This document shows positions 1-64,000 of a stretch of DNA of 64,000 nt, piece by piece. The position numbers and the translations under genes are program-made. The stretch covers positions 62,001-126,000 of the forward strand of contig NZ_CP090978.1 of assembly GCF_021513275.1 (NCBI RefSeq). The letters run 5' to 3'. The stretch is from Paenibacillus hexagrammi. Lineage in GTDB: Bacteria; Bacillota; Bacilli; Paenibacillales; NBRC-103111. The notes below the pieces were generated by a model. That model did not search any database and was not told the origin of the DNA. It saw only the letters and a program-made list of their open reading frames with translations. Each line of letters opens with the position of its first letter. The first letter of the stretch is position 1.

Positions 1-2
1 TT

Positions 3-3000
3 AACCTTAGCGATCTTAAAGAAACATTTGAGGGTTTTTCAGCAAGATATAAAGAACTTATTAGTGAAACAACAACTGCAAAAGGTGAAATGAATTTTAC
101 TATTGTCACCAATCGGCCAATTAATCAAAACCTTAAAGACAGCATAGAGAAATTATCTGCAGATGAGCAAATTAATTCACAGTATAGAAATACGCTTTCA
201 AAGTATACACAGCTATTTGATGAAGATTTAAAAAAGTTTTGTGCTTGTATAAAATTCGCAGACGGCGAAGGAGACTATAATGCACAGAAGTATAGGCTTC
301 ATGTAGAAATATCTCAGTTGGTTGCCGGAAGTATCGATAACCCTGAAATAGAAAGCATTACTGGACTAGTTCGCGACAAGGCTTTACCTGATTCCAATGG
401 TGTAATTGTTCGTGAAGAAATACTTGAGAAATTTAAAGTTACGTCTGAACGTGATCTCTTTCCTGCTCCACCTGAGTTTGAAAAACTGGAGACTCTTGTG
501 CATAGAGAGCAGCATAATGACTTGTTGAAAACCATTTTAGAATTAGCAGCTCCGTTGATCATACATGCTCCTGGAGGAGTAGGAAAAACGGTTTTTGCTC
601 GCCAAATAGCCAAATCATTACCTGTTGGATCTTTCGGCGTTGTATATGATTGCTTTGGTGGTGGACGTTATCGTAATCGGAGCGAAGTGAGGCATCACCA
701 TCGCCAAGCATTTGTTCAGATTGTTAATGAATTGGCTGTACAAGGCCTTTGCGATCCACTAATAGTGAATTCCGGCGCATCTGAAACAGATATATTAAGA
801 AAGTTCCTCGACAGAATTGAAACAGCAGTTATTGCTATGAAGAAATCAAATAGCAATGCAGTCCTAGTGATTCTAATAGATGCAGCCGATAATGCTGAAA
901 TGGCCGCGGCGGAGTTCAATGATAATTGCTTTGCTCATGAACTTCTCCGTGAACGTATAATCGAAGGTGCTAAAATAGTTGCCCTTTGTAGAACCGAGCG
1001 TATACATTTACTCCAGCCGCCTAGTAACATCAAACAACTTGAGTTGAAGCCATTTTCGGAGAAAGAGTCTTTTGATTATTTAAGGTCTTATTATCCGCAA
1101 GCGTCTAAAGAGGACGGATTAGAATTTTATAGGCTTACTAGTGGCAATCCACGTGTACAGTCAAATGTTTTAAGTTTAAATGGTAGTACGATTGCTGAAG
1201 TATTCTCCAGGCTTGGTAGTATTGGAACCACTGTCGATGAACAAATAGAAGGACAATTAATGTCAGCAATTGATTCAATAAGAGATAAACTTCATGATGA
1301 TTACAGAAAACAAATCGACTCTATCTGTGTAGGCCTTGCTACATTACCTCCCTTTATTCCATTAAAGATACTATCTAGGGCAGCTGATGTTGAGGAGTCT
1401 GCTATAAGAAGTTTTGTTGCAGATATAGGACGTCCCTTATGGCTTTCTGACTCCTCAGTTCAGTTTAGAGATGAGCCTACGGAAACTTGGTTTAGGGAAA
1501 CTTATGCAGCATCGAAGGAACAAATAGAGTTTTTTATTGAACAAATCAAACCATTAGCTAACGAGTATTCATATGTCGCTTCTGCTATGCCTGCTCTGTT
1601 ATTACAAGCAGGGAAGAACACCGATCTTGTTGAATTAGCTTTATCCGATAATTATCTCCCCGATAATCCCATTGATGAGCGAAATGTTCGAGTATTTCGT
1701 CTTCAATTTGCATTTAAGGCTTCGTTGAAGCAAAAAAGCTTTGTTGAGGCAATAAAATTAGCTTTACGAGCTGGTGAAGAAGTAGCTGGTGATAAACGAC
1801 AGTTCGAACTTCTTGCAAGAAATATTGATCTGATTGCGCCTTTACAAGATGAACAACGTGTACAGGAGTTTGCTTTTCGTCGTTTGTTTAGTGGTTCTTG
1901 GAGAGGATCAGAGAATGTTTACTCAGCAGCATTGTTATCAACAGTCAAGAATTTTAGAGGGGAAGCCAGAAGCTTTCTTAGGGCTGCTGAGAACTGGTTA
2001 AGTCTATACTTCCAGGATAGAGATAAGAAAAAAGAAGAAGATATTCCATTTCATCATGAACAACTAAAAAATGAAGAAATTATGGAACTTGTATACACAC
2101 ATCTTAATTTATATGGGATAGAGAAGGCCTTCAAATTCCTTATTAGTTGGCACCCGGAGAAAGTAATCTATCATATTTCTAGGCAGCTGTTTAAACGGCT
2201 TATGGACCTAGGGGAATTATCTGCTGCAACACAGTTTGCAAAACTAGGTAAACGTAATCAGTATTTAATAATTGCTTTCGCACATGAATCCTTAGATATC
2301 GGGTATATTCCTAATTCGGATGTTCTCTGCACTTGCCTTGATTTACTAACTGCAAAGCGAGCGAGAATTTCAAAAATACAAGACACCTTTCAAGACACTA
2401 CACTTCAATCTCTTATCTGTTTTCTTGAATCTTGCGCAGCAAACAAGTTACCGAAGGAGAAAATCATCAGGGTTCTAAATCATTATTTCCCTCAAAATGC
2501 TTTACGGTCTATTACAAGCGATTACGATAATAAAGATCGTGCAATTTTTATGCGTGCCCAGGCATTAAAAAAAGTATTACTTTCAGATCTCGAATTCGAT
2601 ATTAACGAATTGCTTCCAAAGGATTTACAACAGAATACAAAATATAAGGATGAACAAGAGGTAAGAGAAATAAAAGAGGTAATTGGCGGTTTGTTACCTT
2701 GGTATATGCTGCGGATACGATGTTTAGCAGGGGATATTCTTGATTTTGATAATGAAGTAGCGGAAGTGAATAAGAAGTCAGGATCAGCAACAGCGAGTCG
2801 ATATAGAGACTATGATAGTGTACCAACGGAAATAGCTAGAATATGTTGTGACATTTTGATGTTTCACAAATTTTCCGGACATATGTCAGTCAAGACCTTT
2901 TATGAAAATTATATAAAAAGTAACAGGATGTTTCTTCCTGATCATCTGAAATTAGTTCGTTCTGCTTTCCGATTAAGCCACTTAGCTGAACAGAAGCGCG

Positions 3001-6000
3001 ATTTTGAACAAAATGCTTATGACGTAATCCGTTCTGCTACAGACATTGGCCCAGAGGATAGGGCAAATTGTTACATTGATCTTGCACGAGCATTGATTAA
3101 TGTAAATCGTGATGATGCCGCAGAATACTTCAATTTTGCCATCGAAGCCGTTTCGAAATTTGGGGATGAGATCGTCGAGAGATGGGAAGCAGTTTTTTCC
3201 TTAGCTAACCAAAGAAAAGTAGATGAATTTGCACCTTACGATTTAGCTTACAGATATATACGTTGTGCAGAGCTTATCGGAGAAAATGTTGCTCGCGAAA
3301 AGTATTGGGACAGGGACGAGGCTGTTAGGACTTGTATTCGATTGTCCCCGGTAACTGGAATCGCTGCACTAAGCAGATGGCGGGACCGGGAAATTGGTCG
3401 ATTTAATCGTCAATTAATTGCTTTGTCCGAAGAAATTGTAAGAAGCGGCTACGTTGCACCATCGGTAGCATGGTCTCTATCTGCGTTTATGGCGGAGTTT
3501 GAATTAGCGGACTTTTCATTACTATGTATAGAGAAGGAAACCTCGGATGATCGTCGGAAGTATATTTTTGATTCAGTAATTAAGGAACTTAGGATAAATG
3601 GAGTTGGAGGGGAAGTTTGGAAAAGGGTTAGAGAAACGGCTAACAAGTATTCTTTACAAAGTAATCTATTGGATGAAGTTATTGCTTATAATGATGACAT
3701 TATTGTTAGAGAAGAGAATACTATTAACCAAGAAAGTACTTCCACGCTCCGTCTAGAGTCAGACGAAAAAACAATTGACTGGAACGAACTGCTGAATGAT
3801 TTGGACTTAGTATCATCTAATGGACTAAGACAAGCTATTCTGCGTTATGAAGAAATTCCTCAGAATCTACGATATAGAGGGCCCTTGTGGCGTGAAGTCT
3901 ACAATCGAATTTCCGACAATGAAGCGAAGAAGTTTTTGTATGAGCTTATACAAGTAGATGAAGCGGATATTTATGATATACAGGATGCGCTTTTGTTAAT
4001 GCCGGACGAATGGCATCGCAAAGTAAGTATTAAAACAGAGTGGCCGAAAATAATGCAATTCGTGGGCAAACGGTTTGCTTCAGCTTTACTCGAAAGGGGA
4101 ACAACCTCTTATTTCACTAGAAGATTACATTTAGGATCAGAAAATATACCTTATATTCAAAAAGGAATAATCGAAGGATTAGCAGGCAACGGAGATTTGG
4201 TTCACGCAACTACATTTTTTGGTTTTGTAACTGTAGCTTCCGAACATATCTCAACACAAGAAGCAACTGATTTACTTGACTTCGCATTATCGAGATTCGA
4301 ACTACATATTGATCCTGAGTACGCTGAAGGACCATGGTCTCAAATGTTGTTGCCGCCGGTTCACATGGAAAGTGCTTTTACAGGTTTTGTTTGGTCCGCT
4401 TTAGGTTCTCCAAGATCTTCAACACGCTGGTGTGCCGTTCACTGTGTTCGTAGACTCGCAGAAGCTCAATGCAGGGATGAGATTGATGCTTTGGTTGATT
4501 GGATGGAAAGGGATACTGTTGATGCATTTGGGGCTAATAAGTTTCCGTTCTACAACTTACATGCAAGATTATATTTATTAATTTCACTTGCTCGAGTATC
4601 AATTGATAATCCGCACATATTGCTGCATCGTAGTAATGTTTTCTATAAATATGCCGTACAATCTTCTCCTCATATGCTTATTCAAAAATATGCAGCTGAT
4701 ATTACACTCAATATCGAGAAGGCTCATCCAGAGACTTACTCGAAAGAAGTAGTTGACGAACTTCAAAAAGTGGGGAAAAGTCAATTTGATAAGGTTGAAT
4801 TAGATGACCGTTGGGAAACAAGAGATAGTTATTGGCATGCTAACGAGACGATTGATACTAGTTTGAATTTTCATCATGGCTACGATTTTGATAGCTACTG
4901 GTTTGAACCATTAGGGAGAGTATTCGGAATTTCCAGTGAGCAAGTGGAGGATCTTGCTACCGAAGTTGTTGTTAGTGAATGGAAAATGCAGCTTGATGGT
5001 GGATATAAAGATGATCCGCGCCACTCTTTGTGGAGATCGTCGAGAGAACAACAAGGAACATATCATAGCCATGGGAGTTACCCAAGAATAGATGATTATA
5101 ATTTTTATCTATCATATCATGCCATGCTTGTTGTAGCTTCAAGGCTGCTGGAGAAAATGCCTGTTGTCCATAGCTCAGATTGGTATGAAGATGAGTGGAT
5201 TGATTGGCTACACCGACACTTATTGACTCGCAGTGATGGTTATTGGCTATACGATCGTAGAGATCCTGTTCCTTTGTATAGAAGGGATTGGATTATTGAT
5301 ATGAGAAATCCAGATTGGCGTGAAGAGATATCAAATGATGATTTTCTTGAAGGTATATTGTCTGAAAGAAACGGAGAACTATGGCTAAACGTGGTCGGTT
5401 CTTGGGAGGATGGAGATAGTGAAAGATCGGAAAGTTTCAATATTGCAAGCTCTCTCGTATCATCGGCCACTGCTCAAGCTCTTTTGCACGCATTGAGTAC
5501 ATGCTCAAGCCCTCATGATTTTAAGTTGCCTGATTACGAAGAAAATGAAATGGAAATAGATGTAGATACTTTTAAACTTAAAGGTTGGGTATATCAAGAA
5601 GAAGCATCTAAGCGTCTGGATGAGTTCGATCCACATTCTACTAAAGTAGATTACCCGCCTTATAAAATAGGGAGCTCCATCGCTGAGAAAATGCAGATAT
5701 CCGCTGACTATGAGAAGAGGGAATGGACTTTGGCGGATGAGAGTAGAGCATCAATAATTTGTGAAATCTGGGCGCCTATTCATGATAGTCATGAAGATGA
5801 GGAAATGTGCCGCGGCAATAGACTATCAGCATCGCTCTCATTTCTAAAAAGACTTTGTTCTGAATTCCAAAGTGAGTTAATTATTGAAGTTCAAATTAGA
5901 AGAAGATTTAGACAGAAATCATACATGAGAGGAGTGGATCGGATGAGTATAAGCCACCGCTTAGCAAATTATTTATCTTCTCAGCCGATGGAAGACTCAG

Positions 6001-6695
6001 AGATACAGAAACGTACTATGAACTTAGGCAAAGCGTTAGTCAAAGAGCTTAATTTGGACCCTGGTGTTGATACCCTTGCTCGTTGGATGGCGAACTATAT
6101 TGCTGAGCAAATTGAAATTGCGGAACACAGTTCAGGTATTCAAAAACAAGAGGCGGAAGTACGTTGTTTTGAAACGATATTAAAATTATGGAATCACAGA
6201 TCAGCTTTACCTAGTGGCTCAAGGCCATTTGAGAATTATGAGCCAATACTTCGTACACTAGCACGACTTAATCCTGAAAACGACCGTCATTTCTTCTTTG
6301 ACAATACAAAGGAAACAATAGACAATGTCCCGGAGGAAGTTCAGAAGTGGCTGGATGTAGCAAATGGAATTGATGAAGCTGCACGTGTATGGCTCAAATA
6401 TGTATTTGAACAAGCTTCACTGGCCGCAACAGACGAAGACACAGTTGAGTGGTTGGAGAATTCATCAGCCGTACAGGAGGAAGATGGTCTTTCAGTAATT
6501 TTCCGCGACTTATATAATGATGCTTCTGAGATTTGGGACGACGTCGGGGAAATAAATCAAATAGCCCAAAGAAAAAATAATATAACTTCAAAAATTAAGA
6601 AGCTAGAGGCATTTGTTGAATTAAATCAATTGTTACTTTCAGAATACAATAAAGAGCTGGAAGAGTTGTCTATAAAGGACAATCAGCCAATATGA
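3..6695 (+). CDS. Giant STAND/NACHT-like P-loop NTPase, N-terminus outside window
   Basis: The reading frame is open to the left edge, and residues before the first in-window ATG (position 90) read as coding, so the true start is probably upstream. Counting from position 90, a Walker A motif (GGVGKT) lies near residue 162 and a Walker B-like LIDAADN near residue 263. A long mostly helical region of about 1,700 residues follows, without a catalytic signature I recognise. The motif around the P-loop (VYDCFGGGRYRNRSEVRHHH) and the size resemble bacterial STAND ATPases of antiviral (Avs-like) type, which join an N-terminal effector to an NTPase and a C-terminal sensor. Any effector domain would lie outside this window. 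The nuclease and CHAT genes downstream fit a defence role. The NTPase fold is well supported; the antiviral role is inference. Confidence 0.75.
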   Translation, partial: NLSDLKETFEGFSARYKELISETTTAKGEMNFTIVTNRPINQNLKDSIEKLSADEQINSQYRNTLSKYTQLFDEDLKKFCACIKFADGEGDYNAQKYRLHVEISQLVAGSIDNPEIESITGLVRDKALPDSNGVIVREEILEKFKVTSERDLFPAPPEFEKLETLVHREQHNDLLKTILELAAPLIIHAPGGVGKTVFARQIAKSLPVGSFGVVYDCFGGGRYRNRSEVRHHHRQAFVQIVNELAVQGLCDPLIVNSGASETDILRKFLDRIETAVIAMKKSNSNAVLVILIDAADNAEMAAAEFNDNCFAHELLRERIIEGAKIVALCRTERIHLLQPPSNIKQLELKPFSEKESFDYLRSYYPQASKEDGLEFYRLTSGNPRVQSNVLSLNGSTIAEVFSRLGSIGTTVDEQIEGQLMSAIDSIRDKLHDDYRKQIDSICVGLATLPPFIPLKILSRAADVEESAIRSFVADIGRPLWLSDSSVQFRDEPTETWFRETYAASKEQIEFFIEQIKPLANEYSYVASAMPALLLQAGKNTDLVELALSDNYLPDNPIDERNVRVFRLQFAFKASLKQKSFVEAIKLALRAGEEVAGDKRQFELLARNIDLIAPLQDEQRVQEFAFRRLFSGSWRGSENVYSAALLSTVKNFRGEARSFLRAAENWLSLYFQDRDKKKEEDIPFHHEQLKNEEIMELVYTHLNLYGIEKAFKFLISWHPEKVIYHISRQLFKRLMDLGELSAATQFAKLGKRNQYLIIAFAHESLDIGYIPNSDVLCTCLDLLTAKRARISKIQDTFQDTTLQSLICFLESCAANKLPKEKIIRVLNHYFPQNALRSITSDYDNKDRAIFMRAQALKKVLLSDLEFDINELLPKDLQQNTKYKDEQEVREIKEVIGGLLPWYMLRIRCLAGDILDFDNEVAEVNKKSGSATASRYRDYDSVPTEIARICCDILMFHKFSGHMSVKTFYENYIKSNRMFLPDHLKLVRSAFRLSHLAEQKRDFEQNAYDVIRSATDIGPEDRANCYIDLARALINVNRDDAAEYFNFAIEAVSKFGDEIVERWEAVFSLANQRKVDEFAPYDLAYRYIRCAELIGENVAREKYWDRDEAVRTCIRLSPVTGIAALSRWRDREIGRFNRQLIALSEEIVRSGYVAPSVAWSLSAFMAEFELADFSLLCIEKETSDDRRKYIFDSVIKELRINGVGGEVWKRVRETANKYSLQSNLLDEVIAYNDDIIVREENTINQESTSTLRLESDEKTIDWNELLNDLDLVSSNGLRQAILRYEEIPQNLRYRGPLWREVYNRISDNEAKKFLYELIQVDEADIYDIQDALLLMPDEWHRKVSIKTEWPKIMQFVGKRFASALLERGTTSYFTRRLHLGSENIPYIQKGIIEGLAGNGDLVHATTFFGFVTVASEHISTQEATDLLDFALSRFELHIDPEYAEGPWSQMLLPPVHMESAFTGFVWSALGSPRSSTRWCAVHCVRRLAEAQCRDEIDALVDWMERDTVDAFGANKFPFYNLHARLYLLISLARVSIDNPHILLHRSNVFYKYAVQSSPHMLIQKYAADITLNIEKAHPETYSKEVVDELQKVGKSQFDKVELDDRWETRDSYWHANETIDTSLNFHHGYDFDSYWFEPLGRVFGISSEQVEDLATEVVVSEWKMQLDGGYKDDPRHSLWRSSREQQGTYHSHGSYPRIDDYNFYLSYHAMLVVASRLLEKMPVVHSSDWYEDEWIDWLHRHLLTRSDGYWLYDRRDPVPLYRRDWIIDMRNPDWREEISNDDFLEGILSERNGELWLNVVGSWEDGDSERSESFNIASSLVSSATAQALLHALSTCSSPHDFKLPDYEENEMEIDVDTFKLKGWVYQEEASKRLDEFDPHSTKVDYPPYKIGSSIAEKMQISADYEKREWTLADESRASIICEIWAPIHDSHEDEEMCRGNRLSASLSFLKRLCSEFQSELIIEVQIRRRFRQKSYMRGVDRMSISHRLANYLSSQPMEDSEIQKRTMNLGKALVKELNLDPGVDTLARWMANYIAEQIEIAEHSSGIQKQEAEVRCFETILKLWNHRSALPSGSRPFENYEPILRTLARLNPENDRHFFFDNTKETIDNVPEEVQKWLDVANGIDEAARVWLKYVFEQASLAATDEDTVEWLENSSAVQEEDGLSVIFRDLYNDASEIWDDVGEINQIAQRKNNITSKIKKLEAFVELNQLLLSEYNKELEELSIKDNQPI

Positions 6696-6775
6696 AGAAG
6701 ACTCCTTCATCGCTGGGTAAGTAGAACTGAGAATGGAATGTCATTTGATATGCCTACGGTTTGAATCGAAAGTAA

Positions 6776-6840
6776 CCATATTAGGCGAGTTGCAATATGG
6801 CTAATAATTTTGGCATAACAGCAGTTCCGTATAAGGCAAT
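6776..6840 (+). promoter_or_regulatory. Hairpin plus shared motif upstream of the nuclease gene
   Basis: An inverted repeat (CCATATT at 6776-6782, AATATGG at 6794-6800) is followed by TTTGGCATAACAG at 6809-6821 and, a few bases on, ATAAGG. The same 13-mer, preceded by a similar hairpin and followed by ATAAGG, recurs at 9559-9571 before the CHAT gene. It lies 94 bases before the start codon. It could be an operator, leader RNA or promoter-linked element; which one cannot be told from sequence. Confidence 0.5.
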
Positions 6841-6915
6841 AAACTTAGAATTCAGATTCGGAAAATAGTATTAATTATCAGAACTGTTCTAGGCTCTATT
6901 TAATGGAGGTAATCG

Positions 6916-9192
6916 ATGACTATAGACTACGATATTCTAAAAAAATCATTAGCTGATGGGGATGCTACAACGGCAGCAGGTATCATTTATGAGGTATATC
7001 TCCAACATAGCCATAATGTGATGAAACCGATACTGTTAAGTGATTGTCTACCCGAGCCACTCCAAAGAGATTTTGATAAAAAAAATAAAGCGCTTAAGAC
7101 ATTCATTTCCGCATGTGGACTTGTGCGACAAAAGATAGATCAAAACGGTAGAGATAATATAGACTTCTCGATTCAGCATATGAGCACTATAAAAACCATT
7201 TTAGAAATTTATAAACACAATAAGAGTAATACAACAGAACTGGAGGATACGGAACTATTCATAATTCCTATTCCAACAATTATTCATATGCTATGTGTTT
7301 TTTTAGAAAATCAACAAAGACTTGCACTAATTGAGCATGAAGCGAGTATAAAAGGCTCTAAGCATATTGATCTTTTTTCACGAAATGTCGCTGACATTGG
7401 TAGCAATAATGGGAAAATATCAATGGAGTCTAATCTTGAAGCAGGTATCGAAATGTTTAATACACTTTGTTCCTATTTATTTTATAAAGGAAAAAAGGTT
7501 CTAGACAAAGATTTAGAAGTTGCTAATGATGTGTCCCCATATGATATTCCAAACATAGAAAAAATGAGCTTACTTGCTCTACATCGAGGAATGCTGAACC
7601 ACCTGTGGGAGTTGGTGAAATATAGAGAGTGGGAATACTCCATGCAGCGTAATACGGAAGATGAAGAGTATATGTATTACGAACCGATGGACGAAGAATA
7701 TGTAAAACTTGAATCAGCGGCAATGATCAGGTACACATATAAGGATCAACTGGATATTGTAAAAAAAGAAGTTCTCTATAATAGCCTGATACATGACCTG
7801 ATTCCTTTGGAAAGTGATCTTGCACAATCCATTGATCTCAACGATCCCCAATCTTTATTTCGTTTGGAAACTGCAAAGTTAATGAAATTGGTTCAACTTT
7901 ATCAGAAGATAAACAATGGCGCTGTTAAATCTTTAGAGTTTATTGATGGTGACTTTTGGTCTCAAAAAACTATGGGAATAAATAAAAATATAAGTTTTGA
8001 TAATTACTTTTTGTTTATTTCCTATCTACAAGCGCTTGGGTCCGTATATAGTGAAAAATCTCACGAGAAGTTTGATGATTATAACCGCGGGGGTTATAGA
8101 CATCTCGCCCCGAGAATAGAAAAAGAATTAGTTGTTTCGAACTTCAGGGAGATATTTGGTGTAGAGCATGAAGTCGCAAATGAATTACTCAATATGCTAA
8201 CTTTTCAGCCTAAGGCAAATAAAGATGATTTTTCAGATGTATTTTCGCAACCATTAGTTTACATGGGGAAAAAGGAAATAATCCTTGTTCCTGCTCTAAT
8301 CAAACAGTTGAACATACCTCGAATGATTGAACAACAATTCGGTATTTGGAATATAGATGATGCCTATAAAGGAAAAAAATTTGAACGCTATATTAATATG
8401 GCGCTTTCATTTAATTCGAGTTTGAACGTAAATGTTGGTGGGTTGAAAATAGATGATGCTTTCGATGGAAGATCGGCAGAATTTGATTTCATTGCGACTT
8501 TTGGAGAAGAGATCCTGCTAATCGAGATGAAATGTCTCCGCAGGCCCTATTCACCTAAAGAAATCTTTCAAAGAGAGCATGAAGTTAATTACGGTGTTGA
8601 GCAGGTAAATAGGCGAGCATTAGTTTTACAAAAGGATTGGAATAAAATTAGAGAAGTCGCTACGATCGATTTACCAGTTCATCCTCCTGACCCAACTAAG
8701 ATTATTAAGGTCGTCTGTTTGAATATCTTTAATTTTACGGCGAAAGAGAAGGACGATGTAATTATTACAGATGTCTCTTCGCTTACTAAATACTTTGTAA
8801 ACCCTCTTGTGGAACAATTTGAGGTTGGTGAAACAAGAAAAAAAGTAGGTGAGTACTCCTTATGGGAAAAGGAATACCCAACTCCATTGGAATTCAAAGA
8901 ATTCCTCCAAAAACCTCATACCATTGCAGATATATATGATAGTTTAGAACCTGTTTCCAGATCATTAATGTTAATTGATAGTACAAATCAACCACTTGGG
9001 TTTCTTGATTTTTCTCTCACCAGTAACCCGACAGATCTTGCGAACAAAAGGTTTAAATCTCTGAAACAAAAATTAGCCATAAAAGAGAATACTGCAAGGA
9101 TAAGGTCAAATAAAGATAATCGAAAAAAGAAATTAAAGCAGCAAAGACAATCTAGAAAAATAAACAAAAAAAATAACCTTGCTCTAGGGTGA
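6916..9192 (+). CDS. Protein with C-terminal PD-(D/E)XK nuclease-like domain
   Basis: This is a 758-residue soluble protein. Residues about 1-450 are helical and unrecognised. Residues about 490-580 carry a restriction-endonuclease-like core: FERY, then EFDFIA (Asp near 524), then LIEMK (Glu537-x-Lys539), then a Gln in GVEQVNR. This is the E...D...ExK...Q arrangement of PD-(D/E)XK nucleases. The C-terminal 30 residues are strongly basic and may bind nucleic acid. A GGAGG at 6903-6907 sets the start. It lies 220 bases after the giant NTPase gene on the same strand and is probably a partner of it. Nuclease activity is inferred from motif order; the substrate is unknown. Confidence 0.7.
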   Translation: MTIDYDILKKSLADGDATTAAGIIYEVYLQHSHNVMKPILLSDCLPEPLQRDFDKKNKALKTFISACGLVRQKIDQNGRDNIDFSIQHMSTIKTILEIYKHNKSNTTELEDTELFIIPIPTIIHMLCVFLENQQRLALIEHEASIKGSKHIDLFSRNVADIGSNNGKISMESNLEAGIEMFNTLCSYLFYKGKKVLDKDLEVANDVSPYDIPNIEKMSLLALHRGMLNHLWELVKYREWEYSMQRNTEDEEYMYYEPMDEEYVKLESAAMIRYTYKDQLDIVKKEVLYNSLIHDLIPLESDLAQSIDLNDPQSLFRLETAKLMKLVQLYQKINNGAVKSLEFIDGDFWSQKTMGINKNISFDNYFLFISYLQALGSVYSEKSHEKFDDYNRGGYRHLAPRIEKELVVSNFREIFGVEHEVANELLNMLTFQPKANKDDFSDVFSQPLVYMGKKEIILVPALIKQLNIPRMIEQQFGIWNIDDAYKGKKFERYINMALSFNSSLNVNVGGLKIDDAFDGRSAEFDFIATFGEEILLIEMKCLRRPYSPKEIFQREHEVNYGVEQVNRRALVLQKDWNKIREVATIDLPVHPPDPTKIIKVVCLNIFNFTAKEKDDVIITDVSSLTKYFVNPLVEQFEVGETRKKVGEYSLWEKEYPTPLEFKEFLQKPHTIADIYDSLEPVSRSLMLIDSTNQPLGFLDFSLTSNPTDLANKRFKSLKQKLAIKENTARIRSNKDNRKKKLKQQRQSRKINKKNNLALG

Positions 9193-9256
9193 CTACTTCA
9201 AAAGCTACTTTCTTTAGGACATAAAATGAAGGAATTATATAGTTGTTGAATCTTTA

Positions 9257-9433
9257 AAGTACCGGAAGATCCTCGTGTTTCGCATGCCAGACGAGATACG
9301 AATCCGACAATTTACTCGCCACTTGAGCAAAGAGGGGAAGCGTGTGTTGACCAGTCTCGGTTTGAATGAATCGATTTATCTCGGCTAATTGAATCAACTC
9401 TGTTCCAGCGGTGGTTTTACCCTTGAACCATCA
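9257..9433 (-). pseudogene. Short coding remnant between nuclease and CHAT genes
   Basis: On the minus strand this stretch reads as about 57 protein-like codons ending in KHEDLPVL and a TAA stop. Two stops lie just upstream in frame, and there is no start or ribosome binding site. It looks like the C-terminal piece of a decayed gene whose family I do not recognise. The rest of the 441-base gap (9193-9633) holds a run of eight C and eight A residues near 9460-9471 and the shared regulatory motif near 9559. Confidence 0.3.
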
Positions 9434-9533
9434 CTACATCCGTTAACGACTTGTTGCCCCCCCAAAAAAAACGTTCGCTACCACGTGCCGGAGGTGCGGA
9501 ATGGGAGTGAGAAGTATTGGCGTATAAGTATCC

Positions 9534-9585
9534 CCAAATACATAATGTGTATTGGAAATTTGGCATAACAGTAGGTTATAAGGAT
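9534..9585 (+). promoter_or_regulatory. Second copy of hairpin plus shared motif, upstream of the CHAT gene
   Basis: CCAAATACA (9534-9542) pairs with TGTATTGG (9548-9555) apart from one bulge. Three bases later comes TTTGGCATAACAG (9559-9571), then ATAAGG. The 13-mer is identical to the copy at 6809-6821. The hairpin arms differ in sequence while the structure is kept, which suggests a functional hairpin. It lies 62 bases before the CHAT-gene ATG. Confidence 0.5.
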
Positions 9586-9633
9586 TTGACGAAGAACTAA
9601 GGAAAACCAAAATATTATTATGGAGCGAGTTGC

Positions 9634-11562
9634 ATGAATGAGCCAACGGTTGATGAGCAAGTTTTTCAAAATAAGGTGACTATCATACTTAACGATATAG
9701 GTCCAGATGCGATCAAAGGAATAGCCGGCTATCTTTTAGATCAAGAAAAGAAGCTGTTGGTTGTCGATTACTATGGAGGCAAGAAGGTATCTACCAATCC
9801 TTTAGTTGAAATTCTAAATTTGAAGTCTGTGTCAGTGAATGACCTCTTTGTTTCATTAAAAGATTATTCTGAGTATGACTATCTCTTAATTAATGGGACG
9901 GAAAGGTTAATTAGAACTTTTAATGGTGATGGATTGTTTGTTAGAAAAATTGTTGATCAACTTGTTCGAGTGTTTAAACAAAATCAACTTAACTGGGAAT
10001 GGTTGCCTGAGTTTGTAAAGAGACTTCATGAAGAGCTGGATGAAAGAAGAGCGGTTATATGTCTTTATGTTGAGGGAGACGGCAGTGAGTCGATTTACAA
10101 ATTACTTGAAGATGACGATGATGTTGATATTGCACAGATTACTCTTGCTAATAAAGAAAACGATGTAGTACTTGAGATTCAGAAAACAATGCTTGAAGAT
10201 ATACAAAATAAAAACTTAGAAGATATGATTAAGACAATTGAAAGCCACGAGGATCGTCTGCCCAAAAGGATATTAAATATATTTAAAGCAATAACTTATA
10301 TGAAGCATGGTTTGAAAACAAATGCAATTTCATCATTTGAAATGGAAAGGGAATCTTTACTGTCAAATGAAAAAATAATGTTAGCTGATTTGTACCTGGC
10401 AAATAATGAGCCAGAAAAATCCCTTGAAGTTGGACGACAACTCATTTTACAAGACCCGTTCGTTTATGGGGCAACAAGAGTAACTCTTCGATCGGTTTTG
10501 TCTATCGATTCAGTTGCTGATGATGAAATCCGCCATTGGCTTGAGGTATGTGGTGAAATAGATAAAGAAAGTCCTGAGATATTGGATTTAATCTCCAATG
10601 GGTACAATAGAATTAGGAACTATCAAAAAGCTGCAAAGATTAGAAGGGAAATCTTTGCTCTTAATAGTAATCCTACAGAACTTCTACTAGCTCGTTTCTT
10701 GGATCTGCAAGATGAACCTCCGACTGATTTGAGTGTTGTTTCTAGTTATGTATTAGCACTGCTACAGGAATTCCCCGAGCTTGAGGAAGAGGCGCACTAC
10801 AGATTAGGTTTGTTTTTTATGAATAATTATGGTAGCCAGTACAAAGCATTTGAGCACTGGTCGGAAGTATCCACCAGTATTAGCAGCAGATTTGCATATG
10901 AAGCTGCAAAAGGTAGGCTCGAGTTACTCGAAGATAATCTCGTAGCTTGTAAGGTTTTGAGAATCAAATTAAAAGAAGATGACGTACGGGAAGATAAACG
11001 ATTGCTGGATAGGAAGGTCTTGGAACTATTAAAGAGTATGGAGGTTCTTTCAACAAACCCAAAAGGTTATTTGTCATGGGGAAATTATATTGATAAATCG
11101 TACACCAAAAATACTTGGAAACAGGGATTATTAAAGGCACTAATAAATGAAATTGATGACTGGAAGTTAGTTGATAAAGATTTGATAAATCACTCATATT
11201 TGGACAGGAATGATAAAGAAGCCGATCCAGATATGGGTGTGAATCCTGCCACATCATTGCGCTTGCTAAGAAAGCTTAAAGGTATGGAGTTAGCACAGGG
11301 CAGAGATGACAAAGAACTTCTTGAGACTGTTAGTGGGGGTTTGATTTGCTCAGAAATGTTTGGCGATACAGCAAATCAGGTCTGGATAAGATACGAAACA
11401 GCTTTAATTTTGGGGGCAATTGGAAAGGATCAAGAAGCACTAAATCACTCATTAACTTTGTTTGAAATCTCGAGAGCGATTCCGAACCACTCAATCATAT
11501 CGCAAGAATGCTTGCCTTCTTTGCTTGGGGAAATACCCAATTCAGAATCGGTAACAGTATAG
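9634..11562 (+). CDS. TPR-rich N-terminal part of a CHAT protease protein (frame 1)
   Basis: This 642-residue frame has an N-terminal alpha/beta region (about 1-170) followed by helical pairs typical of TPR-like repeats (for example residues 190-290 and 320-440). GGAGCGAG about 8 bases upstream supports the ATG. The last 17 or so residues (after HSIISQ) do not look like the rest. The natural continuation, MLAFFAWGNTQFRIGN, is in the next frame starting at 11508. I therefore read this and the following frame as one gene of about 1,300 residues broken by a one-base shift near 11495-11510. The alternative is two overlapping genes, but I see no ribosome binding site before 11508. The helical repeats probably form a sensing scaffold for the downstream protease. 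Confidence 0.65.
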   Translation: MNEPTVDEQVFQNKVTIILNDIGPDAIKGIAGYLLDQEKKLLVVDYYGGKKVSTNPLVEILNLKSVSVNDLFVSLKDYSEYDYLLINGTERLIRTFNGDGLFVRKIVDQLVRVFKQNQLNWEWLPEFVKRLHEELDERRAVICLYVEGDGSESIYKLLEDDDDVDIAQITLANKENDVVLEIQKTMLEDIQNKNLEDMIKTIESHEDRLPKRILNIFKAITYMKHGLKTNAISSFEMERESLLSNEKIMLADLYLANNEPEKSLEVGRQLILQDPFVYGATRVTLRSVLSIDSVADDEIRHWLEVCGEIDKESPEILDLISNGYNRIRNYQKAAKIRREIFALNSNPTELLLARFLDLQDEPPTDLSVVSSYVLALLQEFPELEEEAHYRLGLFFMNNYGSQYKAFEHWSEVSTSISSRFAYEAAKGRLELLEDNLVACKVLRIKLKEDDVREDKRLLDRKVLELLKSMEVLSTNPKGYLSWGNYIDKSYTKNTWKQGLLKALINEIDDWKLVDKDLINHSYLDRNDKEADPDMGVNPATSLRLLRKLKGMELAQGRDDKELLETVSGGLICSEMFGDTANQVWIRYETALILGAIGKDQEALNHSLTLFEISRAIPNHSIISQECLPSLLGEIPNSESVTV

Positions 11563-13538
11563 AAGGGGTTTTCTCTATCATTGTAGGTATGAGATTGGCA
11601 AGGAGAACCGGGGAAATAGGGGCATTCGTAGAAGACGGAATGAACATGATTTATCGCATTATTTTGGATGAGGGAGTTGCTGTATCTCCTGCAAAGATTC
11701 AAGAAATACGTGATTTATTCGACAAATTTTCTGATAGGATTGATTCAAAACATGCTGCGATTCGTTCTGCAGTTTTAATCAAAGATTTTGAAAAGGTTTA
11801 CGAAATACTCAATCCAGTAATAAATAGCTTGCCAATGAAAGTAGATACTGAATGGGCAGTTGATCTTTCAAACTATATTATGGCATGCATGGAGACAAAT
11901 CGCCCCGCAGAGGCATTTGGACTAATTACTACTTACTCTGAAATGGTGATTCCATATTTGTATGCTAGGAGGGACTTGCTCCCTCGTTGCTTGCAGTCGT
12001 GGTCACAAATATTAGTTCGCGTTAAGGCGGGAGAATCATTAGATAAGTTTCGGCTTGCTCGTCGTCTATTAGAAGAGGCAGTCCAGGTTATGGATACTAG
12101 GCGAAGCGGTCTGTTTCATAAAGGAGAGCGCGCAAATTTTTCTGATATCCACCGAGGTGTATTACTTGATTATCTCGAAGTACTTGTAATAATAAATAAA
12201 ACAGAAGGATTTTCAGAAGAAGAGAAACAATCAACTCACAGGGAAATAATTAAGGTATTTTCCTTTATTAACCCGAGGTCAGTCCTCGAAACTCGAGTGA
12301 GTGACTCAAGATTGACACCTGAACTGAGGGAGCTGGAGAAAGCCTATAATCGCGTTAATGATGAAATACTATTATTAGAACATTCAAATGAGAAACAAGA
12401 ACTAGTTCGTCAACAAAATGAGCTGCTAGAAGAATTAAAAAAGTCTCATCCCCATTACCGCTCATTATCAAATATTGATGCAAGAATTGAGGAGTTACAC
12501 ACTAAGCTAGATGAACGAAGTGTCTTTGTTCAGTATGCAGTATTAAAGTTCGGGATTATCCTATTAATTGTGAATAACACAAGCTTAAACATAGAATACG
12601 TAATGTTGAATACTATAAAATACAGGGGAATAAATGAACGATTAGGAAACATGCTGCAAGGTGCCGACCTTCACACAGAGAGAGAAGTGGAACTTTGTAA
12701 AAAGATTACACAAGAATTGTCCAAACCGTTAATGCAACCTCTGAATAACTTCTTATCATCTATGAATGTAGAGATATCAGATATAAATTTATATATCTCC
12801 CCTGATCTATCACTACCTTTGTTCTCTATAAGCTTATTAAATGACGAAGGAGAATGGCTGCTGAACAAAGTGAAAGGGGTTAGTAACGTTCTTGATTTAT
12901 CACATGTAGTTGATCCAAGAATCGCGAAGAATCGGGGGACAAAAATTGTAATTGCAACCTTAGGCTCTGCGAATGATAAAGCAATCGGAATAGCGAGGAG
13001 AAAAATAAAAACGTGGGTAACCAATCCACAAATAATACATTTGGAGCTAGCCGGACAAGTGGATGAGATCGATAAGCTTACTTATCTTTGTAGAGTGGAA
13101 CATCCGTCTACTGTTATTGTTATTGGTCATGGGATTTCGGATAGAAATGCAGGGGTGTTGAGCGGCGCAGTTGGTATACAAGGTCACACCCATACAATTT
13201 GGGGAGAGGACTTCGAAAAGTTGGAGGGGTTTACAGATAATCTTGTATTAATATCTTGTAGTGCAGGCTCAAATTATGAGGAACAAATTGAATCAAGCAC
13301 TGGCGTTCTTAACAATATTTTATCATATAATTTTTCTGGTTTAGTGTTGTGCCGATGGGATGTTAATGCTCAAGCAACATTTGAAATACTAGATATCATA
13401 ATCAATGATATTACGAAAAAGGAAGTAGTGGGTATTGCTGATTCCCTAATGAAGAGCCAGCGTGAATTACAGAAAATTGAAAAATGGAAAAGCCCGGTAT
13501 TCTGGGCGGGGCTAGAATACTGGGGCCCACAACCTTAG
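11508..13538 (+). CDS. CHAT-domain caspase-like protease (frame 2 of the split gene)
   Basis: This is a 676-residue frame. Residues 1-260 continue the TPR-like helices, about 265-335 form a coiled coil rich in Glu and Lys, and 340-676 match a CHAT domain (caspase HetF associated with TPRs). The catalytic dyad is visible as His541 in VIVIGHGISD and Cys584 in LVLISCSAG. The end is also typical of the family, with repeated helices and a terminal WAGLEYWG. CHAT proteases cleave protein partners in several bacterial immune systems, such as the TPR-CHAT of type III-E CRISPR. No gasdermin-like substrate is visible next to it. The start shown is only the first ATG in the frame; the real protein probably begins at 9634. 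Confidence 0.8.
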   Translation: MLAFFAWGNTQFRIGNSIEGVFSIIVGMRLARRTGEIGAFVEDGMNMIYRIILDEGVAVSPAKIQEIRDLFDKFSDRIDSKHAAIRSAVLIKDFEKVYEILNPVINSLPMKVDTEWAVDLSNYIMACMETNRPAEAFGLITTYSEMVIPYLYARRDLLPRCLQSWSQILVRVKAGESLDKFRLARRLLEEAVQVMDTRRSGLFHKGERANFSDIHRGVLLDYLEVLVIINKTEGFSEEEKQSTHREIIKVFSFINPRSVLETRVSDSRLTPELRELEKAYNRVNDEILLLEHSNEKQELVRQQNELLEELKKSHPHYRSLSNIDARIEELHTKLDERSVFVQYAVLKFGIILLIVNNTSLNIEYVMLNTIKYRGINERLGNMLQGADLHTEREVELCKKITQELSKPLMQPLNNFLSSMNVEISDINLYISPDLSLPLFSISLLNDEGEWLLNKVKGVSNVLDLSHVVDPRIAKNRGTKIVIATLGSANDKAIGIARRKIKTWVTNPQIIHLELAGQVDEIDKLTYLCRVEHPSTVIVIGHGISDRNAGVLSGAVGIQGHTHTIWGEDFEKLEGFTDNLVLISCSAGSNYEEQIESSTGVLNNILSYNFSGLVLCRWDVNAQATFEILDIIINDITKKEVVGIADSLMKSQRELQKIEKWKSPVFWAGLEYWGPQP

Positions 13539-13604
13539 ATCTCTTATTCTTAGGAGAATGAAAAAACCTGTTCTAAAGTAGGGCTTACGCCTCGATCATC
13601 GAAT

Positions 13605-13732
13605 GGTTTCCCACTTTCTTTACATGGTAATATCTAGTGGTTCCAGACTCTTTATTTTTCATGTTTATCACGTGCCGCGGCAAACCCAATAAAATCAACA
13701 AAATGGGTTCCAGACTTTTTTATCACCTGACA
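13605..13732 (+). repeat. End of a Tn7-like transposon (element 1, right side)
   Basis: Three inverted-orientation copies of a GGTTCCAGACT-type repeat lie at about 13605 (degenerate), 13639 and 13706. They lead to a terminus CCTGACA at 13726-13732, which reads TGTCAGG from outside. The layout matches the dispersed-repeat end of the two elements further right. The partner end is outside the window, so the defence-like genes to the left may be its cargo. GCAAA (13733-13737) separates it from element 2. Confidence 0.55.
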
Positions 13733-13825
13733 GCAAATGTTCAAAGAAAATAATGTTGGGAACTGAAAAATAAAATCGGGAACCAGAAAATAAAGATGGG
13801 AACTAAAAATTAAAGTCGGGAACTG

Positions 13826-13860
13826 AAAGAGGTGCCAATTAACAGGGCACCTCTTTTTTA
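13826..13860 (+). terminator. Rho-independent terminator
   Basis: The arms AAAGAGGTGCC and GGGCACCTCTTT pair around a short loop and are followed by a run of T on the plus strand. It lies just inside element 2 and would stop rightward transcription coming from the CHAT gene. Confidence 0.7.
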
Positions 13861-13940
13861 ATCTCTTTATATAATGTGCTCGTTGGGAAGTCCTGTGTTT
13901 TTTATATACTTGTCAAGAGAAAATAAAGACAATGTAAACT

Positions 13941-13972
13941 GAAAAAAGACCGCCATTGTGGCAGCCTTTTTC
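13941..13972 (-). terminator. Terminator after the ABC permease gene
   Basis: Read leftward, CTGCC-ACAAT-GGCGG forms a short stem followed by TCTTTTTTC. It sits about 70 bases beyond the permease stop codon at 14041. Confidence 0.5.
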
Positions 13973-14040
13973 ATCCTTGATTAGATTTTTTTTAAGACAT
14001 CGGGAAGGCGTTACTTTCTGCTCTCTGTCAGTTATTTTTA

Positions 14041-15912
14041 TTATCGGTATATAAAAGCTTTTAAATTCTTTATATAACCGAACCGGATCATAATAAAGTA
14101 CAACAGTTGTAGGAGGAAGAATCCAATAATCGTTAGAACTCCTGATGGAACTACGTTAATATAACCGCCTTCCCGCTGTAATATATGCAAGGCAAATCCT
14201 GTATCAACAACGGCAAGTACAAATGGCAGAAAGAAAAGGATTGCCATTTGTATGGATGCACTTTTCGCCATTTCTGCTTCGCTTAGACCTATTTTTGCGA
14301 GCGATTTGTATTTTTCCCGTTCCTCATATAAATCCGTGAATAGACGGAAGTATAAGAAACTACCAGAGGCAATGAAAAAGACAATCGCTATAAACAGACC
14401 AATAAATAAACTTAAACTTGGCATTTGAACAGTTATAAAATAATGAATCGCTTTTGACACATAGTTTGCATCTGGATTGTAAGTTTTTCCAACGATATGA
14501 CTTTCAATATTTCTACTGATATCGAGGCTTTCTTTCCAATTCTCGAAATTAAAACCAATGAAGGAAACTTGTTTAAAATGTTGGTGTAATTGTTTAAAAG
14601 TATTCTCGTTTACAATCAGTACGTCTGAGGAAGAAAGGATCGGTTTTTCATAAGAATGTACCCGCAAATCAATCGAAACTTGACTTTGTTGGTCGAACAG
14701 CTGAAGTTCGGGATGAACCTTTTGGGTATTTATTTGTCCAAAGAGAATCCCTTCTTGGTCTGCAAGTGTCACGGTCACCCGCTCTAAAATTTGTTTAGGC
14801 AAGCTTATCTCAGAAATAACAATGAGAATAGAACTGTGATCCCCTTGTTTGTATTTAGATTGAATCGCTTCAAATTTGTCTTCAGTGTAATCAATGTTTT
14901 GCGAAGCAAACTGCTTTTCGATGAATTGGACTTGTTGTTGTTCCTCTTGATTAATAGAATAGGAGAGATACTCCATTTCGTAAAGCGATTCTTGTTGAGA
15001 AAACGATGATTTAACCGTTGCAAGCGTGCCGATAGCGGTAAAAGTAACAGCTAAAACAATACTTACGATAAAAAACAAGCGTGCATTATCTCTGACACGA
15101 TACATTAAGTCGGAAACCCAAAGGAGATTCATTCCTTTTCGGTAAAAGGTTTTACTTCGTTTCAATAGCTTAAGCATCCATACACTCAATTGACTGTAAA
15201 AGAAGTATGTCCCGAATACTGTGGATATCAAAATAACGACAAGATTCTTTGTATCAATTTCCGCAGTCAATGCCATTCCAAATCCCGTCACTAAGAATAA
15301 AGTGCCAAGAACTGTGAAAAACAGAGATGGTTTAGGTTCTTTTTTGGGCTTTTGCGTTCCCTTTAACAAAGCAAGCGTGTTTTTTTTATAAATAGTAAAT
15401 AAAGTGAATTGTGAGATAATCATAAACAAAAGAAAAAATACGACTGCTGTAACAATAATTGCTTTCCACGGAACATATAGCGGTAGCGGCTCCATTTCCA
15501 CGATATACGTTCCTGCTGTAAAAAACATTTTGGCGAGGACTGTGCCTCCAACGATCCCAGTGAGAATCGAGGCAATCCCGATAATCATATTTTCTAACGT
15601 GATTAACCAGCGAAATTTCATAGGTGATATACCTAAAATGGTCAAAATCCCGAATTCCTTGCTTCGAGTTTTTAAAAATGCACTAACGGAGTACAAAATG
15701 AATAAAATTGAAAAAATAAATATAATCCATTCAGCAAATACCATTCCCTTTTTGGCAAAGGTATTTATATAACCATTTTTTAAAGCGGGATGGAAAATAA
15801 ACATGGCGAACATGTAGAATATCATGACTGCAAATGAACTGCTTAAATAAAACGCTAAGTATGACCGCAGATTCCGAAGCACATTTTTATAAGCGAACTG
15901 AGGAAAGGTCAT
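14041..15912 (-). CDS. BceB-type ABC transporter permease (FtsX-like)
   Basis: This 623-residue membrane protein has ten predicted membrane segments. Four or more are N-terminal, and a large extracytoplasmic domain (about residues 310-510) lies between segments 7 and 8. That domain and the length are typical of Bce/Yts/Psd-type peptide-resistance permeases, which sense and detoxify cell-wall-targeting peptides such as bacitracin or lantibiotics. Its start overlaps the end of the ATPase gene, so the two are translated together. With the kinase and regulator it makes a complete BceAB-RS module, in which the permease itself serves as the sensor. The exact peptide cannot be read from sequence. 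It is cargo of element 2. Confidence 0.85.
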   Translation of the reverse strand: MTFPQFAYKNVLRNLRSYLAFYLSSSFAVMIFYMFAMFIFHPALKNGYINTFAKKGMVFAEWIIFIFSILFILYSVSAFLKTRSKEFGILTILGISPMKFRWLITLENMIIGIASILTGIVGGTVLAKMFFTAGTYIVEMEPLPLYVPWKAIIVTAVVFFLLFMIISQFTLFTIYKKNTLALLKGTQKPKKEPKPSLFFTVLGTLFLVTGFGMALTAEIDTKNLVVILISTVFGTYFFYSQLSVWMLKLLKRSKTFYRKGMNLLWVSDLMYRVRDNARLFFIVSIVLAVTFTAIGTLATVKSSFSQQESLYEMEYLSYSINQEEQQQVQFIEKQFASQNIDYTEDKFEAIQSKYKQGDHSSILIVISEISLPKQILERVTVTLADQEGILFGQINTQKVHPELQLFDQQSQVSIDLRVHSYEKPILSSSDVLIVNENTFKQLHQHFKQVSFIGFNFENWKESLDISRNIESHIVGKTYNPDANYVSKAIHYFITVQMPSLSLFIGLFIAIVFFIASGSFLYFRLFTDLYEEREKYKSLAKIGLSEAEMAKSASIQMAILFFLPFVLAVVDTGFALHILQREGGYINVVPSGVLTIIGFFLLQLLYFIMIRFGYIKNLKAFIYR

Positions 15913-16660
15913 TCATATCTCCTCCTAACATCGATAAGGCATCCATGATTTGCTGAAAAAATACCTGCTGATTAGAGCCGCGATGAATTTCATTGTATAG
16001 TTCTCCGTCCTTAATGAATACGATACGATGGCAATAGCTTGCTGCAAAGGGATCGTGCGTAACCATCAACATAGTGGTTTGGTCGATTTCATTAATGGCT
16101 TGCATGGCTCCCATTACATCCTTCGATGACTTGGAATCTAAGTTTCCTGTCGGCTCATCAGCTAAAAGAAGCGAGGGGCGATGAATAATAGCTCTAGCGA
16201 TTGCCGTCCTTTGTTTTTGCCCGCCAGAAACTTCGTAAGTTCGTTTGTTTAATATCGATTGGATCCCTAATTTTTCAGCAATGCTTCGCAAGTTTTCATC
16301 AATGGTTGCTGATTTAATATTCTCTAAGGTAAGCGGCAAGATAATGTTTTCTTCCAACGTTAACGTGTCTAATAAATTAAAATCTTGAAATACAAATCCA
16401 AGTTCTCTTCTGCGGAATTGAGCCAGCCTTCCTTTCTTTAATTGATGAGGGTTTTGCTCATTTATAAGGATTTCCCCGGATGTCGGTTTATCGATGGTGG
16501 ATATTAAATTCAATAACGTCGTTTTTCCAGATCCAGATGGACCCATGATTCCAATAAATTCACCTTTTTCAACATTAAAGGAAATATTGGTCAAGGCTTG
16601 AAAAGGTGCCTTTCCATCATATTTTTTATTGATATGCTTTACCCGCAATAGATCTGCCAT
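15887..16660 (-). CDS. BceA-type ABC transporter ATPase
   Basis: The protein has Walker A GPSGSGKT near residue 42, a signature YEVSGGQKQR near 145, Walker B LLLADEP near 165 and a switch His in MVTHD. This belongs to the MacB/LolD-like ATPase group that pairs with FtsX-type permeases. ATG at 16660 (MADLL) is chosen because GGAGGG lies just upstream; an upstream in-frame GTG or TTG would overlap that site. It overlaps the permease gene by about 26 bases. It powers the resistance transporter. Transcription probably starts in the gap to the kinase gene, where an operator-like palindrome lies at 16743. Confidence 0.9.
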   Translation of the reverse strand: MADLLRVKHINKKYDGKAPFQALTNISFNVEKGEFIGIMGPSGSGKTTLLNLISTIDKPTSGEILINEQNPHQLKKGRLAQFRRRELGFVFQDFNLLDTLTLEENIILPLTLENIKSATIDENLRSIAEKLGIQSILNKRTYEVSGGQKQRTAIARAIIHRPSLLLADEPTGNLDSKSSKDVMGAMQAINEIDQTTMLMVTHDPFAASYCHRIVFIKDGELYNEIHRGSNQQVFFQQIMDALSMLGGDMNDLSSVRL

Positions 16661-16742
16661 TAGATTGCCCTCCTTCAATTGTTAACAACTTGATTGTATA
16701 AGAAAATGAATTAGAGAAGAATTGAATTACCTTAAACCACAA

Positions 16743-16756
16743 TTACATTTTTGTAA
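16743..16756. promoter_or_regulatory. Candidate BceR-type operator
   Basis: A perfect TTACA-TTTT-TGTAA palindrome lies 83 bases upstream of the ATPase start. Regulators of the BceR group bind inverted repeats of this general type (ACA-N4-TGT core). A second imperfect palindrome, CTTAC...GTAAG, lies at about 16785-16800. Binding by the neighbouring regulator is inference. Confidence 0.5.
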
Positions 16757-16804
16757 GATTGAGAAAAAACCTTTTAATTTATAACTTACACTTTAGTAAG
16801 ATAA

Positions 16805-16845
16805 TAAAAAAAGCGTTGCCTTATTTATACTTTAGGCAATGCTTT
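16805..16845 (-). terminator. Terminator after the kinase gene
   Basis: On the minus strand AAAGCATTGCC pairs with GGCAACGCTTT and is followed by a T run. It sits directly downstream of the kinase stop codon (16852) and separates the regulator-kinase transcript from the transporter operon. Confidence 0.75.
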
Positions 16846-16851
16846 CTAATA

Positions 16852-17862
16852 TTACCCATTTGAATGTTCGATATTCGCAAGGGTAAATTTCGTAAAATAT
16901 ATTTTGAAGATTGTGCCGCTTCCAGCATTCGACTCCAAGGTTATTTCATGTTGAAGTTTATTCATTATTTCTTTCACTAAATAAAGTCCTAACCCAGTTG
17001 ACTCATGATTTAACCTACCATTAACGCCTGTGAAATACTTTTCGAACACTCTTTTTAGATCCTCCGGCGGAATTCCAATTCCGAAATCTTGTATCTCTAA
17101 CACAATGTGCTCTTCGAAGCTTTCAATTTTGAAATTCAATTTACTTTTCTGATTTGAATATTTCAGTGCATTCGAGATAATTTGACCGATCGCAAACTGG
17201 AGCCATTTTTTATCGCTAAAAACAAATATCCCTTGTTCCGGAAACAGTTTTAGAGGAGTAATTTGGTATTGAATAAACAATCTTTTGTTTTCTTTGATGA
17301 TTTCGCTAATAAAATTTTGGAGCAGGACTTTTTCAATTGTATAGTCTTTCTCGAACATCGACAGCCTCGATGAGTAAAGAACGGTTTGTAATCCAACTTC
17401 TAATCGATACAGCTCTTTTCGAATGTTTTGAAATATGAGGTCGTCATTTTCCTGAATCATTAAATGAATAACGCTTAAAGGGGTTTTCATTTGATGAACC
17501 CATTGATTGATAAACGTTACTCTTTCATTTAAATCAGTTTGAACTTGTTGAAATTTATTTATGAGCATTTGCGTCTGCACGGTTTGCTTTTCGCTAAGGG
17601 CTTCTGCGAATTGACTATTTCCAAAATGAGGTACGGAAAACTCTTCATTCGAATTGTTTTGTAACAGCCAATCATATATTTTCTTATCTTGTATCCATCG
17701 ATAAGCAATAAATGAACAGGTTGTTAGGATTTGAATAGAAAAAACATAAAATAAATGATCCAATGATTGAAATCCTAAGAACCAGTAGTACCCAAAAACA
17801 AATATGCCTTGTACAAAAGTAAGAAATATAAGAGATAAATGAGAGTGTACGAACAATTTCAT
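16852..17862 (-). CDS. Intramembrane-sensing histidine kinase, BceS-like
   Basis: The protein is 336 residues from ATG 17862, which has GGAGG seven bases upstream. Two membrane helices lie at about residues 5-50 with almost no loop between them, typical of BceS-type kinases that lack their own sensor and take the signal from the permease. The dimerisation box contains INQWVHQMKTPLS with the phospho-acceptor His. N, G1 (QDFGIGIPP) and G2 (STGLGLYLV) ATP-binding motifs follow. Its ATG overlaps the regulator stop as ATGA, so the two are co-translated. It phosphorylates the regulator encoded at 17859-18560. Confidence 0.88.
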   Translation of the reverse strand: MKLFVHSHLSLIFLTFVQGIFVFGYYWFLGFQSLDHLFYVFSIQILTTCSFIAYRWIQDKKIYDWLLQNNSNEEFSVPHFGNSQFAEALSEKQTVQTQMLINKFQQVQTDLNERVTFINQWVHQMKTPLSVIHLMIQENDDLIFQNIRKELYRLEVGLQTVLYSSRLSMFEKDYTIEKVLLQNFISEIIKENKRLFIQYQITPLKLFPEQGIFVFSDKKWLQFAIGQIISNALKYSNQKSKLNFKIESFEEHIVLEIQDFGIGIPPEDLKRVFEKYFTGVNGRLNHESTGLGLYLVKEIMNKLQHEITLESNAGSGTIFKIYFTKFTLANIEHSNG

Positions 17863-18560
17863 TCGATATCCTCCCACGTTTGCTTCATTTTATAACCTGC
17901 ACCTCGAATCGTTTCAATAGCATCTTGAATTCCTAGATTAGAAAGCCGTTTTCTAACCCTGGTAATATATACATTTAATGTATTTTCATCAACATATAGA
18001 TCTGTATCCCACATTTTTTCCATCAAACGATCTCGGCTTGTAATTTTATCCCCACGCTCCAAAAGAACCTCAAGCAAATAAGCTTCTTTCTTTGAAACCT
18101 CGATGGTCTGCGAACGAAATTTAAGCTCCATTCTTTCGGGTAAAAATATTAATCCATGAAAATTAATGGTCCTTTCACCCTGGATAGCAGCATATTCTCC
18201 GTATGCTCTTCGTAAATGACTCTTTACTTTTGCGATAACCATATCATAGGAAAAAGGCTTGGTTATATAGTCATCCCCACCGTTTTCAAGAGCCATGATT
18301 TGGTCCATCGTTCCTTCGCGTGCGGATATAAATATAATTGGGCACGTGGAATGTTTACGAATTTTCCTGCACCAATAATAGCCGTCATAGGAAGGCAAAT
18401 TAATATCTAATAAGACCAAATGAGGGTCTGTTTTTAAAAACAATTCTAAAATATTATCGAAGTGTTGAGGTGCGATAACAGTATAACCGAATTTTTGCAT
18501 ATGCTCTGTTAAGAGTTTTTGTAGATCTTGATTATCTTCTACAATCATAATACTTTCCAT
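17859..18560 (-). CDS. OmpR-family response regulator, BceR-like
   Basis: An N-terminal receiver domain (acidic residues in IVEDNQ, phospho-acceptor Asp in LLDINLP near residue 52, conserved Lys in YITKPFS) is followed by a winged-helix DNA-binding domain (ITRVRKRL, GAGYKM). ATG 18560 is preferred over the adjacent TTG because AAGGGG lies eight bases upstream. It is probably the activator of the ABC operon through the TTACA-N4-TGTAA site. A promoter should lie in the AT-rich 18564-18700 stretch, but I cannot point to convincing -35 and -10 boxes. Positions 18564-18930 otherwise hold no supported gene. Confidence 0.88.
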   Translation of the reverse strand: MESIMIVEDNQDLQKLLTEHMQKFGYTVIAPQHFDNILELFLKTDPHLVLLDINLPSYDGYYWCRKIRKHSTCPIIFISAREGTMDQIMALENGGDDYITKPFSYDMVIAKVKSHLRRAYGEYAAIQGERTINFHGLIFLPERMELKFRSQTIEVSKKEAYLLEVLLERGDKITSRDRLMEKMWDTDLYVDENTLNVYITRVRKRLSNLGIQDAIETIRGAGYKMKQTWEDIE

Positions 18561-18933
18561 CAATTTTACCCCTTTTTACTAATCACTGTAATATTTTGTG
18601 ATTTACAAATTAATTATATACTCCTTGTAATGCTTGCCGAAGAACAGAGCAATATAGGACTAAATGCTTGCTCATTTCTTTAAGACTATTATAACGCTCT
18701 GATTCTATTGTTGTTAAAATTAAACTTTTGTTCGCTATTTTTAATTTATGTTGAATATCTTATCTTTAATTCTCCAATGATGACTAATGAGGTAATCCCA
18801 TTGGAAAATGATGGACTTTGTGTCCCGGTTGGAAGTTTTGTGAATTCGTGGGGGAACATGTAGCATTAAATAAAACTATGAAGCGGCTTTTGAATCTCGA
18901 TAGATTTTTACTAGAATTTTTACTTTTATATGT

Positions 18934-19131
18934 TTATCTATGACGATTTTTCCCCAATCTAAGTGATTTTAATCTAGCCATTATTTCTTCCATTTCACCC
19001 TCTTTTAGAATTGCAATTACATATTGTTGATGAAAACATTTCGAACAATGGCGATCAAATGATTGGTCATCATAAATGATGTCTATAATCCATTCATGTT
19101 TGCATTTTTGTTGTTGGTTAGTATCCGACAT
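18934..19131 (-). CDS. Small zinc-ribbon-like protein
   Basis: This is a 65-residue protein from ATG 19131, with a G-rich ribosome binding site about nine bases upstream. CKHEW near the N-terminus and HCSKC near residue 30 form a CxH...HCxxC pattern that could hold one zinc ion. The C-terminus is basic (LGKNRHR). It lies alone between the regulator gene and the right end of element 2. I do not recognise a family. It could be a nucleic-acid-binding accessory gene of the mobile element. Confidence 0.5.
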   Translation of the reverse strand: MSDTNQQQKCKHEWIIDIIYDDQSFDRHCSKCFHQQYVIAILKEGEMEEIMARLKSLRLGKNRHR

Positions 19132-19400
19132 GACAATCACCCCCTTTTTTAAAGTTTTCCGGAAACCACCTTATTTCCCTCTAAAGTTGATATTAGTCGT
19201 TTCAGTTTCCAACTTTATTTTTCAATAAAAAAAGAACCGGTGAAAACCAGTTCCCAACTTATTATTAAAACGTACTTATATTTGCGATTTAAAAACATAG
19301 GTCACACTTGAAGATCTAGTTCCCAACTTTATTTTTCACTAACATGCAAATAAGCAAATATTAATGTCTGGTGGTAACAAAATCGTGAACCAGTAAGTGC

Positions 19401-19440
19401 AAGGTTGTTCTGAGCTGAGGCTCAGAGCAACCTTTGTTTT
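19401..19440 (+). terminator. Strong hairpin terminator
   Basis: AAGGTTGTTCTGAGC (19401-19415) pairs with GCTCAGAGCAACCTT (19420-19434) with one mismatch, followed by TGTTTTTT. No gene upstream in this window clearly uses it; it may belong to the disrupted IS110 element or to a lost neighbour. Confidence 0.6.
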
Positions 19441-19507
19441 TTACTTAGACAATCTTCCCTCTTAACTATAGCCAAAGAAACCGGAATGCTATCTGGAGCT
19501 GATTTTA

Positions 19508-19684
19508 GTGCAATGAATATAGAAATATGGCGGATTCCTTATCTCTGATATAGACAAGAAAGGGCGTTAAGCCCTCAAGATCATGCTTGGACTTAAAGAC
19601 CTTTTCGTACGGTAATCCCCGATTTTAAAAAGCTTATGCATGGTTCTCTCACTTAGAAATATCCACACCAATGACCGAATTCAT
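19508..19684 (-). pseudogene. IS110-family transposase N-terminal remnant
   Basis: On the minus strand from ATG 19684 the frame reads MNSVIGVDISK, then stops mixed with NRGLPYEKVFKSKHDLEGL and VYIRDKES. The GVDISK start is the DEDD RuvC-like motif of IS110-family transposases. Three in-frame stops within 20 codons show it is dead, and downstream only frame-shifted traces survive. An IS21 element is inserted 120 bases upstream of its start codon. Confidence 0.7.
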
Positions 19685-19874
19685 TTTATTACTCCCAGAG
19701 TAAATTCGCCGGCAGCTCCTAAAAATTATTGTTGTCCACTCTATCACATGTGCTACGGGAATCAATGTCCCAAACAGCCTAAACATGGTTTAACACATAG
19801 GGGGGTTGTTTTTTGCAAGTGAAAAGTGCCTAGTTTTGCTGCGAAAAATGCCTAGGACACCTGCCAGTTAAAAC

Positions 19875-20600
19875 TTACTGCGGAATTCGCTCCATAGCTT
19901 GTTTGAATCGGAAACTCTCACCACCAAAAGACAGGATATGCGCGTGGTGTACCAGGCGATCAACAAGCGCAGAGGTGAGCTTCGTGTCCCCAAATATCGA
20001 GGTCCATTGACCGAATTCTAAATTGGAGGTCACGATCACGCTCTGCTGTTCATAACAATCGGCAATGACGTTAAACAGTAGCTCCGACCCCGTTTGGCTA
20101 AAAGGGACATAACCTACCTCGTCCAAGATAATTAGATCCATTTTCCTTAGCTTCTCTCGAAAGCGACTCAGCGTGCCTGCTGCGAACTTCTCTTGCAGGA
20201 TCGCCACAAGGTCTGAAGCTCGAGAGAATTGTACCGCATGCCCTCGCCTGCAAGCCTCCACCCCCAGAGCAGTGGCCATATGGGTTTTACCTGTTCCGAC
20301 CGCACCCATCAACAGCAAGTTTTCTCGTCTTTCTAACCATGTCATATCCAACAATATGTCGAGCGTACAACCAGCAGGAAACGTAATATGGTCTTTCACA
20401 TACCCCTCAAAGGTCTTCAAATGGGGGAAGCCTGCCTGTTGGACAAGTTTCCCTAGTTTTGCCCGTCGTCTGCCTTCTCTCTCGGCCAATAACAGCTGTT
20501 CCACTAATTCCTGTGTGCGTTCGTCTTGCTGTTGAACGACATATTCTACCACATGAGCCAGGCGGAGCTGCCGGCATAGTTCTGTCAGATCATTTCTCAC
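19875..20600 (-). CDS. istB: IS21 helper ATPase IstB
   Basis: The protein is 241 residues from a GTG start. It is a DnaA-like AAA+ ATPase with Walker A GAVGTGKT near residue 99 and Walker B LIILDEVGYV near 155, then a sensor stretch VIVTSNLEF. IstB forms clamps on target DNA and stimulates the IstA transposase. Its length and motif spacing are normal for the family. The gene follows istA with a gap of about 33 bases. Confidence 0.93.
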   Translation of the reverse strand: MRNDLTELCRQLRLAHVVEYVVQQQDERTQELVEQLLLAEREGRRRAKLGKLVQQAGFPHLKTFEGYVKDHITFPAGCTLDILLDMTWLERRENLLLMGAVGTGKTHMATALGVEACRRGHAVQFSRASDLVAILQEKFAAGTLSRFREKLRKMDLIILDEVGYVPFSQTGSELLFNVIADCYEQQSVIVTSNLEFGQWTSIFGDTKLTSALVDRLVHHAHILSFGGESFRFKQAMERIPQ

Positions 20601-20633
20601 CTCAGCTCACCCCCATTAGGCGATCATAACGCC

Positions 20634-22079
20634 CTAGAGAATCGCTTCCTGCGTACCAGGCGGAGATAGCGTTTCAACCCATGCTGCTGGAATATCCCGG
20701 TTCATTTGCTTTAATCCAAGCGCAGCTGTTACCTGAGCAATCGTGGCCTCGTTATGTGTCTCCTGCAGCGTTTGTCCAATCTGTGTGATCGGGTAAACAC
20801 CTGACCAATGGGCTAGCGCCTGCAATCGCTCTTTGCGCAACATCAAATCTGTTATGCGAACATACTGTTGAACCGCTTCTGGCAGCATCCGGACGAATTG
20901 CGAATGGTTGACGCTTCGGGGCTTGCGCAGCAGGTTGGTGAATACCTGTACCCATGGAACATCCGCTGTTCTGCCGGTGTACGGTCGTGGTACTTCTCGT
21001 ACTGTCTGCTGTCCTTGTGTCAGGATAACATGCCGATCCCAGAAGGTCTGAATGAGTACTTCACTGCCAGGTGAAACCAAGCCGACTAACGGGAAGGAGG
21101 TGTTCTCAATTCGGATTTCCCCGTACTTGTTGACCACTGCTGCACTCATTCGGTAGGACTCAAAAGTCACTTCAGGCAGCGTTAGCAGATGACGACGGTC
21201 CTCTTCCCATAGACTAGCGATACGCTCTTTCTTGGCGTAGTGTGGACGCTCACGGTCCTGCTGCGCCTGCTCGGCAAAGTAGGCGGCCAACTGCTCATGG
21301 CTTTCATAGATGGGAATAGGTACAGCCCAATTTCGCTTGGCATAGCCACATTTGCTTTCGACATGCCCTTTTTCGTGGCCGCTGTATGGATTACAGAATA
21401 CTGCTTCCATCCGGTAGTGAGCACAGAATCTTTGAAAGCCTTCCGTCAACTGTCGTTCTCCATGTTTTTCGATGTGAACTACTGCAGCGGATAGGTTGTC
21501 GAACCAGACCCGACGAGGAACACCACCCATTTGTGTAAAACACTGCTTCATACCTTCTAGGAAGCATTCCTGGTTTTCTGCTGGTGTAGGGTAGAGGAAT
21601 GCTGCATTGCTTGAAGGAAATGAAACCACCAGCAGTTTGTAGGTAAGCAATTGCTGATCACGACTAACCTGAATCGTGGTGAAGTCGACTTGTGCTTCTC
21701 CTGGTGGATGTTCTAGTCGTTCATAAGATTTCGCACGCTCCAAGACCATTTCATTCTTTCGTCTCTTAACGTAGGCTAATACCGTACGTTGTCCACCCGT
21801 GAATGCATATTCGGCTTGCAATCGATGAAAGATTCTCACCCCAGTGTGTCTCTGCTTGCGAGGGAGTAACTGATCCTCCTCCAGCCACGTATCCACAATT
21901 TCCATAAAAGGCCCCATCACCGGGCTATTGCTTCTTCGTTTATTGATGTTTTCATTCCAATTATCTTTATCTGCATACCGTTTGGCTGTTCTCCAATGAA
22001 TCCCTACTTGTCTTGCAATCTCATTCACCGAGCAGCCTTCTGCTTCACGTAAAAATTTGATATACTCTTGTTGAGGCAT
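20634..22079 (-). CDS. istA: IS21 transposase IstA
   Basis: This is a DDE transposase of about 480 residues. An N-terminal helix-turn-helix (GCSVNEIARQVGIHWRTAKR) binds the ends. The RNase H-like catalytic core has Asp in AQVDFTT, Asp in RVWFDNLSA and Glu in KGHVESK. A C-terminal beta-barrel region follows. ATG 22079 has GAAGGA nine bases upstream; ATG 22088 lies on top of that site. The frame is intact, so the element is potentially active. Confidence 0.93.
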   Translation of the reverse strand: MPQQEYIKFLREAEGCSVNEIARQVGIHWRTAKRYADKDNWNENINKRRSNSPVMGPFMEIVDTWLEEDQLLPRKQRHTGVRIFHRLQAEYAFTGGQRTVLAYVKRRKNEMVLERAKSYERLEHPPGEAQVDFTTIQVSRDQQLLTYKLLVVSFPSSNAAFLYPTPAENQECFLEGMKQCFTQMGGVPRRVWFDNLSAAVVHIEKHGERQLTEGFQRFCAHYRMEAVFCNPYSGHEKGHVESKCGYAKRNWAVPIPIYESHEQLAAYFAEQAQQDRERPHYAKKERIASLWEEDRRHLLTLPEVTFESYRMSAAVVNKYGEIRIENTSFPLVGLVSPGSEVLIQTFWDRHVILTQGQQTVREVPRPYTGRTADVPWVQVFTNLLRKPRSVNHSQFVRMLPEAVQQYVRITDLMLRKERLQALAHWSGVYPITQIGQTLQETHNEATIAQVTAALGLKQMNRDIPAAWVETLSPPGTQEAIL

Positions 22080-22232
22080 TTTCAGCATTCCTTCCAGTCT
22101 CCTTCGTCAGTTCTCGCAAACCTAACGATAGGAGGATAATAGGATGCTGGCAAGTGTCTCTTTTTTTGCATTTTAGCTAGGCACGTTTACGCTGCAATAT
22201 TCGGCACTTTTAGTATGCAATATACAGGGGGT

Positions 22233-22557
22233 AACGGAATACTTGCGGGATCCGTGTCCCATGGGCAGAAACGTTCGAGCCCCGGCTACTGCAATCTTGC
22301 GACCAATACAAAGAGAGGTCGACCAGAAAGATCTGGTGACCTCATAATACGATTGGGCAGGATAACGCAATGGATGCTTAGCCGATATAATGGACAGAAT
22401 TGCTAGATGGCTTCATAATGTGGGAGACTTTGCGTTGTGTCAGCTGAGCCGGTTATTATCCGAATCAGATGACGTCGCTTGGCGTATCCGTTCATAAAAT
22501 CCGATTAATCGATACTTACAAGGGGTACAGCCGACATACGTGTAAAACAGGTCACTC
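22233..22557 (-). other. Displaced non-coding upstream region of the IS110 remnant
   Basis: Removing the IS21 element joins this stretch directly to the region upstream of the IS110 transposase remnant (19684-19800). Members of the IS110 group carry a bridge-RNA region between the left end and the transposase start, which is where this sequence would fall. It contains a conspicuous inverted repeat (GGTCGACCAGAAAGATCTGG with GTGACC around 22317-22341). I find no gene in it. The assignment as bridge RNA is inference from position only. Confidence 0.35.
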
Positions 22558-22797
22558 TGTCCGATGAAAATATAGTTTTAGACTGGAAAATAAACTGTTA
22601 GACTAGGAAAATAAAGTAGTAGACTGAGAAAATAAAGTTTTAGACTGAATAGAGCCATTAAGCTAACTAGCAGAATTCTTCAATAAAGCCTATTGACCTG
22701 TGATAATATTGAGGTATCTAAATTGCCTATGCGAGGTGCAAATTGAAGAAAACTGTCATGGAACCAATCTTCATTTAAGGTTTTGAATCCTCAAATC

Positions 22798-22947
22798 ATG
22801 AATTGTGGTAGATGTGCGAATTGTGGTTGTTGGACAACGGATAAGGAAAAGCATAACGCGATTTTTGGACTAGATAATGGAGCGGTACACAATAATAAAT
22901 TGCATTGTGATGAGTGTTTGCCTGCCGATCATAATTGGGCTATTTAA
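22798..22947 (+). CDS. 49-residue cysteine-rich zinc-finger-like protein
   Basis: This short reading frame starts at ATG 22798 and contains C3-x2-C6, C9-x-C11 and C37-x2-C40, a likely zinc-binding layout (MNCGRCANCGCW ... HCDECLPADHNW). An AAGG about 18 bases upstream is a poor ribosome binding site, so translation is uncertain, but the composition is far from random. It is the first gene of the cassette-like series in element 3 and is followed directly by a palindromic repeat at 22947-22970. I do not recognise the family. Confidence 0.55.
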   Translation: MNCGRCANCGCWTTDKEKHNAIFGLDNGAVHNNKLHCDECLPADHNWAI

Positions 22948-22983
22948 TTGAACTATCTAAATAGGTCAGTCTTTGGAGGTTTC

Positions 22984-23271
22984 ATGAAATTATTGAATTG
23001 GTGTTTCGATGATGACACAGTGGGTCCTTTAGATGAATGGAATTGGGTTGAAGTCACCCTGACTTTTGAAGATGGAAGCAAGCGGTGGAGCATCTTATAC
23101 ACACCAGACAGGCTAAAAAATAATCTTTTCAGATTGAATATCGACCCTCCAGGATTGTTCATCAAACATATGATAATTGTAAGGAGCTATGCTGAAGATG
23201 ATGTTGAACGAACATTACGCTATTTAGAGAGTGAAAATGAGTTGTTTGATGCTTCAAAGCCATTGAACTAA
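22984..23271 (+). CDS. Small hypothetical protein, possible immunity protein
   Basis: The product is 95 residues from ATG 22984, which has GGAGG six bases upstream. It is acidic and rich in Trp and Asp (LNWCFDDDTVGPLDEWNW near the start), soluble, with no signal peptide or membrane segment. Small acidic proteins like this in strings are often immunity proteins for contact-dependent or polymorphic toxins. That is inference from context with the DUF2185-like gene downstream. The stop codon lies inside a 29-bp palindrome (23262-23290). Confidence 0.6.
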   Translation: MKLLNWCFDDDTVGPLDEWNWVEVTLTFEDGSKRWSILYTPDRLKNNLFRLNIDPPGLFIKHMIIVRSYAEDDVERTLRYLESENELFDASKPLN

Positions 23272-23406
23272 CGAGGAACTATAGCTTAATAAAGACATCG
23301 CGATAGCCGGTCATGACGTGTCGTTTTCACGCTAATGGGTAGGATAATGCCAATTATGTCTAGAAATAAATGGATAATATTGATATCTGTGAAAAGAAGG
23401 TCAACG

Positions 23407-23940
23407 ATGAAAGCCGAAATAACTAGAATTTTAAACGATGTTAATTCTTTTACTGATATTTGGGTTAAGTCAGATTTGAGAAATAATGATTTTAAAATCA
23501 TTGATATACCAAATAGAAATCTGCCTCGAGGAGATGGGATAGAGACATTAACTTTAATGTTATGCCCAAATGTCTTTAGTTCAACAGAAGAAGCATTTGC
23601 AACAATGTTAAAAAAGTTTATTTACTATAACGAGGAGTGGGCTGATGATCAATACGGTGGAACGATTGAGTCTTGGTTTGACCCACTAAGGACATTCTGG
23701 CTTCCCGAGTATATAAAACAGAACACTTTTGAAGTGTTACCTTCCGACGAATTTGTTGATTCTCTAAGAAAAGATCTCGTAAGGATATGTAACAAAAATA
23801 ATGAAATTCTTTTCACATCTATCCCTGAAGTCTTAAATGATCTAAATGTTATTGGGTTTAACAAGGGATTACTTTGTCAAGATGCATTTGGTATCTCAAC
23901 AGAAATATGCTTTTTTTACTCTTGGTGGATTGGTTATTAA
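23407..23940 (+). CDS. Hypothetical protein of a cassette-like series
   Basis: ATG 23407 is chosen because AAGAAGG lies six bases upstream; an earlier in-frame ATG at 23335 lacks one. The product has 177 residues, is acidic and soluble, with no recognised catalytic motif and an aromatic C-terminus (CFFYSWWIGY). I do not recognise the family. Position between two palindromic repeats, with similar small acidic neighbours, suggests the same class of exchangeable genes, possibly toxin immunity. Confidence 0.6.
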   Translation: MKAEITRILNDVNSFTDIWVKSDLRNNDFKIIDIPNRNLPRGDGIETLTLMLCPNVFSSTEEAFATMLKKFIYYNEEWADDQYGGTIESWFDPLRTFWLPEYIKQNTFEVLPSDEFVDSLRKDLVRICNKNNEILFTSIPEVLNDLNVIGFNKGLLCQDAFGISTEICFFYSWWIGY

Positions 23941-24075
23941 GCTAAAGAGGAACTTTAGTTCAATCCCTACCTGACGACGGCAGCTGGCACACTAAAGGCT
24001 ACCATTGTCCATTGAAGTAACGGAGAACGATAGCTGAAGGTAGCATGGGATAACTCTATTTACAGGAGAAACAAA

Positions 24076-24441
24076 ATGTTCGATTCTAACAAAAAGAAAT
24101 ACTTCCTTTCATCCAATCAGATTTTAAGGTTGATCGATTCCCAAGAAGGCTGTATTGCAACTGACCGGATAACGGTTGATGGTTGCAAGGTGAGGTTCAT
24201 GTATAAAGAAGAGCCTCATCAAAATGGGTGGCCTGATAGTGGATGGCGCTTTATGGCTGGAGATGAAGATCAAGATTACATGGATAATCCTAATAATCAC
24301 ACCGTATTTCAGGTTAATACAATATGTAACTATGATCCCAAAATAATTCCACTCTTGGATTCGCCTTCGGGTTCAGCTTACATTAGGGGGACAGATGGGA
24401 AGTTTGAACTTGATGAGGAGTGGAAGGATCCAGAAGACTGA
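24076..24441 (+). CDS. DUF2185-like (Imm33-type) immunity protein
   Basis: This 121-residue protein has a good AGGAG before ATG 24076. The stretch DSGWRFMAGDED, then YMDNPNNH, then CNYDPKIIPLLDSP with a closing GSAYIR is the pattern I know from DUF2185 proteins, which are grouped with immunity proteins of bacterial polymorphic toxins. They usually sit in chains of unrelated immunity genes, as here. No toxin gene is present, so this would be an orphan immunity gene protecting against toxins of competitors. Family assignment is from memory of the motif and moderately sure. Confidence 0.65.
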   Translation: MFDSNKKKYFLSSNQILRLIDSQEGCIATDRITVDGCKVRFMYKEEPHQNGWPDSGWRFMAGDEDQDYMDNPNNHTVFQVNTICNYDPKIIPLLDSPSGSAYIRGTDGKFELDEEWKDPED

Positions 24442-24497
24442 AAATATTGTTTATCTGATCTTAGTGCTTTAAACTATCTGGGACACGTTAGTTTAAC

Positions 24498-24550
24498 GAA
24501 ACAGCGACAGTCTAGGACTTTATTTTCTTGTCCTTGGCCGTCGCTGTTTC
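24498..24550. terminator. Large hairpin overlapping the right end of element 3
   Basis: GAAACAGCGAC (24498-24508) pairs with GTCGCTGTTTC (24540-24550), with a nested AGGAC/GTCC pair inside. A closely related hairpin is found at 63859-63906 and a degenerate one at 28884-28919. It could stop transcription of the cassette genes. Confidence 0.5.
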
Positions 24551-24677
24551 TATTTCTAGGCGCAGTCTAGAACTTATTCTTCAAAAGCTGACGCTCTCCC
24601 AACTCCAAATTCGCGTTAAATGAACAACTCCAGTCTAGGACATTATTTTCTTTGGACACACTCGACACTTCCCATAA

Positions 24678-25621
24678 TTATAGTTTAAATTGTTGGAGAA
24701 TATCCTTCATATCAAAGACCAGTAGACTCATTGCTTTGTAAGATTCGGATACTTCCTTCATGGCTGTTAGCTGTTCTTCGCTTGCAGTTGCTACATGTTG
24801 GGCGAATTGTCCGGCATCCGTTGCGATTTTTGCGAACTCATGCACCGTAGCTGACACTTGTTGTGAACCGGCTGACATTTGTTCCAGGGAAACCGAGGTC
24901 TCCTGTATTTGATCTACCATTTTACGAATCCCTTCCATGATTTGCTGGAAGAGGCCTCCAGCCTCGATCATTTTTAACTTTCCTTTTTCAACTACTTCTA
25001 TGCCGGAGTAGACATATTGATCCACAACTTTCGAATGAGTTTCTACTTCCAGCACACTCCTTCTTGCTTCCTCTGAAAATTGTTTCGTTTGCTCTGCCAG
25101 TTTCCTGATCTCAGAGGCAACAACAGCAAATCCTTTTCCTTTATCCCCAGCACGAGCAGCTTCAATACTAGCGTTTAAAGATAAAAGATTGGTTTGGGTG
25201 CTAATTTCTTGAATAGCGCCAATCATTTTGGTTATCAGCTGTGTTCGCCCATGCAGGTCTTTCATTGCATTAGAGGTTTGCATAACGGTCTTGCTTGCGC
25301 TTTCAATTAATTCAATGGCATGATTAACAAAATTCCCACCCTCTGTTGCAATTTGTGAAGTGGTTTGCGACGATTCAAAGATGTCACTGGAAGTTTCAGA
25401 AATACGTTGGATGCCGATTGATAATTCTTCGATCGCTTTTGCGCTGTCAAGAGCTCCACGAACTTGCGTTTCCGCACCTTTTGCTACTTCGTGAATAATA
25501 CTAGCGATATTATTAGCTTCTGAGCTCGTACGGGATGAAGTTTCTGAAAAATCATGAAACGCCTTTGTGAGTTCAGCCGAATGATGGGAGACACGCCTAA
25601 ACATTTCACCCATGATTAAAG
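24678..25621 (-). pseudogene. Methyl-accepting chemotaxis protein, C-terminal part
   Basis: This is the signalling half of a chemoreceptor, with long coiled coils and the hairpin tip ([20 protein letters not shown], then [20 protein letters not shown]). The N-terminal part is at 28161-28511, separated by an IS66 element. Deleting the element and one copy of the 8-base duplication restores one frame (AALI joined to MGEMFRR), giving about 428 residues. The ATG at 25613 is internal to the original gene. The fragment could in principle be made as a soluble signalling domain, but the receptor has lost its membrane part. Confidence 0.9.
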
Positions 25622-25740
25622 GTAAGCGTCTAACAAGAAGGTGTATTCCAAGTCAGTCTAGATTTTGAGACAATTCCCTTAGAGTAAGTCGTTGGAGTTT
25701 TTCGACTCTACTCGAAAAACTCTAATGGGAGTGTGTTCAA

Positions 25741-26112
25741 TTGCAAACTCTAGAAATGAGGAATCGCTATCGGCTTCAGCAGTGGACCGAGATTGTTCGT
25801 GACTGCCGCTCCAGTGGTCAGACTGTGGTTCGATGGTGTGCCGAGCACGAGGTCAGTGTGAAAAGCTATTATTACTGGCTTCGGAAAATCCGTGAAGCTG
25901 CTTGTGAATCCCTTCCTGCTTTCTCCTCTCCGAATGAACCAACTCTAGTGCCGGTCCCTCCATCTTTGCGGACGAACGCCTCACGTTCCGAAGCAAGTCA
26001 TGAACAAGCGGCGATCATCCTTCGTACGGATGCCGTTACGATCGAAATTCATCAGCATGCGTCTACCGTACTTCTCGAACAGACGCTTCGCATCCTGCAT
26101 TATGTTCGGTGA
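25741..26112 (+). CDS. tnpA: IS66 accessory protein TnpA
   Basis: This is a 123-residue protein from TTG 25741 or a nearby start. A helix-turn-helix-like N-terminus (WTEIVRDCRSSGQTVVRWCA, then VSVKSYYYWLRKIR) is typical of the first gene of IS66 elements. Its end overlaps the start of the second gene by about 11 bases, suggesting translational coupling. It is required for transposition in characterised members, with a DNA-binding role assumed. Confidence 0.85.
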   Translation: MQTLEMRNRYRLQQWTEIVRDCRSSGQTVVRWCAEHEVSVKSYYYWLRKIREAACESLPAFSSPNEPTLVPVPPSLRTNASRSEASHEQAAIILRTDAVTIEIHQHASTVLLEQTLRILHYVR

Positions 26113-26458
26113 CATTTCTAAGGCTGATCAACTGTATATTGCCTGTGGTTATACGGATATGCGAAAATCTATTGACGGTCTTATTCTCGTGGTGCAGCAT
26201 CAGCTACAATTGAACCCGTTTCAGAATCATTTGTTTTTGTTCTGCGGTCGCAAGCGCGATCGAATGAAAGCCTTGTACTGGGAAGGTGATGGCTTCGTCC
26301 TGTTATACAAGCGACTGGAATCAGGTCAATACCAGTGGCCCATGGATGCGGAGGCCGTACGCTCGATCACGCCACAGGAGTTTCGGTGGTTGCTGGAGGG
26401 GCTATCCATCCATCAGCCGAAAGCGGTCAAAAAGCTTGATTTTACCCCTTCCATCTAA
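26102..26458 (+). CDS. tnpB: IS66 Orf2 protein TnpB
   Basis: This is a 118-residue protein with the family hallmark IACGYTDMRKSIDGL near the N-terminus, then LFLFCGRKRDRMKALYWEGD and FVLLYKRLE. ATG 26102 lies within the end of tnpA and gives the usual length. An in-frame frame upstream belongs to tnpA in another phase. Its biochemical role in IS66 transposition is not well defined. Confidence 0.93.
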   Translation: MFGDISKADQLYIACGYTDMRKSIDGLILVVQHQLQLNPFQNHLFLFCGRKRDRMKALYWEGDGFVLLYKRLESGQYQWPMDAEAVRSITPQEFRWLLEGLSIHQPKAVKKLDFTPSI

Positions 26459-26554
26459 GTCGTAACAGAGCCAAAAACCTTTGCGAAATCTGGGTTTATA
26501 CCTGCTTCTATGTTATAATGGTAGACATAGAAGACAGTGAAGGAACGGTATCTC

Positions 26555-28090
26555 ATGAGCCCCTCGGAACAGCTACAAAAAATGGAACATCGCATCGGCG
26601 ACCTGGAAAAAGAGAATAAGCGGCTACAAGAAACCGTGCAATTTCTAACGCAGAAGCTTTACGGCAAAAGCTCCGAGAAAACAGCTCTCCTCCCCGTAGG
26701 AGTGGAGCAACTGTCTTTATTTGATGAGGCAGAGACAGCAGCTTCACGAACTGCACAAGAGCCGACCACCCAGCAGATCCAAAGCTACCAGCGGAAGAAG
26801 CAGGTAGGTGAACGAGCGGAGCTGCTTCAGGATCTTCCGCATGAAAAGCGACTATTTCAGGTTCAGGACCGTTGTTGTGACGTATGTCATAGCGAGCTTG
26901 TCTTGGTGGGCGAAGAGTTTGTGCGCACGGAGGTGGAGTTTATCCCTGCCCGTGTTCAAGCCATTGCTATCTACAGAGAAACCCTGGAGTGCCGGACATG
27001 CCGTAAAGAGGACAAACCTCAAATGAAAAAGGCAGCGACGCCTACGCCGGTCATCCAGCATTCGATGGCCTCCGCTTCCTCTGTGGCATGGGTCATGCAC
27101 CAGAAATTTGTGAACAGCATGCCCCTGTACCGTCAGGAGAAGGAATGGAAGAGCATCGGTCTTGATCTGAGTAGAGCCACTATGGCGAATTGGATGATTG
27201 CGGCCTCAAGAGACTGGCTGAAACCACTCGTGAATCGACTGCATGGGCTGCTTGTAAAAGAGCGATATCTTCATGCAGATGAAACGCCCTTGCAGGTGAT
27301 GAATGAGAAGGGACGGAAGAACACGACTGACTCTTACATGTGGATCTACAGCAGTGGGCAGCATAGTGAGCATCCCATACGAATCTTTGAATACCAACCA
27401 GGGCGAGGGGCGAAGTACCCGCAAGCGTTCCTGAAAGGATTCAAGGGATATCTACATAGCGACGCCTACTCGGGCTATGCGAATCTAACAGGGACAACAT
27501 CCTGCCTGTGCTGGGCGCATCTTAGACGTAAGTTTGTTGAGGCGTTGCCACCAGAGGCGAAGCAGTCTGCAGAGTCGCTTGCAAGTAGAGGAGTCGCTTA
27601 TTGCAACAAGCTTTTCGAGCTGGAGTCACAGTTTAAGTCACATACTGCTGAAGATCGAAAGGAGCAACGTCTGGTGCAGGAAAAACCTGTACTCGATGCT
27701 TTTTGGTCATGGGTAGAAACGGCCAAAGGTAAAGTTCTTCCTAAATCCAAGCTAGGCGAAGCACTGAAGTATGCGCATAACCATAAGCAAGAGTTGATGA
27801 ATTACTTACAAGATGGGAACTGTGTGATCTCGAACAATTTAGCTGAAAACAGCATTCGTCCCTTTACCGTGGGTCGTAAAAACTGGTTGTTCAGCGGCAG
27901 CCCACGGGGTGCAACCGCAAGTGCAGCGATCTACAGCATCGTAGAGACCGCAAAGGCAAATGGATTGAACCCGTACAAATATCTAGTTTATCTGTTGCAA
28001 CAATTACCATCGGCTGCATTTCGCCAGCAACCAGAGCTACTTGATGCGTGCCTTCCATGGAGTACGGAGGTTCAAAAACATTGTACATAA
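26555..28090 (+). CDS. tnpC: IS66 transposase TnpC
   Basis: This is a DDE transposase of about 511 residues. An N-terminal coiled coil (LEKENKRLQETVQFL) leads to a zinc-binding segment (CCDVCHSEL, then CRTCRKED). The catalytic core has Asp in YLHADETPLQV, Asp in YLHSDAYSGY and Glu in NLAENSIRPF. The C-terminal IS66 domain (GRKNWLFSGSPRGA, then YSIVETAKANG) is complete. ATG 26555 has AAGGA ten bases upstream; a GTG 18 bases earlier is less likely. Confidence 0.95.
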   Translation: MSPSEQLQKMEHRIGDLEKENKRLQETVQFLTQKLYGKSSEKTALLPVGVEQLSLFDEAETAASRTAQEPTTQQIQSYQRKKQVGERAELLQDLPHEKRLFQVQDRCCDVCHSELVLVGEEFVRTEVEFIPARVQAIAIYRETLECRTCRKEDKPQMKKAATPTPVIQHSMASASSVAWVMHQKFVNSMPLYRQEKEWKSIGLDLSRATMANWMIAASRDWLKPLVNRLHGLLVKERYLHADETPLQVMNEKGRKNTTDSYMWIYSSGQHSEHPIRIFEYQPGRGAKYPQAFLKGFKGYLHSDAYSGYANLTGTTSCLCWAHLRRKFVEALPPEAKQSAESLASRGVAYCNKLFELESQFKSHTAEDRKEQRLVQEKPVLDAFWSWVETAKGKVLPKSKLGEALKYAHNHKQELMNYLQDGNCVISNNLAENSIRPFTVGRKNWLFSGSPRGATASAAIYSIVETAKANGLNPYKYLVYLLQQLPSAAFRQQPELLDACLPWSTEVQKHCT

Positions 28091-28160
28091 CGCAGAGCCT
28101 GTGGATCTTCATGAACCATGGGTTTTTCTTTTGCAATACACCTGGTTATTAGACGCTTAC

Positions 28161-28511
28161 GATTAAAGCTGCGTGGTTGAGATTTTCCCCTATTGTATTG
28201 AAAATACTTTCGTTCTTTTTCTTAACCGAATAGGTGAAGTCGGCTGCTGACAGTCGTTCGGACATTTCAACGAGTTCCAGCAATACTTCCATATCGTCAG
28301 AATTCAATGCTGTCGGGCTAGGGCTAGCCCTCCATATTTTTAAAGTATATTGCAGAACCGCAAATGCAGAGACCGAAAGAATGGTAACGGTAATATGTAT
28401 GAAGACAGGACTGCTTTTCAATGTGAAACCGATTACAGAAATCGTTGCGTTTATGAGTGAAAATACTTTCACTAGAAGGAAGAGCAAGTTCCCTTTTCTA
28501 TGTATCCCCAT
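28161..28511 (-). pseudogene. Methyl-accepting chemotaxis protein, N-terminal part
   Basis: The first 117 codons of the interrupted receptor start at ATG 28511. Two membrane helices are visible (LLFLLVKVFSLINATISVI and IHITVTILSVSAFAVLQYTL), with a very short loop between them, followed by the start of a cytoplasmic linker (SERLSAADFTYSVKKK). There is no large external ligand domain, so the intact receptor would sense inside the membrane or cytoplasm. It continues at 25613 after the IS66 element. Confidence 0.85.
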
Positions 28512-28707
28512 ACAACGAACCTCCTTTATTTGCTTCAGTTTTGTAACAAACAGTACATGAAATTCTATTGGTCTACAAGAAAATCTTTACGTATTTTTGT
28601 CAACAAGGTTAGGGACAAAATTCAATTAATAATCCCCCATATGGTCGCTAGAAATGAATTCGCTGTATTGATATGTAATCTTGTCGAGGTAAGCAGCATC
28701 ATTATCC

Positions 28708-28820
28708 TATGAGCTGTCAAGATCTGCGGACATACCGGGCTTGCCGACATGTATATAGTTCGGATCCTCGTGCAGGCTTAGGCCAATACCATGAGCGAGA
28801 AGGTCAAGCACGACGCAGAA
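28708..28820 (-). pseudogene. Methionine aminopeptidase remnant
   Basis: The minus strand encodes FCVVLDLLAHGIGLSLHEDP, then NYIHVGKPGMSADL and a stop. The HGIG...HEDP pattern is the metal-site region of type I methionine aminopeptidases. Nothing of the rest of the enzyme is recognisable nearby, so this is a decayed fragment. The remaining parts of 28512-28942 hold no supported gene. Confidence 0.5.
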
Positions 28821-28883
28821 GTCGGTTAGATAACCTTATATCCAAAAGTAGATTGCACTAACGATGAATGTTAGCATTCAATA

Positions 28884-28919
28884 AAATAGCGGCAGCCTTT
28901 CTAGGACTGGGCGCTGTTT
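28884..28919. terminator. Degenerate hairpin of the AACAGCG type
   Basis: AAATAGCGGC and GCGCTGTTT form an imperfect stem with TTCTAGGAC inside. It resembles the stronger hairpins at 24498 and 63859 and may terminate the small gene at 28943. Confidence 0.35.
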
Positions 28920-28942
28920 CAGTTGTGGTGGCCAGTCTAGTT

Positions 28943-29158
28943 TCATACTCTTCCGTCAGCTGCCTGTTTAAAATAGAAATGTTGTGAAAATTGTGTATAT
29001 TCACCTTGAATTTTGGCGATCCGATGATTAAGAGAATCCCCAGATTGCAAAACTATAACCAATTCGTGTTTATTAGCATTCATGCATAGTTTGACAAGTT
29101 CATAAATGATAACGACAATAATAGTAATCAAAAAAAGAACTGTAAGGAGGGATTTCAC
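28943..29158 (-). CDS. Small single-pass membrane protein (uncertain)
   Basis: The frame is 71 residues from a GTG start. An N-terminal hydrophobic helix (LLTVLFLITIIVVIIYEL) is followed by a polar tail with ELVIVLQSGDSLNHRI. The composition looks protein-like, but the start lies on the opposite strand over the ribosome binding site of the MarR gene and has only a weak binding site itself. I do not recognise the family. Confidence 0.4.
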   Translation of the reverse strand: MKSLLTVLFLITIIVVIIYELVKLCMNANKHELVIVLQSGDSLNHRIAKIQGEYTQFSQHFYFKQAADGRV

Positions 29159-29159
29159 T

Positions 29160-29594
29160 GTGGACCAAATCCGCCTAACGGAATTAGTAGGACACTGGCT
29201 AAAGCTAACTTATCGCAATTTGAGCAATTATCTAGATAGTCGCTTACAAGAATATGATCTCACCAGTTCACAACTTGGAGTCCTGATGCTCTTATGGGAA
29301 CAAGAAGGGGTCACTCAAAAAGAGATCCAAACAGCAGTTGGAGTTCGATCCGCCTCACTTACTTTCTTGATCAAAGGATTAGATCAAAAAGGTTTGATCG
29401 TCCGAAAAACGGACGAATTGGATACTCGCTTAAATCGAGTGTTTTTGACAGAGAAGAGCAGAGCCCTGAAAGAGGATTGTTTGCAGCTTGTTATGGAAAC
29501 AGAAAATAAATTAGCACAAGGAGTTGAACTTGGCAAAATTGAAGAGATGGTAGGAATCTTAAAACAATGTAATAAAAACATATTAGATGAATGA
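29160..29594 (+). CDS. MarR-family transcriptional regulator
   Basis: This 144-residue winged-helix regulator starts at GTG 29160, set by AAGGAGG nine bases upstream. The DNA-binding region shows SSQLGVLMLLWEQEGVTQKE, then VRSASLTFLIKGLDQKGLI, then TRLNRVFLT for the wing. Flanking helices form the dimer interface. MarR proteins usually repress themselves or a neighbouring gene and respond to small ligands. The palindrome at 29675-29715 just downstream is a candidate binding site for control of the following genes. Confidence 0.88.
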   Translation: MDQIRLTELVGHWLKLTYRNLSNYLDSRLQEYDLTSSQLGVLMLLWEQEGVTQKEIQTAVGVRSASLTFLIKGLDQKGLIVRKTDELDTRLNRVFLTEKSRALKEDCLQLVMETENKLAQGVELGKIEEMVGILKQCNKNILDE

Positions 29595-29674
29595 TATTCG
29601 AGGCGTGCCGCAGTTAATTTGGGGTGGGGGAAGTACCTACCCTGGCATTGACTCTGAATAAGCTTTTGTATTAT

Positions 29675-29715
29675 CATTTAGTTAGATATCTAACAATAAG
29701 ATATCTAGCTAAATG
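29675..29715. promoter_or_regulatory. Long palindrome, probable operator
   Basis: CATTTAGTTAGATATCT and AGATATCTAGCTAAATG are inverted repeats (16 of 17 positions pair) around a 7-base spacer. Each arm contains the inner palindrome AGATATCT. The position between a MarR gene and its neighbour, without a T run, favours an operator over a terminator. Confidence 0.65.
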
Positions 29716-29735
29716 TCACTGAAATAGTCAGAAAG

Positions 29736-30060
29736 GAGGAAAGCGAATTATTGTCGATCCAATGTTTAGTCCAACCGGTTCCTTTCCCACCATTCCCAAT
29801 ACGGCAGATCGGCACATGTAATTGCTGTATTTGGCACCGCGAAGTGGGAAGGGATTACATTCACTCCGACCCTTGATCGTCATGGTAAGGGAGAAATGGC
29901 TAATCAATTGGGGCCGGTTTCGGGTTTTATTTTGGATGCGGAAAAGGAACCTGTATTGTTCATCGCTGGAGATACGGTGTGGCACAAAGATGTAAATGAA
30001 GCAATTATTAGATACTGTTCGGATGTTATCATCCTTTATGCGGGAGCAGCATCATCGTCG
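29736..30060 (+). pseudogene. Decayed metallo-beta-lactamase-fold hydrolase
   Basis: One frame gives GKRIIVDPMFSPTGSFPTI and stops. From about 29830 a second frame reads AVFGTAKWEGITFTPTLD, then MANQLGPVSGFILD, LFIAGDTVWH and CSDVIILYAGAA. These are the first and last parts of an MBL-fold hydrolase. The middle with the HxHxDH metal site is missing, so the enzyme must be inactive. An in-frame ATG at 29896 keeps the last part open into the next gene, which is probably accidental. Right after it another frame gives YGGSQIYIPKDGE, reminiscent of a Mor-type regulator fragment. Confidence 0.6.
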
Positions 30061-30117
30061 TGCATATGGAGGCTCACAAATTTATATTCCAAAAGATGGG
30101 GAGATGATTTATTTATA

Positions 30118-30498
30118 ATGGCTGCATTAATGATGAATCCGGAGTTGCTGCCCATTGCATTTGATGATGCAATCAATGGTCAAAACCTTGAGCGTGTTAT
30201 AGCTTTGTATACGGAGGATGCCTCGATGCGGACGCAATTTGATGAACTGCTTACGGGGACTGACGCCATCGTGAGTGGGATCAGTAGAATGTTTTTAGCA
30301 AAACCATACCTCAAAAACACGGTAAAGCGTTCAATCATCGCAGGTGATATCGCACTGCTTATCGTAGATTGGGTGATGGAACTAACGGACTCAACAGGCC
30401 AAAGGTTTACTACCACAGGAACAGCAACGAATGTTGCAAAGCAAATGGCGGATGGTTCTTGGCGTCTACACGTTACAAACCCTTTGGGTATTATGTAA
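30118..30498 (+). CDS. SnoaL/ketosteroid-isomerase-like protein (DUF4440 type)
   Basis: This is a 126-residue alpha+beta barrel protein. The layout FDDAINGQNLERVIALYTED, then LTGTDAIVSGISRMFLA, then SIIAGDIALLIVDWVM and ending with WRLHVTNPLG is characteristic of small DUF4440/SgcJ-type proteins, which bind hydrophobic ligands or act as isomerases. ATG 30118 is chosen because GGGGAGA lies about ten bases upstream. The longer frame from 29896 would fuse it to the dead MBL remnant. The function is not predictable. It may be under the MarR regulator. Confidence 0.7.
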   Translation: MAALMMNPELLPIAFDDAINGQNLERVIALYTEDASMRTQFDELLTGTDAIVSGISRMFLAKPYLKNTVKRSIIAGDIALLIVDWVMELTDSTGQRFTTTGTATNVAKQMADGSWRLHVTNPLGIM

Positions 30499-30540
30499 TG
30501 ATGAATCCTTTTCCACGTAATTGAAATAAGTTTCAGATCG

Positions 30541-30587
30541 AACAGAGACAGCCTGGGACGTAATGATCCCAGGCTGTCTCTGTTTTT
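30541..30587 (+). terminator. Strong Rho-independent terminator
   Basis: ACAGAGACAGCCTGGGA pairs perfectly with TCCCAGGCTGTCTCTGT around a short loop and is followed by TTTTT. It ends the transcript of the SnoaL-like gene. Confidence 0.9.
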
Positions 30588-30699
30588 ATTTATTGGACGG
30601 GAAACGGTGAACTGGAGAAGATCTCTCTATATTCTCTTGAACGCTTCATTGGTATTGCGTATTGTTGATTCGATTTACTGCTTAATTTGCCTGTTTAGA

Positions 30700-30757
30700 A
30701 GCAATACACGCATAATTTTCGCCAATCCACGACAAATTATAAGCAATATACGTTAAG
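30700..30757. promoter_or_regulatory. Three AGCAATA-type repeats at 21-bp spacing
   Basis: AGCAATACACG begins at 30700, a degenerate GCCAATCCACG at 30721 and AGCAATATACGTTAA at 30742, each 21 bases apart, which is two helical turns. Similar repeats with the same spacing occur at 50811 and 50832, before the second solute-binding-protein gene. Direct repeats of this kind are typical AraC-family binding sites. The regulator encoded at 30834 is the obvious candidate. Confidence 0.55.
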
Positions 30758-30833
30758 TGAACGCAATTTCAGTGTGTTATCATTTTTTTAGAACATAACA
30801 ACACGATTCGCTTGGCTAGAAGGGAGGAGCCAC

Positions 30834-31691
30834 TTGGTCATCCATACTCCCACCAATCTCGCATTGCAAAAACTCGGTATTTATGTAAGGGCGAATGCAG
30901 ATGACTGGCAATACAGCTGGCCGGTTCATACCCACGAAGGACTGGAAGTCTATTATTTCATTCGTGGAGATGCTAATTATGTAATTGGTGATATTATCTA
31001 CGAATTGGCGCCGGGGGATATGCTTCTTTTCCCGGGGAGCACCATGCATAGGGTGAATCCAACGAAAGACGTCCCTTATATTCGCAGCTATGTGAACTTC
31101 ACCCCAAGTTTTTTGCGAGAGCAGATGTCCGGGGAAATGTTTGAGAAAATGATGTCTTTGTTTGAAGCGCCGAATGGTCTCTTAATTCGCTGGTCTGTTG
31201 AAGAACGCAGTGAAATGGAAACGTTTTTTCGGGCCATTCATCGGGAGAATGAACGGGAAGCATTTGGATTTGAGGTTGTGCTCAAGACGATGCTGGTTCA
31301 AATGCTTATTGCGATTTACAGGAAATCCAAACGATTGCATGAATTCGTGCCTGCCCAGCAGCAGTCGCACACTCAAGCGAATGTCCAAAGGATTCTCCAA
31401 TACATTAATCAGCATTATAGGGAAAATTTCTCTCTAACGGAATTGTCTAACGAGCTTCATTTAAACAAATATTATATTTGCCATTGCTTCAAAGATGTTA
31501 CCGGTTTTACCATCAACAATTATGTCATCAGCAAACGAATTGAAGAAGCGAAGAAGATGCTGCTGACGACAGATGAGCCTATTGGCATCATTTCCGATGC
31601 GCTCGGATTTAATACGGCGGTTCACTTCAGCAGGTCTTTTAAAAATTATGCGGGCGTCTCGCCACAGCAGTACCGTAAACAAGGCGGCTAA
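30834..31691 (+). CDS. AraC-family regulator of the sugar locus (first paralogue)
   Basis: The protein has 285 residues from TTG 30834, with GGGAGGA five bases upstream. An N-terminal cupin-like sensor domain (WPVHTHEGLEVYYFIRG, then LAPGDMLLFPGSTMHRVN) probably binds a sugar. A C-terminal pair of helix-turn-helix motifs (FSLTELSNELHLNKYYICHC and GIISDALGFNTAVHFSRSFK) binds DNA. The gene stands directly before a solute-binding protein. A close paralogue is at 52405 beside a second solute-binding protein. It probably activates uptake genes when the substrate is present. Confidence 0.9.
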   Translation: MVIHTPTNLALQKLGIYVRANADDWQYSWPVHTHEGLEVYYFIRGDANYVIGDIIYELAPGDMLLFPGSTMHRVNPTKDVPYIRSYVNFTPSFLREQMSGEMFEKMMSLFEAPNGLLIRWSVEERSEMETFFRAIHRENEREAFGFEVVLKTMLVQMLIAIYRKSKRLHEFVPAQQQSHTQANVQRILQYINQHYRENFSLTELSNELHLNKYYICHCFKDVTGFTINNYVISKRIEEAKKMLLTTDEPIGIISDALGFNTAVHFSRSFKNYAGVSPQQYRKQGG

Positions 31692-31755
31692 CCTAAAGCC
31701 GATACTGCTTGAACTCGAACACCTGCATCCAAAACATGAAGAATGGGGTAGACAC

Positions 31756-33045
31756 ATGAACAAACTTATGAAAACGGTCACCATTGCAATGGTATTCGTT
31801 CTTCTAACGGTTTTAACCGCTTGCGGCTCGAAAGAATCGGCTGATGGCGGAAACGGCGCTGGTAAAAAAGCATCTCTGGATTTTGTTTGGTTCTCCGACG
31901 GTAATGAAGGCGAGATCATGAAGAGCATCATCAATGATTATCAAACGAAAAATCCGAATATCACTGTAAATTTGATTGAAGTGCCTTACAAAGACCTGGG
32001 AACGAAGCTGAAGACGATGATTTCAGGCGGAAAGCCGCCGGCTCTTGCGCGGATCAGTACAACGGAGCTTGGCGCATTTGCTAACCAGGCGATCGATTTG
32101 TCTGCGAGCAATGGCGGTTTGGACAGCTACACGGCTCAATATGTGGATTCGATTAAGCCTTTCTATGTAGTGAATGGTAAAGCGGTTGCCGCTCCGATGG
32201 ACGTAACGGCGAACGGTTTGATTTATAATAAAACGCTGTTTGACAAAGCAGGTGTGAAGGTTCCTACATCGCAAGATAACATCTGGACTTGGGATGAGTT
32301 CTCCGCAGCGCTGAAGCAAGTCATGGACAAAGGCGGAGCGAAGTACGGAATGGTATGGGACTACACACCTCAGCGCTGGTCGACTCTGCTGTATCAATTT
32401 GGCGGCAGCATGATGAGCGAGGATGGAACGAAAGCAACGATCAACAATGAAGCGGGTGTGAAAGCTGCCGAGTATTTCAAAAAGCTGCACGATGACGGCA
32501 TTATGCCTACATCCGTATGGCTTGGCGGAGACAACCCGAACAACCTGTTCCGTACAGGTTCCGTTGCGGCACACTTCGCAGGTAACTGGATGATTGGTAA
32601 CTACAAGGATATTCAGAATTTTCAGTGGGGCGTAACCTACATGCCAAAAGGCACAACGCGTTCTTCCGTGCCAGGCGGTAAATTCGCTATGGCTTTCCAA
32701 AAGTCCGGCGTTGAGAAGGAAGCCACAGATTTCATTAACTACATCTCCAGCAAAGAAGTAAACGCGAAATATTGTACGGATGCGCTGTTCCTCAGCCCGC
32801 GTAAAGACAACTCCAAGCTCGAATATGCATTCGGTAAAGATATGATGGAGCTGTTCTCCAATGAGCTGAACAACACGGTTCCGGCTGCAGCACAAGATTG
32901 GTCCCGACAAACGATCGTGCCGAAATTCAGCAACGACCTGAAAACAACACTTTCGGATATTATTGGCGGCAAGACGTCCGCAAAAGACGGAATGGACAAA
33001 GTTGCTCAATTGATCGATAAAGCCATCGCTAGTGAAAAGAAATAG
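31756..33045 (+). CDS. Sugar ABC transporter solute-binding lipoprotein (first paralogue)
   Basis: This is a 429-residue family 1 extracellular binding protein. The signal peptide ends in a lipobox (LTVLTACGS), so Cys near residue 20 is lipidated and anchors the protein outside the membrane. The mature part has the family core (PMDVTANGLIYNKTLFDKAG, then WTWDEFSAALKQV). ATG 31756 is chosen because the signal peptide begins there; the frame is open further upstream without a signal. The adjacent permeases complete the importer. A paralogue at 50941 is very similar, so the two may present related substrates to the same permeases. Confidence 0.92.
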   Translation: MNKLMKTVTIAMVFVLLTVLTACGSKESADGGNGAGKKASLDFVWFSDGNEGEIMKSIINDYQTKNPNITVNLIEVPYKDLGTKLKTMISGGKPPALARISTTELGAFANQAIDLSASNGGLDSYTAQYVDSIKPFYVVNGKAVAAPMDVTANGLIYNKTLFDKAGVKVPTSQDNIWTWDEFSAALKQVMDKGGAKYGMVWDYTPQRWSTLLYQFGGSMMSEDGTKATINNEAGVKAAEYFKKLHDDGIMPTSVWLGGDNPNNLFRTGSVAAHFAGNWMIGNYKDIQNFQWGVTYMPKGTTRSSVPGGKFAMAFQKSGVEKEATDFINYISSKEVNAKYCTDALFLSPRKDNSKLEYAFGKDMMELFSNELNNTVPAAAQDWSRQTIVPKFSNDLKTTLSDIIGGKTSAKDGMDKVAQLIDKAIASEKK

Positions 33046-33060
33046 TGTAAAAAACCAAGA

Positions 33061-33090
33061 GCTGCCGGGTTCACCCGGCAGCGGTTCTTT
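33061..33090 (+). terminator. Hairpin between binding protein and permease genes
   Basis: GCTGCCGGGT and ACCCGGCAGC pair perfectly around TC, followed by a weak T stretch. Hairpins at this place in ABC operons usually reduce read-through or protect the upstream message, so that the binding protein is made in excess. Confidence 0.7.
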
Positions 33091-33108
33091 TAGAAAGGAG
33101 AATGCTTG

Positions 33109-34014
33109 ATGTCCACACAAGCCTCGGCTGTAAAGAGGGTGAAGAAACGTCGCCCAGATCAGTCCATGGGATGGACGCCGTATCTGTTCGTGCTCCCTAA
33201 CCTGCTGATTTTTTCCGTATTTATTGTTATTCCAACCATTATCGGCTTCGTATATTCGTTTCATCAATATGATGGACTCAACCCGATGGAATTCGTGGGG
33301 TTTGATAATTATAAAGAGATTTTCAAGGACTCTGAGTTTTGGGGTGCCTTAGGGAAAACAGCTCGCTATGCTGTAATTGCGGTTCCATCGATTTATTGCG
33401 TTTCCTTGGCGGTAGCGATGATGCTCATTCAGCCGCTTCGGGCGAAAGGACTGTTCCGATCCATTTTTTACTGGCCTACGATGATCTCTTATATTATTGT
33501 CGGTTTGACTTGGAAGTGGATTTTCGGTGATTTCGGGATTATGAATTACGTGCTGAGTTTGTTTGGCAGTGAGCCGATTCAGTTCATGTCGAATCCATTC
33601 TTCGCGAACCTATCGGTCATCATTGCAACGGTGTGGTCACGTCTCGGATTTTATATGGTTATCTTCATGGCAGGTCTTCAAGCCATTCCGATTGACTATT
33701 ACGAGGCGGCACGACTGGACGGAGCATCCAAGATTCGGGTATTCCGCAGTATTACGCTGCCTCTTCTTAAGCCAACAACAGTTCTTGTTGTGATGCTTGC
33801 ACTTATCGATGCCTTCAAAGCGTACCCGTTATTGTTCGCACTGACAGGCGGCGGTCCTGGTAAAGAAACAACCTTTATTGTGCAGTACATTTACGAAACG
33901 GGCTTTGCGAAGCAGGAGCTTGGTATGGCGAGCGCGATGTCGGTGGTATTGTTTGTCCTGATCTGCTTGTTTACCGCACTTCAGAATAAATTGTCTAAGG
34001 GAGGCGAGGACTAA
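33109..34014 (+). CDS. Sugar ABC transporter permease, MalF/UgpA type
   Basis: This 301-residue inner-membrane protein has six membrane helices. The EAA loop that contacts the ATPase is clear (YYEAARLDGASKIRVFRSIT then LPLLKPT). ATG 33109 has AAAGGAG eight bases upstream. It pairs with the permease at 34016 and the binding protein at 31756. No ATPase gene is present in the locus. Related sugar importers in Bacillota often share one multi-operon ATPase (MsmX type) encoded elsewhere, which is likely here. Confidence 0.93.
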   Translation: MSTQASAVKRVKKRRPDQSMGWTPYLFVLPNLLIFSVFIVIPTIIGFVYSFHQYDGLNPMEFVGFDNYKEIFKDSEFWGALGKTARYAVIAVPSIYCVSLAVAMMLIQPLRAKGLFRSIFYWPTMISYIIVGLTWKWIFGDFGIMNYVLSLFGSEPIQFMSNPFFANLSVIIATVWSRLGFYMVIFMAGLQAIPIDYYEAARLDGASKIRVFRSITLPLLKPTTVLVVMLALIDAFKAYPLLFALTGGGPGKETTFIVQYIYETGFAKQELGMASAMSVVLFVLICLFTALQNKLSKGGED

Positions 34015-34015
34015 T

Positions 34016-34837
34016 ATGGAACTGAAATCCTCTGCTAGAGTCACCCTTTACATTGGTCTTATTGTATTGGCCGCTGTATGGTTGTTTCCTGTTCTATGGA
34101 TCGTCATCTCATCGTTTAAGACGAATAATGACTTGTATAGCTTTCCTCCGCGTTTTATCCCGAGCCCGATCACGTTTGAGCATTTTGGAGATGCCTTCGA
34201 GAAAGGGAATTTCGGCCGGTATTTCTTGAATAGTATGGTTGTTACGATCAGTTCTACGATCCTGCTGCTGCTGATCAACTCCATGGCAGGGTTTGCTCTG
34301 GCTAAATATCGTTTTAAAGGTGATACGATTCTGCTTGTCGGCTTTATCTCGACACTGATGATTCCGCTTGAAGTTATTATGATACCAATTTTTAAAGTTC
34401 TTAGTTTCTTAGGCATGTTCAACAGCTTGTGGGCACTGATTATTCCACCGGCGGCTACGCCGACAGGGGTCTTTATGCTCCGGCAATATTTGCTCACGGT
34501 ACCGAATGAACTGCTCGAGGCAGCACGGATGGACGGGGCGTCGGAATGGCGCATTTATTCCCGAATCATTCTGCCAATTTGTAAGCCAATTCTGTCCGTA
34601 CTCTCGATTTTCTCCTTTATGTGGCGTTGGGACGACTTCTTATGGCCGCTCATCGGTATCAGCGATCCGAAGCTGTACACCGTTCAGTTAGCGTTGTCCA
34701 ACTTCATAGGAGAGTACAATGTCGATTGGGGCAGCTTGCTTGCAATGTCCGTTATTACAATGATTCCGGTTCTTGTTGTATTCCTCATTTTCCAACGACA
34801 ATTCGTCAGCGGTATGGTGACGTCCGGAATGAAATAA
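34016..34837 (+). CDS. Sugar ABC transporter permease, MalG/UgpE type
   Basis: This 273-residue protein has six membrane helices and the EAA loop LLEAARMDGASEWRIYSRII near residue 165. It starts two bases after the stop of the first permease, so the two are co-translated. Membrane segments and loop spacing are standard for the second permease of carbohydrate importers. The substrate is set by the binding proteins. Neighbouring genes point to an alpha-glucoside containing glycerol. Confidence 0.93.
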   Translation: MELKSSARVTLYIGLIVLAAVWLFPVLWIVISSFKTNNDLYSFPPRFIPSPITFEHFGDAFEKGNFGRYFLNSMVVTISSTILLLLINSMAGFALAKYRFKGDTILLVGFISTLMIPLEVIMIPIFKVLSFLGMFNSLWALIIPPAATPTGVFMLRQYLLTVPNELLEAARMDGASEWRIYSRIILPICKPILSVLSIFSFMWRWDDFLWPLIGISDPKLYTVQLALSNFIGEYNVDWGSLLAMSVITMIPVLVVFLIFQRQFVSGMVTSGMK

Positions 34838-36400
<1,563 letters not shown>

Positions 36401-36426
36401 CGGATAGAGATGCTGGAGGGTAAACC

Positions 36427-38919
36427 ATGAAAGTGAAAGTAAGCAATAACTTATTGCAAGTTGTGGATGGGAACCATTATATAGAGCTGCTGACAGATGG
36501 AGCCAAATATCGTATTTATCTGATGAATGATTCGATTGTCCGGGTCCGCGGAACCTTCGACGAGCAATTCGCCGAGGAAGCTTCGTATACGCTGACCATG
36601 ACTGCTTGGGACGACAAAATGGACGGCATGATCGAGGACCGCAAGAGGGTCGAAGCTCTGCCGGCTCGGTATGAAGATGCCGGGACGCATCTGCTGCTCA
36701 CTACGAAGGAATTACGCGTCATCATTCATAAGAGCCCGTTCGCGATTGAAATTCAAGATGCGGAAGGCCGCGTGCTTCATGAGGACGTGAAAGAACGCTC
36801 TTACGTGAAGGATAAGCAGGGAAGGCTCTATCACTATTCCACGCTGAAGGACGAAGACTACTATTACGGCTTTGGTGAGAAGAGCGGTTATTTGAACAAA
36901 AAGCATCGCCGAATGCGGATGCACAATGTCGATACGATCGGCTACGATTCCGAGCATACGGATCCGCTATATAAGCATATTCCGTTTTATATTAAATTTA
37001 ACGGAGCTTCGCAAACTGCCACAGGTCTGTTCTACCATAACAGCTACGATTCTGCCTTCGACATGGGTTGCGAGCGCAGCGGCTATTGGAGCAAGTACAG
37101 CTATTTTTGCGCGGACGGCGGGGAATTGGATTATTTCTTCATGCATGGACCGCAAATCAAGGACGTTGTCCGACATTATACCGATTTGACAGGCAAAACG
37201 ATCCTGCCGACGAAATACTCCTTGGGGTATATGGGTTCTACGATGTATTACACGGAGCTGGAGGAAAATTCAGATCAAGCGATCCTGAACTTCGTCGATC
37301 GATGCAAGGCGGAAGGCATTCCATGCGACGGATTTTTCATGTCCTCCGGCTACACGACCGGCGATAATGGCAAGCGCTATGTATTCAACTGGAACTACAA
37401 GCGTTTCCCTGACCCTAAAGCCTTCATTGAACAAATGCGGAGCAAGGGAGTGGCGCTTGCGCCTAATATTAAGCCGGGTATGCTGCTCACGCATCCGCAT
37501 TACCAACAATTTGATGAAGCGGGAGCCTATATTCAAGATGACGAGGGCGAGAAGTCCGTCACAGACCGCTATTGGGGCGGGCAGGCTTCCTTCGTTGACT
37601 TTACGAACCCTAAAGGCAGAGAGCTGTGGAAGCACCATCTGAAATCCTCGTTCATCAATCTGGGCGTCACCTCGATTTGGAACGATAACAACGAATATGA
37701 AATTAACAACCCGGATGCGCTTTGCGAGTTTGAAGGCGACAAAAAGGAGATTAGCGCTTTGCGTCCGCTCCTTCCGAACTTGATGGCTCAAATGGCCAAA
37801 GAAGCGATCGCAGAGGCTGCTCCAAATACAAGACCTTATATCGTGAACCGCGCGGGATTTGCCGGTATCCAGCGTTACGCCCAGACCTGGGCGGGAGACA
37901 ACAATACGAGCTGGCACAGCTTGAAGTTCAACGTTCCTGTCATTCTTGGCATGGGCCTGTCCGGTGTGGCGAATCAAGGTTGCGACATCGGTGGCTTCTT
38001 CGGACCTGCGCCGGAGCCGGAACTGTTCGTCCGTTGGGTACAGAACGGTATTTTCCAACCGAGATTCTCCATTCATTCCTGTAATACCGACAATACCGTT
38101 ACTGAGCCTTGGATGTATCCTTCGTATACGTCGTATATCCGGGATGCCATTCAGCTTCGTTACCGCTTGGTTCCGTATTTCTACTCGCTGCTGCATGAAG
38201 CTTCCGTAGAAGGTTCACCTGTGATGCGCCCTATGGTGTATGAATTCCAAGCAGACCCTGCAACATGGGAAGAAAGCTTTGACTTCATGCTCGGACGCTC
38301 CCTTCTAGTGGCCAATGTCCTCGACAAAGACGCGGCAACGAGAAAAGTATACCTGCCGGGAGGCAGCGAATGGTTCGACTGGTATACGAAAAAGCACTAT
38401 GCCGGCGGACAGACTGTGGAGCTGGACGTGAACTTAAGCTCCATTCCGATGTTCATCCGCAGCGGAGCGATTATTCCCATGGCGCCGAAACTGCATAATA
38501 TACACAATGAACGCATTGAGGAGCTGCACCTGTTGGTCGAGCCGTCTGAAAATACGAGCTTCGTGCTCTATGAAGACGATGGCACTACGAACAATTACCA
38601 AAATGGTGAGTATCTGAGAACTACCATTAGCGTTGCTACAGAGCGCAATACCGTCATTTCTTTCAAAAAAGAAGGGACTTATGCAAGCAGCGTGAAACGA
38701 CTGGTCGTTGATCTGATTTGCAAGAAAATCGCGCCTGTTCAAGTCACCCTGCAGGGCCGCAAGCTGCCGATGTTCCTGGATCGCGCGGAATGGGAATCGA
38801 ATGGCGAGGGCTGGTACTACGATCTTGAGCAGAAAACAACGAAGATCAAGCTGGCCAACAGCGACGCGGATATGGATATCGCGGTTAACTTCGATGTGAG
38901 AGACCTGATTTCGATTTAG
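36427..38919 (+). CDS. GH31 alpha-glucosidase-like enzyme (DNNE type)
   Basis: This 830-residue GH31 enzyme has an N-terminal beta-sandwich, a catalytic barrel (about residues 260-610) and C-terminal beta domains. The nucleophile Asp420 is in SIWNDNNEYE, a variant of the commoner WxDMNE. The acid/base Asp491 is in WAGDNNTSW. It has no signal peptide, so it acts in the cytoplasm on an imported alpha-glycoside. The DNNE form is known to me from a gut-bacterial alpha-glucosidase that prefers alpha-1,6 bonds; specificity here is uncertain. glpK and glpD flank it on both sides, so one product is probably glycerol. Confidence 0.9.
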   Translation: MKVKVSNNLLQVVDGNHYIELLTDGAKYRIYLMNDSIVRVRGTFDEQFAEEASYTLTMTAWDDKMDGMIEDRKRVEALPARYEDAGTHLLLTTKELRVIIHKSPFAIEIQDAEGRVLHEDVKERSYVKDKQGRLYHYSTLKDEDYYYGFGEKSGYLNKKHRRMRMHNVDTIGYDSEHTDPLYKHIPFYIKFNGASQTATGLFYHNSYDSAFDMGCERSGYWSKYSYFCADGGELDYFFMHGPQIKDVVRHYTDLTGKTILPTKYSLGYMGSTMYYTELEENSDQAILNFVDRCKAEGIPCDGFFMSSGYTTGDNGKRYVFNWNYKRFPDPKAFIEQMRSKGVALAPNIKPGMLLTHPHYQQFDEAGAYIQDDEGEKSVTDRYWGGQASFVDFTNPKGRELWKHHLKSSFINLGVTSIWNDNNEYEINNPDALCEFEGDKKEISALRPLLPNLMAQMAKEAIAEAAPNTRPYIVNRAGFAGIQRYAQTWAGDNNTSWHSLKFNVPVILGMGLSGVANQGCDIGGFFGPAPEPELFVRWVQNGIFQPRFSIHSCNTDNTVTEPWMYPSYTSYIRDAIQLRYRLVPYFYSLLHEASVEGSPVMRPMVYEFQADPATWEESFDFMLGRSLLVANVLDKDAATRKVYLPGGSEWFDWYTKKHYAGGQTVELDVNLSSIPMFIRSGAIIPMAPKLHNIHNERIEELHLLVEPSENTSFVLYEDDGTTNNYQNGEYLRTTISVATERNTVISFKKEGTYASSVKRLVVDLICKKIAPVQVTLQGRKLPMFLDRAEWESNGEGWYYDLEQKTTKIKLANSDADMDIAVNFDVRDLISI

Positions 38920-38967
38920 TTTCATAGAGAGAACAGTTATTACAGGTTAGACTTGGGAGGTAGCGAG

Positions 38968-40629
38968 ATGGCTGAAGCCTTTTCGAGCAGGACAAGAACG
39001 GAACTACTGCAAGCTTTGAATAACCAATCATTTGATGTATTGATCATCGGCGGCGGAATTACGGGGGCGGGTATCGCCCTCGATGCAACAACGCGGGGCA
39101 TGCGTACGGTGCTTGTAGAAATGCAGGACTTTGCCGCGGGAACGTCCAGCCGTTCAACCAAGCTGGTTCATGGCGGACTTCGATATCTGAAGCAGCTTGA
39201 GGTGAAGATGGTCGCGGAAGTGGGCAAGGAGCGCGCGGTCGTCTATGAGAATGGACCTCACGTCACGACACCGGAGTGGATGCTGCTGCCGTTTCATAAA
39301 GGCGGAACCTTCGGAGCGCTGAGCACCTCCTTGGGGCTGATGCTGTATGATTTCCTGGCAGGGGTCAAGCGGAGTGAACGCCGGACCATGCTGAATGTGG
39401 ATGAAACACTCCGCCGTGTGCCGCTCGTCAAGCGTGACGGGCTTAAGGGCAGCGGCGTATATGTGGAATACCGGACCGATGATGCCCGGCTCACGATCGA
39501 GGTCATGAAAGAAGCGGTCTCCCGTGGCGCCAAGGCTATGAACTACGCGAAGGTGGAGCAGTTTATTTATAAGGACCGCAAAGTGGTTGGGGTTAAAGTG
39601 AAGGATGTTGTAGGCGGCGGCGAATATGACATTTATGCCAACAAAATTGTCAATGCAGCCGGACCTTGGGTAGATACCCTGCGCGAGCTAGATAAGTCCA
39701 AGACGAGAAAGCATCTGCAGCTGACCAAAGGCGTGCATCTGGTCATCGATCAATCGCGCTTTCCTTTGAAGCAAGCGGTCTATTTCGATACGCCGGACGG
39801 ACGGATGGTCTTCGCGATTCCGCGCGACGGCAAAGCGTATGTGGGCACGACCGATACCGTCTACAAAGGCGATGCCGTCAATCCGAGAATGACCTCGGCG
39901 GACCGCGCCTATATCATCGATGCGATTAACTATATGTTCCCGACCGTGGGCATCACGGACCAAGATGTCGAGTCCAGCTGGGCCGGTCTGCGTCCGCTCA
40001 TTTTTGAAGAAGGGAAAAGTGCGTCAGAGATTTCCCGTAAGGATGAGATCTGGGAGTCGGACTCGGGACTCATTACGATAGCCGGGGGCAAACTAACGGG
40101 TTACCGCAAAATGGCGGAGATGGTCGTCGATCGACTCGATGAGCTGTTCAAGAAAGAAGGCGTAACTCGCTTCACCGGCTGCATCACCAAGCCGATGCCA
40201 ATCTCCGGTGGCGACGTAGGAGGGCCGGGGCAATTCCCTGCTTACATCCAGCGGAAAGCGGCGGAAGGCGTCAAGCACGGATTCCATAAGGAGCAGGCCG
40301 AGATGCTTGCTCGTAAATACGGCTCCAATATTGACCGTGTTTACGAGTTGGTGAAACAGTATGAGGAGAAAGGCGTGAAGAGCGACCTGCCTAAGGACGT
40401 TCTGGCCATGATCCTGTACGCGCTTGAAGCGGAAATGACGGTGAAACCAGCCGACTTCTTTATCCGCCGTACCGGTAAGCTGCTGTTCGATATCGCTTGG
40501 GTACGTCAATATAAAGCCTCTGTTATTGACTTTATGGCTGAATATTTGGGCTGGAGTGAGGAGCAGAAGAATACTTACAGCGAAGAGCTGGAGAAGTATT
40601 TGCATGATGCTGTGATCCCAGCGGAGTGA
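38968..40629 (+). CDS. glpD: FAD-dependent glycerol-3-phosphate dehydrogenase
   Basis: This 553-residue enzyme oxidises glycerol 3-phosphate to dihydroxyacetone phosphate and passes electrons to quinone at the membrane. The FAD-binding Rossmann motif DVLIIGGGITGAGIALDATT and the family stretch SSRSTKLVHGGLRYL are clear, with a typical C-terminal helical domain. ATG 38968 has GGGAGG seven bases upstream. Together with glpK it takes glycerol into glycolysis. A terminator follows, so this is the last gene of the operon that starts at the first AraC or binding-protein gene. Confidence 0.96.
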   Translation: MAEAFSSRTRTELLQALNNQSFDVLIIGGGITGAGIALDATTRGMRTVLVEMQDFAAGTSSRSTKLVHGGLRYLKQLEVKMVAEVGKERAVVYENGPHVTTPEWMLLPFHKGGTFGALSTSLGLMLYDFLAGVKRSERRTMLNVDETLRRVPLVKRDGLKGSGVYVEYRTDDARLTIEVMKEAVSRGAKAMNYAKVEQFIYKDRKVVGVKVKDVVGGGEYDIYANKIVNAAGPWVDTLRELDKSKTRKHLQLTKGVHLVIDQSRFPLKQAVYFDTPDGRMVFAIPRDGKAYVGTTDTVYKGDAVNPRMTSADRAYIIDAINYMFPTVGITDQDVESSWAGLRPLIFEEGKSASEISRKDEIWESDSGLITIAGGKLTGYRKMAEMVVDRLDELFKKEGVTRFTGCITKPMPISGGDVGGPGQFPAYIQRKAAEGVKHGFHKEQAEMLARKYGSNIDRVYELVKQYEEKGVKSDLPKDVLAMILYALEAEMTVKPADFFIRRTGKLLFDIAWVRQYKASVIDFMAEYLGWSEEQKNTYSEELEKYLHDAVIPAE

Positions 40630-40640
40630 AAAAATTCGAG

Positions 40641-40677
40641 AAGGCCGATACCGAATGAAACCGGTATCGGCTTTTTG
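40641..40677 (+). terminator. Terminator after glpD
   Basis: AAGGCCGATACC pairs with GGTATCGGCTTT around nine bases, followed by TTTTT. It closes the transport and glycerol operon. Confidence 0.9.
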
Positions 40678-40787
40678 TTATCGTAATTTAACACCGATTT
40701 CTCTTAAGATTAGACATGGCTTGATGGTAAGCGGTTTCATATACTTGTTTCAAGGCATATCTGATCATGAGATGGAGGTTGTAAGAT

Positions 40788-43700
40788 TTGAAGTTGGTTA
40801 TAAAAAAGCTTATTTTGCTATGGATGGCACTGCTGCTCATTATACCTGCACCTGCCAGCGTCTACGGAGCTGAGGATTCGGGGGGAGGAGCGAATACGCC
40901 TGAAGGCTATGTTCGAATCAAGAACAAATGGTTGGGGACTTATCTATATGAAGACTCCAGTCAAGTTGTTCGATATGGCTTTACAAGCATCACAGATCCT
41001 AGTTCGGAATGGATCGTCGAAAGCGCATCCGGAAGTTCCTCGAACAAAAGGATCAAGAATCGGGCCACTGGCCATTACATCACGATGGATCAAGTAAACG
41101 GACGCCGCACGGCGGTTACAACGGCAGATGGAGCAAGCGGCACACTTAGCGATCAATGGATGATCGAAGATGCGAGCAGACCCGGATATGTGACGATCCG
41201 CACGGCAACGACGCCGAATGTCAACAATTTTATCCATGTGGAGGATCAGCTCAGCTTTGCGGAAGTAAGCTCTGATATCGGCGCAATCTGGGAAAGCCCG
41301 CAGTGGAAGCTGGAGCCGGTTAACGAGGCTGCGCCTGTGCGCATTGTCAATAAATTCAGAGAGGGCCAGTACTTGTATGAGGACAAGGACGGCCTGGTGG
41401 AATTCGGCAAAGTGCCGCTGAATGATGCAACCTCACACTGGTATATAGAGTCCGTCCATGCTGATTCGAGCGGAATAACAAGCGTACGCATCCAAAACCG
41501 ATCAACCGGCCATTACATTACGCAAGGCGTTTTTTATGACAAAATCCAAAGCTTGCCTGCCGCTGACTCCAAAGTCAATCAGTGGATTATGGCTGACGGC
41601 ACGGAGCAAGGCTGGGTAACGTTCACCAATGTGGACGCCTTGGATCAAAGCTCGAACTACGTACTCAATACGCAATTTGACGATACGTTTGTGCGATCGA
41701 ACGATTGGCCGACACGAGACAGCGTTCCGCCTCAACAAAATGATAATGCACAGTGGAAAATAGAGCCTGCAGCCGATGTAGCGCCCGTTAGAATTGCTGC
41801 GTTTACGGAACACCAATTGAGCGATACTTATTTGTATGAGGATAACAGCATGGTCAAATACGGTGCATGGGATAGCTCATCGGTTACTTCGTCGGTCTAC
41901 TACCAGTGGCTGGTAGAGGATTATAACGGCAACAAACGGATCAAAAATATGGCGACCGGCAGCTACATGTCGGTTCAGGATGCCGTCTATGCAGCGAATC
42001 CGCTTCTAAGCTTGCCGACTGCGGATAACTTGGGCGGTGATCAATGGAGAATAACCCCATCAGCCATTTACGATGATTATGTGACAGTACAAAACGCGGT
42101 CTACTCATCCGCAAATATTCATATCACGGACAATCTTGGCTTTGTACAGGCTTCGCCAGCCGATCCCAACACGAATCCGGCGCAATGGCTGTTCGAGGAT
42201 CCGAATGCCGCATCAGCAGCGACGCAATATGTGCAAATTCAAAATGAATGGCAATCGCTGTCCATGTATGAAGACGATAACGGCGATTTGAAATACGGCA
42301 ACGTGAAAGCGGACGATTACAGAGGCCAATGGCTCATCGAACGTTTCGCCGGACGTAAACGGATTCAAAACCGTGCAACCGGGCACTACATCAATATCCA
42401 GGACATGTCCGGCGGACATATTCGCGTAACGGATGTGGAAGACAGCTGGAACAGCGCTGTTTGGGTCGTGGAAACGTTAAGCGGCGGCGCCAAACTTATT
42501 CACAGTGTGAATGACAGCAACAGCGACATCAACCATCAGAAGTTTATCCACCTTCAGAATTTGTTGAAGTACGCAGAGTATGGGGAGATTAATCGCAGCT
42601 GGGGCAGCCCCCATTGGAAATTCATTCCGGTAACGGATGATTCGGCGAAGTTTTATTTATTGAAAAACAAAGCGACCGGAGCTTATTTCTATGAAGAAAT
42701 CACGCCGGGTGTGGAGAACGGCAAAGTGAAATATGGGGACATCGACCCCCATGCTGCGACAGCCCAATGGTACATGGAGGATGCTGGCGGGGGGCCGCAA
42801 TACATCAGAAACCGGGCTACCGGCCACTACATCGCGATGGAAGGCGTAGATCCCAGTGATGACGGGCAGAGTACTCCGCTGCAAAGCATGAATGTGGATC
42901 TGAGCTGGGGCATTGCCAGTCCGAAATGGTTCATTGAGAACGCTCCTGCGGATGGCTATAAAGTGATCCGAAGCGGTTGGACCGGAGAGCATTACATCAA
43001 TGTAAAGGATCAGACCGGCTATGCGCAATCCAATAAACAAGTAGCGGACCAGGATTCAGCGCAATTCGCATTTGAACAGGCGCCTGAAGTGCCGATCCAG
43101 TTGCCTCAAGGGTTCGTTCGGATTAAGAATACAGCTACGAACCAGTATTTATATGAAAACAACCGCGGTATCGTCATGTATGGTACGCCGGAAGCGAATA
43201 ATGGATACGCTCACTGGAGCATCGAGTCGGCGGGCGGCTGGCAGAGGTTGAAGAACCGGGCTACCGGACATTATATGGTGCTGAATCCTGACTACACGTA
43301 TATCCAGAGCGAAGCTGCGGACGTGGATGATGAGGCATCTCGCTGGGCGGTAGAAAGCAATAACGGAGGATCTACCTATCTGATCCACAGTACGCAGAAT
43401 CATTTTAACGATGAGTATGTGAATGTGCAAAATGGCCTGGGTTACCCGGAAAGGGGCTTATACCCTAATCAGTTTGCGACGCTGCAATGGAACTTTGAGC
43501 AAGCTTCGGACGATTTTGTAACTCCTAGTTCTGATGAGGCGAGAAATGAACACACACACACAACGATTTTTAACGATACGAATTATTCGAAAATTGTTAA
43601 TAAGAAGACGAAGCAATCCTTGTATGAAAAGAATGGAGCAGCTCTTTCAACTGGTGAAGAACAGAGCGATTTCAGCGATCAATGGATGATTCAAGATTTT

Positions 43701-45662
43701 AATGGACGCAAGCTGCTGCAGAATCGGGCGACCGGCCATCTGCTGTCTGCATCCCCCAATCAAGCTGCGGTGCTTACCAATGATACCGACCCGGTCAATC
43801 CAACCAGTCAATGGGTCCTTCAGGATGAGCTTGGATACATGAAAGTCGTAAATGCAGCTCAGCAGCTCCATTTGTATGAAGCTCAAGACGATGTGCGACT
43901 TGATAAGTTAAGTAATGCCGAGCAGGGCAGTGCAGATTGGATGATTGTGCCTGTTCCGGGCGAAGCTGTCTATGAAGCAGAGGATGCATTTATTTCGGGA
44001 GGCGTGCATAAAGCGGATTCTATCGCGTCCTTTACAGGAACCGGTTATGTCGACGATTTCTCAGCGGATGGCGCTAAAGTGATTTTTGGTGTGAATGCGC
44101 AGGAAGGACAGGAATATGACGCAACGCTACGTTATCAAAATCCAGCTGACACTGCCGAGCAATTAACGGTCTATGTGAACGGATTGCATGCAGAGCAAAT
44201 TACTTTTGATGCAGGAAATGGTTCAGATGAGTGGAAGACGATGGACCTCAACCTTCAGCTCCGTGCAGGCTATAACTCGGTTACGGTCGAAGCGGGGGGA
44301 TCGGGCTCCGGTCAAATAGCGATCGATTCCTTGACGCTGCACAATGCGGTCAATAAAGCCTACCGGGGCGCGATTCAGCCCTATATAACGTACGAAGCGG
44401 AGTACGCGGTGACGAATGGATCATTGATCGGGCCATCACGCACATACCGCGAAGTGGCTAATGAAGCGTCCGGCCGCAAAGCTGTGAAGCTGGACCAAGC
44501 CGGCCAATATGTCAAATTTACGACTGCGAAGCAGGCGAATTCGATTGTGCTCCGCTATGCGATACCGGATAGCGCTTCCGGTACAGGCATTCAAACGACA
44601 CTTGGCTTGTATGTAAATGATGTCAAAGTGAAAGACTTGAAATTGACATCCAAATATGCTTGGGAATACGGCAACTATCCTTGGTCGAACGACCCGCAGC
44701 AGGGCAGCGCACACCGATTCTTCGATGAAGTACATGCGCTGATCGGGGATGTTCCGGCAGGCGCCGAAATTACGCTGAAAAACGATGCGAACACAGCAGA
44801 TTACTATATCATTGATTTTGCCGAGCTGGAGCAAGTGGACGATCAGCCTTATGAACAGCCGCAAGGATTTCTTTCTGTTACTGATTTTGGCGCTGTTGCA
44901 GGTGACGGTCAGGATGATTCGGATGCGTTCCAAGCTGCCATGGATGCGGCCAAAGCTCAGCGAAAGGGAGTTTGGTTCCCGGCAGGTGCGTATGAACTCG
45001 ATAACGGCGGACAATTGTTCATGCTGGACAATGTCACGATCCGCGGAGCGGGCATGTGGCATACGACGCTTAAAGGCGCGAAGTTTTATGGAATCGGCAG
45101 CCATATCCGCGTGTATGACCTGTTCCTGGACGGGGAATTGAACGTCAGGGATGACGAAGCGCACACGAATGGTTTTGAGGGTGCTTTTGGTCCCGGTTCA
45201 ACGATCCAAAGTGTTTGGATCGAGCATACGAAGACGGCGATGTGGATCGCCCGCGCGAAGCCGCAATTCGGCTTTAACAGCGACATCTACACGAATGAAT
45301 TTTATGTAGCCGGTCTGCGCATGCGCAATTTGATGGCGGACGGCATCAATTTCAGCATTAACACGAAGAACAGCATGGTCGAGCAGTCCAATGTCAGATA
45401 TCCCGGCGATGACGGGCTGGCGATGTGGTCTACGCTTACGACCGGATATCCGGACGATTTTACGGAAAATAATACGTTCCGCTTCGATACGGTCCAGCTT
45501 CCCTGGTTATCCAACAACATGGTCGTCTTTGGCGGTAAGGATAACAACATGCAGGATAATGTGCTGTCCGATACAATCGGACTGGGAGGGGGATCGTCGT
45601 CTCGACGCGGTTCGAACCGACTCCGTTCAGCGGAACAACTTCTGTCGAGCGAAATACGTTGA
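40788..45662 (+). CDS. Giant secreted glucanase-like protein, N-terminal frame
   Basis: The start is TTG 40788 with GGAGG nine bases upstream, followed by a signal peptide ending near PASVYGA. Seven tandem repeats of about 150 residues begin near residues 41, 183, 334, 481, 621, 776 and 935. Each has motifs like RIKN...YLYED and RIKNRATGHYI; they look like beta-trefoil (ricin-type or actin-crosslinking-like) carbohydrate-binding units. Two CBM6/35-like domains begin near 1061 and 1201 (YEAE starts). A right-handed beta-helix catalytic domain begins near 1364 (DFGAVAGDGQDDSDAF) with an adjacent DD pair at about 1541-1542, as in GH87/GH49-type alpha-glucanases. After residue ~1600 the frame shifts: GGGSSSRRG replaces the expected GGGIVVSTRFEP. 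Confidence 0.75.
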   Translation: MKLVIKKLILLWMALLLIIPAPASVYGAEDSGGGANTPEGYVRIKNKWLGTYLYEDSSQVVRYGFTSITDPSSEWIVESASGSSSNKRIKNRATGHYITMDQVNGRRTAVTTADGASGTLSDQWMIEDASRPGYVTIRTATTPNVNNFIHVEDQLSFAEVSSDIGAIWESPQWKLEPVNEAAPVRIVNKFREGQYLYEDKDGLVEFGKVPLNDATSHWYIESVHADSSGITSVRIQNRSTGHYITQGVFYDKIQSLPAADSKVNQWIMADGTEQGWVTFTNVDALDQSSNYVLNTQFDDTFVRSNDWPTRDSVPPQQNDNAQWKIEPAADVAPVRIAAFTEHQLSDTYLYEDNSMVKYGAWDSSSVTSSVYYQWLVEDYNGNKRIKNMATGSYMSVQDAVYAANPLLSLPTADNLGGDQWRITPSAIYDDYVTVQNAVYSSANIHITDNLGFVQASPADPNTNPAQWLFEDPNAASAATQYVQIQNEWQSLSMYEDDNGDLKYGNVKADDYRGQWLIERFAGRKRIQNRATGHYINIQDMSGGHIRVTDVEDSWNSAVWVVETLSGGAKLIHSVNDSNSDINHQKFIHLQNLLKYAEYGEINRSWGSPHWKFIPVTDDSAKFYLLKNKATGAYFYEEITPGVENGKVKYGDIDPHAATAQWYMEDAGGGPQYIRNRATGHYIAMEGVDPSDDGQSTPLQSMNVDLSWGIASPKWFIENAPADGYKVIRSGWTGEHYINVKDQTGYAQSNKQVADQDSAQFAFEQAPEVPIQLPQGFVRIKNTATNQYLYENNRGIVMYGTPEANNGYAHWSIESAGGWQRLKNRATGHYMVLNPDYTYIQSEAADVDDEASRWAVESNNGGSTYLIHSTQNHFNDEYVNVQNGLGYPERGLYPNQFATLQWNFEQASDDFVTPSSDEARNEHTHTTIFNDTNYSKIVNKKTKQSLYEKNGAALSTGEEQSDFSDQWMIQDFNGRKLLQNRATGHLLSASPNQAAVLTNDTDPVNPTSQWVLQDELGYMKVVNAAQQLHLYEAQDDVRLDKLSNAEQGSADWMIVPVPGEAVYEAEDAFISGGVHKADSIASFTGTGYVDDFSADGAKVIFGVNAQEGQEYDATLRYQNPADTAEQLTVYVNGLHAEQITFDAGNGSDEWKTMDLNLQLRAGYNSVTVEAGGSGSGQIAIDSLTLHNAVNKAYRGAIQPYITYEAEYAVTNGSLIGPSRTYREVANEASGRKAVKLDQAGQYVKFTTAKQANSIVLRYAIPDSASGTGIQTTLGLYVNDVKVKDLKLTSKYAWEYGNYPWSNDPQQGSAHRFFDEVHALIGDVPAGAEITLKNDANTADYYIIDFAELEQVDDQPYEQPQGFLSVTDFGAVAGDGQDDSDAFQAAMDAAKAQRKGVWFPAGAYELDNGGQLFMLDNVTIRGAGMWHTTLKGAKFYGIGSHIRVYDLFLDGELNVRDDEAHTNGFEGAFGPGSTIQSVWIEHTKTAMWIARAKPQFGFNSDIYTNEFYVAGLRMRNLMADGINFSINTKNSMVEQSNVRYPGDDGLAMWSTLTTGYPDDFTENNTFRFDTVQLPWLSNNMVVFGGKDNNMQDNVLSDTIGLGGGSSSRRGSNRLRSAEQLLSSEIR
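45588..45592 (+). other. G5 tract at the frameshift in the giant glucanase gene
   Basis: Adding one G to this run lets the upstream frame continue as GGGIVVSTRFEPTPFSG into the downstream frame. A one-base loss in the run explains the break. It could be a real mutation, a variable tract or a sequencing error. Confidence 0.7.
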
Positions 45663-47263
45663 TCCGTACAGGCAGCCGAGATGCAGGATTGAATCTGAAT
45701 TTTGGCGCGATCTGGCTCTACGCAGATACGAAACCGATCGACAGTCCGATTGTGATCAAGGATAATGTGGCGCTCGATAGTACGTATCAAGGTATTTCCA
45801 TTCAAGGCACACAAGCGATGCACCAAGTTTCTTTGAAAAATATCGTCATCGATGGCGCTGGAACAACCGGCACAGAAGTGGCCAGTTCAGTGAGCGGGGA
45901 AGCGAATATTGATAATGTGATTATTCGAAACGCCAGACTTGGCGACGTTGCGAACAATGCTAGCGGGCAATTTAACCTAAATGAAAGCAATGAAGGCTTC
46001 GCCAGCACCAACGTTCAACCGACAGATCCGACAGATCCAACACCGACTCCAAGACCGTCGCATGGGGGATCGGGCGGCCCGTTAGCGGATGGATCCGACA
46101 AGGTGAAAGTGGATGACAGCAAGCTGACTACGGCAGCTGCCAACGGTCAGAAGAGAATTGTCATTGAAACGGATGCCAACAAGTCATCTTCCTCTGTTGA
46201 GATGAACCTGGGTGCTTTGGTTAAGGCTGCCAAAGATGCTCCCGATGCGGTGGTGGTGATTCGCCATGGCCATGCAGCCTATGAGCTTCCAGTCGACATC
46301 CGTCGATGGATTGGCGATGCGGCAACGGCAGATATGGATTTGAATACGGCCGTAGTCAAAGTGGTCATTGAAAAGCCGGAAGCGGCTTCCATAGAGCAGC
46401 TGCAAAGCAGCGCTTCCGGAAGCGGCATGAAGATCATAGGGGAGCCGGTACGTTTTGGACTGTGGCTCCAATCAGGTGACAAATCGCAGGAAGTAAACCG
46501 ATTCGGCAGCACATTCGTGACAAGAACCCTTACCGTGGATCAGATCCTGGATAACCGCACGACAACAGCGCTTGTCTATGATCCTGCAAGCGGTGAATTC
46601 CGCTACGTTCCTGCGTTGTTCTCCACCGACAACGGCAAGACGGTTGTTACAGTGAAAAGCACAACGAACAGCATATATGTGCTGGCGGCAGCATCCCTAT
46701 CGTTCCCCGACCTTGCCGGGCATTGGGCACAAGCGGATATTGAATGGCTGGCGTCCAAGCAGATCGTAAACGGCAAATCGGAGAGGGCATTTTCTCCGGG
46801 AGATATGGTGACGCGGGCAGAATTCGCAGCACTTCTAGTACGCGCTATGGGACTGACGCCGGGCCGTGAAACACCAGTCGAATTCCGCGATGTAGCGGCT
46901 TCCGACTGGTACGCGGCATCCGTGAAGACAGCTGCCGAATTTAAACTGATCCAAGGATTTGAAGATCATACGTTTAGACCGCAGCAAACCGTCACACGCG
47001 AGGAAATGGCAGTCATGATCGCAAGAGCCATGAAGATTGCTGCTGCTTCCGGCAAGCAGCAATCCGAGCAGGATCTTTCCCGATATCAGGACGCCTCGTT
47101 AATCAGCTCTTGGGCACAAGAATCTTTCGTAGAAGCTGTTCAAGGCGGCGTCATACAAGGGCAATCGGCGGATCGATTGGCGCCGCAAGCGCCTGCGAAC
47201 AGAGCCGAATCGGCCGTAATCGTGCTTCGCGCCTTGCAGTCGATGAACTTGTTCGACAAATAG
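45659..47263 (+). CDS. Giant glucanase-like protein, C-terminal frame with SLH domains
   Basis: This is the continuation of the preceding gene in the next frame; the true joining point is the G5 tract at 45588, and the start shown is only the first possible codon. It begins with the rest of the beta-helix (LNFGAIWLYADTKP, then QGISIQGTQA). A Pro/Thr linker follows, then a linker domain, then three SLH (S-layer homology) repeats (FPDLAGHWAQADIEWLASKQ, then FRDVAASDWYAASVKTAAEF, and a third near the end) that bind pyruvylated cell-wall polymer. Joined, the protein would have about 2,158 residues and sit on the cell surface, releasing oligosaccharides for the ABC importer. Confidence 0.75.
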   Translation: MIRTGSRDAGLNLNFGAIWLYADTKPIDSPIVIKDNVALDSTYQGISIQGTQAMHQVSLKNIVIDGAGTTGTEVASSVSGEANIDNVIIRNARLGDVANNASGQFNLNESNEGFASTNVQPTDPTDPTPTPRPSHGGSGGPLADGSDKVKVDDSKLTTAAANGQKRIVIETDANKSSSSVEMNLGALVKAAKDAPDAVVVIRHGHAAYELPVDIRRWIGDAATADMDLNTAVVKVVIEKPEAASIEQLQSSASGSGMKIIGEPVRFGLWLQSGDKSQEVNRFGSTFVTRTLTVDQILDNRTTTALVYDPASGEFRYVPALFSTDNGKTVVTVKSTTNSIYVLAAASLSFPDLAGHWAQADIEWLASKQIVNGKSERAFSPGDMVTRAEFAALLVRAMGLTPGRETPVEFRDVAASDWYAASVKTAAEFKLIQGFEDHTFRPQQTVTREEMAVMIARAMKIAAASGKQQSEQDLSRYQDASLISSWAQESFVEAVQGGVIQGQSADRLAPQAPANRAESAVIVLRALQSMNLFDK

Positions 47264-47317
47264 CGATCGGAGAAAAGCTACTGAAGCTCTTAATGAAACC
47301 TACTTTATCAACAAACG

Positions 47318-47343
47318 GAGCCCCTCGTGCGAGGGGCTCTTTA
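47318..47343 (+). terminator. Terminator after the giant glucanase gene
   Basis: GAGCCCCTCG and CGAGGGGCTC form a perfect stem followed by TTTA. Confidence 0.85.
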
Positions 47344-47469
47344 TTGTCATAATCGTATCATTTGGGGTCACAGAATTGGTAGGGAAGGACCAGAAACGGA
47401 CATATAATGAAATCATGAAATGGATGCAAGGCATGGTGGGAAGTACGGTTATGGAGTGAGGGATGACGT

Positions 47470-48324
47470 ATGAATACAAGCTTTTCATGCAAATTTTCAC
47501 TGGACGAGATTCATTCAGAGCGAAATTATATCCTTAACGAGTGCATAGCCGAATCGGCTTCCGGCAGCGAAGTGGAAGAAATGCTGGCTTCGCTCGGTTT
47601 TCATGACAAAGAAGCGTTACACGGGATGATCGTGATCCAATTGGACTTGAACTCTGCAGGATTCGTGGACGGTAAAGCTTCTTCTTTCCGGCATCGCAAT
47701 CTTTTTAAATATGCTGCTGCTAACATTGCGGAAGAAACCGTAAAAAGCTGTCAGAACATCATCTTCTTCAGCAAACAAAATGAAATGACGATCGGGCTGC
47801 AAATGAGCCGCAAGCAGTTTGGCCATTTGGGTATGACAGCCAGAGAGCTTCAGAATAATTTGGCGAGCTACTTGAATTTGACATGCAAGACCGGTATAAG
47901 CGCTGTGAGTGCAGGACTTTCAAGCTGGCCCAAACTTTACAGCGAAGCGGTCGAGAACCTGGGTGAGCCGGACGAGGGGAAAGTGAATGTTCAGGGTCAA
48001 CATGCCTTAATCAACCAAACGATGGACTACATCCGCCATAATTACAGAAATCAGGGATTAAAGCTGCAGGAGATTGCCGCTTCCGTTTTCTTAAGTCCGA
48101 ATTACTTGTGCGCCTTATTTAAAAAAATGATGAAAACGAGCTTGTGGGACTATGTCACCGAGCAAAGAATGGAAGAGGGCAGAAGGCTGATTCTGACAAC
48201 GAATAAAAGAGTGAACGAGGTTGCAATAGATTTGGGCTACAAATCACCCGAGCATTTCAGCAAGATGTTCAAAAAACATTTTGGATGTAATCCATCTGAA
48301 GTCAAGTTATACGCAAATAAATAG
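47470..48324 (+). CDS. AraC-family regulator (YesN-like without receiver)
   Basis: This is a 284-residue protein. The C-terminal third is a double helix-turn-helix (LKLQEIAASVFLSPNYLCAL and VNEVAIDLGYKSPEHFSKMF). The N-terminal region (about residues 30-165) resembles the middle domain of YesN-type response regulators, but the phospho-acceptor receiver domain is missing. It lies 20 bases before the second GH31 gene, with which it probably forms an operon. Response to a small molecule rather than a kinase is inference. Confidence 0.85.
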   Translation: MNTSFSCKFSLDEIHSERNYILNECIAESASGSEVEEMLASLGFHDKEALHGMIVIQLDLNSAGFVDGKASSFRHRNLFKYAAANIAEETVKSCQNIIFFSKQNEMTIGLQMSRKQFGHLGMTARELQNNLASYLNLTCKTGISAVSAGLSSWPKLYSEAVENLGEPDEGKVNVQGQHALINQTMDYIRHNYRNQGLKLQEIAASVFLSPNYLCALFKKMMKTSLWDYVTEQRMEEGRRLILTTNKRVNEVAIDLGYKSPEHFSKMFKKHFGCNPSEVKLYANK

Positions 48325-48344
48325 ATATCAATAGGAGTGCAGAC

Positions 48345-50747
48345 ATGGAGAACAGTGCTACGATTCATCCGGATAAACAGACTCAGGCTCAAGCGGTGGA
48401 AAGCCGATCATTGGGCCGTGCAGAAAGGATTACAGCCGCAAACGGGCTGACGATTGTCAACTGCTCGGCAGGGCAACTCATGGTTCAATTTATTACCGAA
48501 CAGATCATAAGAGTGACCGCAAAGTCGGCTTCAGACACCCATGCTTGGTCAGGCAGCGGAGTCGTCCTTTTTCCCGAGAACGCAGTAGATCAGCAAGTTG
48601 AAGAGCGGGAAGATGAATTTATCATTCATTCTTCGGCTTTACAAGCTTTCATTCATAAATCGGATAGCAGCATAGCCATCTATGATGACAAAGGCCATCT
48701 GCTTGCCAGGCAAGAGCCTGTTGTATGGAATGTTCATAAAGAAGCGGCGGTTCATTTCGAAAAAAGCAGCGATTCCCATTTTTATGCGTTGGGCGAAAAA
48801 ACGGGATTTTTAGATAAAGCCGGCGAAAGGTACGAAATGTGGAATTCGGATGTATTTTCGCCTCACGTTCCCGACATCGAGGCCTTGTATCAGTCGATTC
48901 CATTTCTCATTCATTTGAATGAAGGTACAGTTTATGGGCTTTTTCTAGACAACCCGGGAAAAACCGCTTTTGATATGCGCTCCTATCCCAATCATTACCG
49001 TGTAAGCTGTGAAACAGGAAGCCTGGATTATTACTTTATAGGCGGATCGTCCATCAAAGACGTAGTGAGTTCGTATACCGGATTGACCGGACGCATGCAG
49101 CTCCCGCCAGTTTGGTCGCTTGGGTATCAGCAGTCCAGATACAGCTACATGAATCAGGAAGAAGTCATGACGATTGCGCGTACATTCCGTGAAAAGCAGA
49201 TTCCTTGCGATGTCATATATTTGGACATTCATTATATGGATGAATACCGGGTGTTTACGTTTGATCCCCTACGATTCCCTAACCCCAAGCAGATGATTCA
49301 AGAGCTAAAAGAGCTTGGCATTCGGATTGTGCCGATTGTCGATCCCGGCGTGAAAAAAGACCCGACATATCAGGTATACCGCCAAGGAATCGAGCAGGGG
49401 CTGTTCTGTGAGAAGCTCGAAGGCGAAGTATTTATTGGGAAAGTGTGGCCAGGGGACAGCGCCTTCCCGGATTTTACGGATCAGGAAGCGGGTACATGGT
49501 GGGGCGACCTGCACCGTTACTATACGGAACTGGGGATCGCCGGGATATGGAACGATATGAACGAGCCTTCCGTGTTTAACGATTCCAAGACGATGGATTT
49601 GGATGTTGTCCACTCCAATAACGGCAGCCCAATGACGCATAAAGAAGCGCATAATTTGTACGGCATGATGATGTCGAAGGCTACCTATGAGGGACTTGAA
49701 CGGAATCTGAACGGAGAGCGTCCATTTGTCGTAACGAGGGCCGGATATGCAGGTATTCAGCGGTATGCGGCTGTTTGGACCGGAGATAACCGCAGCTATT
49801 GGGAGCATTTGGCTTTATCCATTCCCATGGTGCTGAATTTGGGTCTGTCTGGCGTAGCGTTTGCCGGGCCGGACATTGGCGGATTTACGCATCATACGAG
49901 CGGAGAGCTTCTCGCTAGATGGACGCAGGCAGGATCATTATTCCCGTTCTGCCGCAATCATAGCATGCTGGATTCAATCCGGCAGGAACCATGGGCGTTC
50001 GGGGCGGAGATTGAGGAAATTTGCCGCACCTATATTGCGCTGCGCTACCGCTTGATGCCCTATATGTATTCGCTGATTTACGAAGCGAGCCGGAGCGGTC
50101 TCCCTGTACTTCGTCCGCTGCTGCTGGAGTTCCCGGATGATCCGAAATTGTTCAATTTATGCGACCAGTTCCTGCTCGGAAGCCACATTTTAGCAGCGCC
50201 TATACTTAGACCGTCCACGGATCATAGAGCCGTCTATCTCCCGGAAGGAACCTGGTATGATTACTGGACCGGCGAACGCCTTGAAGGTGGCAAGCATCAC
50301 TTGTGCCATGCACCGCTTTCGGTCATGCCTCTTTTCATCAGAGAAGGCGCGATTGTGCCGCAAGCACCGCTCAGACAGTCATTGTCGGAAGCTTCCAGTC
50401 CTGAACTTACCATCGATATGTATTGTTCCGGCCGTGCCGACCATCAGTTTGATTACTACGAAGATGATGGGCGAACGGCTCAATATAAGCAAGGCAGCTA
50501 CAATTTGCTGAATATTCAGGTGAACGAGAGTCCGAATCAAGTATCCGTACAACTGAATTACCGGCATAAAGAGTTTGAAAACGGTATACAGTTTATCCAT
50601 CTGCGCATGCTTTACGTTCCGTTTGTACCAGTGAGTGTTCGTATCGAAGATAACCCCCATTCTTTTGACTTTAATGAGCAAGCCGGAGTGCTGACTGTCG
50701 GGTTCAAGACGGGCTTTCATTCAGCGGTCATTCAAGTAATCGGATAG
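48345..50747 (+). CDS. GH31 alpha-glucosidase
   Basis: This 800-residue cytoplasmic GH31 enzyme carries the classical motifs: nucleophile Asp404 in GIWNDMNEPSVF and acid/base Asp481 in WTGDNRSYW. The N-terminal sandwich and C-terminal beta domains are present, and there is no signal peptide. It hydrolyses terminal alpha-glucosyl residues. The first GH31 enzyme in this locus (36427) has a DNNE variant, so the two probably act on different linkages of the same imported oligosaccharides. AGGAG lies before its ATG. Confidence 0.93.
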   Translation: MENSATIHPDKQTQAQAVESRSLGRAERITAANGLTIVNCSAGQLMVQFITEQIIRVTAKSASDTHAWSGSGVVLFPENAVDQQVEEREDEFIIHSSALQAFIHKSDSSIAIYDDKGHLLARQEPVVWNVHKEAAVHFEKSSDSHFYALGEKTGFLDKAGERYEMWNSDVFSPHVPDIEALYQSIPFLIHLNEGTVYGLFLDNPGKTAFDMRSYPNHYRVSCETGSLDYYFIGGSSIKDVVSSYTGLTGRMQLPPVWSLGYQQSRYSYMNQEEVMTIARTFREKQIPCDVIYLDIHYMDEYRVFTFDPLRFPNPKQMIQELKELGIRIVPIVDPGVKKDPTYQVYRQGIEQGLFCEKLEGEVFIGKVWPGDSAFPDFTDQEAGTWWGDLHRYYTELGIAGIWNDMNEPSVFNDSKTMDLDVVHSNNGSPMTHKEAHNLYGMMMSKATYEGLERNLNGERPFVVTRAGYAGIQRYAAVWTGDNRSYWEHLALSIPMVLNLGLSGVAFAGPDIGGFTHHTSGELLARWTQAGSLFPFCRNHSMLDSIRQEPWAFGAEIEEICRTYIALRYRLMPYMYSLIYEASRSGLPVLRPLLLEFPDDPKLFNLCDQFLLGSHILAAPILRPSTDHRAVYLPEGTWYDYWTGERLEGGKHHLCHAPLSVMPLFIREGAIVPQAPLRQSLSEASSPELTIDMYCSGRADHQFDYYEDDGRTAQYKQGSYNLLNIQVNESPNQVSVQLNYRHKEFENGIQFIHLRMLYVPFVPVSVRIEDNPHSFDFNEQAGVLTVGFKTGFHSAVIQVIG

Positions 50748-50756
50748 CAACTTAAC

Positions 50757-50785
50757 GAGGCGCCTCCATTGTGAGGTGCTTTTTT
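50757..50785 (+). terminator. Terminator after the second GH31 gene
   Basis: GCGCCTC and GAGGTGC pair with one G-T pair and are followed by TTTTTT. Confidence 0.75.
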
Positions 50786-50810
50786 GGTTATATTTGAATT
50801 CATATTTTAA

Positions 50811-50848
50811 AGCAATATCCGTTAAATTATGAGCAATAATCGATCTAA
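50811..50848. promoter_or_regulatory. Two AGCAATA repeats at 21-bp spacing
   Basis: AGCAATATCCGTTAA starts at 50811 and AGCAATAATCGATC at 50832. The first matches AGCAATATACGTTAA at 30742 in 14 of 15 positions. The same motif and the same 21-base spacing occur upstream of the first AraC/binding-protein unit, so both units are probably controlled by the same or cross-acting AraC proteins. Confidence 0.55.
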
Positions 50849-50892
50849 CAGAAAAATGTAGATATGATAAGATTTTTATTGTAACCGCTATC

Positions 50893-50906
50893 AGAAAACG
50901 CTAACA
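50893..50906. promoter_or_regulatory. Candidate CcpA site (cre)
   Basis: AGAAAACGCTAACA matches the cre consensus TGWAARCGYTWNCW in 13 of 14 positions. It lies 35 bases before the start of the binding-protein gene, downstream of the probable promoter, where CcpA binding represses in the presence of preferred sugars. Confidence 0.55.
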
Positions 50907-50940
50907 GTAAATATGATCCAAAAAATAGGGGGAATGTCAT

Positions 50941-52254
50941 ATGAAGAAAACCATGAAATCTGCGATGAATCTTGTTCTTGCAGGACTGCTCACGCTCGGG
51001 TTAACAGCTTGTGGATCCAGCTCGGGAGGCTCGCAAGCCGGCGGCCAAGCTGCAGGTAAGAGCGACTCCGATTCCAAGAAGCAGGTTACACTGGACTATG
51101 TTTGGTTTACGGACGGTATTGAAGGCGACGTGATGAAAGGGATTATTGGCGATTATGAAAAACAAAATCCGAATGTAAAAATCAACCTCATCGAAGTTGC
51201 TTTTAAAGACCTGCCGACGAAACTGAAGACGATGATTTCCGGTGGTCAACCGCCTGCACTGGCGCGTATTACCGATACCGGGATGTTTGCTAACCAAGCG
51301 TTGGATCTGACGCCGTATGTCGGCGATGCCAATAGCTTTACGTCCCAGTTTGTTGATTCTATCAAGCCGTACTATGTGATGGACAACAAAATTGTCGCTG
51401 CACCCATGGATGTAACCGCTAACGGGATGATCTACAATAAGACGCTATTCGATAAAGCAGGAGTCAAGGTGCCTACCTCCAAGGATGACATCTGGACATG
51501 GGATGAATTCACAGCGGACCTTAAGCAAGTCATGGATAAAGGCGGAGCCAAGACAGGTATGGTCTGGGACGTATCGCCTCACAGATGGTCGACTATGCTG
51601 TATCAATTTGGCGGCAGCATGATCAGCGAAGACGGTAAAAAAGCTACGATCAACAGTCCGGAAGGCGTACAGGCGCTGGAAGCCTTTGTAAAGCTTCACA
51701 AAGACGGTATTATGCCTCCATCCGTATGGGTAGGTAATGAGAATCCGAACAACTTGTTCCGTTCCGGTACGGTAGCCGTTCATATGGCAGGAAACTGGGT
51801 GCTCAGCAATTACAAGGACATTACGAACTTCGAGTGGGGCGTCACTTACATGCCTAAAGGCAAGATCCGTTCCTCCGTTCCAGGCGGCAAGTACGTGATG
51901 GGCTTCAAAGGTACAGGTGTAGAAAAGGAGACTGCGGAGTTTATTAAATATTTGTCTTCCAAAGATGTAAACGCCAAGTTCACCAAGGATTCACTGTTCA
52001 TCAGTCCTCGTAAGGACAATGCAAAACTTGACTATGCGTTCGGCAAAGAAATGTTCGAAGTGTTTGCAGATGAGCTGGCCAATACAACACCTCTTGCTGC
52101 GAACGATTGGTCCCGTCAAACTCTCATCCCTAAATTTTCTACCGATTTGAAAAACAATATTATTGATGCTATCACGGGCAAAGCGACAGCGAAGGATGCC
52201 CTGGATAAGACGGCCAAACTGATCGACAAAGCGATCAGCGAGCAAAGCAAGTAA
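50941..52254 (+). CDS. Sugar ABC transporter solute-binding lipoprotein (second paralogue)
   Basis: This 437-residue family 1 binding protein has a lipobox (LLTLGLTACGS), then a Gly/Ser linker. The mature part is very close to the protein encoded at 31756; for example, PMDVTANGMIYNKTLFDKAG and WSRQTLIPKFS have near-identical counterparts. GGGGG lies upstream of the ATG. There are no permease genes next to it, so it probably docks on the permeases at 33109-34837. The pair arose by duplication together with the AraC gene. Confidence 0.92.
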   Translation: MKKTMKSAMNLVLAGLLTLGLTACGSSSGGSQAGGQAAGKSDSDSKKQVTLDYVWFTDGIEGDVMKGIIGDYEKQNPNVKINLIEVAFKDLPTKLKTMISGGQPPALARITDTGMFANQALDLTPYVGDANSFTSQFVDSIKPYYVMDNKIVAAPMDVTANGMIYNKTLFDKAGVKVPTSKDDIWTWDEFTADLKQVMDKGGAKTGMVWDVSPHRWSTMLYQFGGSMISEDGKKATINSPEGVQALEAFVKLHKDGIMPPSVWVGNENPNNLFRSGTVAVHMAGNWVLSNYKDITNFEWGVTYMPKGKIRSSVPGGKYVMGFKGTGVEKETAEFIKYLSSKDVNAKFTKDSLFISPRKDNAKLDYAFGKEMFEVFADELANTTPLAANDWSRQTLIPKFSTDLKNNIIDAITGKATAKDALDKTAKLIDKAISEQSK

Positions 52255-52265
52255 GCATGAGAGGA

Positions 52266-52290
52266 GGGCTGCCTACCGGCAGTCCTTCAT
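52266..52290 (+). terminator. Hairpin after the second binding-protein gene
   Basis: GGGCTGCC and GGCAGTCC pair around TACC. The T stretch is weak, so it may only partly stop transcription before the AraC gene. Confidence 0.5.
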
Positions 52291-52404
52291 TCATGTTCAG
52301 GAGAGCAACATATGTAGGATATAGGACAACATCGGTGCTAATCGGTAACAACGGTTGTGCTAAAATTTGATCAAGCGAATCCATTAAGCAAGAAGGAGCG
52401 GCAC

Positions 52405-53271
52405 ATGGCGCATTATCTCCATTTTTTGACGAACACGGCACTCAAGCGGGAACGCATCTACATCCGCCATCAAGCTGCGGAATGGCAGGACAGCTGGCCG
52501 CTGCATGCACATGACGGCTATGAGGTGTACTTATTCCATCAAGGCAATGTGAATTTGATTGTTGGGGACGAATTGTACCAGATGCAGCCGGGCGACATGC
52601 TGCTGTTCAGCGGAGATGTGCTTCACCGGCCGAGTCCGATGGAAGATGTGCCGTATGTTCGAAGCTATATCAATTTTACAGCGGATTATATTCAGGAAAT
52701 GGCTGGCGAAGAGTTGTACACGAAGCTGATCAGCCTGTTCGGCCATCCGAATGGCTTGCTAATTCGTTGGGATGAGGAAGGTTTACGCGACATGGACCAT
52801 CACTTCTCCAATTTGTTTCACGAAAAGGATAAGGAAGTGATCGGCAATGAATTCATGCTGCAGAGCCTTATGGTCCAGCTGCTTTTGAAAATTTACCGCA
52901 GATCCAAAGAAATGTATGCGCTCTTGACGGCGCCGACCCAATCGCAAAAAGAGACCAACGTTCGCCGCATACTCCAGTATCTGAATCAGCATTATAGAAG
53001 CCAGATTACACTCGAGAACCTGTCCAAGGAAATGCATGTGAACAAATATTATATGTGTCACTCTTTTAAAGAAGTAACAGGGGTTTCTATTCATAATTTC
53101 ATAACGCGTAAGCGCATTGATGATGCGAAGAAACTATTAAAGCTATCGGACGAACCGATCGGATTCATGTCCGAGCACCTCGGCTTTACGAGTCCGGTAC
53201 ACTTCAGCCGCATGTTTAAGCAATATGCCGGGGTCTCGCCGCAGACATACCGCAAGATGCAGCAGAATTAA
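52405..53271 (+). CDS. AraC-family regulator (second paralogue)
   Basis: This 288-residue protein is closely similar over its whole length to the regulator at 30834. It shares a cupin-like domain (WPLHAHDGYEVYLFHQG, then MQPGDMLLFSGDVLHRPSP) and a double helix-turn-helix (VNKYYMCHSFKEVTGVSIHN and LGFTSPVHFSRMFKQYAGVS). ATG 52405 has AAGGAG six bases upstream; an in-frame start 48 bases earlier has none. It lies downstream of its binding-protein gene, whereas the first paralogue lies upstream of its own. It may control the following two genes too. Confidence 0.9.
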   Translation: MAHYLHFLTNTALKRERIYIRHQAAEWQDSWPLHAHDGYEVYLFHQGNVNLIVGDELYQMQPGDMLLFSGDVLHRPSPMEDVPYVRSYINFTADYIQEMAGEELYTKLISLFGHPNGLLIRWDEEGLRDMDHHFSNLFHEKDKEVIGNEFMLQSLMVQLLLKIYRRSKEMYALLTAPTQSQKETNVRRILQYLNQHYRSQITLENLSKEMHVNKYYMCHSFKEVTGVSIHNFITRKRIDDAKKLLKLSDEPIGFMSEHLGFTSPVHFSRMFKQYAGVSPQTYRKMQQN

Positions 53272-53319
53272 GCCCAGACTGCAAATGATCGTGACACTAG
53301 GAATGAAGGGAAGACGACC

Positions 53320-54915
53320 ATGATAACCCACAGCAATTATGCAGCTTATGCTCCTTTACAACTTCGGCACCAGGTGATCAACCGTTGGCTCATCAGCGGG
53401 ATTTTAACCCGCAATGTTCGGTTTGAACCGATGACGATGGAAGGCGATATCAATGATTGGCTAATCAAGGGATTTTCGATTCATGAGAATCCTTGCCGTA
53501 AAGAATTCGTCGACGCTCGGCGTTCTTCCTCACCGGAGCTGCCGTTCACACAGGCCCCGGTCATTGGCGATACCGTGTCGCTATGGAGCTCTGAGGCGAA
53601 CTGGGACATTTACTTCCCATGGGGAAATTCACGGGTAGAGGAATCCGGCTTCTACTATGTCCCTACACACATGCTCAGATACGCTTACACCGTCGTGGAA
53701 AGTCCTACTGCGCATAAAGCGGTATTTAACCTGAAAACGTGCGGTTCCGTAGCGCTCTGGGTAAATGGTCGTCAGGTATGCGATTTCACACCGTTCACTA
53801 GAAACATAGAACAGAAGACGCAGGTAGAAATCGAGCTGGCAGCTGGCGCAAATGAGTTTATTGTCTGCCATGAGGACTTGGCTGAGCGGGATACGCTCTA
53901 TCATTATACGCTTGAATATACAGGCCCCGAATCGCTGGAAATCCGCATTCCGCTTACGGAAACGGAGAATGCCGAAGCGGTACTAGCCATGGAGGATGCC
54001 TTCCATCGGGCTTACTTTCCGAAAGACAGTGTAACCGACGGCGAGATCACGATTCAGTTCGAGAAGCCTTTTGCCCATCCGGTTTCATTTGATGTAAGCT
54101 ACAGCAGCTTCTTTAGCGGCAAATCCACGCTGAAGCGGGAGCTTGGGGCAGGCGCAACCAGCTTGGTGCTGGGGCATACCGATCATTTTAGCATCGACTA
54201 TAAATACTTCGAAGTCAGCACGGTTGTGGGCAAAGCGGCTGTCCGCAAGCTGTTCGGCATTGAGCTGTTTAATAGCAGCTTCCAGCCAAAAAATAGCGAA
54301 GCCATGACAGTTAAAGAACGCAAGCAAATGGCTCTCGGTTGTGTGGCAGCGCTCGGTATTCCTAATATTCATACGGCCATTGCGAATCTGAAAACCGGGG
54401 GTTCCCCGGAACAATCCCGCGGGATGATTCTGAATGGACTTGTCGGTATTCAAGAAAGACGCGACTGCGCTGACTTCTATCTAGTAGCTCTATTCCGTTT
54501 TTGGAAGGATTACCGCGATAGCGGGTTGTATGGCGAAGATTTCTGGGCTCAGGTTAAAGAAACGATGCTGGGATTCCGTTATTGGATCGATGAGCCGGGA
54601 GACGATGTCATGTGGTTCTTCAGCGAAAACCATGCGCTGTTGTTCCACACCTGCCAGCTGCTCGCAGGTCAATTATTCCCTGAGGATACGTTCAGCAATA
54701 GCGGCGAAACCGGGGCTCAACGACAAGCCAAGGCAGAGCTGCAGTTGACGGACTGGTTTGAGCGATTCTTGGCCGAGGGACTGGCTGAATGGAACTCCAG
54801 TGCCTACATCCCGATAGATTTCCTTGGATTGATTCAGCTTTATGATCTGGCTGAGCTTCCCCAGTGCTGCGCGAGCAGGCCAAGAAGGCTATGGATCTGC
54901 TATACAGATATATGA
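53320..54915 (+). CDS. Uncharacterised carbohydrate-locus protein, N-terminal frame
   Basis: This frame of 531 residues begins with a beta-sandwich region like the accessory domains of rhamnosidase-type enzymes (LWVNGRQVCDF, then LAERDTLYHYTLEY). A helical region follows, likely an (alpha/alpha)6 barrel. The sequence stays sensible to LYDLAELP, then turns to nonsense (QCCASRPRRLW). The next frame continues with LREQAKKAMDLLYRYMM. One C added to the CCCC run at 54859-54862 joins them into about 845 residues. It has no signal peptide. I do not recognise a named family; a cytoplasmic glycoside hydrolase or lyase is plausible because a GH105 gene follows. Confidence 0.6.
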   Translation: MITHSNYAAYAPLQLRHQVINRWLISGILTRNVRFEPMTMEGDINDWLIKGFSIHENPCRKEFVDARRSSSPELPFTQAPVIGDTVSLWSSEANWDIYFPWGNSRVEESGFYYVPTHMLRYAYTVVESPTAHKAVFNLKTCGSVALWVNGRQVCDFTPFTRNIEQKTQVEIELAAGANEFIVCHEDLAERDTLYHYTLEYTGPESLEIRIPLTETENAEAVLAMEDAFHRAYFPKDSVTDGEITIQFEKPFAHPVSFDVSYSSFFSGKSTLKRELGAGATSLVLGHTDHFSIDYKYFEVSTVVGKAAVRKLFGIELFNSSFQPKNSEAMTVKERKQMALGCVAALGIPNIHTAIANLKTGGSPEQSRGMILNGLVGIQERRDCADFYLVALFRFWKDYRDSGLYGEDFWAQVKETMLGFRYWIDEPGDDVMWFFSENHALLFHTCQLLAGQLFPEDTFSNSGETGAQRQAKAELQLTDWFERFLAEGLAEWNSSAYIPIDFLGLIQLYDLAELPQCCASRPRRLWICYTDI

Positions 54916-55859
54916 TGGCAGAGGCGCACGACGGATATTTGTCTTCTACATTCGGGCGCAGCTACGAGAAGGAGCAGCTCGGCAACCATGCGGCGGGCAC
55001 GACATCACTCATTTGGGTGGGCTATGGCGTGGGCAACGTGAACAGCACCTCCTTTAACGTATCGGTCTACTTATCGGAGTACGAGCCGCCGCAGCAGTTG
55101 GCAGAGCTGAAAAAGCTAAGCCCGCATGAGGAGCTCGAATTTCAATTAGAGCAAGGTAAGGACGGCTACGCTAAGCTGATTCATTACCGTACGGACTCAT
55201 TCGTCTTGTCGAGTATCTCCGATTTCCGCGCTGGTCTTAAAGGCTATCAGGAACATGTGCTGCAATTGGCGTTCTCCCCAGAAGCGCAAATCTGGGTCAA
55301 TCATCCAGGCGAGATTTACGCCCACGGTTCAGGACGTCCGAGCTTCTGGGCTGGCAACGGCTATTTGCCGAAGGTTGGGCAGTACAAAGGATTGGGAATC
55401 CTATTATTCGATATTCATGAAGATCACGATGCCGATTATACGCATGCCTACTTCCCGACTTATGCGTTTAGCCGGATTGAATACAGCGGATCATGGGTTT
55501 TTGCGGAGCGAGAAGGGGCCTACGCTGCCCTATACGCTGCAGGAGGACTTGAAGAGACCCAGCGCGGAATTAACCGTGGTCGTGAGCTAACTTCGAAAGG
55601 TCGCCGCAACGTATGGCTGGTTACAGCAGCGGATGCACAGGATTTCGAATCCTTCGAGCAGTTTATGGCAAGCATGCTGAATGCGCCATGTGAGGTTTCG
55701 GTTGATTCCTTGCAAGTACAGCTGACGGATCCCAGATATGGAGAGGTGCGTTTTGGCTGGCAGGTGCCGCTACGCGTGAATGGTCAAATCGTGGAAATTG
55801 GCAATTGCGGAGCCGAAGGCCGATTGGTTCGCCAAGCTAGGGAGGTAATCTCGAAATGA
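54864..55859 (+). CDS. Uncharacterised carbohydrate-locus protein, C-terminal frame
   Basis: This is the second part of the gene begun at 53320. Residues 1-60 continue the helical barrel (LLYRYMMAEAHDGYLSSTFG, then GNHAAGTTSLIWVGYGVG), and the rest is mainly beta, ending in a sandwich domain. The GTG start shown has no ribosome binding site and overlaps the first frame by 52 bases, so it is not a natural start. Its stop overlaps the ATG of the GH105 gene, which indicates co-translation and argues that this part is still meant to be expressed. Confidence 0.6.
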   Translation: MLREQAKKAMDLLYRYMMAEAHDGYLSSTFGRSYEKEQLGNHAAGTTSLIWVGYGVGNVNSTSFNVSVYLSEYEPPQQLAELKKLSPHEELEFQLEQGKDGYAKLIHYRTDSFVLSSISDFRAGLKGYQEHVLQLAFSPEAQIWVNHPGEIYAHGSGRPSFWAGNGYLPKVGQYKGLGILLFDIHEDHDADYTHAYFPTYAFSRIEYSGSWVFAEREGAYAALYAAGGLEETQRGINRGRELTSKGRRNVWLVTAADAQDFESFEQFMASMLNAPCEVSVDSLQVQLTDPRYGEVRFGWQVPLRVNGQIVEIGNCGAEGRLVRQAREVISK

Positions 55860-56935
55860 AACAAGAGACAATTCTAAGTGCGATTAAGCGTGTATCTGGT
55901 GCCATGAAGTCTATGAAAAACGAAGGCTTGGACGAGATTTATCCGATCGGACTGATCGATATTCATCTGTGGGAATGGCCTCAAGGCGTTGGGCTCTACG
56001 GGATGTACCAGTATTATGAGGAAACGAAGGATGCGGGCACGCTGCAATTTTTGCAGGACTGGTTTGATGCTCGTCTTCAAGAAGGCTTGCCGGAGAAGAA
56101 CGTCAATACTTGCTCACCGCTGCTGACTCTGATCTCCTTGTGCGAGCTGACAGGGAAAGAAGCATACATTCAAGTATGTGATGAGTGGAGCCGCTGGATT
56201 ATGGATCCTAAGAACGGCTTGATCCGCACGGGAGATCAGGCGTTCCAGCACATGATTACAGGGGATGCGAATGATGGGCAAATTTTGATCGACACCCTGT
56301 TCATGACCGTGCTTTTCCTGACAAAAGCCGGCGTCTATTTCAATCGTCCGGAGTATGTGGAAGAAGCGAAGAAGCAGTTCCTGATTCATATTAAATATTT
56401 GTATGATCGCCATTCGGGGCTGTTCTTCCACGGCTGGGATTTCAATGGAAGACATAATTACGGAGCTGTGCGCTGGGGACGCGGCAACGGCTGGTATACG
56501 TGCGGTATCGTCGATTTTCTGGACATGGTCCCGCTGGAGGAAGGCATCAAGCAATATCTGCTGGATACGATGCGCAGTCAAGTTCAAGCGCTCACCTCAC
56601 TTCAGACAGAGGACGGCATGTGGCATACAGTGTTGGATGATTCGTCGTCCTATGTGGAGACATCCTGTACGGCCGCATTCGGCTACGGCATATTGAAAGC
56701 TGTGCGTAAAGGATACCTGGAACAGGAGTACCTGCCGGTTGGCCGTAAGGCGCTGGAGGCTGTCCTGGAGCGAATCGACGTGAATGGCGTGGTGCAGGAG
56801 GTGTCCTACGGGACGCCGGTTGGCAACGACGCGCAGTTCTATAAAGACATCCCGATATCCCCGATGACTTATGGGCAGGCGTTAACCCTGCTGATTTTGA
56901 TGGAAGGCTTGCGTTATACGGGCGAGGCCCAATAA
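55856..56935 (+). CDS. GH105 unsaturated glucuronyl/galacturonyl hydrolase
   Basis: This 359-residue (alpha/alpha)6-barrel enzyme is of the YteR/YesR group. Recognisable stretches are WEWPQGVGLYGMYQYYE, ITGDANDGQILIDTLFMT (with the region's acidic catalytic residue) and AVRWGRGNGWYTCGIVDFLD. GH105 enzymes remove the terminal unsaturated uronic acid from lyase products by hydrating its double bond. It is cytoplasmic and overlaps the preceding gene as ATGA. Its presence implies that the imported saccharides can include unsaturated uronates, although no polysaccharide lyase gene is visible here. Confidence 0.9.
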   Translation: MKQETILSAIKRVSGAMKSMKNEGLDEIYPIGLIDIHLWEWPQGVGLYGMYQYYEETKDAGTLQFLQDWFDARLQEGLPEKNVNTCSPLLTLISLCELTGKEAYIQVCDEWSRWIMDPKNGLIRTGDQAFQHMITGDANDGQILIDTLFMTVLFLTKAGVYFNRPEYVEEAKKQFLIHIKYLYDRHSGLFFHGWDFNGRHNYGAVRWGRGNGWYTCGIVDFLDMVPLEEGIKQYLLDTMRSQVQALTSLQTEDGMWHTVLDDSSSYVETSCTAAFGYGILKAVRKGYLEQEYLPVGRKALEAVLERIDVNGVVQEVSYGTPVGNDAQFYKDIPISPMTYGQALTLLILMEGLRYTGEAQ

Positions 56936-56941
56936 GCATGA

Positions 56942-56985
56942 GAGAATCGCGTCATTCCGATAAGGGGTGGTGCGATTTTTTGTAT
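56942..56985 (+). terminator. Imperfect hairpin terminator after the GH105 gene
   Basis: AATCGC...GCGATT arms with G-T pairs between are followed by TTTTTTG. It marks the end of the carbohydrate locus. Confidence 0.6.
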
Positions 56986-57087
56986 ACGGGAATCAACCTC
57001 ACGTGATTGCCCTGGGACCTTTCGACATGGCTGCGTAGTCGCCACCATTCATAGAACTAGGAAGCTGCGCCTGCTGATTGGGATTAT

Positions 57088-57876
57088 TTATTTTTCCGTT
57101 ACAGGGTTTAGCGCTTTTCGAGGTCGGGCGGCATGGAACCATTTCGAGAAAAGGATACAAATAAGAACAATATCCACGATGTCACCGCCGTAGTACATGA
57201 TCATACTCCCGAGCTCTGCTTGTGCAGCTGGCACACCTGAAGGCGGGTGGGCATATAGGTACTTGGACAAGATACCGTGAGCAGATAAGGCGATAAGCAA
57301 GACCAGCGATCGATATAGAAAGCTTGTGCGGTGAGGTGCAGGGTCTATACTGACCATGGATGCTGTGAAGAGATACCCTGCTAAGAAGATATGCACGTGT
57401 ACCCCCGTATGCCCAATAGTGCTTCGATGCATCCAACTGTATATGTCGGTTGTATAGAGTAGCCAGAGACCCCCAATATGGAGGGTAGAGGCTGTGAATG
57501 GGTTATGAAGTAATCGAAAGGGGCTGCTCTTCAGCAAGCGGGATAGTCCCCGAGCCTGTTTCAAACTAAGCGTTCTGAATAGAAGAGTCATTGGCGCTGC
57601 GAGCATCAGGAGGAGTGGAGCCAGCATGCCTAGTAATAGGTGGATGATCATATGATCCGCAAAATCAGTGTGAGCCCGGCTTGCCAAAGGTCCCGTAACA
57701 GATAAAGCTATACACCATATGCCGAGCATCCAGCACAAATAACGATGTGGCGGGAACGGTTTATAGCGCTTTCCGGATATAACTGCCAGAATCCTATATG
57801 TAAGGATGACTATTGCAAATGGGAGCGCGGAAAGGAAGATAGATAGAGCTCCGTAGCCATGATTATGAGGGTTCAC
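57088..57876 (-). CDS. ctaG: CtaG-like membrane protein (cytochrome oxidase assembly)
   Basis: This 262-residue protein has seven or so membrane helices with conserved His pairs: the region SRAHTDFADHMIIHLLLGML (three His), HIGGLWLLY, and HRSTIGHTGVHVHIFLAGYL. This fits the caa3_CtaG family, which in Bacillus is needed for copper centre formation in cytochrome caa3 oxidase. No oxidase subunit genes are nearby. It overlaps the DUF2243 gene by about 14 bases, and such pairs are commonly found together. Confidence 0.8.
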   Translation of the reverse strand: MNPHNHGYGALSIFLSALPFAIVILTYRILAVISGKRYKPFPPHRYLCWMLGIWCIALSVTGPLASRAHTDFADHMIIHLLLGMLAPLLLMLAAPMTLLFRTLSLKQARGLSRLLKSSPFRLLHNPFTASTLHIGGLWLLYTTDIYSWMHRSTIGHTGVHVHIFLAGYLFTASMVSIDPAPHRTSFLYRSLVLLIALSAHGILSKYLYAHPPSGVPAAQAELGSMIMYYGGDIVDIVLICILFSKWFHAARPRKALNPVTEK

Positions 57877-58360
57877 GAAAAGTTCCCTCAGCTTCCTTCA
57901 GCTTTTTGCCGGAACGATTTATAAGTACCAAGCCGGTAACCATCATACCGATAGCAAGAGTATTCCATACGATATCGTACACGATGATATTCTCCACATA
58001 CCTAATTTGGTGCAACCGCATCAACTTATGCTGGACGGTTCCGTCATAGAGTTGAAATAACCCGCCACCGAGCAAGATGCCTCCCAGCCATCGCTTCACG
58101 GACCAAGCGTTTCGTCTGCGAAGATCGGCGAGTATGAACAAGCCTCCAATAGTAGCAAACCAGCTGAAGGCATGAAACAGACCGTCAGAGACTAAGCCCA
58201 TATCGGTCGTGGATTGATCGTAAAAGTGATGCCAATGCAGCAGCTGATGAAACAAGGTCTCATCTATAAAGGCAACAACACCTACGCCAAATAAAAATCC
58301 CGACCACAGGTTGCGCCTTTGGTATCCAGCTTCTTCACTGTGTATCTGTGTAACAGCCAT
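57863..58360 (-). CDS. DUF2243 membrane protein
   Basis: This 165-residue protein has four membrane helices. The stretch FIDETLFHQLLHWHHFYD near the N-terminus, with its many His, is the signature of DUF2243. A second conserved part is FQLYDGTVQHKLMRLHQIRY. ATG 58360 is chosen because AAAGGA lies nine bases upstream; the frame is open 16 codons further without support. The role is unknown; pairing with CtaG suggests copper or respiratory-chain biology. Confidence 0.85.
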   Translation of the reverse strand: MAVTQIHSEEAGYQRRNLWSGFLFGVGVVAFIDETLFHQLLHWHHFYDQSTTDMGLVSDGLFHAFSWFATIGGLFILADLRRRNAWSVKRWLGGILLGGGLFQLYDGTVQHKLMRLHQIRYVENIIVYDIVWNTLAIGMMVTGLVLINRSGKKLKEAEGTFREPS

Positions 58361-58467
58361 ACAAATGTTCCTTTCAGAATAGAATGAGCTCCGCGTTCTA
58401 TCCGCCATTGTGTCCAGATTTTCAAGTGATAATCACTTGGATCAAAAACCCGGCGCTGCGCTGTTAC

Positions 58468-58512
58468 AAAAAAAGAGCCTGAACCGGCTATCACAGCCAT
58501 TCAGACTCTTTT
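58468..58512 (-). terminator. Terminator after the sulfatase gene
   Basis: Read leftward, AAAGAGTCTGAA pairs with TTCAGGCTCTTT and is followed by TTTTTG. Confidence 0.8.
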
Positions 58513-58553
58513 GGCGTCACATGAGACACCGATTCACGAAAGAAATTCTCAGC

Positions 58554-60089
58554 TTACGCGTGATGAATGCGGGGCATCAGCAGCGGTTCTTTGCCCAGCT
58601 CCGCCCAGATATATTTCAGCAAAAGTTGAGATTTCAAGGCAGCATGCTCCGGATCGTTCCATAGGTTGCGCAGCTCGCCCGGGTCCTCCTGAAGATCGAA
58701 GATTTCCCCGTAAGTTTGGTTGTAATAGACGGTGATTTTGTACCTCTCATCGACATAAGTCTTCTGATGGATGGTCGTAGGCTCATGGCGAAATTCGCAG
58801 ATGGCGTGGTCTCGTGCTTGATCTTTACTTCCGGTCCATACCTCCCGTTGATCGACACCCGTCATCGAATGAGGAATAGGAATACCGCAGAAGGACAAGA
58901 AAGTAGGAGCAAGGTCGACCAGCGATTGGATCGAATCGGATACCTTGCCGGCTGGAACATGCCCAGGATACTTGACGATGAAAGGAAGCTTGATCAAATC
59001 CTCATAGTGGAAGCCGCCCTTGGCCTGCAGACCATGCTGTCCGAAGAAGTGGCCGTGATCGGTCGTAAAGACGACGATTGTGTTGTCCGCTAGCCCTAGC
59101 TCCTCAAGGCGGTCGAGGATTTTACCAATATATTTGTCCATCATGCTGATCATGCCGTAATAGACCGCGACCAGCTTTTTCTTATCGTCATCCGTTAACC
59201 GGAACTTATCTCCGTATTCATAATAATGATGGGAACGGTATCCGTGTATGCCGAAGCCGGTTTCCGCTAGGTCGCTGAAGTCCGGGTGCTCCTCTTGCGT
59301 TTTGCCGAAGTGAGGAGGGTTCTGATCATGCTCTCCAAGCACCATCGATGGAATCGTGAGCGAATCCGGATCGTACATGGTATCCCAAGGCTCCGGAGCT
59401 AAATATTCGGGATGAGGGTCAAAGAAGCTTGCCCACATGAAGAACGGCTCCTCGGAGGCTTGGTATTCCGCGAGCAGCGCATTCGTACGTTCTGCAATCC
59501 AAGTATTATAGTGATATTTCTCCGGTATCGGCCATTTGTAAGTAAGTGACGGATCCATCGTGCCCGTAGGCGGGAGGAAATAGTCTCTCCAGTTCGTGCA
59601 GCCCTGCTGCTCCATCCATAAGGCATAATGCTGCCCGACATGGGATTCGTTCGTATGATTTCGCGCCAGCTCTACATGATCGAAGCCGTAGAACGGTCCG
59701 TGAAAGGTTTTCCAAAAGTCTAAATCCTGAAGAGTCGGGTACGCTTCAAGCGACGGATACTCCTCCGTAGATTTCAAGGGCTGAAAATGCGCTTTACCCA
59801 CTAAAGTGGTGCGATAGCCCGCTGCTCCGAAATCTTCTCCAACGGTGTGCCTGTCTTCCAGCAGCTTCGTACCTAGTGTCCAGGCGCCGTGCTGACTCGG
59901 ATACATGCCCGTGATCATCGAGGATCTGCTAGGTGTACAGGTAGGATTGGGGCAATACGCCCGTGTGAATGTGGTGCCCTCGCGGATCAAACGATCCAGA
60001 TTGGGAGTCTGAATTTCCTTATTGAAAGCTCCAAGCGTATTCCAGTGCTGTTGATCGCTAGTAATTAACAAAATGTTAGGTGACTTCAT
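58554..60089 (-). CDS. Sulfatase (formylglycine type)
   Basis: This is an alkaline-phosphatase-superfamily sulfatase of 511 residues. The active-site motif CTPSRSS near residue 55 provides the Cys that is converted to formylglycine. The metal-binding motif LLITSDQQHWNTLG lies at the N-terminus, and the second metal motif VFTTDHGHFFGQHG near residue 330. There is no signal peptide, so a cytoplasmic role on imported sulfated sugars or on sulfate esters is likely. The maturation enzyme (FGE or anSME) is not in the window. ATG 60089 is preferred: GAGGAGG lies twelve bases upstream but only three bases before the alternative TTG 60098. Confidence 0.92.
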   Translation of the reverse strand: MKSPNILLITSDQQHWNTLGAFNKEIQTPNLDRLIREGTTFTRAYCPNPTCTPSRSSMITGMYPSQHGAWTLGTKLLEDRHTVGEDFGAAGYRTTLVGKAHFQPLKSTEEYPSLEAYPTLQDLDFWKTFHGPFYGFDHVELARNHTNESHVGQHYALWMEQQGCTNWRDYFLPPTGTMDPSLTYKWPIPEKYHYNTWIAERTNALLAEYQASEEPFFMWASFFDPHPEYLAPEPWDTMYDPDSLTIPSMVLGEHDQNPPHFGKTQEEHPDFSDLAETGFGIHGYRSHHYYEYGDKFRLTDDDKKKLVAVYYGMISMMDKYIGKILDRLEELGLADNTIVVFTTDHGHFFGQHGLQAKGGFHYEDLIKLPFIVKYPGHVPAGKVSDSIQSLVDLAPTFLSFCGIPIPHSMTGVDQREVWTGSKDQARDHAICEFRHEPTTIHQKTYVDERYKITVYYNQTYGEIFDLQEDPGELRNLWNDPEHAALKSQLLLKYIWAELGKEPLLMPRIHHA

Positions 60090-60187
60090 CGTAATCAATC
60101 GCCTCCTCTTATGATATTATAGGAAATATGGAAATTATAGAATGGCATATTGTTGTATTTGGCTTATCATTTTGTTAGATTTGGCAG

Positions 60188-61045
60188 GTGAATTGGGTGC
60201 AAGATTTCGATTATGAGCAAGCACATTTTGTCTACTATACGCCGCGTAAGCTGGATAAGGACAGCCAGATTTGGCCGGTACGCGCAGGAAGCAGCCAGGC
60301 GAATCCGAATTACCGGGTCGGTCCAAAACGGATCGATGGCTATAGTCTGCATCAGATTCACCAGGGGGAGCTGTGGCTGGAGCATCAGGGGGAGCGGATA
60401 AGTCTGGTCGAGGGGGATTTGTTTTGCTTATTTCCGGGGATTACCTACCACTATGGGATCGCAAATCCAGCCTCTCCCCTTCGGCTAAGCTGGATCGTGA
60501 TCGACGGACCGCGCGCAGGAGGGCTTCTGGAGCTGGCAGGCCTGAGGGCGGATAAACCCTATACGCATCTAGGTAAACCAGATCGCATAGGTGAGATCAT
60601 GGAGTGCATTCGTGTGTTGATGGGGGAAGCGGGAGGCTGGAGTGCCCCGGTTTGTCTGGAACTGCAGAGTTTGCTGTTCCGCTTGTTTGCCGAATCAGCG
60701 CCTGAAGAGGAGCCCATCAAGGAGGACGAACCTGCCGGGTGGATTCAGGAATGCATCCGTTTCATGGAGCTTCATGCGGCGGAAGGGGTATCGGTGCAGC
60801 AAACGGCTTCTTTTGCGGGCGTACACCGGTCCTATTTCACTAGTGTTTTCACCCGAGAGGTAGGGATATCACCACTCAGCTACTTGCAAAAAATCCGCAT
60901 GGAGAAGGCGCAGCGGCTGCTTCGGGATACGGACGCCACGATTACCGAGATTGCGTTGTCGCTTGGCTATCCGAACTTATTTTCATTCACGCGCGCGTTT
61001 AAAAATTACTGTTCCGTTTCGCCGGGGGTTTACAGGACGATGTAG
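60188..61045 (+). CDS. AraC-family regulator divergent from the sulfatase
   Basis: This 285-residue protein has an N-terminal cupin-like sensor (YSLHQIHQGELWLEHQGERI, then GDLFCLFPGITYHYGI) and a C-terminal double helix-turn-helix (GVSVQQTASFAGVHRSYFTS and TEIALSLGYPNLFSFTRAFK). The start is uncertain: GTG 60188 gives the length shown, but a second GTG nine bases on fits GCAGG better. It is transcribed away from the sulfatase gene across a shared 98-base region, so it is the likely regulator of that gene. Confidence 0.88.
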   Translation: MNWVQDFDYEQAHFVYYTPRKLDKDSQIWPVRAGSSQANPNYRVGPKRIDGYSLHQIHQGELWLEHQGERISLVEGDLFCLFPGITYHYGIANPASPLRLSWIVIDGPRAGGLLELAGLRADKPYTHLGKPDRIGEIMECIRVLMGEAGGWSAPVCLELQSLLFRLFAESAPEEEPIKEDEPAGWIQECIRFMELHAAEGVSVQQTASFAGVHRSYFTSVFTREVGISPLSYLQKIRMEKAQRLLRDTDATITEIALSLGYPNLFSFTRAFKNYCSVSPGVYRTM

Positions 61046-61066
61046 GGGGGATGGTGCGGTGTGATT

Positions 61067-61642
61067 TTAATTCATGTCCAATGAATGAATGTTCTTTTTC
61101 TTTGCTTTCCCCCTTTTCTGTGACCGCCATACTGCCCAAGCACTAATCCCGTAGAGCAGTGCGCTTGTATAAAATAAGGCGTCAATCGTCAACCAATCGA
61201 TTAAATATCCACCGGCAATGACGGCAAATCCTGAGGCGACGGAAGTCCAGAAGTGAAAAGATCCGATGAACGGTCCCCGCGAACCATGTTCTGTCCGGTC
61301 GGCGATTAAAAGCCGCTCGCTCATCTTTTGCATAGCATTGCAGACGCCCATAATCAATTGAAGGACAAGCACCCACGTATAGGACATCACCATAGGAAAA
61401 GCCAACATCGTCACCATCATACCAAGTGAGCTTGCTATGAGCATCCGTATCCCATGCCGATCCAGCGTCGCCCCGAGCCATTGTGCTGCCGCAGCGGAGC
61501 TAACCGTAAATACCGCAAATGCAAGCCCGTATTTGGAGTAACTGTTACCTAAGTTTTTTAAAAACAGCAAATAGTAAGGATAAATCATTCCAGCTGCCAA
61601 CGTAACGATACTTTGTGATCGAATCAGCCATTTTGCATTCAT
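61067..61642 (-). CDS. Half-length MFS transporter-like protein
   Basis: This 191-residue protein has about six membrane helices (for example VLVLQLIMGVCNAMQKM and GFAVIAGGYLIDWLTIDALF). It matches one half of an MFS transporter of the drug or sugar efflux kind and includes a GATLDRHGIR loop typical of the link between helices 2 and 3. Full MFS proteins have twelve helices and about 400 residues. It ends cleanly with a basic tail, so it could be a natural half-size protein or a truncated gene. It starts seven bases after the FAD enzyme gene ends. Confidence 0.65.
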   Translation of the reverse strand: MNAKWLIRSQSIVTLAAGMIYPYYLLFLKNLGNSYSKYGLAFAVFTVSSAAAAQWLGATLDRHGIRMLIASSLGMMVTMLAFPMVMSYTWVLVLQLIMGVCNAMQKMSERLLIADRTEHGSRGPFIGSFHFWTSVASGFAVIAGGYLIDWLTIDALFYTSALLYGISAWAVWRSQKRGKAKKKNIHSLDMN

Positions 61643-61648
61643 GCAGGC

Positions 61649-63094
61649 CTACTCTCCTTTATAATCCTCGTAAAAATAATTCATGAACAGATGAGTCGGA
61701 TCGTACTCGTCCTTCTTCCTGAAAAACAACTCTTGATTCGGGTAGGCCAAGCGAAATTGCTGCAGGCTTGGATAAGCAGCGTAGGGCAAATAATAAGTTC
61801 CGTGATGCTTGATAACCTTATCCAAGATGTGTTGAATGCTATGTTTAACCTGATCCTGTCCTTGATCCGAGAGCGGAACATTGAACAAACAAACCAGCGC
61901 AAACATATTATCCGTTGCATAGGACAGCGTCGCTTCTTGATCTTGATTCACGTACCGGACCGTAATGTTTAATAGATTTAAGTCCTCCTCACGCAAAATG
62001 GTCCTCATATCGTCAACGAAGCCTGAGAACTCGTGAACGGGGATAAAGTATTCCTGAAGAAGGTCATTCTTTTCCGGTTGCGTATACTCCATAAAGGCAG
62101 ATTCGGAACGCATCGCATTATTACGGCTGACGGAGCTGCCTTGTTGCTTGGAGAAAATGGGTTCTTGTAAGTTCCAGAACACGTTTTTCCCCCAAGAGAA
62201 GGAGCGATTGATGTTAAACATTAGCTTCGTCAAGGTAACCCACTCTTCTCGAGTTTTGAGCTGATCATGACCTTGCAAGGGGACATTGCGATCGATTTGA
62301 TAATTGATCGCGTACATATCGGTAAGAAAGCTCTCTGGAGCCACGGAAATTCGCGCGATATGCATGTGAATGTCGGGGTTGGCTTTAACCTGATTCATAA
62401 AGTAGGCAGGATATTCATCAACGTTCGTTTTGTCTACTTTCGTGGTGTACATTTCATTATCCGTAAGTGTTAGGGTGACATCCAAAATAATTCCGAATAA
62501 CCCGTACCCGCCAAGAGCTAGCGGAAACAAGTCCGCATTTTCCGTCCGGCTTACCCGCTTGATTTGGCCGTCTGCAGTCAACAAATGAAACGACTCTACG
62601 CTCTTGATCATCGAACCGTTACGTATGTCCCGGCCGTGGGCGTTAATGCTGATCGATCCTCCGACGGTAAAAATATTTTGGGATTGCATCGTTTTAATCG
62701 CTAACCCGTATGGATTAATCGCATTCTGAATATCATTCCAGGTGGCACCTGCTTGAACCTGAATCTTTTTAGCATTCGGATCGATAAACAAGATTTTATT
62801 AAAAGAAGTCATATCAATGACAATGCCGTCTTTATAATACGTATGCCCGCCTTGGCTATGACGCTGCCCGGAAATCGATATCGTCAAATGTTTTTGCTTG
62901 GCTTCCTTAATAAGCGATACAAGCTGCTCAATTTCTTGTCCTTTGACTACTCGTTCTACTTTTATTGGATGCAGACGACTGTAATCGGTTATCGTGTATG
63001 GATCTTGGTCGGGGGAATTCGTATGAATGAATTCAAGCATGCATAGCGCTGCAAGAATCGATAACGCGATTCCTTTTTTCATTTGCATAGCCAA
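61649..63094 (-). CDS. FAD-linked oxidoreductase of the VAO/PCMH type
   Basis: This 481-residue protein has a hydrophobic N-terminal helix (IALSILAALCMLEFI) that serves as a signal or anchor, so the enzyme acts outside the membrane. The FAD-binding domain (PF01565 type) shows TISISGQRHSQGGHTYYKDG and IQVQAGATWNDIQNAINPYG, then FTVGGSISINAHGRD. The C-terminal part ends in a BBE-like stretch (YDPTHLFMNYF). Family members oxidise alcohol groups of sugars or lactones. The substrate is unknown. TTG 63094 has AAAGGAG ten bases upstream. Confidence 0.85.
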   Translation of the reverse strand: MAMQMKKGIALSILAALCMLEFIHTNSPDQDPYTITDYSRLHPIKVERVVKGQEIEQLVSLIKEAKQKHLTISISGQRHSQGGHTYYKDGIVIDMTSFNKILFIDPNAKKIQVQAGATWNDIQNAINPYGLAIKTMQSQNIFTVGGSISINAHGRDIRNGSMIKSVESFHLLTADGQIKRVSRTENADLFPLALGGYGLFGIILDVTLTLTDNEMYTTKVDKTNVDEYPAYFMNQVKANPDIHMHIARISVAPESFLTDMYAINYQIDRNVPLQGHDQLKTREEWVTLTKLMFNINRSFSWGKNVFWNLQEPIFSKQQGSSVSRNNAMRSESAFMEYTQPEKNDLLQEYFIPVHEFSGFVDDMRTILREEDLNLLNITVRYVNQDQEATLSYATDNMFALVCLFNVPLSDQGQDQVKHSIQHILDKVIKHHGTYYLPYAAYPSLQQFRLAYPNQELFFRKKDEYDPTHLFMNYFYEDYKGE

Positions 63095-63294
63095 CGAGAT
63101 GCTGCTCCTTTCTCCTGTGAAACGATGATATTCAATTCGCCGCTATAGGGAGATATCCTTTTCGTAGAGGGATGCAGTTATGGAGATCGATCTGAACCGT
63201 GTCTTTCATTTATTGTGATAAATTATGGATAAATAATAGGTTTAGGTTAAACCAATTCATAGGGAGATTCAAAAATTACGCAGGAGGGATCGAA

Positions 63295-63381
63295 ATGAAA
63301 ATAGAAGTATATAGAACGCAAACATCAGAAAAGAATGACTGGGCACCAGGATGGGAGGCCATCAATGGAAGGAATAATTAG
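63295..63381 (+). CDS. 28-residue small frame ahead of the acetyltransferase gene
   Basis: ATG 63295 has a good CAGGAGGG six bases upstream. The frame encodes MKIEVYRTQTSEKNDWAPGW and eight further residues, then stops 17 bases after the next gene starts. The sequence resembles the beginning of suppressor-of-fused-like proteins (APGWDAI pattern), so it is probably a truncated gene that may now act as a coupled leader. Confidence 0.4.
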   Translation: MKIEVYRTQTSEKNDWAPGWEAINGRNN

Positions 63382-63838
63382 AAAGGCTCTACCTGCAGAG
63401 GCGGATACCCTAAGCGATATTGCCTTTAGGTCAAAAGCATATTGGGGGTATGACTCGGCATACATGTTGCTTGCTAAGAACGATTTAACTATAAAGGTAG
63501 AAAACATTTCGGGGAGTTGGGTTTTCGTTATCGAAGCCCAGAACAGAATTAAAGGTTTTTATGAGTTAAGGGGAAGCTCAAATGATGAAGCGGAATTATG
63601 TTGGTTATTTGTTGATCCGAATGCAATTAAGTCGGGCTACGGGAAACGCTTGATGAAACACGCTATACAAGTAGCGATGGATAACGGCTTTCCATATATT
63701 CGAATAAAGAGTGATCCGAATGCTGTGGGATTTTATGAAGGATTCGGGGCAGTAGTAATTGGAGAAGCTTCTTCGACTGTGCGACCTGATTGGAAGCTCC
63801 CCATTATGAGGATGCATCTTAAGCAGACCTCACGTTAA
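63365..63838 (+). CDS. GNAT-family N-acetyltransferase
   Basis: This 157-residue protein uses acetyl-CoA to acetylate an unknown amine. The GNAT core is visible: beta strand ELCWLFVDPNAIKSGYGKRL (motif A, with the GYGK pyrophosphate loop) and DPNAVGFYEGFGAVVIGE (motif B). ATG 63365 has GGAGG six bases upstream, inside the small frame before it. The substrate is unknown. Confidence 0.9.
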   Translation: MEGIIRKALPAEADTLSDIAFRSKAYWGYDSAYMLLAKNDLTIKVENISGSWVFVIEAQNRIKGFYELRGSSNDEAELCWLFVDPNAIKSGYGKRLMKHAIQVAMDNGFPYIRIKSDPNAVGFYEGFGAVVIGEASSTVRPDWKLPIMRMHLKQTSR

Positions 63839-63858
63839 AGATACGATATCGCTACATA

Positions 63859-63906
63859 AAACAGCGGCAGTTCAGGACGTTTGTTGGTCCATGGCTGCCG
63901 CTGTTT
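63859..63906. terminator. Large hairpin after the acetyltransferase gene
   Basis: AAACAGCGGCAG (63859-63870) pairs perfectly with CTGCCGCTGTTT (63895-63906), with AGGAC and GTCC pairing inside. It is closely related to the hairpin at 24498-24550. No gene is supported in the last 94 bases. Confidence 0.7.
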
Positions 63907-64000
63907 GAATGACTGGATGTCAGTCGTATATTCATTTGGTAAACGCGTGATTAACCTATCCGACCGCGAGCTGCTCTTGATTTGGAATAATCAGAGACGG

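Follow-up and report, generated by a model that had tools for sequence, protein, structure and literature searches.

Two transposon ends of Tn7 type abut in this chromosome: a left-hand terminus stops at 13732, a right-hand terminus opens at 13738, and only GCAAA lies between. The question is how they came to lie so close. The window, by which we mean the whole stretch of 64,000 nucleotides that was analysed, corresponds to G000:C1:62001-126000, where G000 is the genome it comes from; positions prefixed C1 are those of the contig. A sequence-only reading had already described the two termini and their spacer, which the letters and the end repeats on both sides confirm, and had offered two explanations: the second element had inserted next to the first, or both had used a hot spot. 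We find that the shared five bases are an attTn7 target that was reused, and that the two elements, A to the left and B to the right, very probably form a stack of Tn7-like transposons built up in a single attTn7 site by sequential insertion. What can be read directly is the gene content, the ends of A and B with their duplications, how far glmS lies from them, the order of insertion as told by the flanking bases, and the recurrence of the arrangement elsewhere.

Element A is a complete transposon of 47,173 bp (C1:28560-75732) with tnsA, tnsB, tnsC and two tnsD genes. We set these limits because both ends open with TGTCAG, have AAAAAAGTC in common and are flanked by GCAAA. The ends are of the TGT...ACA kind and carry asymmetric repeat arrays, with three spaced repeats on the left and, starting at C1:28560, four contiguous repeats (a 20-bp tandem array) on the right. 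It was this array that located the partner end; fuzzy patterns for the A, B and C repeats, run upstream of the window, did not reveal it. An inner right end at C1:29180 was rejected as the end of A because it pairs with C1:39115, with the duplication ATTGC. Pfam recognizes the N and C domains of TnsA, Mu-transpos_C and AAA_22/TniB, and the two target-selector proteins match TnsD at E=1e-70 and 5.8e-49, each with TniQ, so the Tn7-like nature claimed for the element holds. A transposase gene (rve, HTH_21; IS3-like) stands between tnsC and the first tnsD. The nearest relatives of its TnsB, at 94-95% identity in a scan of genome contigs, are in Paenibacillus woosongensis, P. validus and P. sp. 32352. 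A short TnsB-like fragment (C1:46328-46471; 48% identity, 54 bits) lies upstream of tnsA, and similar scraps occur near tnsA in G007, G009, G079 and G095. Beside the Avs3-type gene are three more cargo genes of A (6916-13538; 758, 642 and 676 aa) with no Pfam, PADLOC or NCBIfam match at E 0.001.

The check proposed for A was its other end, outside the window, and there too GCAAA directly precedes the terminus (C1:28555-28559). The terminus at 13732 is likewise backed by the left ends of five related elements (six rows including A, 139 columns, mean column identity 85%; the row for G015 ends one base before the terminus). The contrary outcome that had been named, a different duplication at the partner end with no 13732 end in relatives, is therefore absent. 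Just upstream lies glmS (C1:26706-28535), with 24 nt from its stop to the right end of A, the last five of them GCAAA. A thus has a 5-bp duplication at attTn7 behind glmS, and the hot spot of the earlier reading now has an identity.

Element B has TGT...ACA termini with TnsB-type repeat arrays, its far terminus, AGTTCCCAACTTTATTTTTCACTAACA, ending at 19344, and ten Tns queries gave no tblastn match to a TnsA, TnsB or TnsC of its own within 13738-19344. Its cargo arrangement is one that we take to be Bce-like. The same five bases had been noted at the far side of B; GCAAA is indeed present there, at 19346-19350, one base beyond the terminus, and what follows B exactly is TGCAAA. GCAAA therefore occurs at the three relevant places, before the right end of A, in the spacer and one base past the left end of B. 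The motif is found 197 times in the window versus ~215 expected, and the chance of meeting it at one given place is ~0.0012 (~0.0003 for TGCAAA). The duplication of B is either the 6-bp TGCAAA or GCAAA plus a single additional T, and one stray T would look identical. Tn7 duplicates 5 bp of target, from which a 6-bp duplication departs; it may be a trait of the family of B or a single extra base.

No autonomous partner of B was found when its right end was used as query against 104 family genomes; seven other genomes gave weak partial matches. Eight loci from that search were inspected: seven carry C-type or similar repeats, and the eighth has nothing recognizable. The opening bases of the right end of B agree with those of C-type ends, and a C-type TnsABC set is present in G007. 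In the stretch searched around the best homologue of the cargo (67%, G023), a B-type end was not found. To the right of B lies a right-end remnant, D, for which no left end was recognized. The bases between B and D, 19346-19364, read GCAAATAAGCAAATATTAA and hold two GCAAA motifs eight bases apart, possibly the scar of an earlier event. By eye, a hairpin and a run of T follow the right-end repeats of B (13826-13858), A (C1:28675-28708), D (19398-19441) and several relatives; such a right-end hairpin might substitute for the glmS terminator.

Table 1. Features at the junction, in elements A to E, and at the stacked junctions found among family genomes (window positions unless prefixed C1).
Feature	Position	Strand	Details
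Part of A in the window	1-13732	+	Cargo and left end; right end and tns genes upstream of the window
Avs3-type defence gene, cargo of A	90-6695	+	PADLOC Avs3a E=0, Avs3b 1.3e-55; Pfam NACHT under cut-off
Left end of A	13603-13732	-	Three spaced repeats (near 13605, 13639 and 13706) and terminus CACCTGACA
Terminus of left end of A	13706-13732		GGTTCCAGACTTTTTTATCACCTGACA
Spacer	13733-13737		GCAAA; target duplication of A, and by the proposed order the sequence formerly directly before B when B faced glmS
tns genes of A (tnsA, tnsB, tnsC, two tnsD/tniQ)	C1:47940-57966		Pfam
Element B	13738-19344	+	Tn7-type ends; 5,607 bp
Right-hand terminus of B	from 13738		TGTTCAAAGAAAATAATGTTGGGAACTG; also given as TGTTCAAAG
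Right end of B	13738-13829	+	Terminus and four contiguous 20-bp repeats (~13745-13829) of TTGGGAACTG type
Cargo of B	14041-18563	-	FtsX-like permease, ABC ATPase, sensor kinase, response regulator
Left end of B	19204-19344	-	Three spaced repeats (two inward at 19204 and 19249) and terminus CACTAACA
TGCAAA, right copy of the duplication of B	19345-19350		Its left counterpart flanks A on the side of glmS, at C1:28554-28559
Right-end remnant D	19365-19400	+	TGTCTGGTGGTAACAAAATCGTGAACCAGTAAG; one repeat, resembles the right end of A
Element C	22558-24658		2.1 kb; Tn7-type ends with TAGACTG repeats, exact duplication CACTC, Imm33 gene
Element E, nested in A	C1:29180-39115		Tn7-type ends with GGAAAG repeats, exact duplication ATTGC, OloA-like gene
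Junction, G000			A to B; GCAAA
Junctions, G009 (two successive)			G-type to A, A to E-type; both AAGAT
Junction, G028			F-type to A-family; ACAAC
Junction, G076			A to A-family; TTCAT
Junction, G085			A-family to A-family; GATAA plus one base
Junction, G097			C-type to A-family; ATAGT

The order of insertion can be read from a single base. GCAAA is preceded by T on the glmS side of A, by A between the two elements and by T to the right of B. Only with A as the later arrival does B have TGCAAA on either side, so B is very probably the older element and A the younger, placed between glmS and B. This reverses one option of the sequence-only reading, that the second element inserted next to the first, and parallels in other genomes agree: at the A/E-type junction of G009 and in G097, the last base of the duplicated 5-mer is the T with which the displaced element opens, so that, unless a T has been lost, the displaced element was in place before the 5-mer was duplicated. 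We envision that a TnsD-type protein would bind the end of glmS and direct insertion to a point ~24 nt downstream of the stop codon, where the element would come to lie with its right end toward the gene and the target would be duplicated. As the binding site and the insertion point would survive each insertion, a later element could land in the same place and push the older one outward. B would have inserted first, with the duplication TGCAAA, presumably mobilized by a transposase that acted in trans or has disappeared since; A would then have entered precisely between the gene and B, with GCAAA as its duplication, so that its left end came to stand five bases from the right end of B. That the same GCAAA flanks both A and B follows from successive insertions reusing one attTn7 target.

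To a resolution of five bases, a different history predicts the same pattern, GCAAA-A-GCAAA-B-GCAAA: B came second and entered the distal copy of GCAAA left by A, 47 kb from glmS. The sixth base speaks against it, since the T at 19345 is then unexplained; it agrees with the flank on the side of glmS, TTTGCAAA, and disagrees with the A that now stands left of the spacer. The analogous history at the A/E-type junction of G009 and in G097 would require loss of a T, and a glmS-directed system would hardly pick a site 47 kb away, so we consider this order highly improbable. Less probable still, to the point of being nearly negligible, is a deletion or recombination that fused the ends of two separate insertions. 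The nearby remnant at 19365, a right end with no recognized partner, lends that account something; the exact 5-bp spacing, the common target sequence, the presence of both partner ends for A and for B, and a like geometry in five other genomes all favor sequential insertion instead.

How often attTn7 is filled in this way was viewed across the Paenibacillaceae. A glmS match was present in 92 of the 104 genomes sampled, and the DNA behind it was viewed in 88, namely 30 genus genomes (our own included) and 58 others; G031, G084, G088 and G091 were left out because the contig ended too soon or was taken to do so. A Tn7-type right end, degenerate in some cases, was assigned by eye in 61 of the 88. 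For two genomes the glmS match used was not the top-scoring one (G090, within the 61, and G092, outside them). The right end lies 24-25 nt past the glmS stop in 33 of the 61 and 22-26 nt past it in 43, within a full range of 5-100 nt. Grouping the repeat motifs by hand gave 13 end families, the largest being that of A (25/61).

Six of these 61 genomes hold a total of seven abutting junctions (Table 1), and at every one of them, moving away from glmS, a left end is met first and a right end second, so that more than one element sits head to tail in a single glmS site. The stacks were searched for by the 5-mer that precedes the glmS-nearest end, found again beside a second end, in 1,497,232 bases behind the 61 ends (~80 kb for G009, 97 kb for our own genome, mostly 20-40 kb elsewhere and shorter on short contigs). 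Because the 5-mer was the search key, its presence at these hits is no independent evidence, and the repeats on both sides are what count. The junctions of G000, G009 and G028 were first met through end repeats or end matches, and those of G076, G085 and G097 through the 5-mer. Eleven junction rows with no end repeats alongside were dropped (G095, G096, G078 twice, G090, G014, G024, G009 at 13635, G023, G019 and G006), as were, on the same ground, weaker candidates in G096, G103, G068, G024, G023, G020 and G012 and most rows with CA plus the 5-mer. The left terminus in G028 is without the usual ACA. Single elements framed by two copies of one 5-mer, with no further end immediately beyond them, occur in G022, G004 and G007, the last two having been counted as single elements when the hits were sorted; in G015, counted as a left end with unmatched flank, a single A-type element has flanks out of register (CCTGA and CTGAG).

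Second right ends that do not abut the first element were also seen, in our own genome (E and C), G008, G009 (+820), G028 (near 39.9 kb) and G097 (near 19.8 kb). Some lie ~0.5-0.8 kb inside the resident element in the same orientation, as E does in A and as is the case in G008, G009 and G097. By eye, these inner right ends stand past what seems to be the first gene, a helix-turn-helix-like one, and a duplication is known for E in A only.

Abutting copies had also been taken to suggest diverged, mutually non-immune subfamilies. The divergence is borne out by the end repeats: aligned in register, the seven of A are 68% identical among themselves, the seven of B 79%, and the two sets 61% to each other, and of the 3,432 possible 7:7 partitions of the 14 repeats only two (the split by element and its mirror) separate them this well and none does better. 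Mutual non-immunity through divergence would fit the pair A and B and is not needed to explain it. The general form of the idea, that target immunity keeps elements of one kind apart and so lets none but diverged subfamilies abut, strikes us as possible and on balance doubtful. In its favor, besides the differing repeats of A and B, five of the seven junctions link different end families, and 12 TnsB proteins, assigned to end families by position, share 63-96% identity within the A family and 59% between the two of the C family versus 30-48% between families (A, C, E, G, I and L). Displaced right ends of the A family can moreover be poor in repeats, with one in G076, two in G097 and one in remnant D; counted by eye, the displaced right ends at the seven junctions have 4, 4, 2, 3, 1, 3 and 2. 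Yet two of the seven junctions fall within one family, in G076 and in G085, where the three repeats of the displaced element are nearly identical to those of the inserted one. Nor does the same-family count drop below expectation on shuffling the seven displaced types (2.9, P(<=2)=0.29, 2 being the lowest value that these labels allow); family frequencies predict 1.5 (0.215 x 7). A sample of seven junctions is too small to show avoidance of the same family. Some glmS-nearest ends also have few repeats (none in G020, one in G022 and G038, two in G019), so a low number may reflect age as well as loss of immunity.

Several observations count against the reading as a stack: the lack of tns genes in B, the departure of a 6-bp duplication from the usual 5 bp, the exceptions in G028 and G015, the assignment of right ends in relatives by eye, and the second right ends that do not abut. 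Our own genome has a single TnsB/TniQ set, in A, and another Mu-transpos_C scrap at C1:2460514; tblastn with the ten Tns queries found no tns genes in B, E or C. For element E, a relative with TnsB and TnsD, whose left end matches, is present on G003:C88. Element C as query matches 96 of the 104 family genomes, and among the matches listed many cover end regions only, at scattered places. Three more regions of 1.0-1.2 kb in our own genome (near C1 positions 1512400, 5519300 and 6408100) have inverted C-type repeats at their borders and short ORFs in between, with no clear duplications. A degenerate repeat pattern run genome-wide gave counts (58 and 50) on a par with those of its reversed control (54 and 55). 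Between D and C lies an IS21-type istA/istB element with imperfect inverted ends (19807-22226).

Across the family, 12 of 83 genomes have a TnsB match behind glmS in stretches that may stop short of it, as ~64 kb separates TnsB from glmS on G086:C13. A Mu-transpos_C match is absent genome-wide from 11 of the 30 genus genomes; nine of the 11 have an end assigned behind glmS, although G015, which is among these nine, does match TnsD. In G022, a 9.8-kb element has its two ends, each flanked by TTGGG, and gives no Mu-transpos_C match. All these counts are limited by draft assemblies and by the sensitivity of a single profile. We tentatively propose, while thinking it rather less than an even chance, that attTn7 in Paenibacillaceae could be a shared landing site for ~13 Tn7-type end families, many of them on transposase-free elements. 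Cargo-only elements (B, C and E among them) would then arrive through enzymes acting in trans, while those pushed outward would shed TnsB sites from their right ends, letting immunity fade and the site be refilled. If so, stack junctions whose order is readable from single bases would be a natural series on the loss of Tn7 target immunity in the wild. Tn7-type ends with no transposase nearby also suggest that surveys based on tnsB overlook elements.

Overall, stacking explains how defence and transporter genes can pile up behind an intact glmS, and it makes the order of insertion readable at the level of the base. With seven junctions, two of them within one family, the strictness of natural Tn7 target immunity becomes directly testable.

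Tn7 genomic islands are reportedly the subject of Parks and Peters in 2007, and heteromeric transposase elements are said to be treated by Peters in 2014. Our search, which left most subscription literature outside, found no paper on Tn7-like elements at glmS in Paenibacillus, and among titles on non-autonomous Tn7-like elements none on the present case. Tn7 of Escherichia coli encodes TnsA, TnsB, TnsC and TnsD, inserts behind glmS with its right end toward the gene, and has contiguous repeats on one end and spaced repeats on the other. Element A shares the gene set, the position and orientation, the contiguous and spaced repeats and the 5-bp duplication; unlike Tn7, it has two TnsD/TniQ genes and an IS3-like transposase gene between tnsC and the first tnsD. 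Targeting of glmS by TnsD is described in the accessible part of PMC2918618, and elements inserting within or beside one another are cited in that of PMC8649781. An argument on insertion order at base level was not found in the accessible parts of PMC8649781, PMC11406308, PMC10293859 and PMC2359905. The nearest printed case that we found, in the part of PMC2359905 available, is the island BCEGI-1 of Bacillus cereus ATCC 10987, which directly follows glmS and has two Tn7-like sets, tnsABCD in both, and for which the authors found no conserved attTn7 sequence. The locus described here likewise has more than one Tn7-like element behind glmS; it differs from BCEGI-1, as far as that part of the source goes, in that the outer element, B, lacks tns genes and in that the junction can be placed with single-base precision. 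The arrangement is thus real and, as tandem Tn7-like sets behind glmS, of a kind already in print, and the resolution with which it can be read is unusually good.
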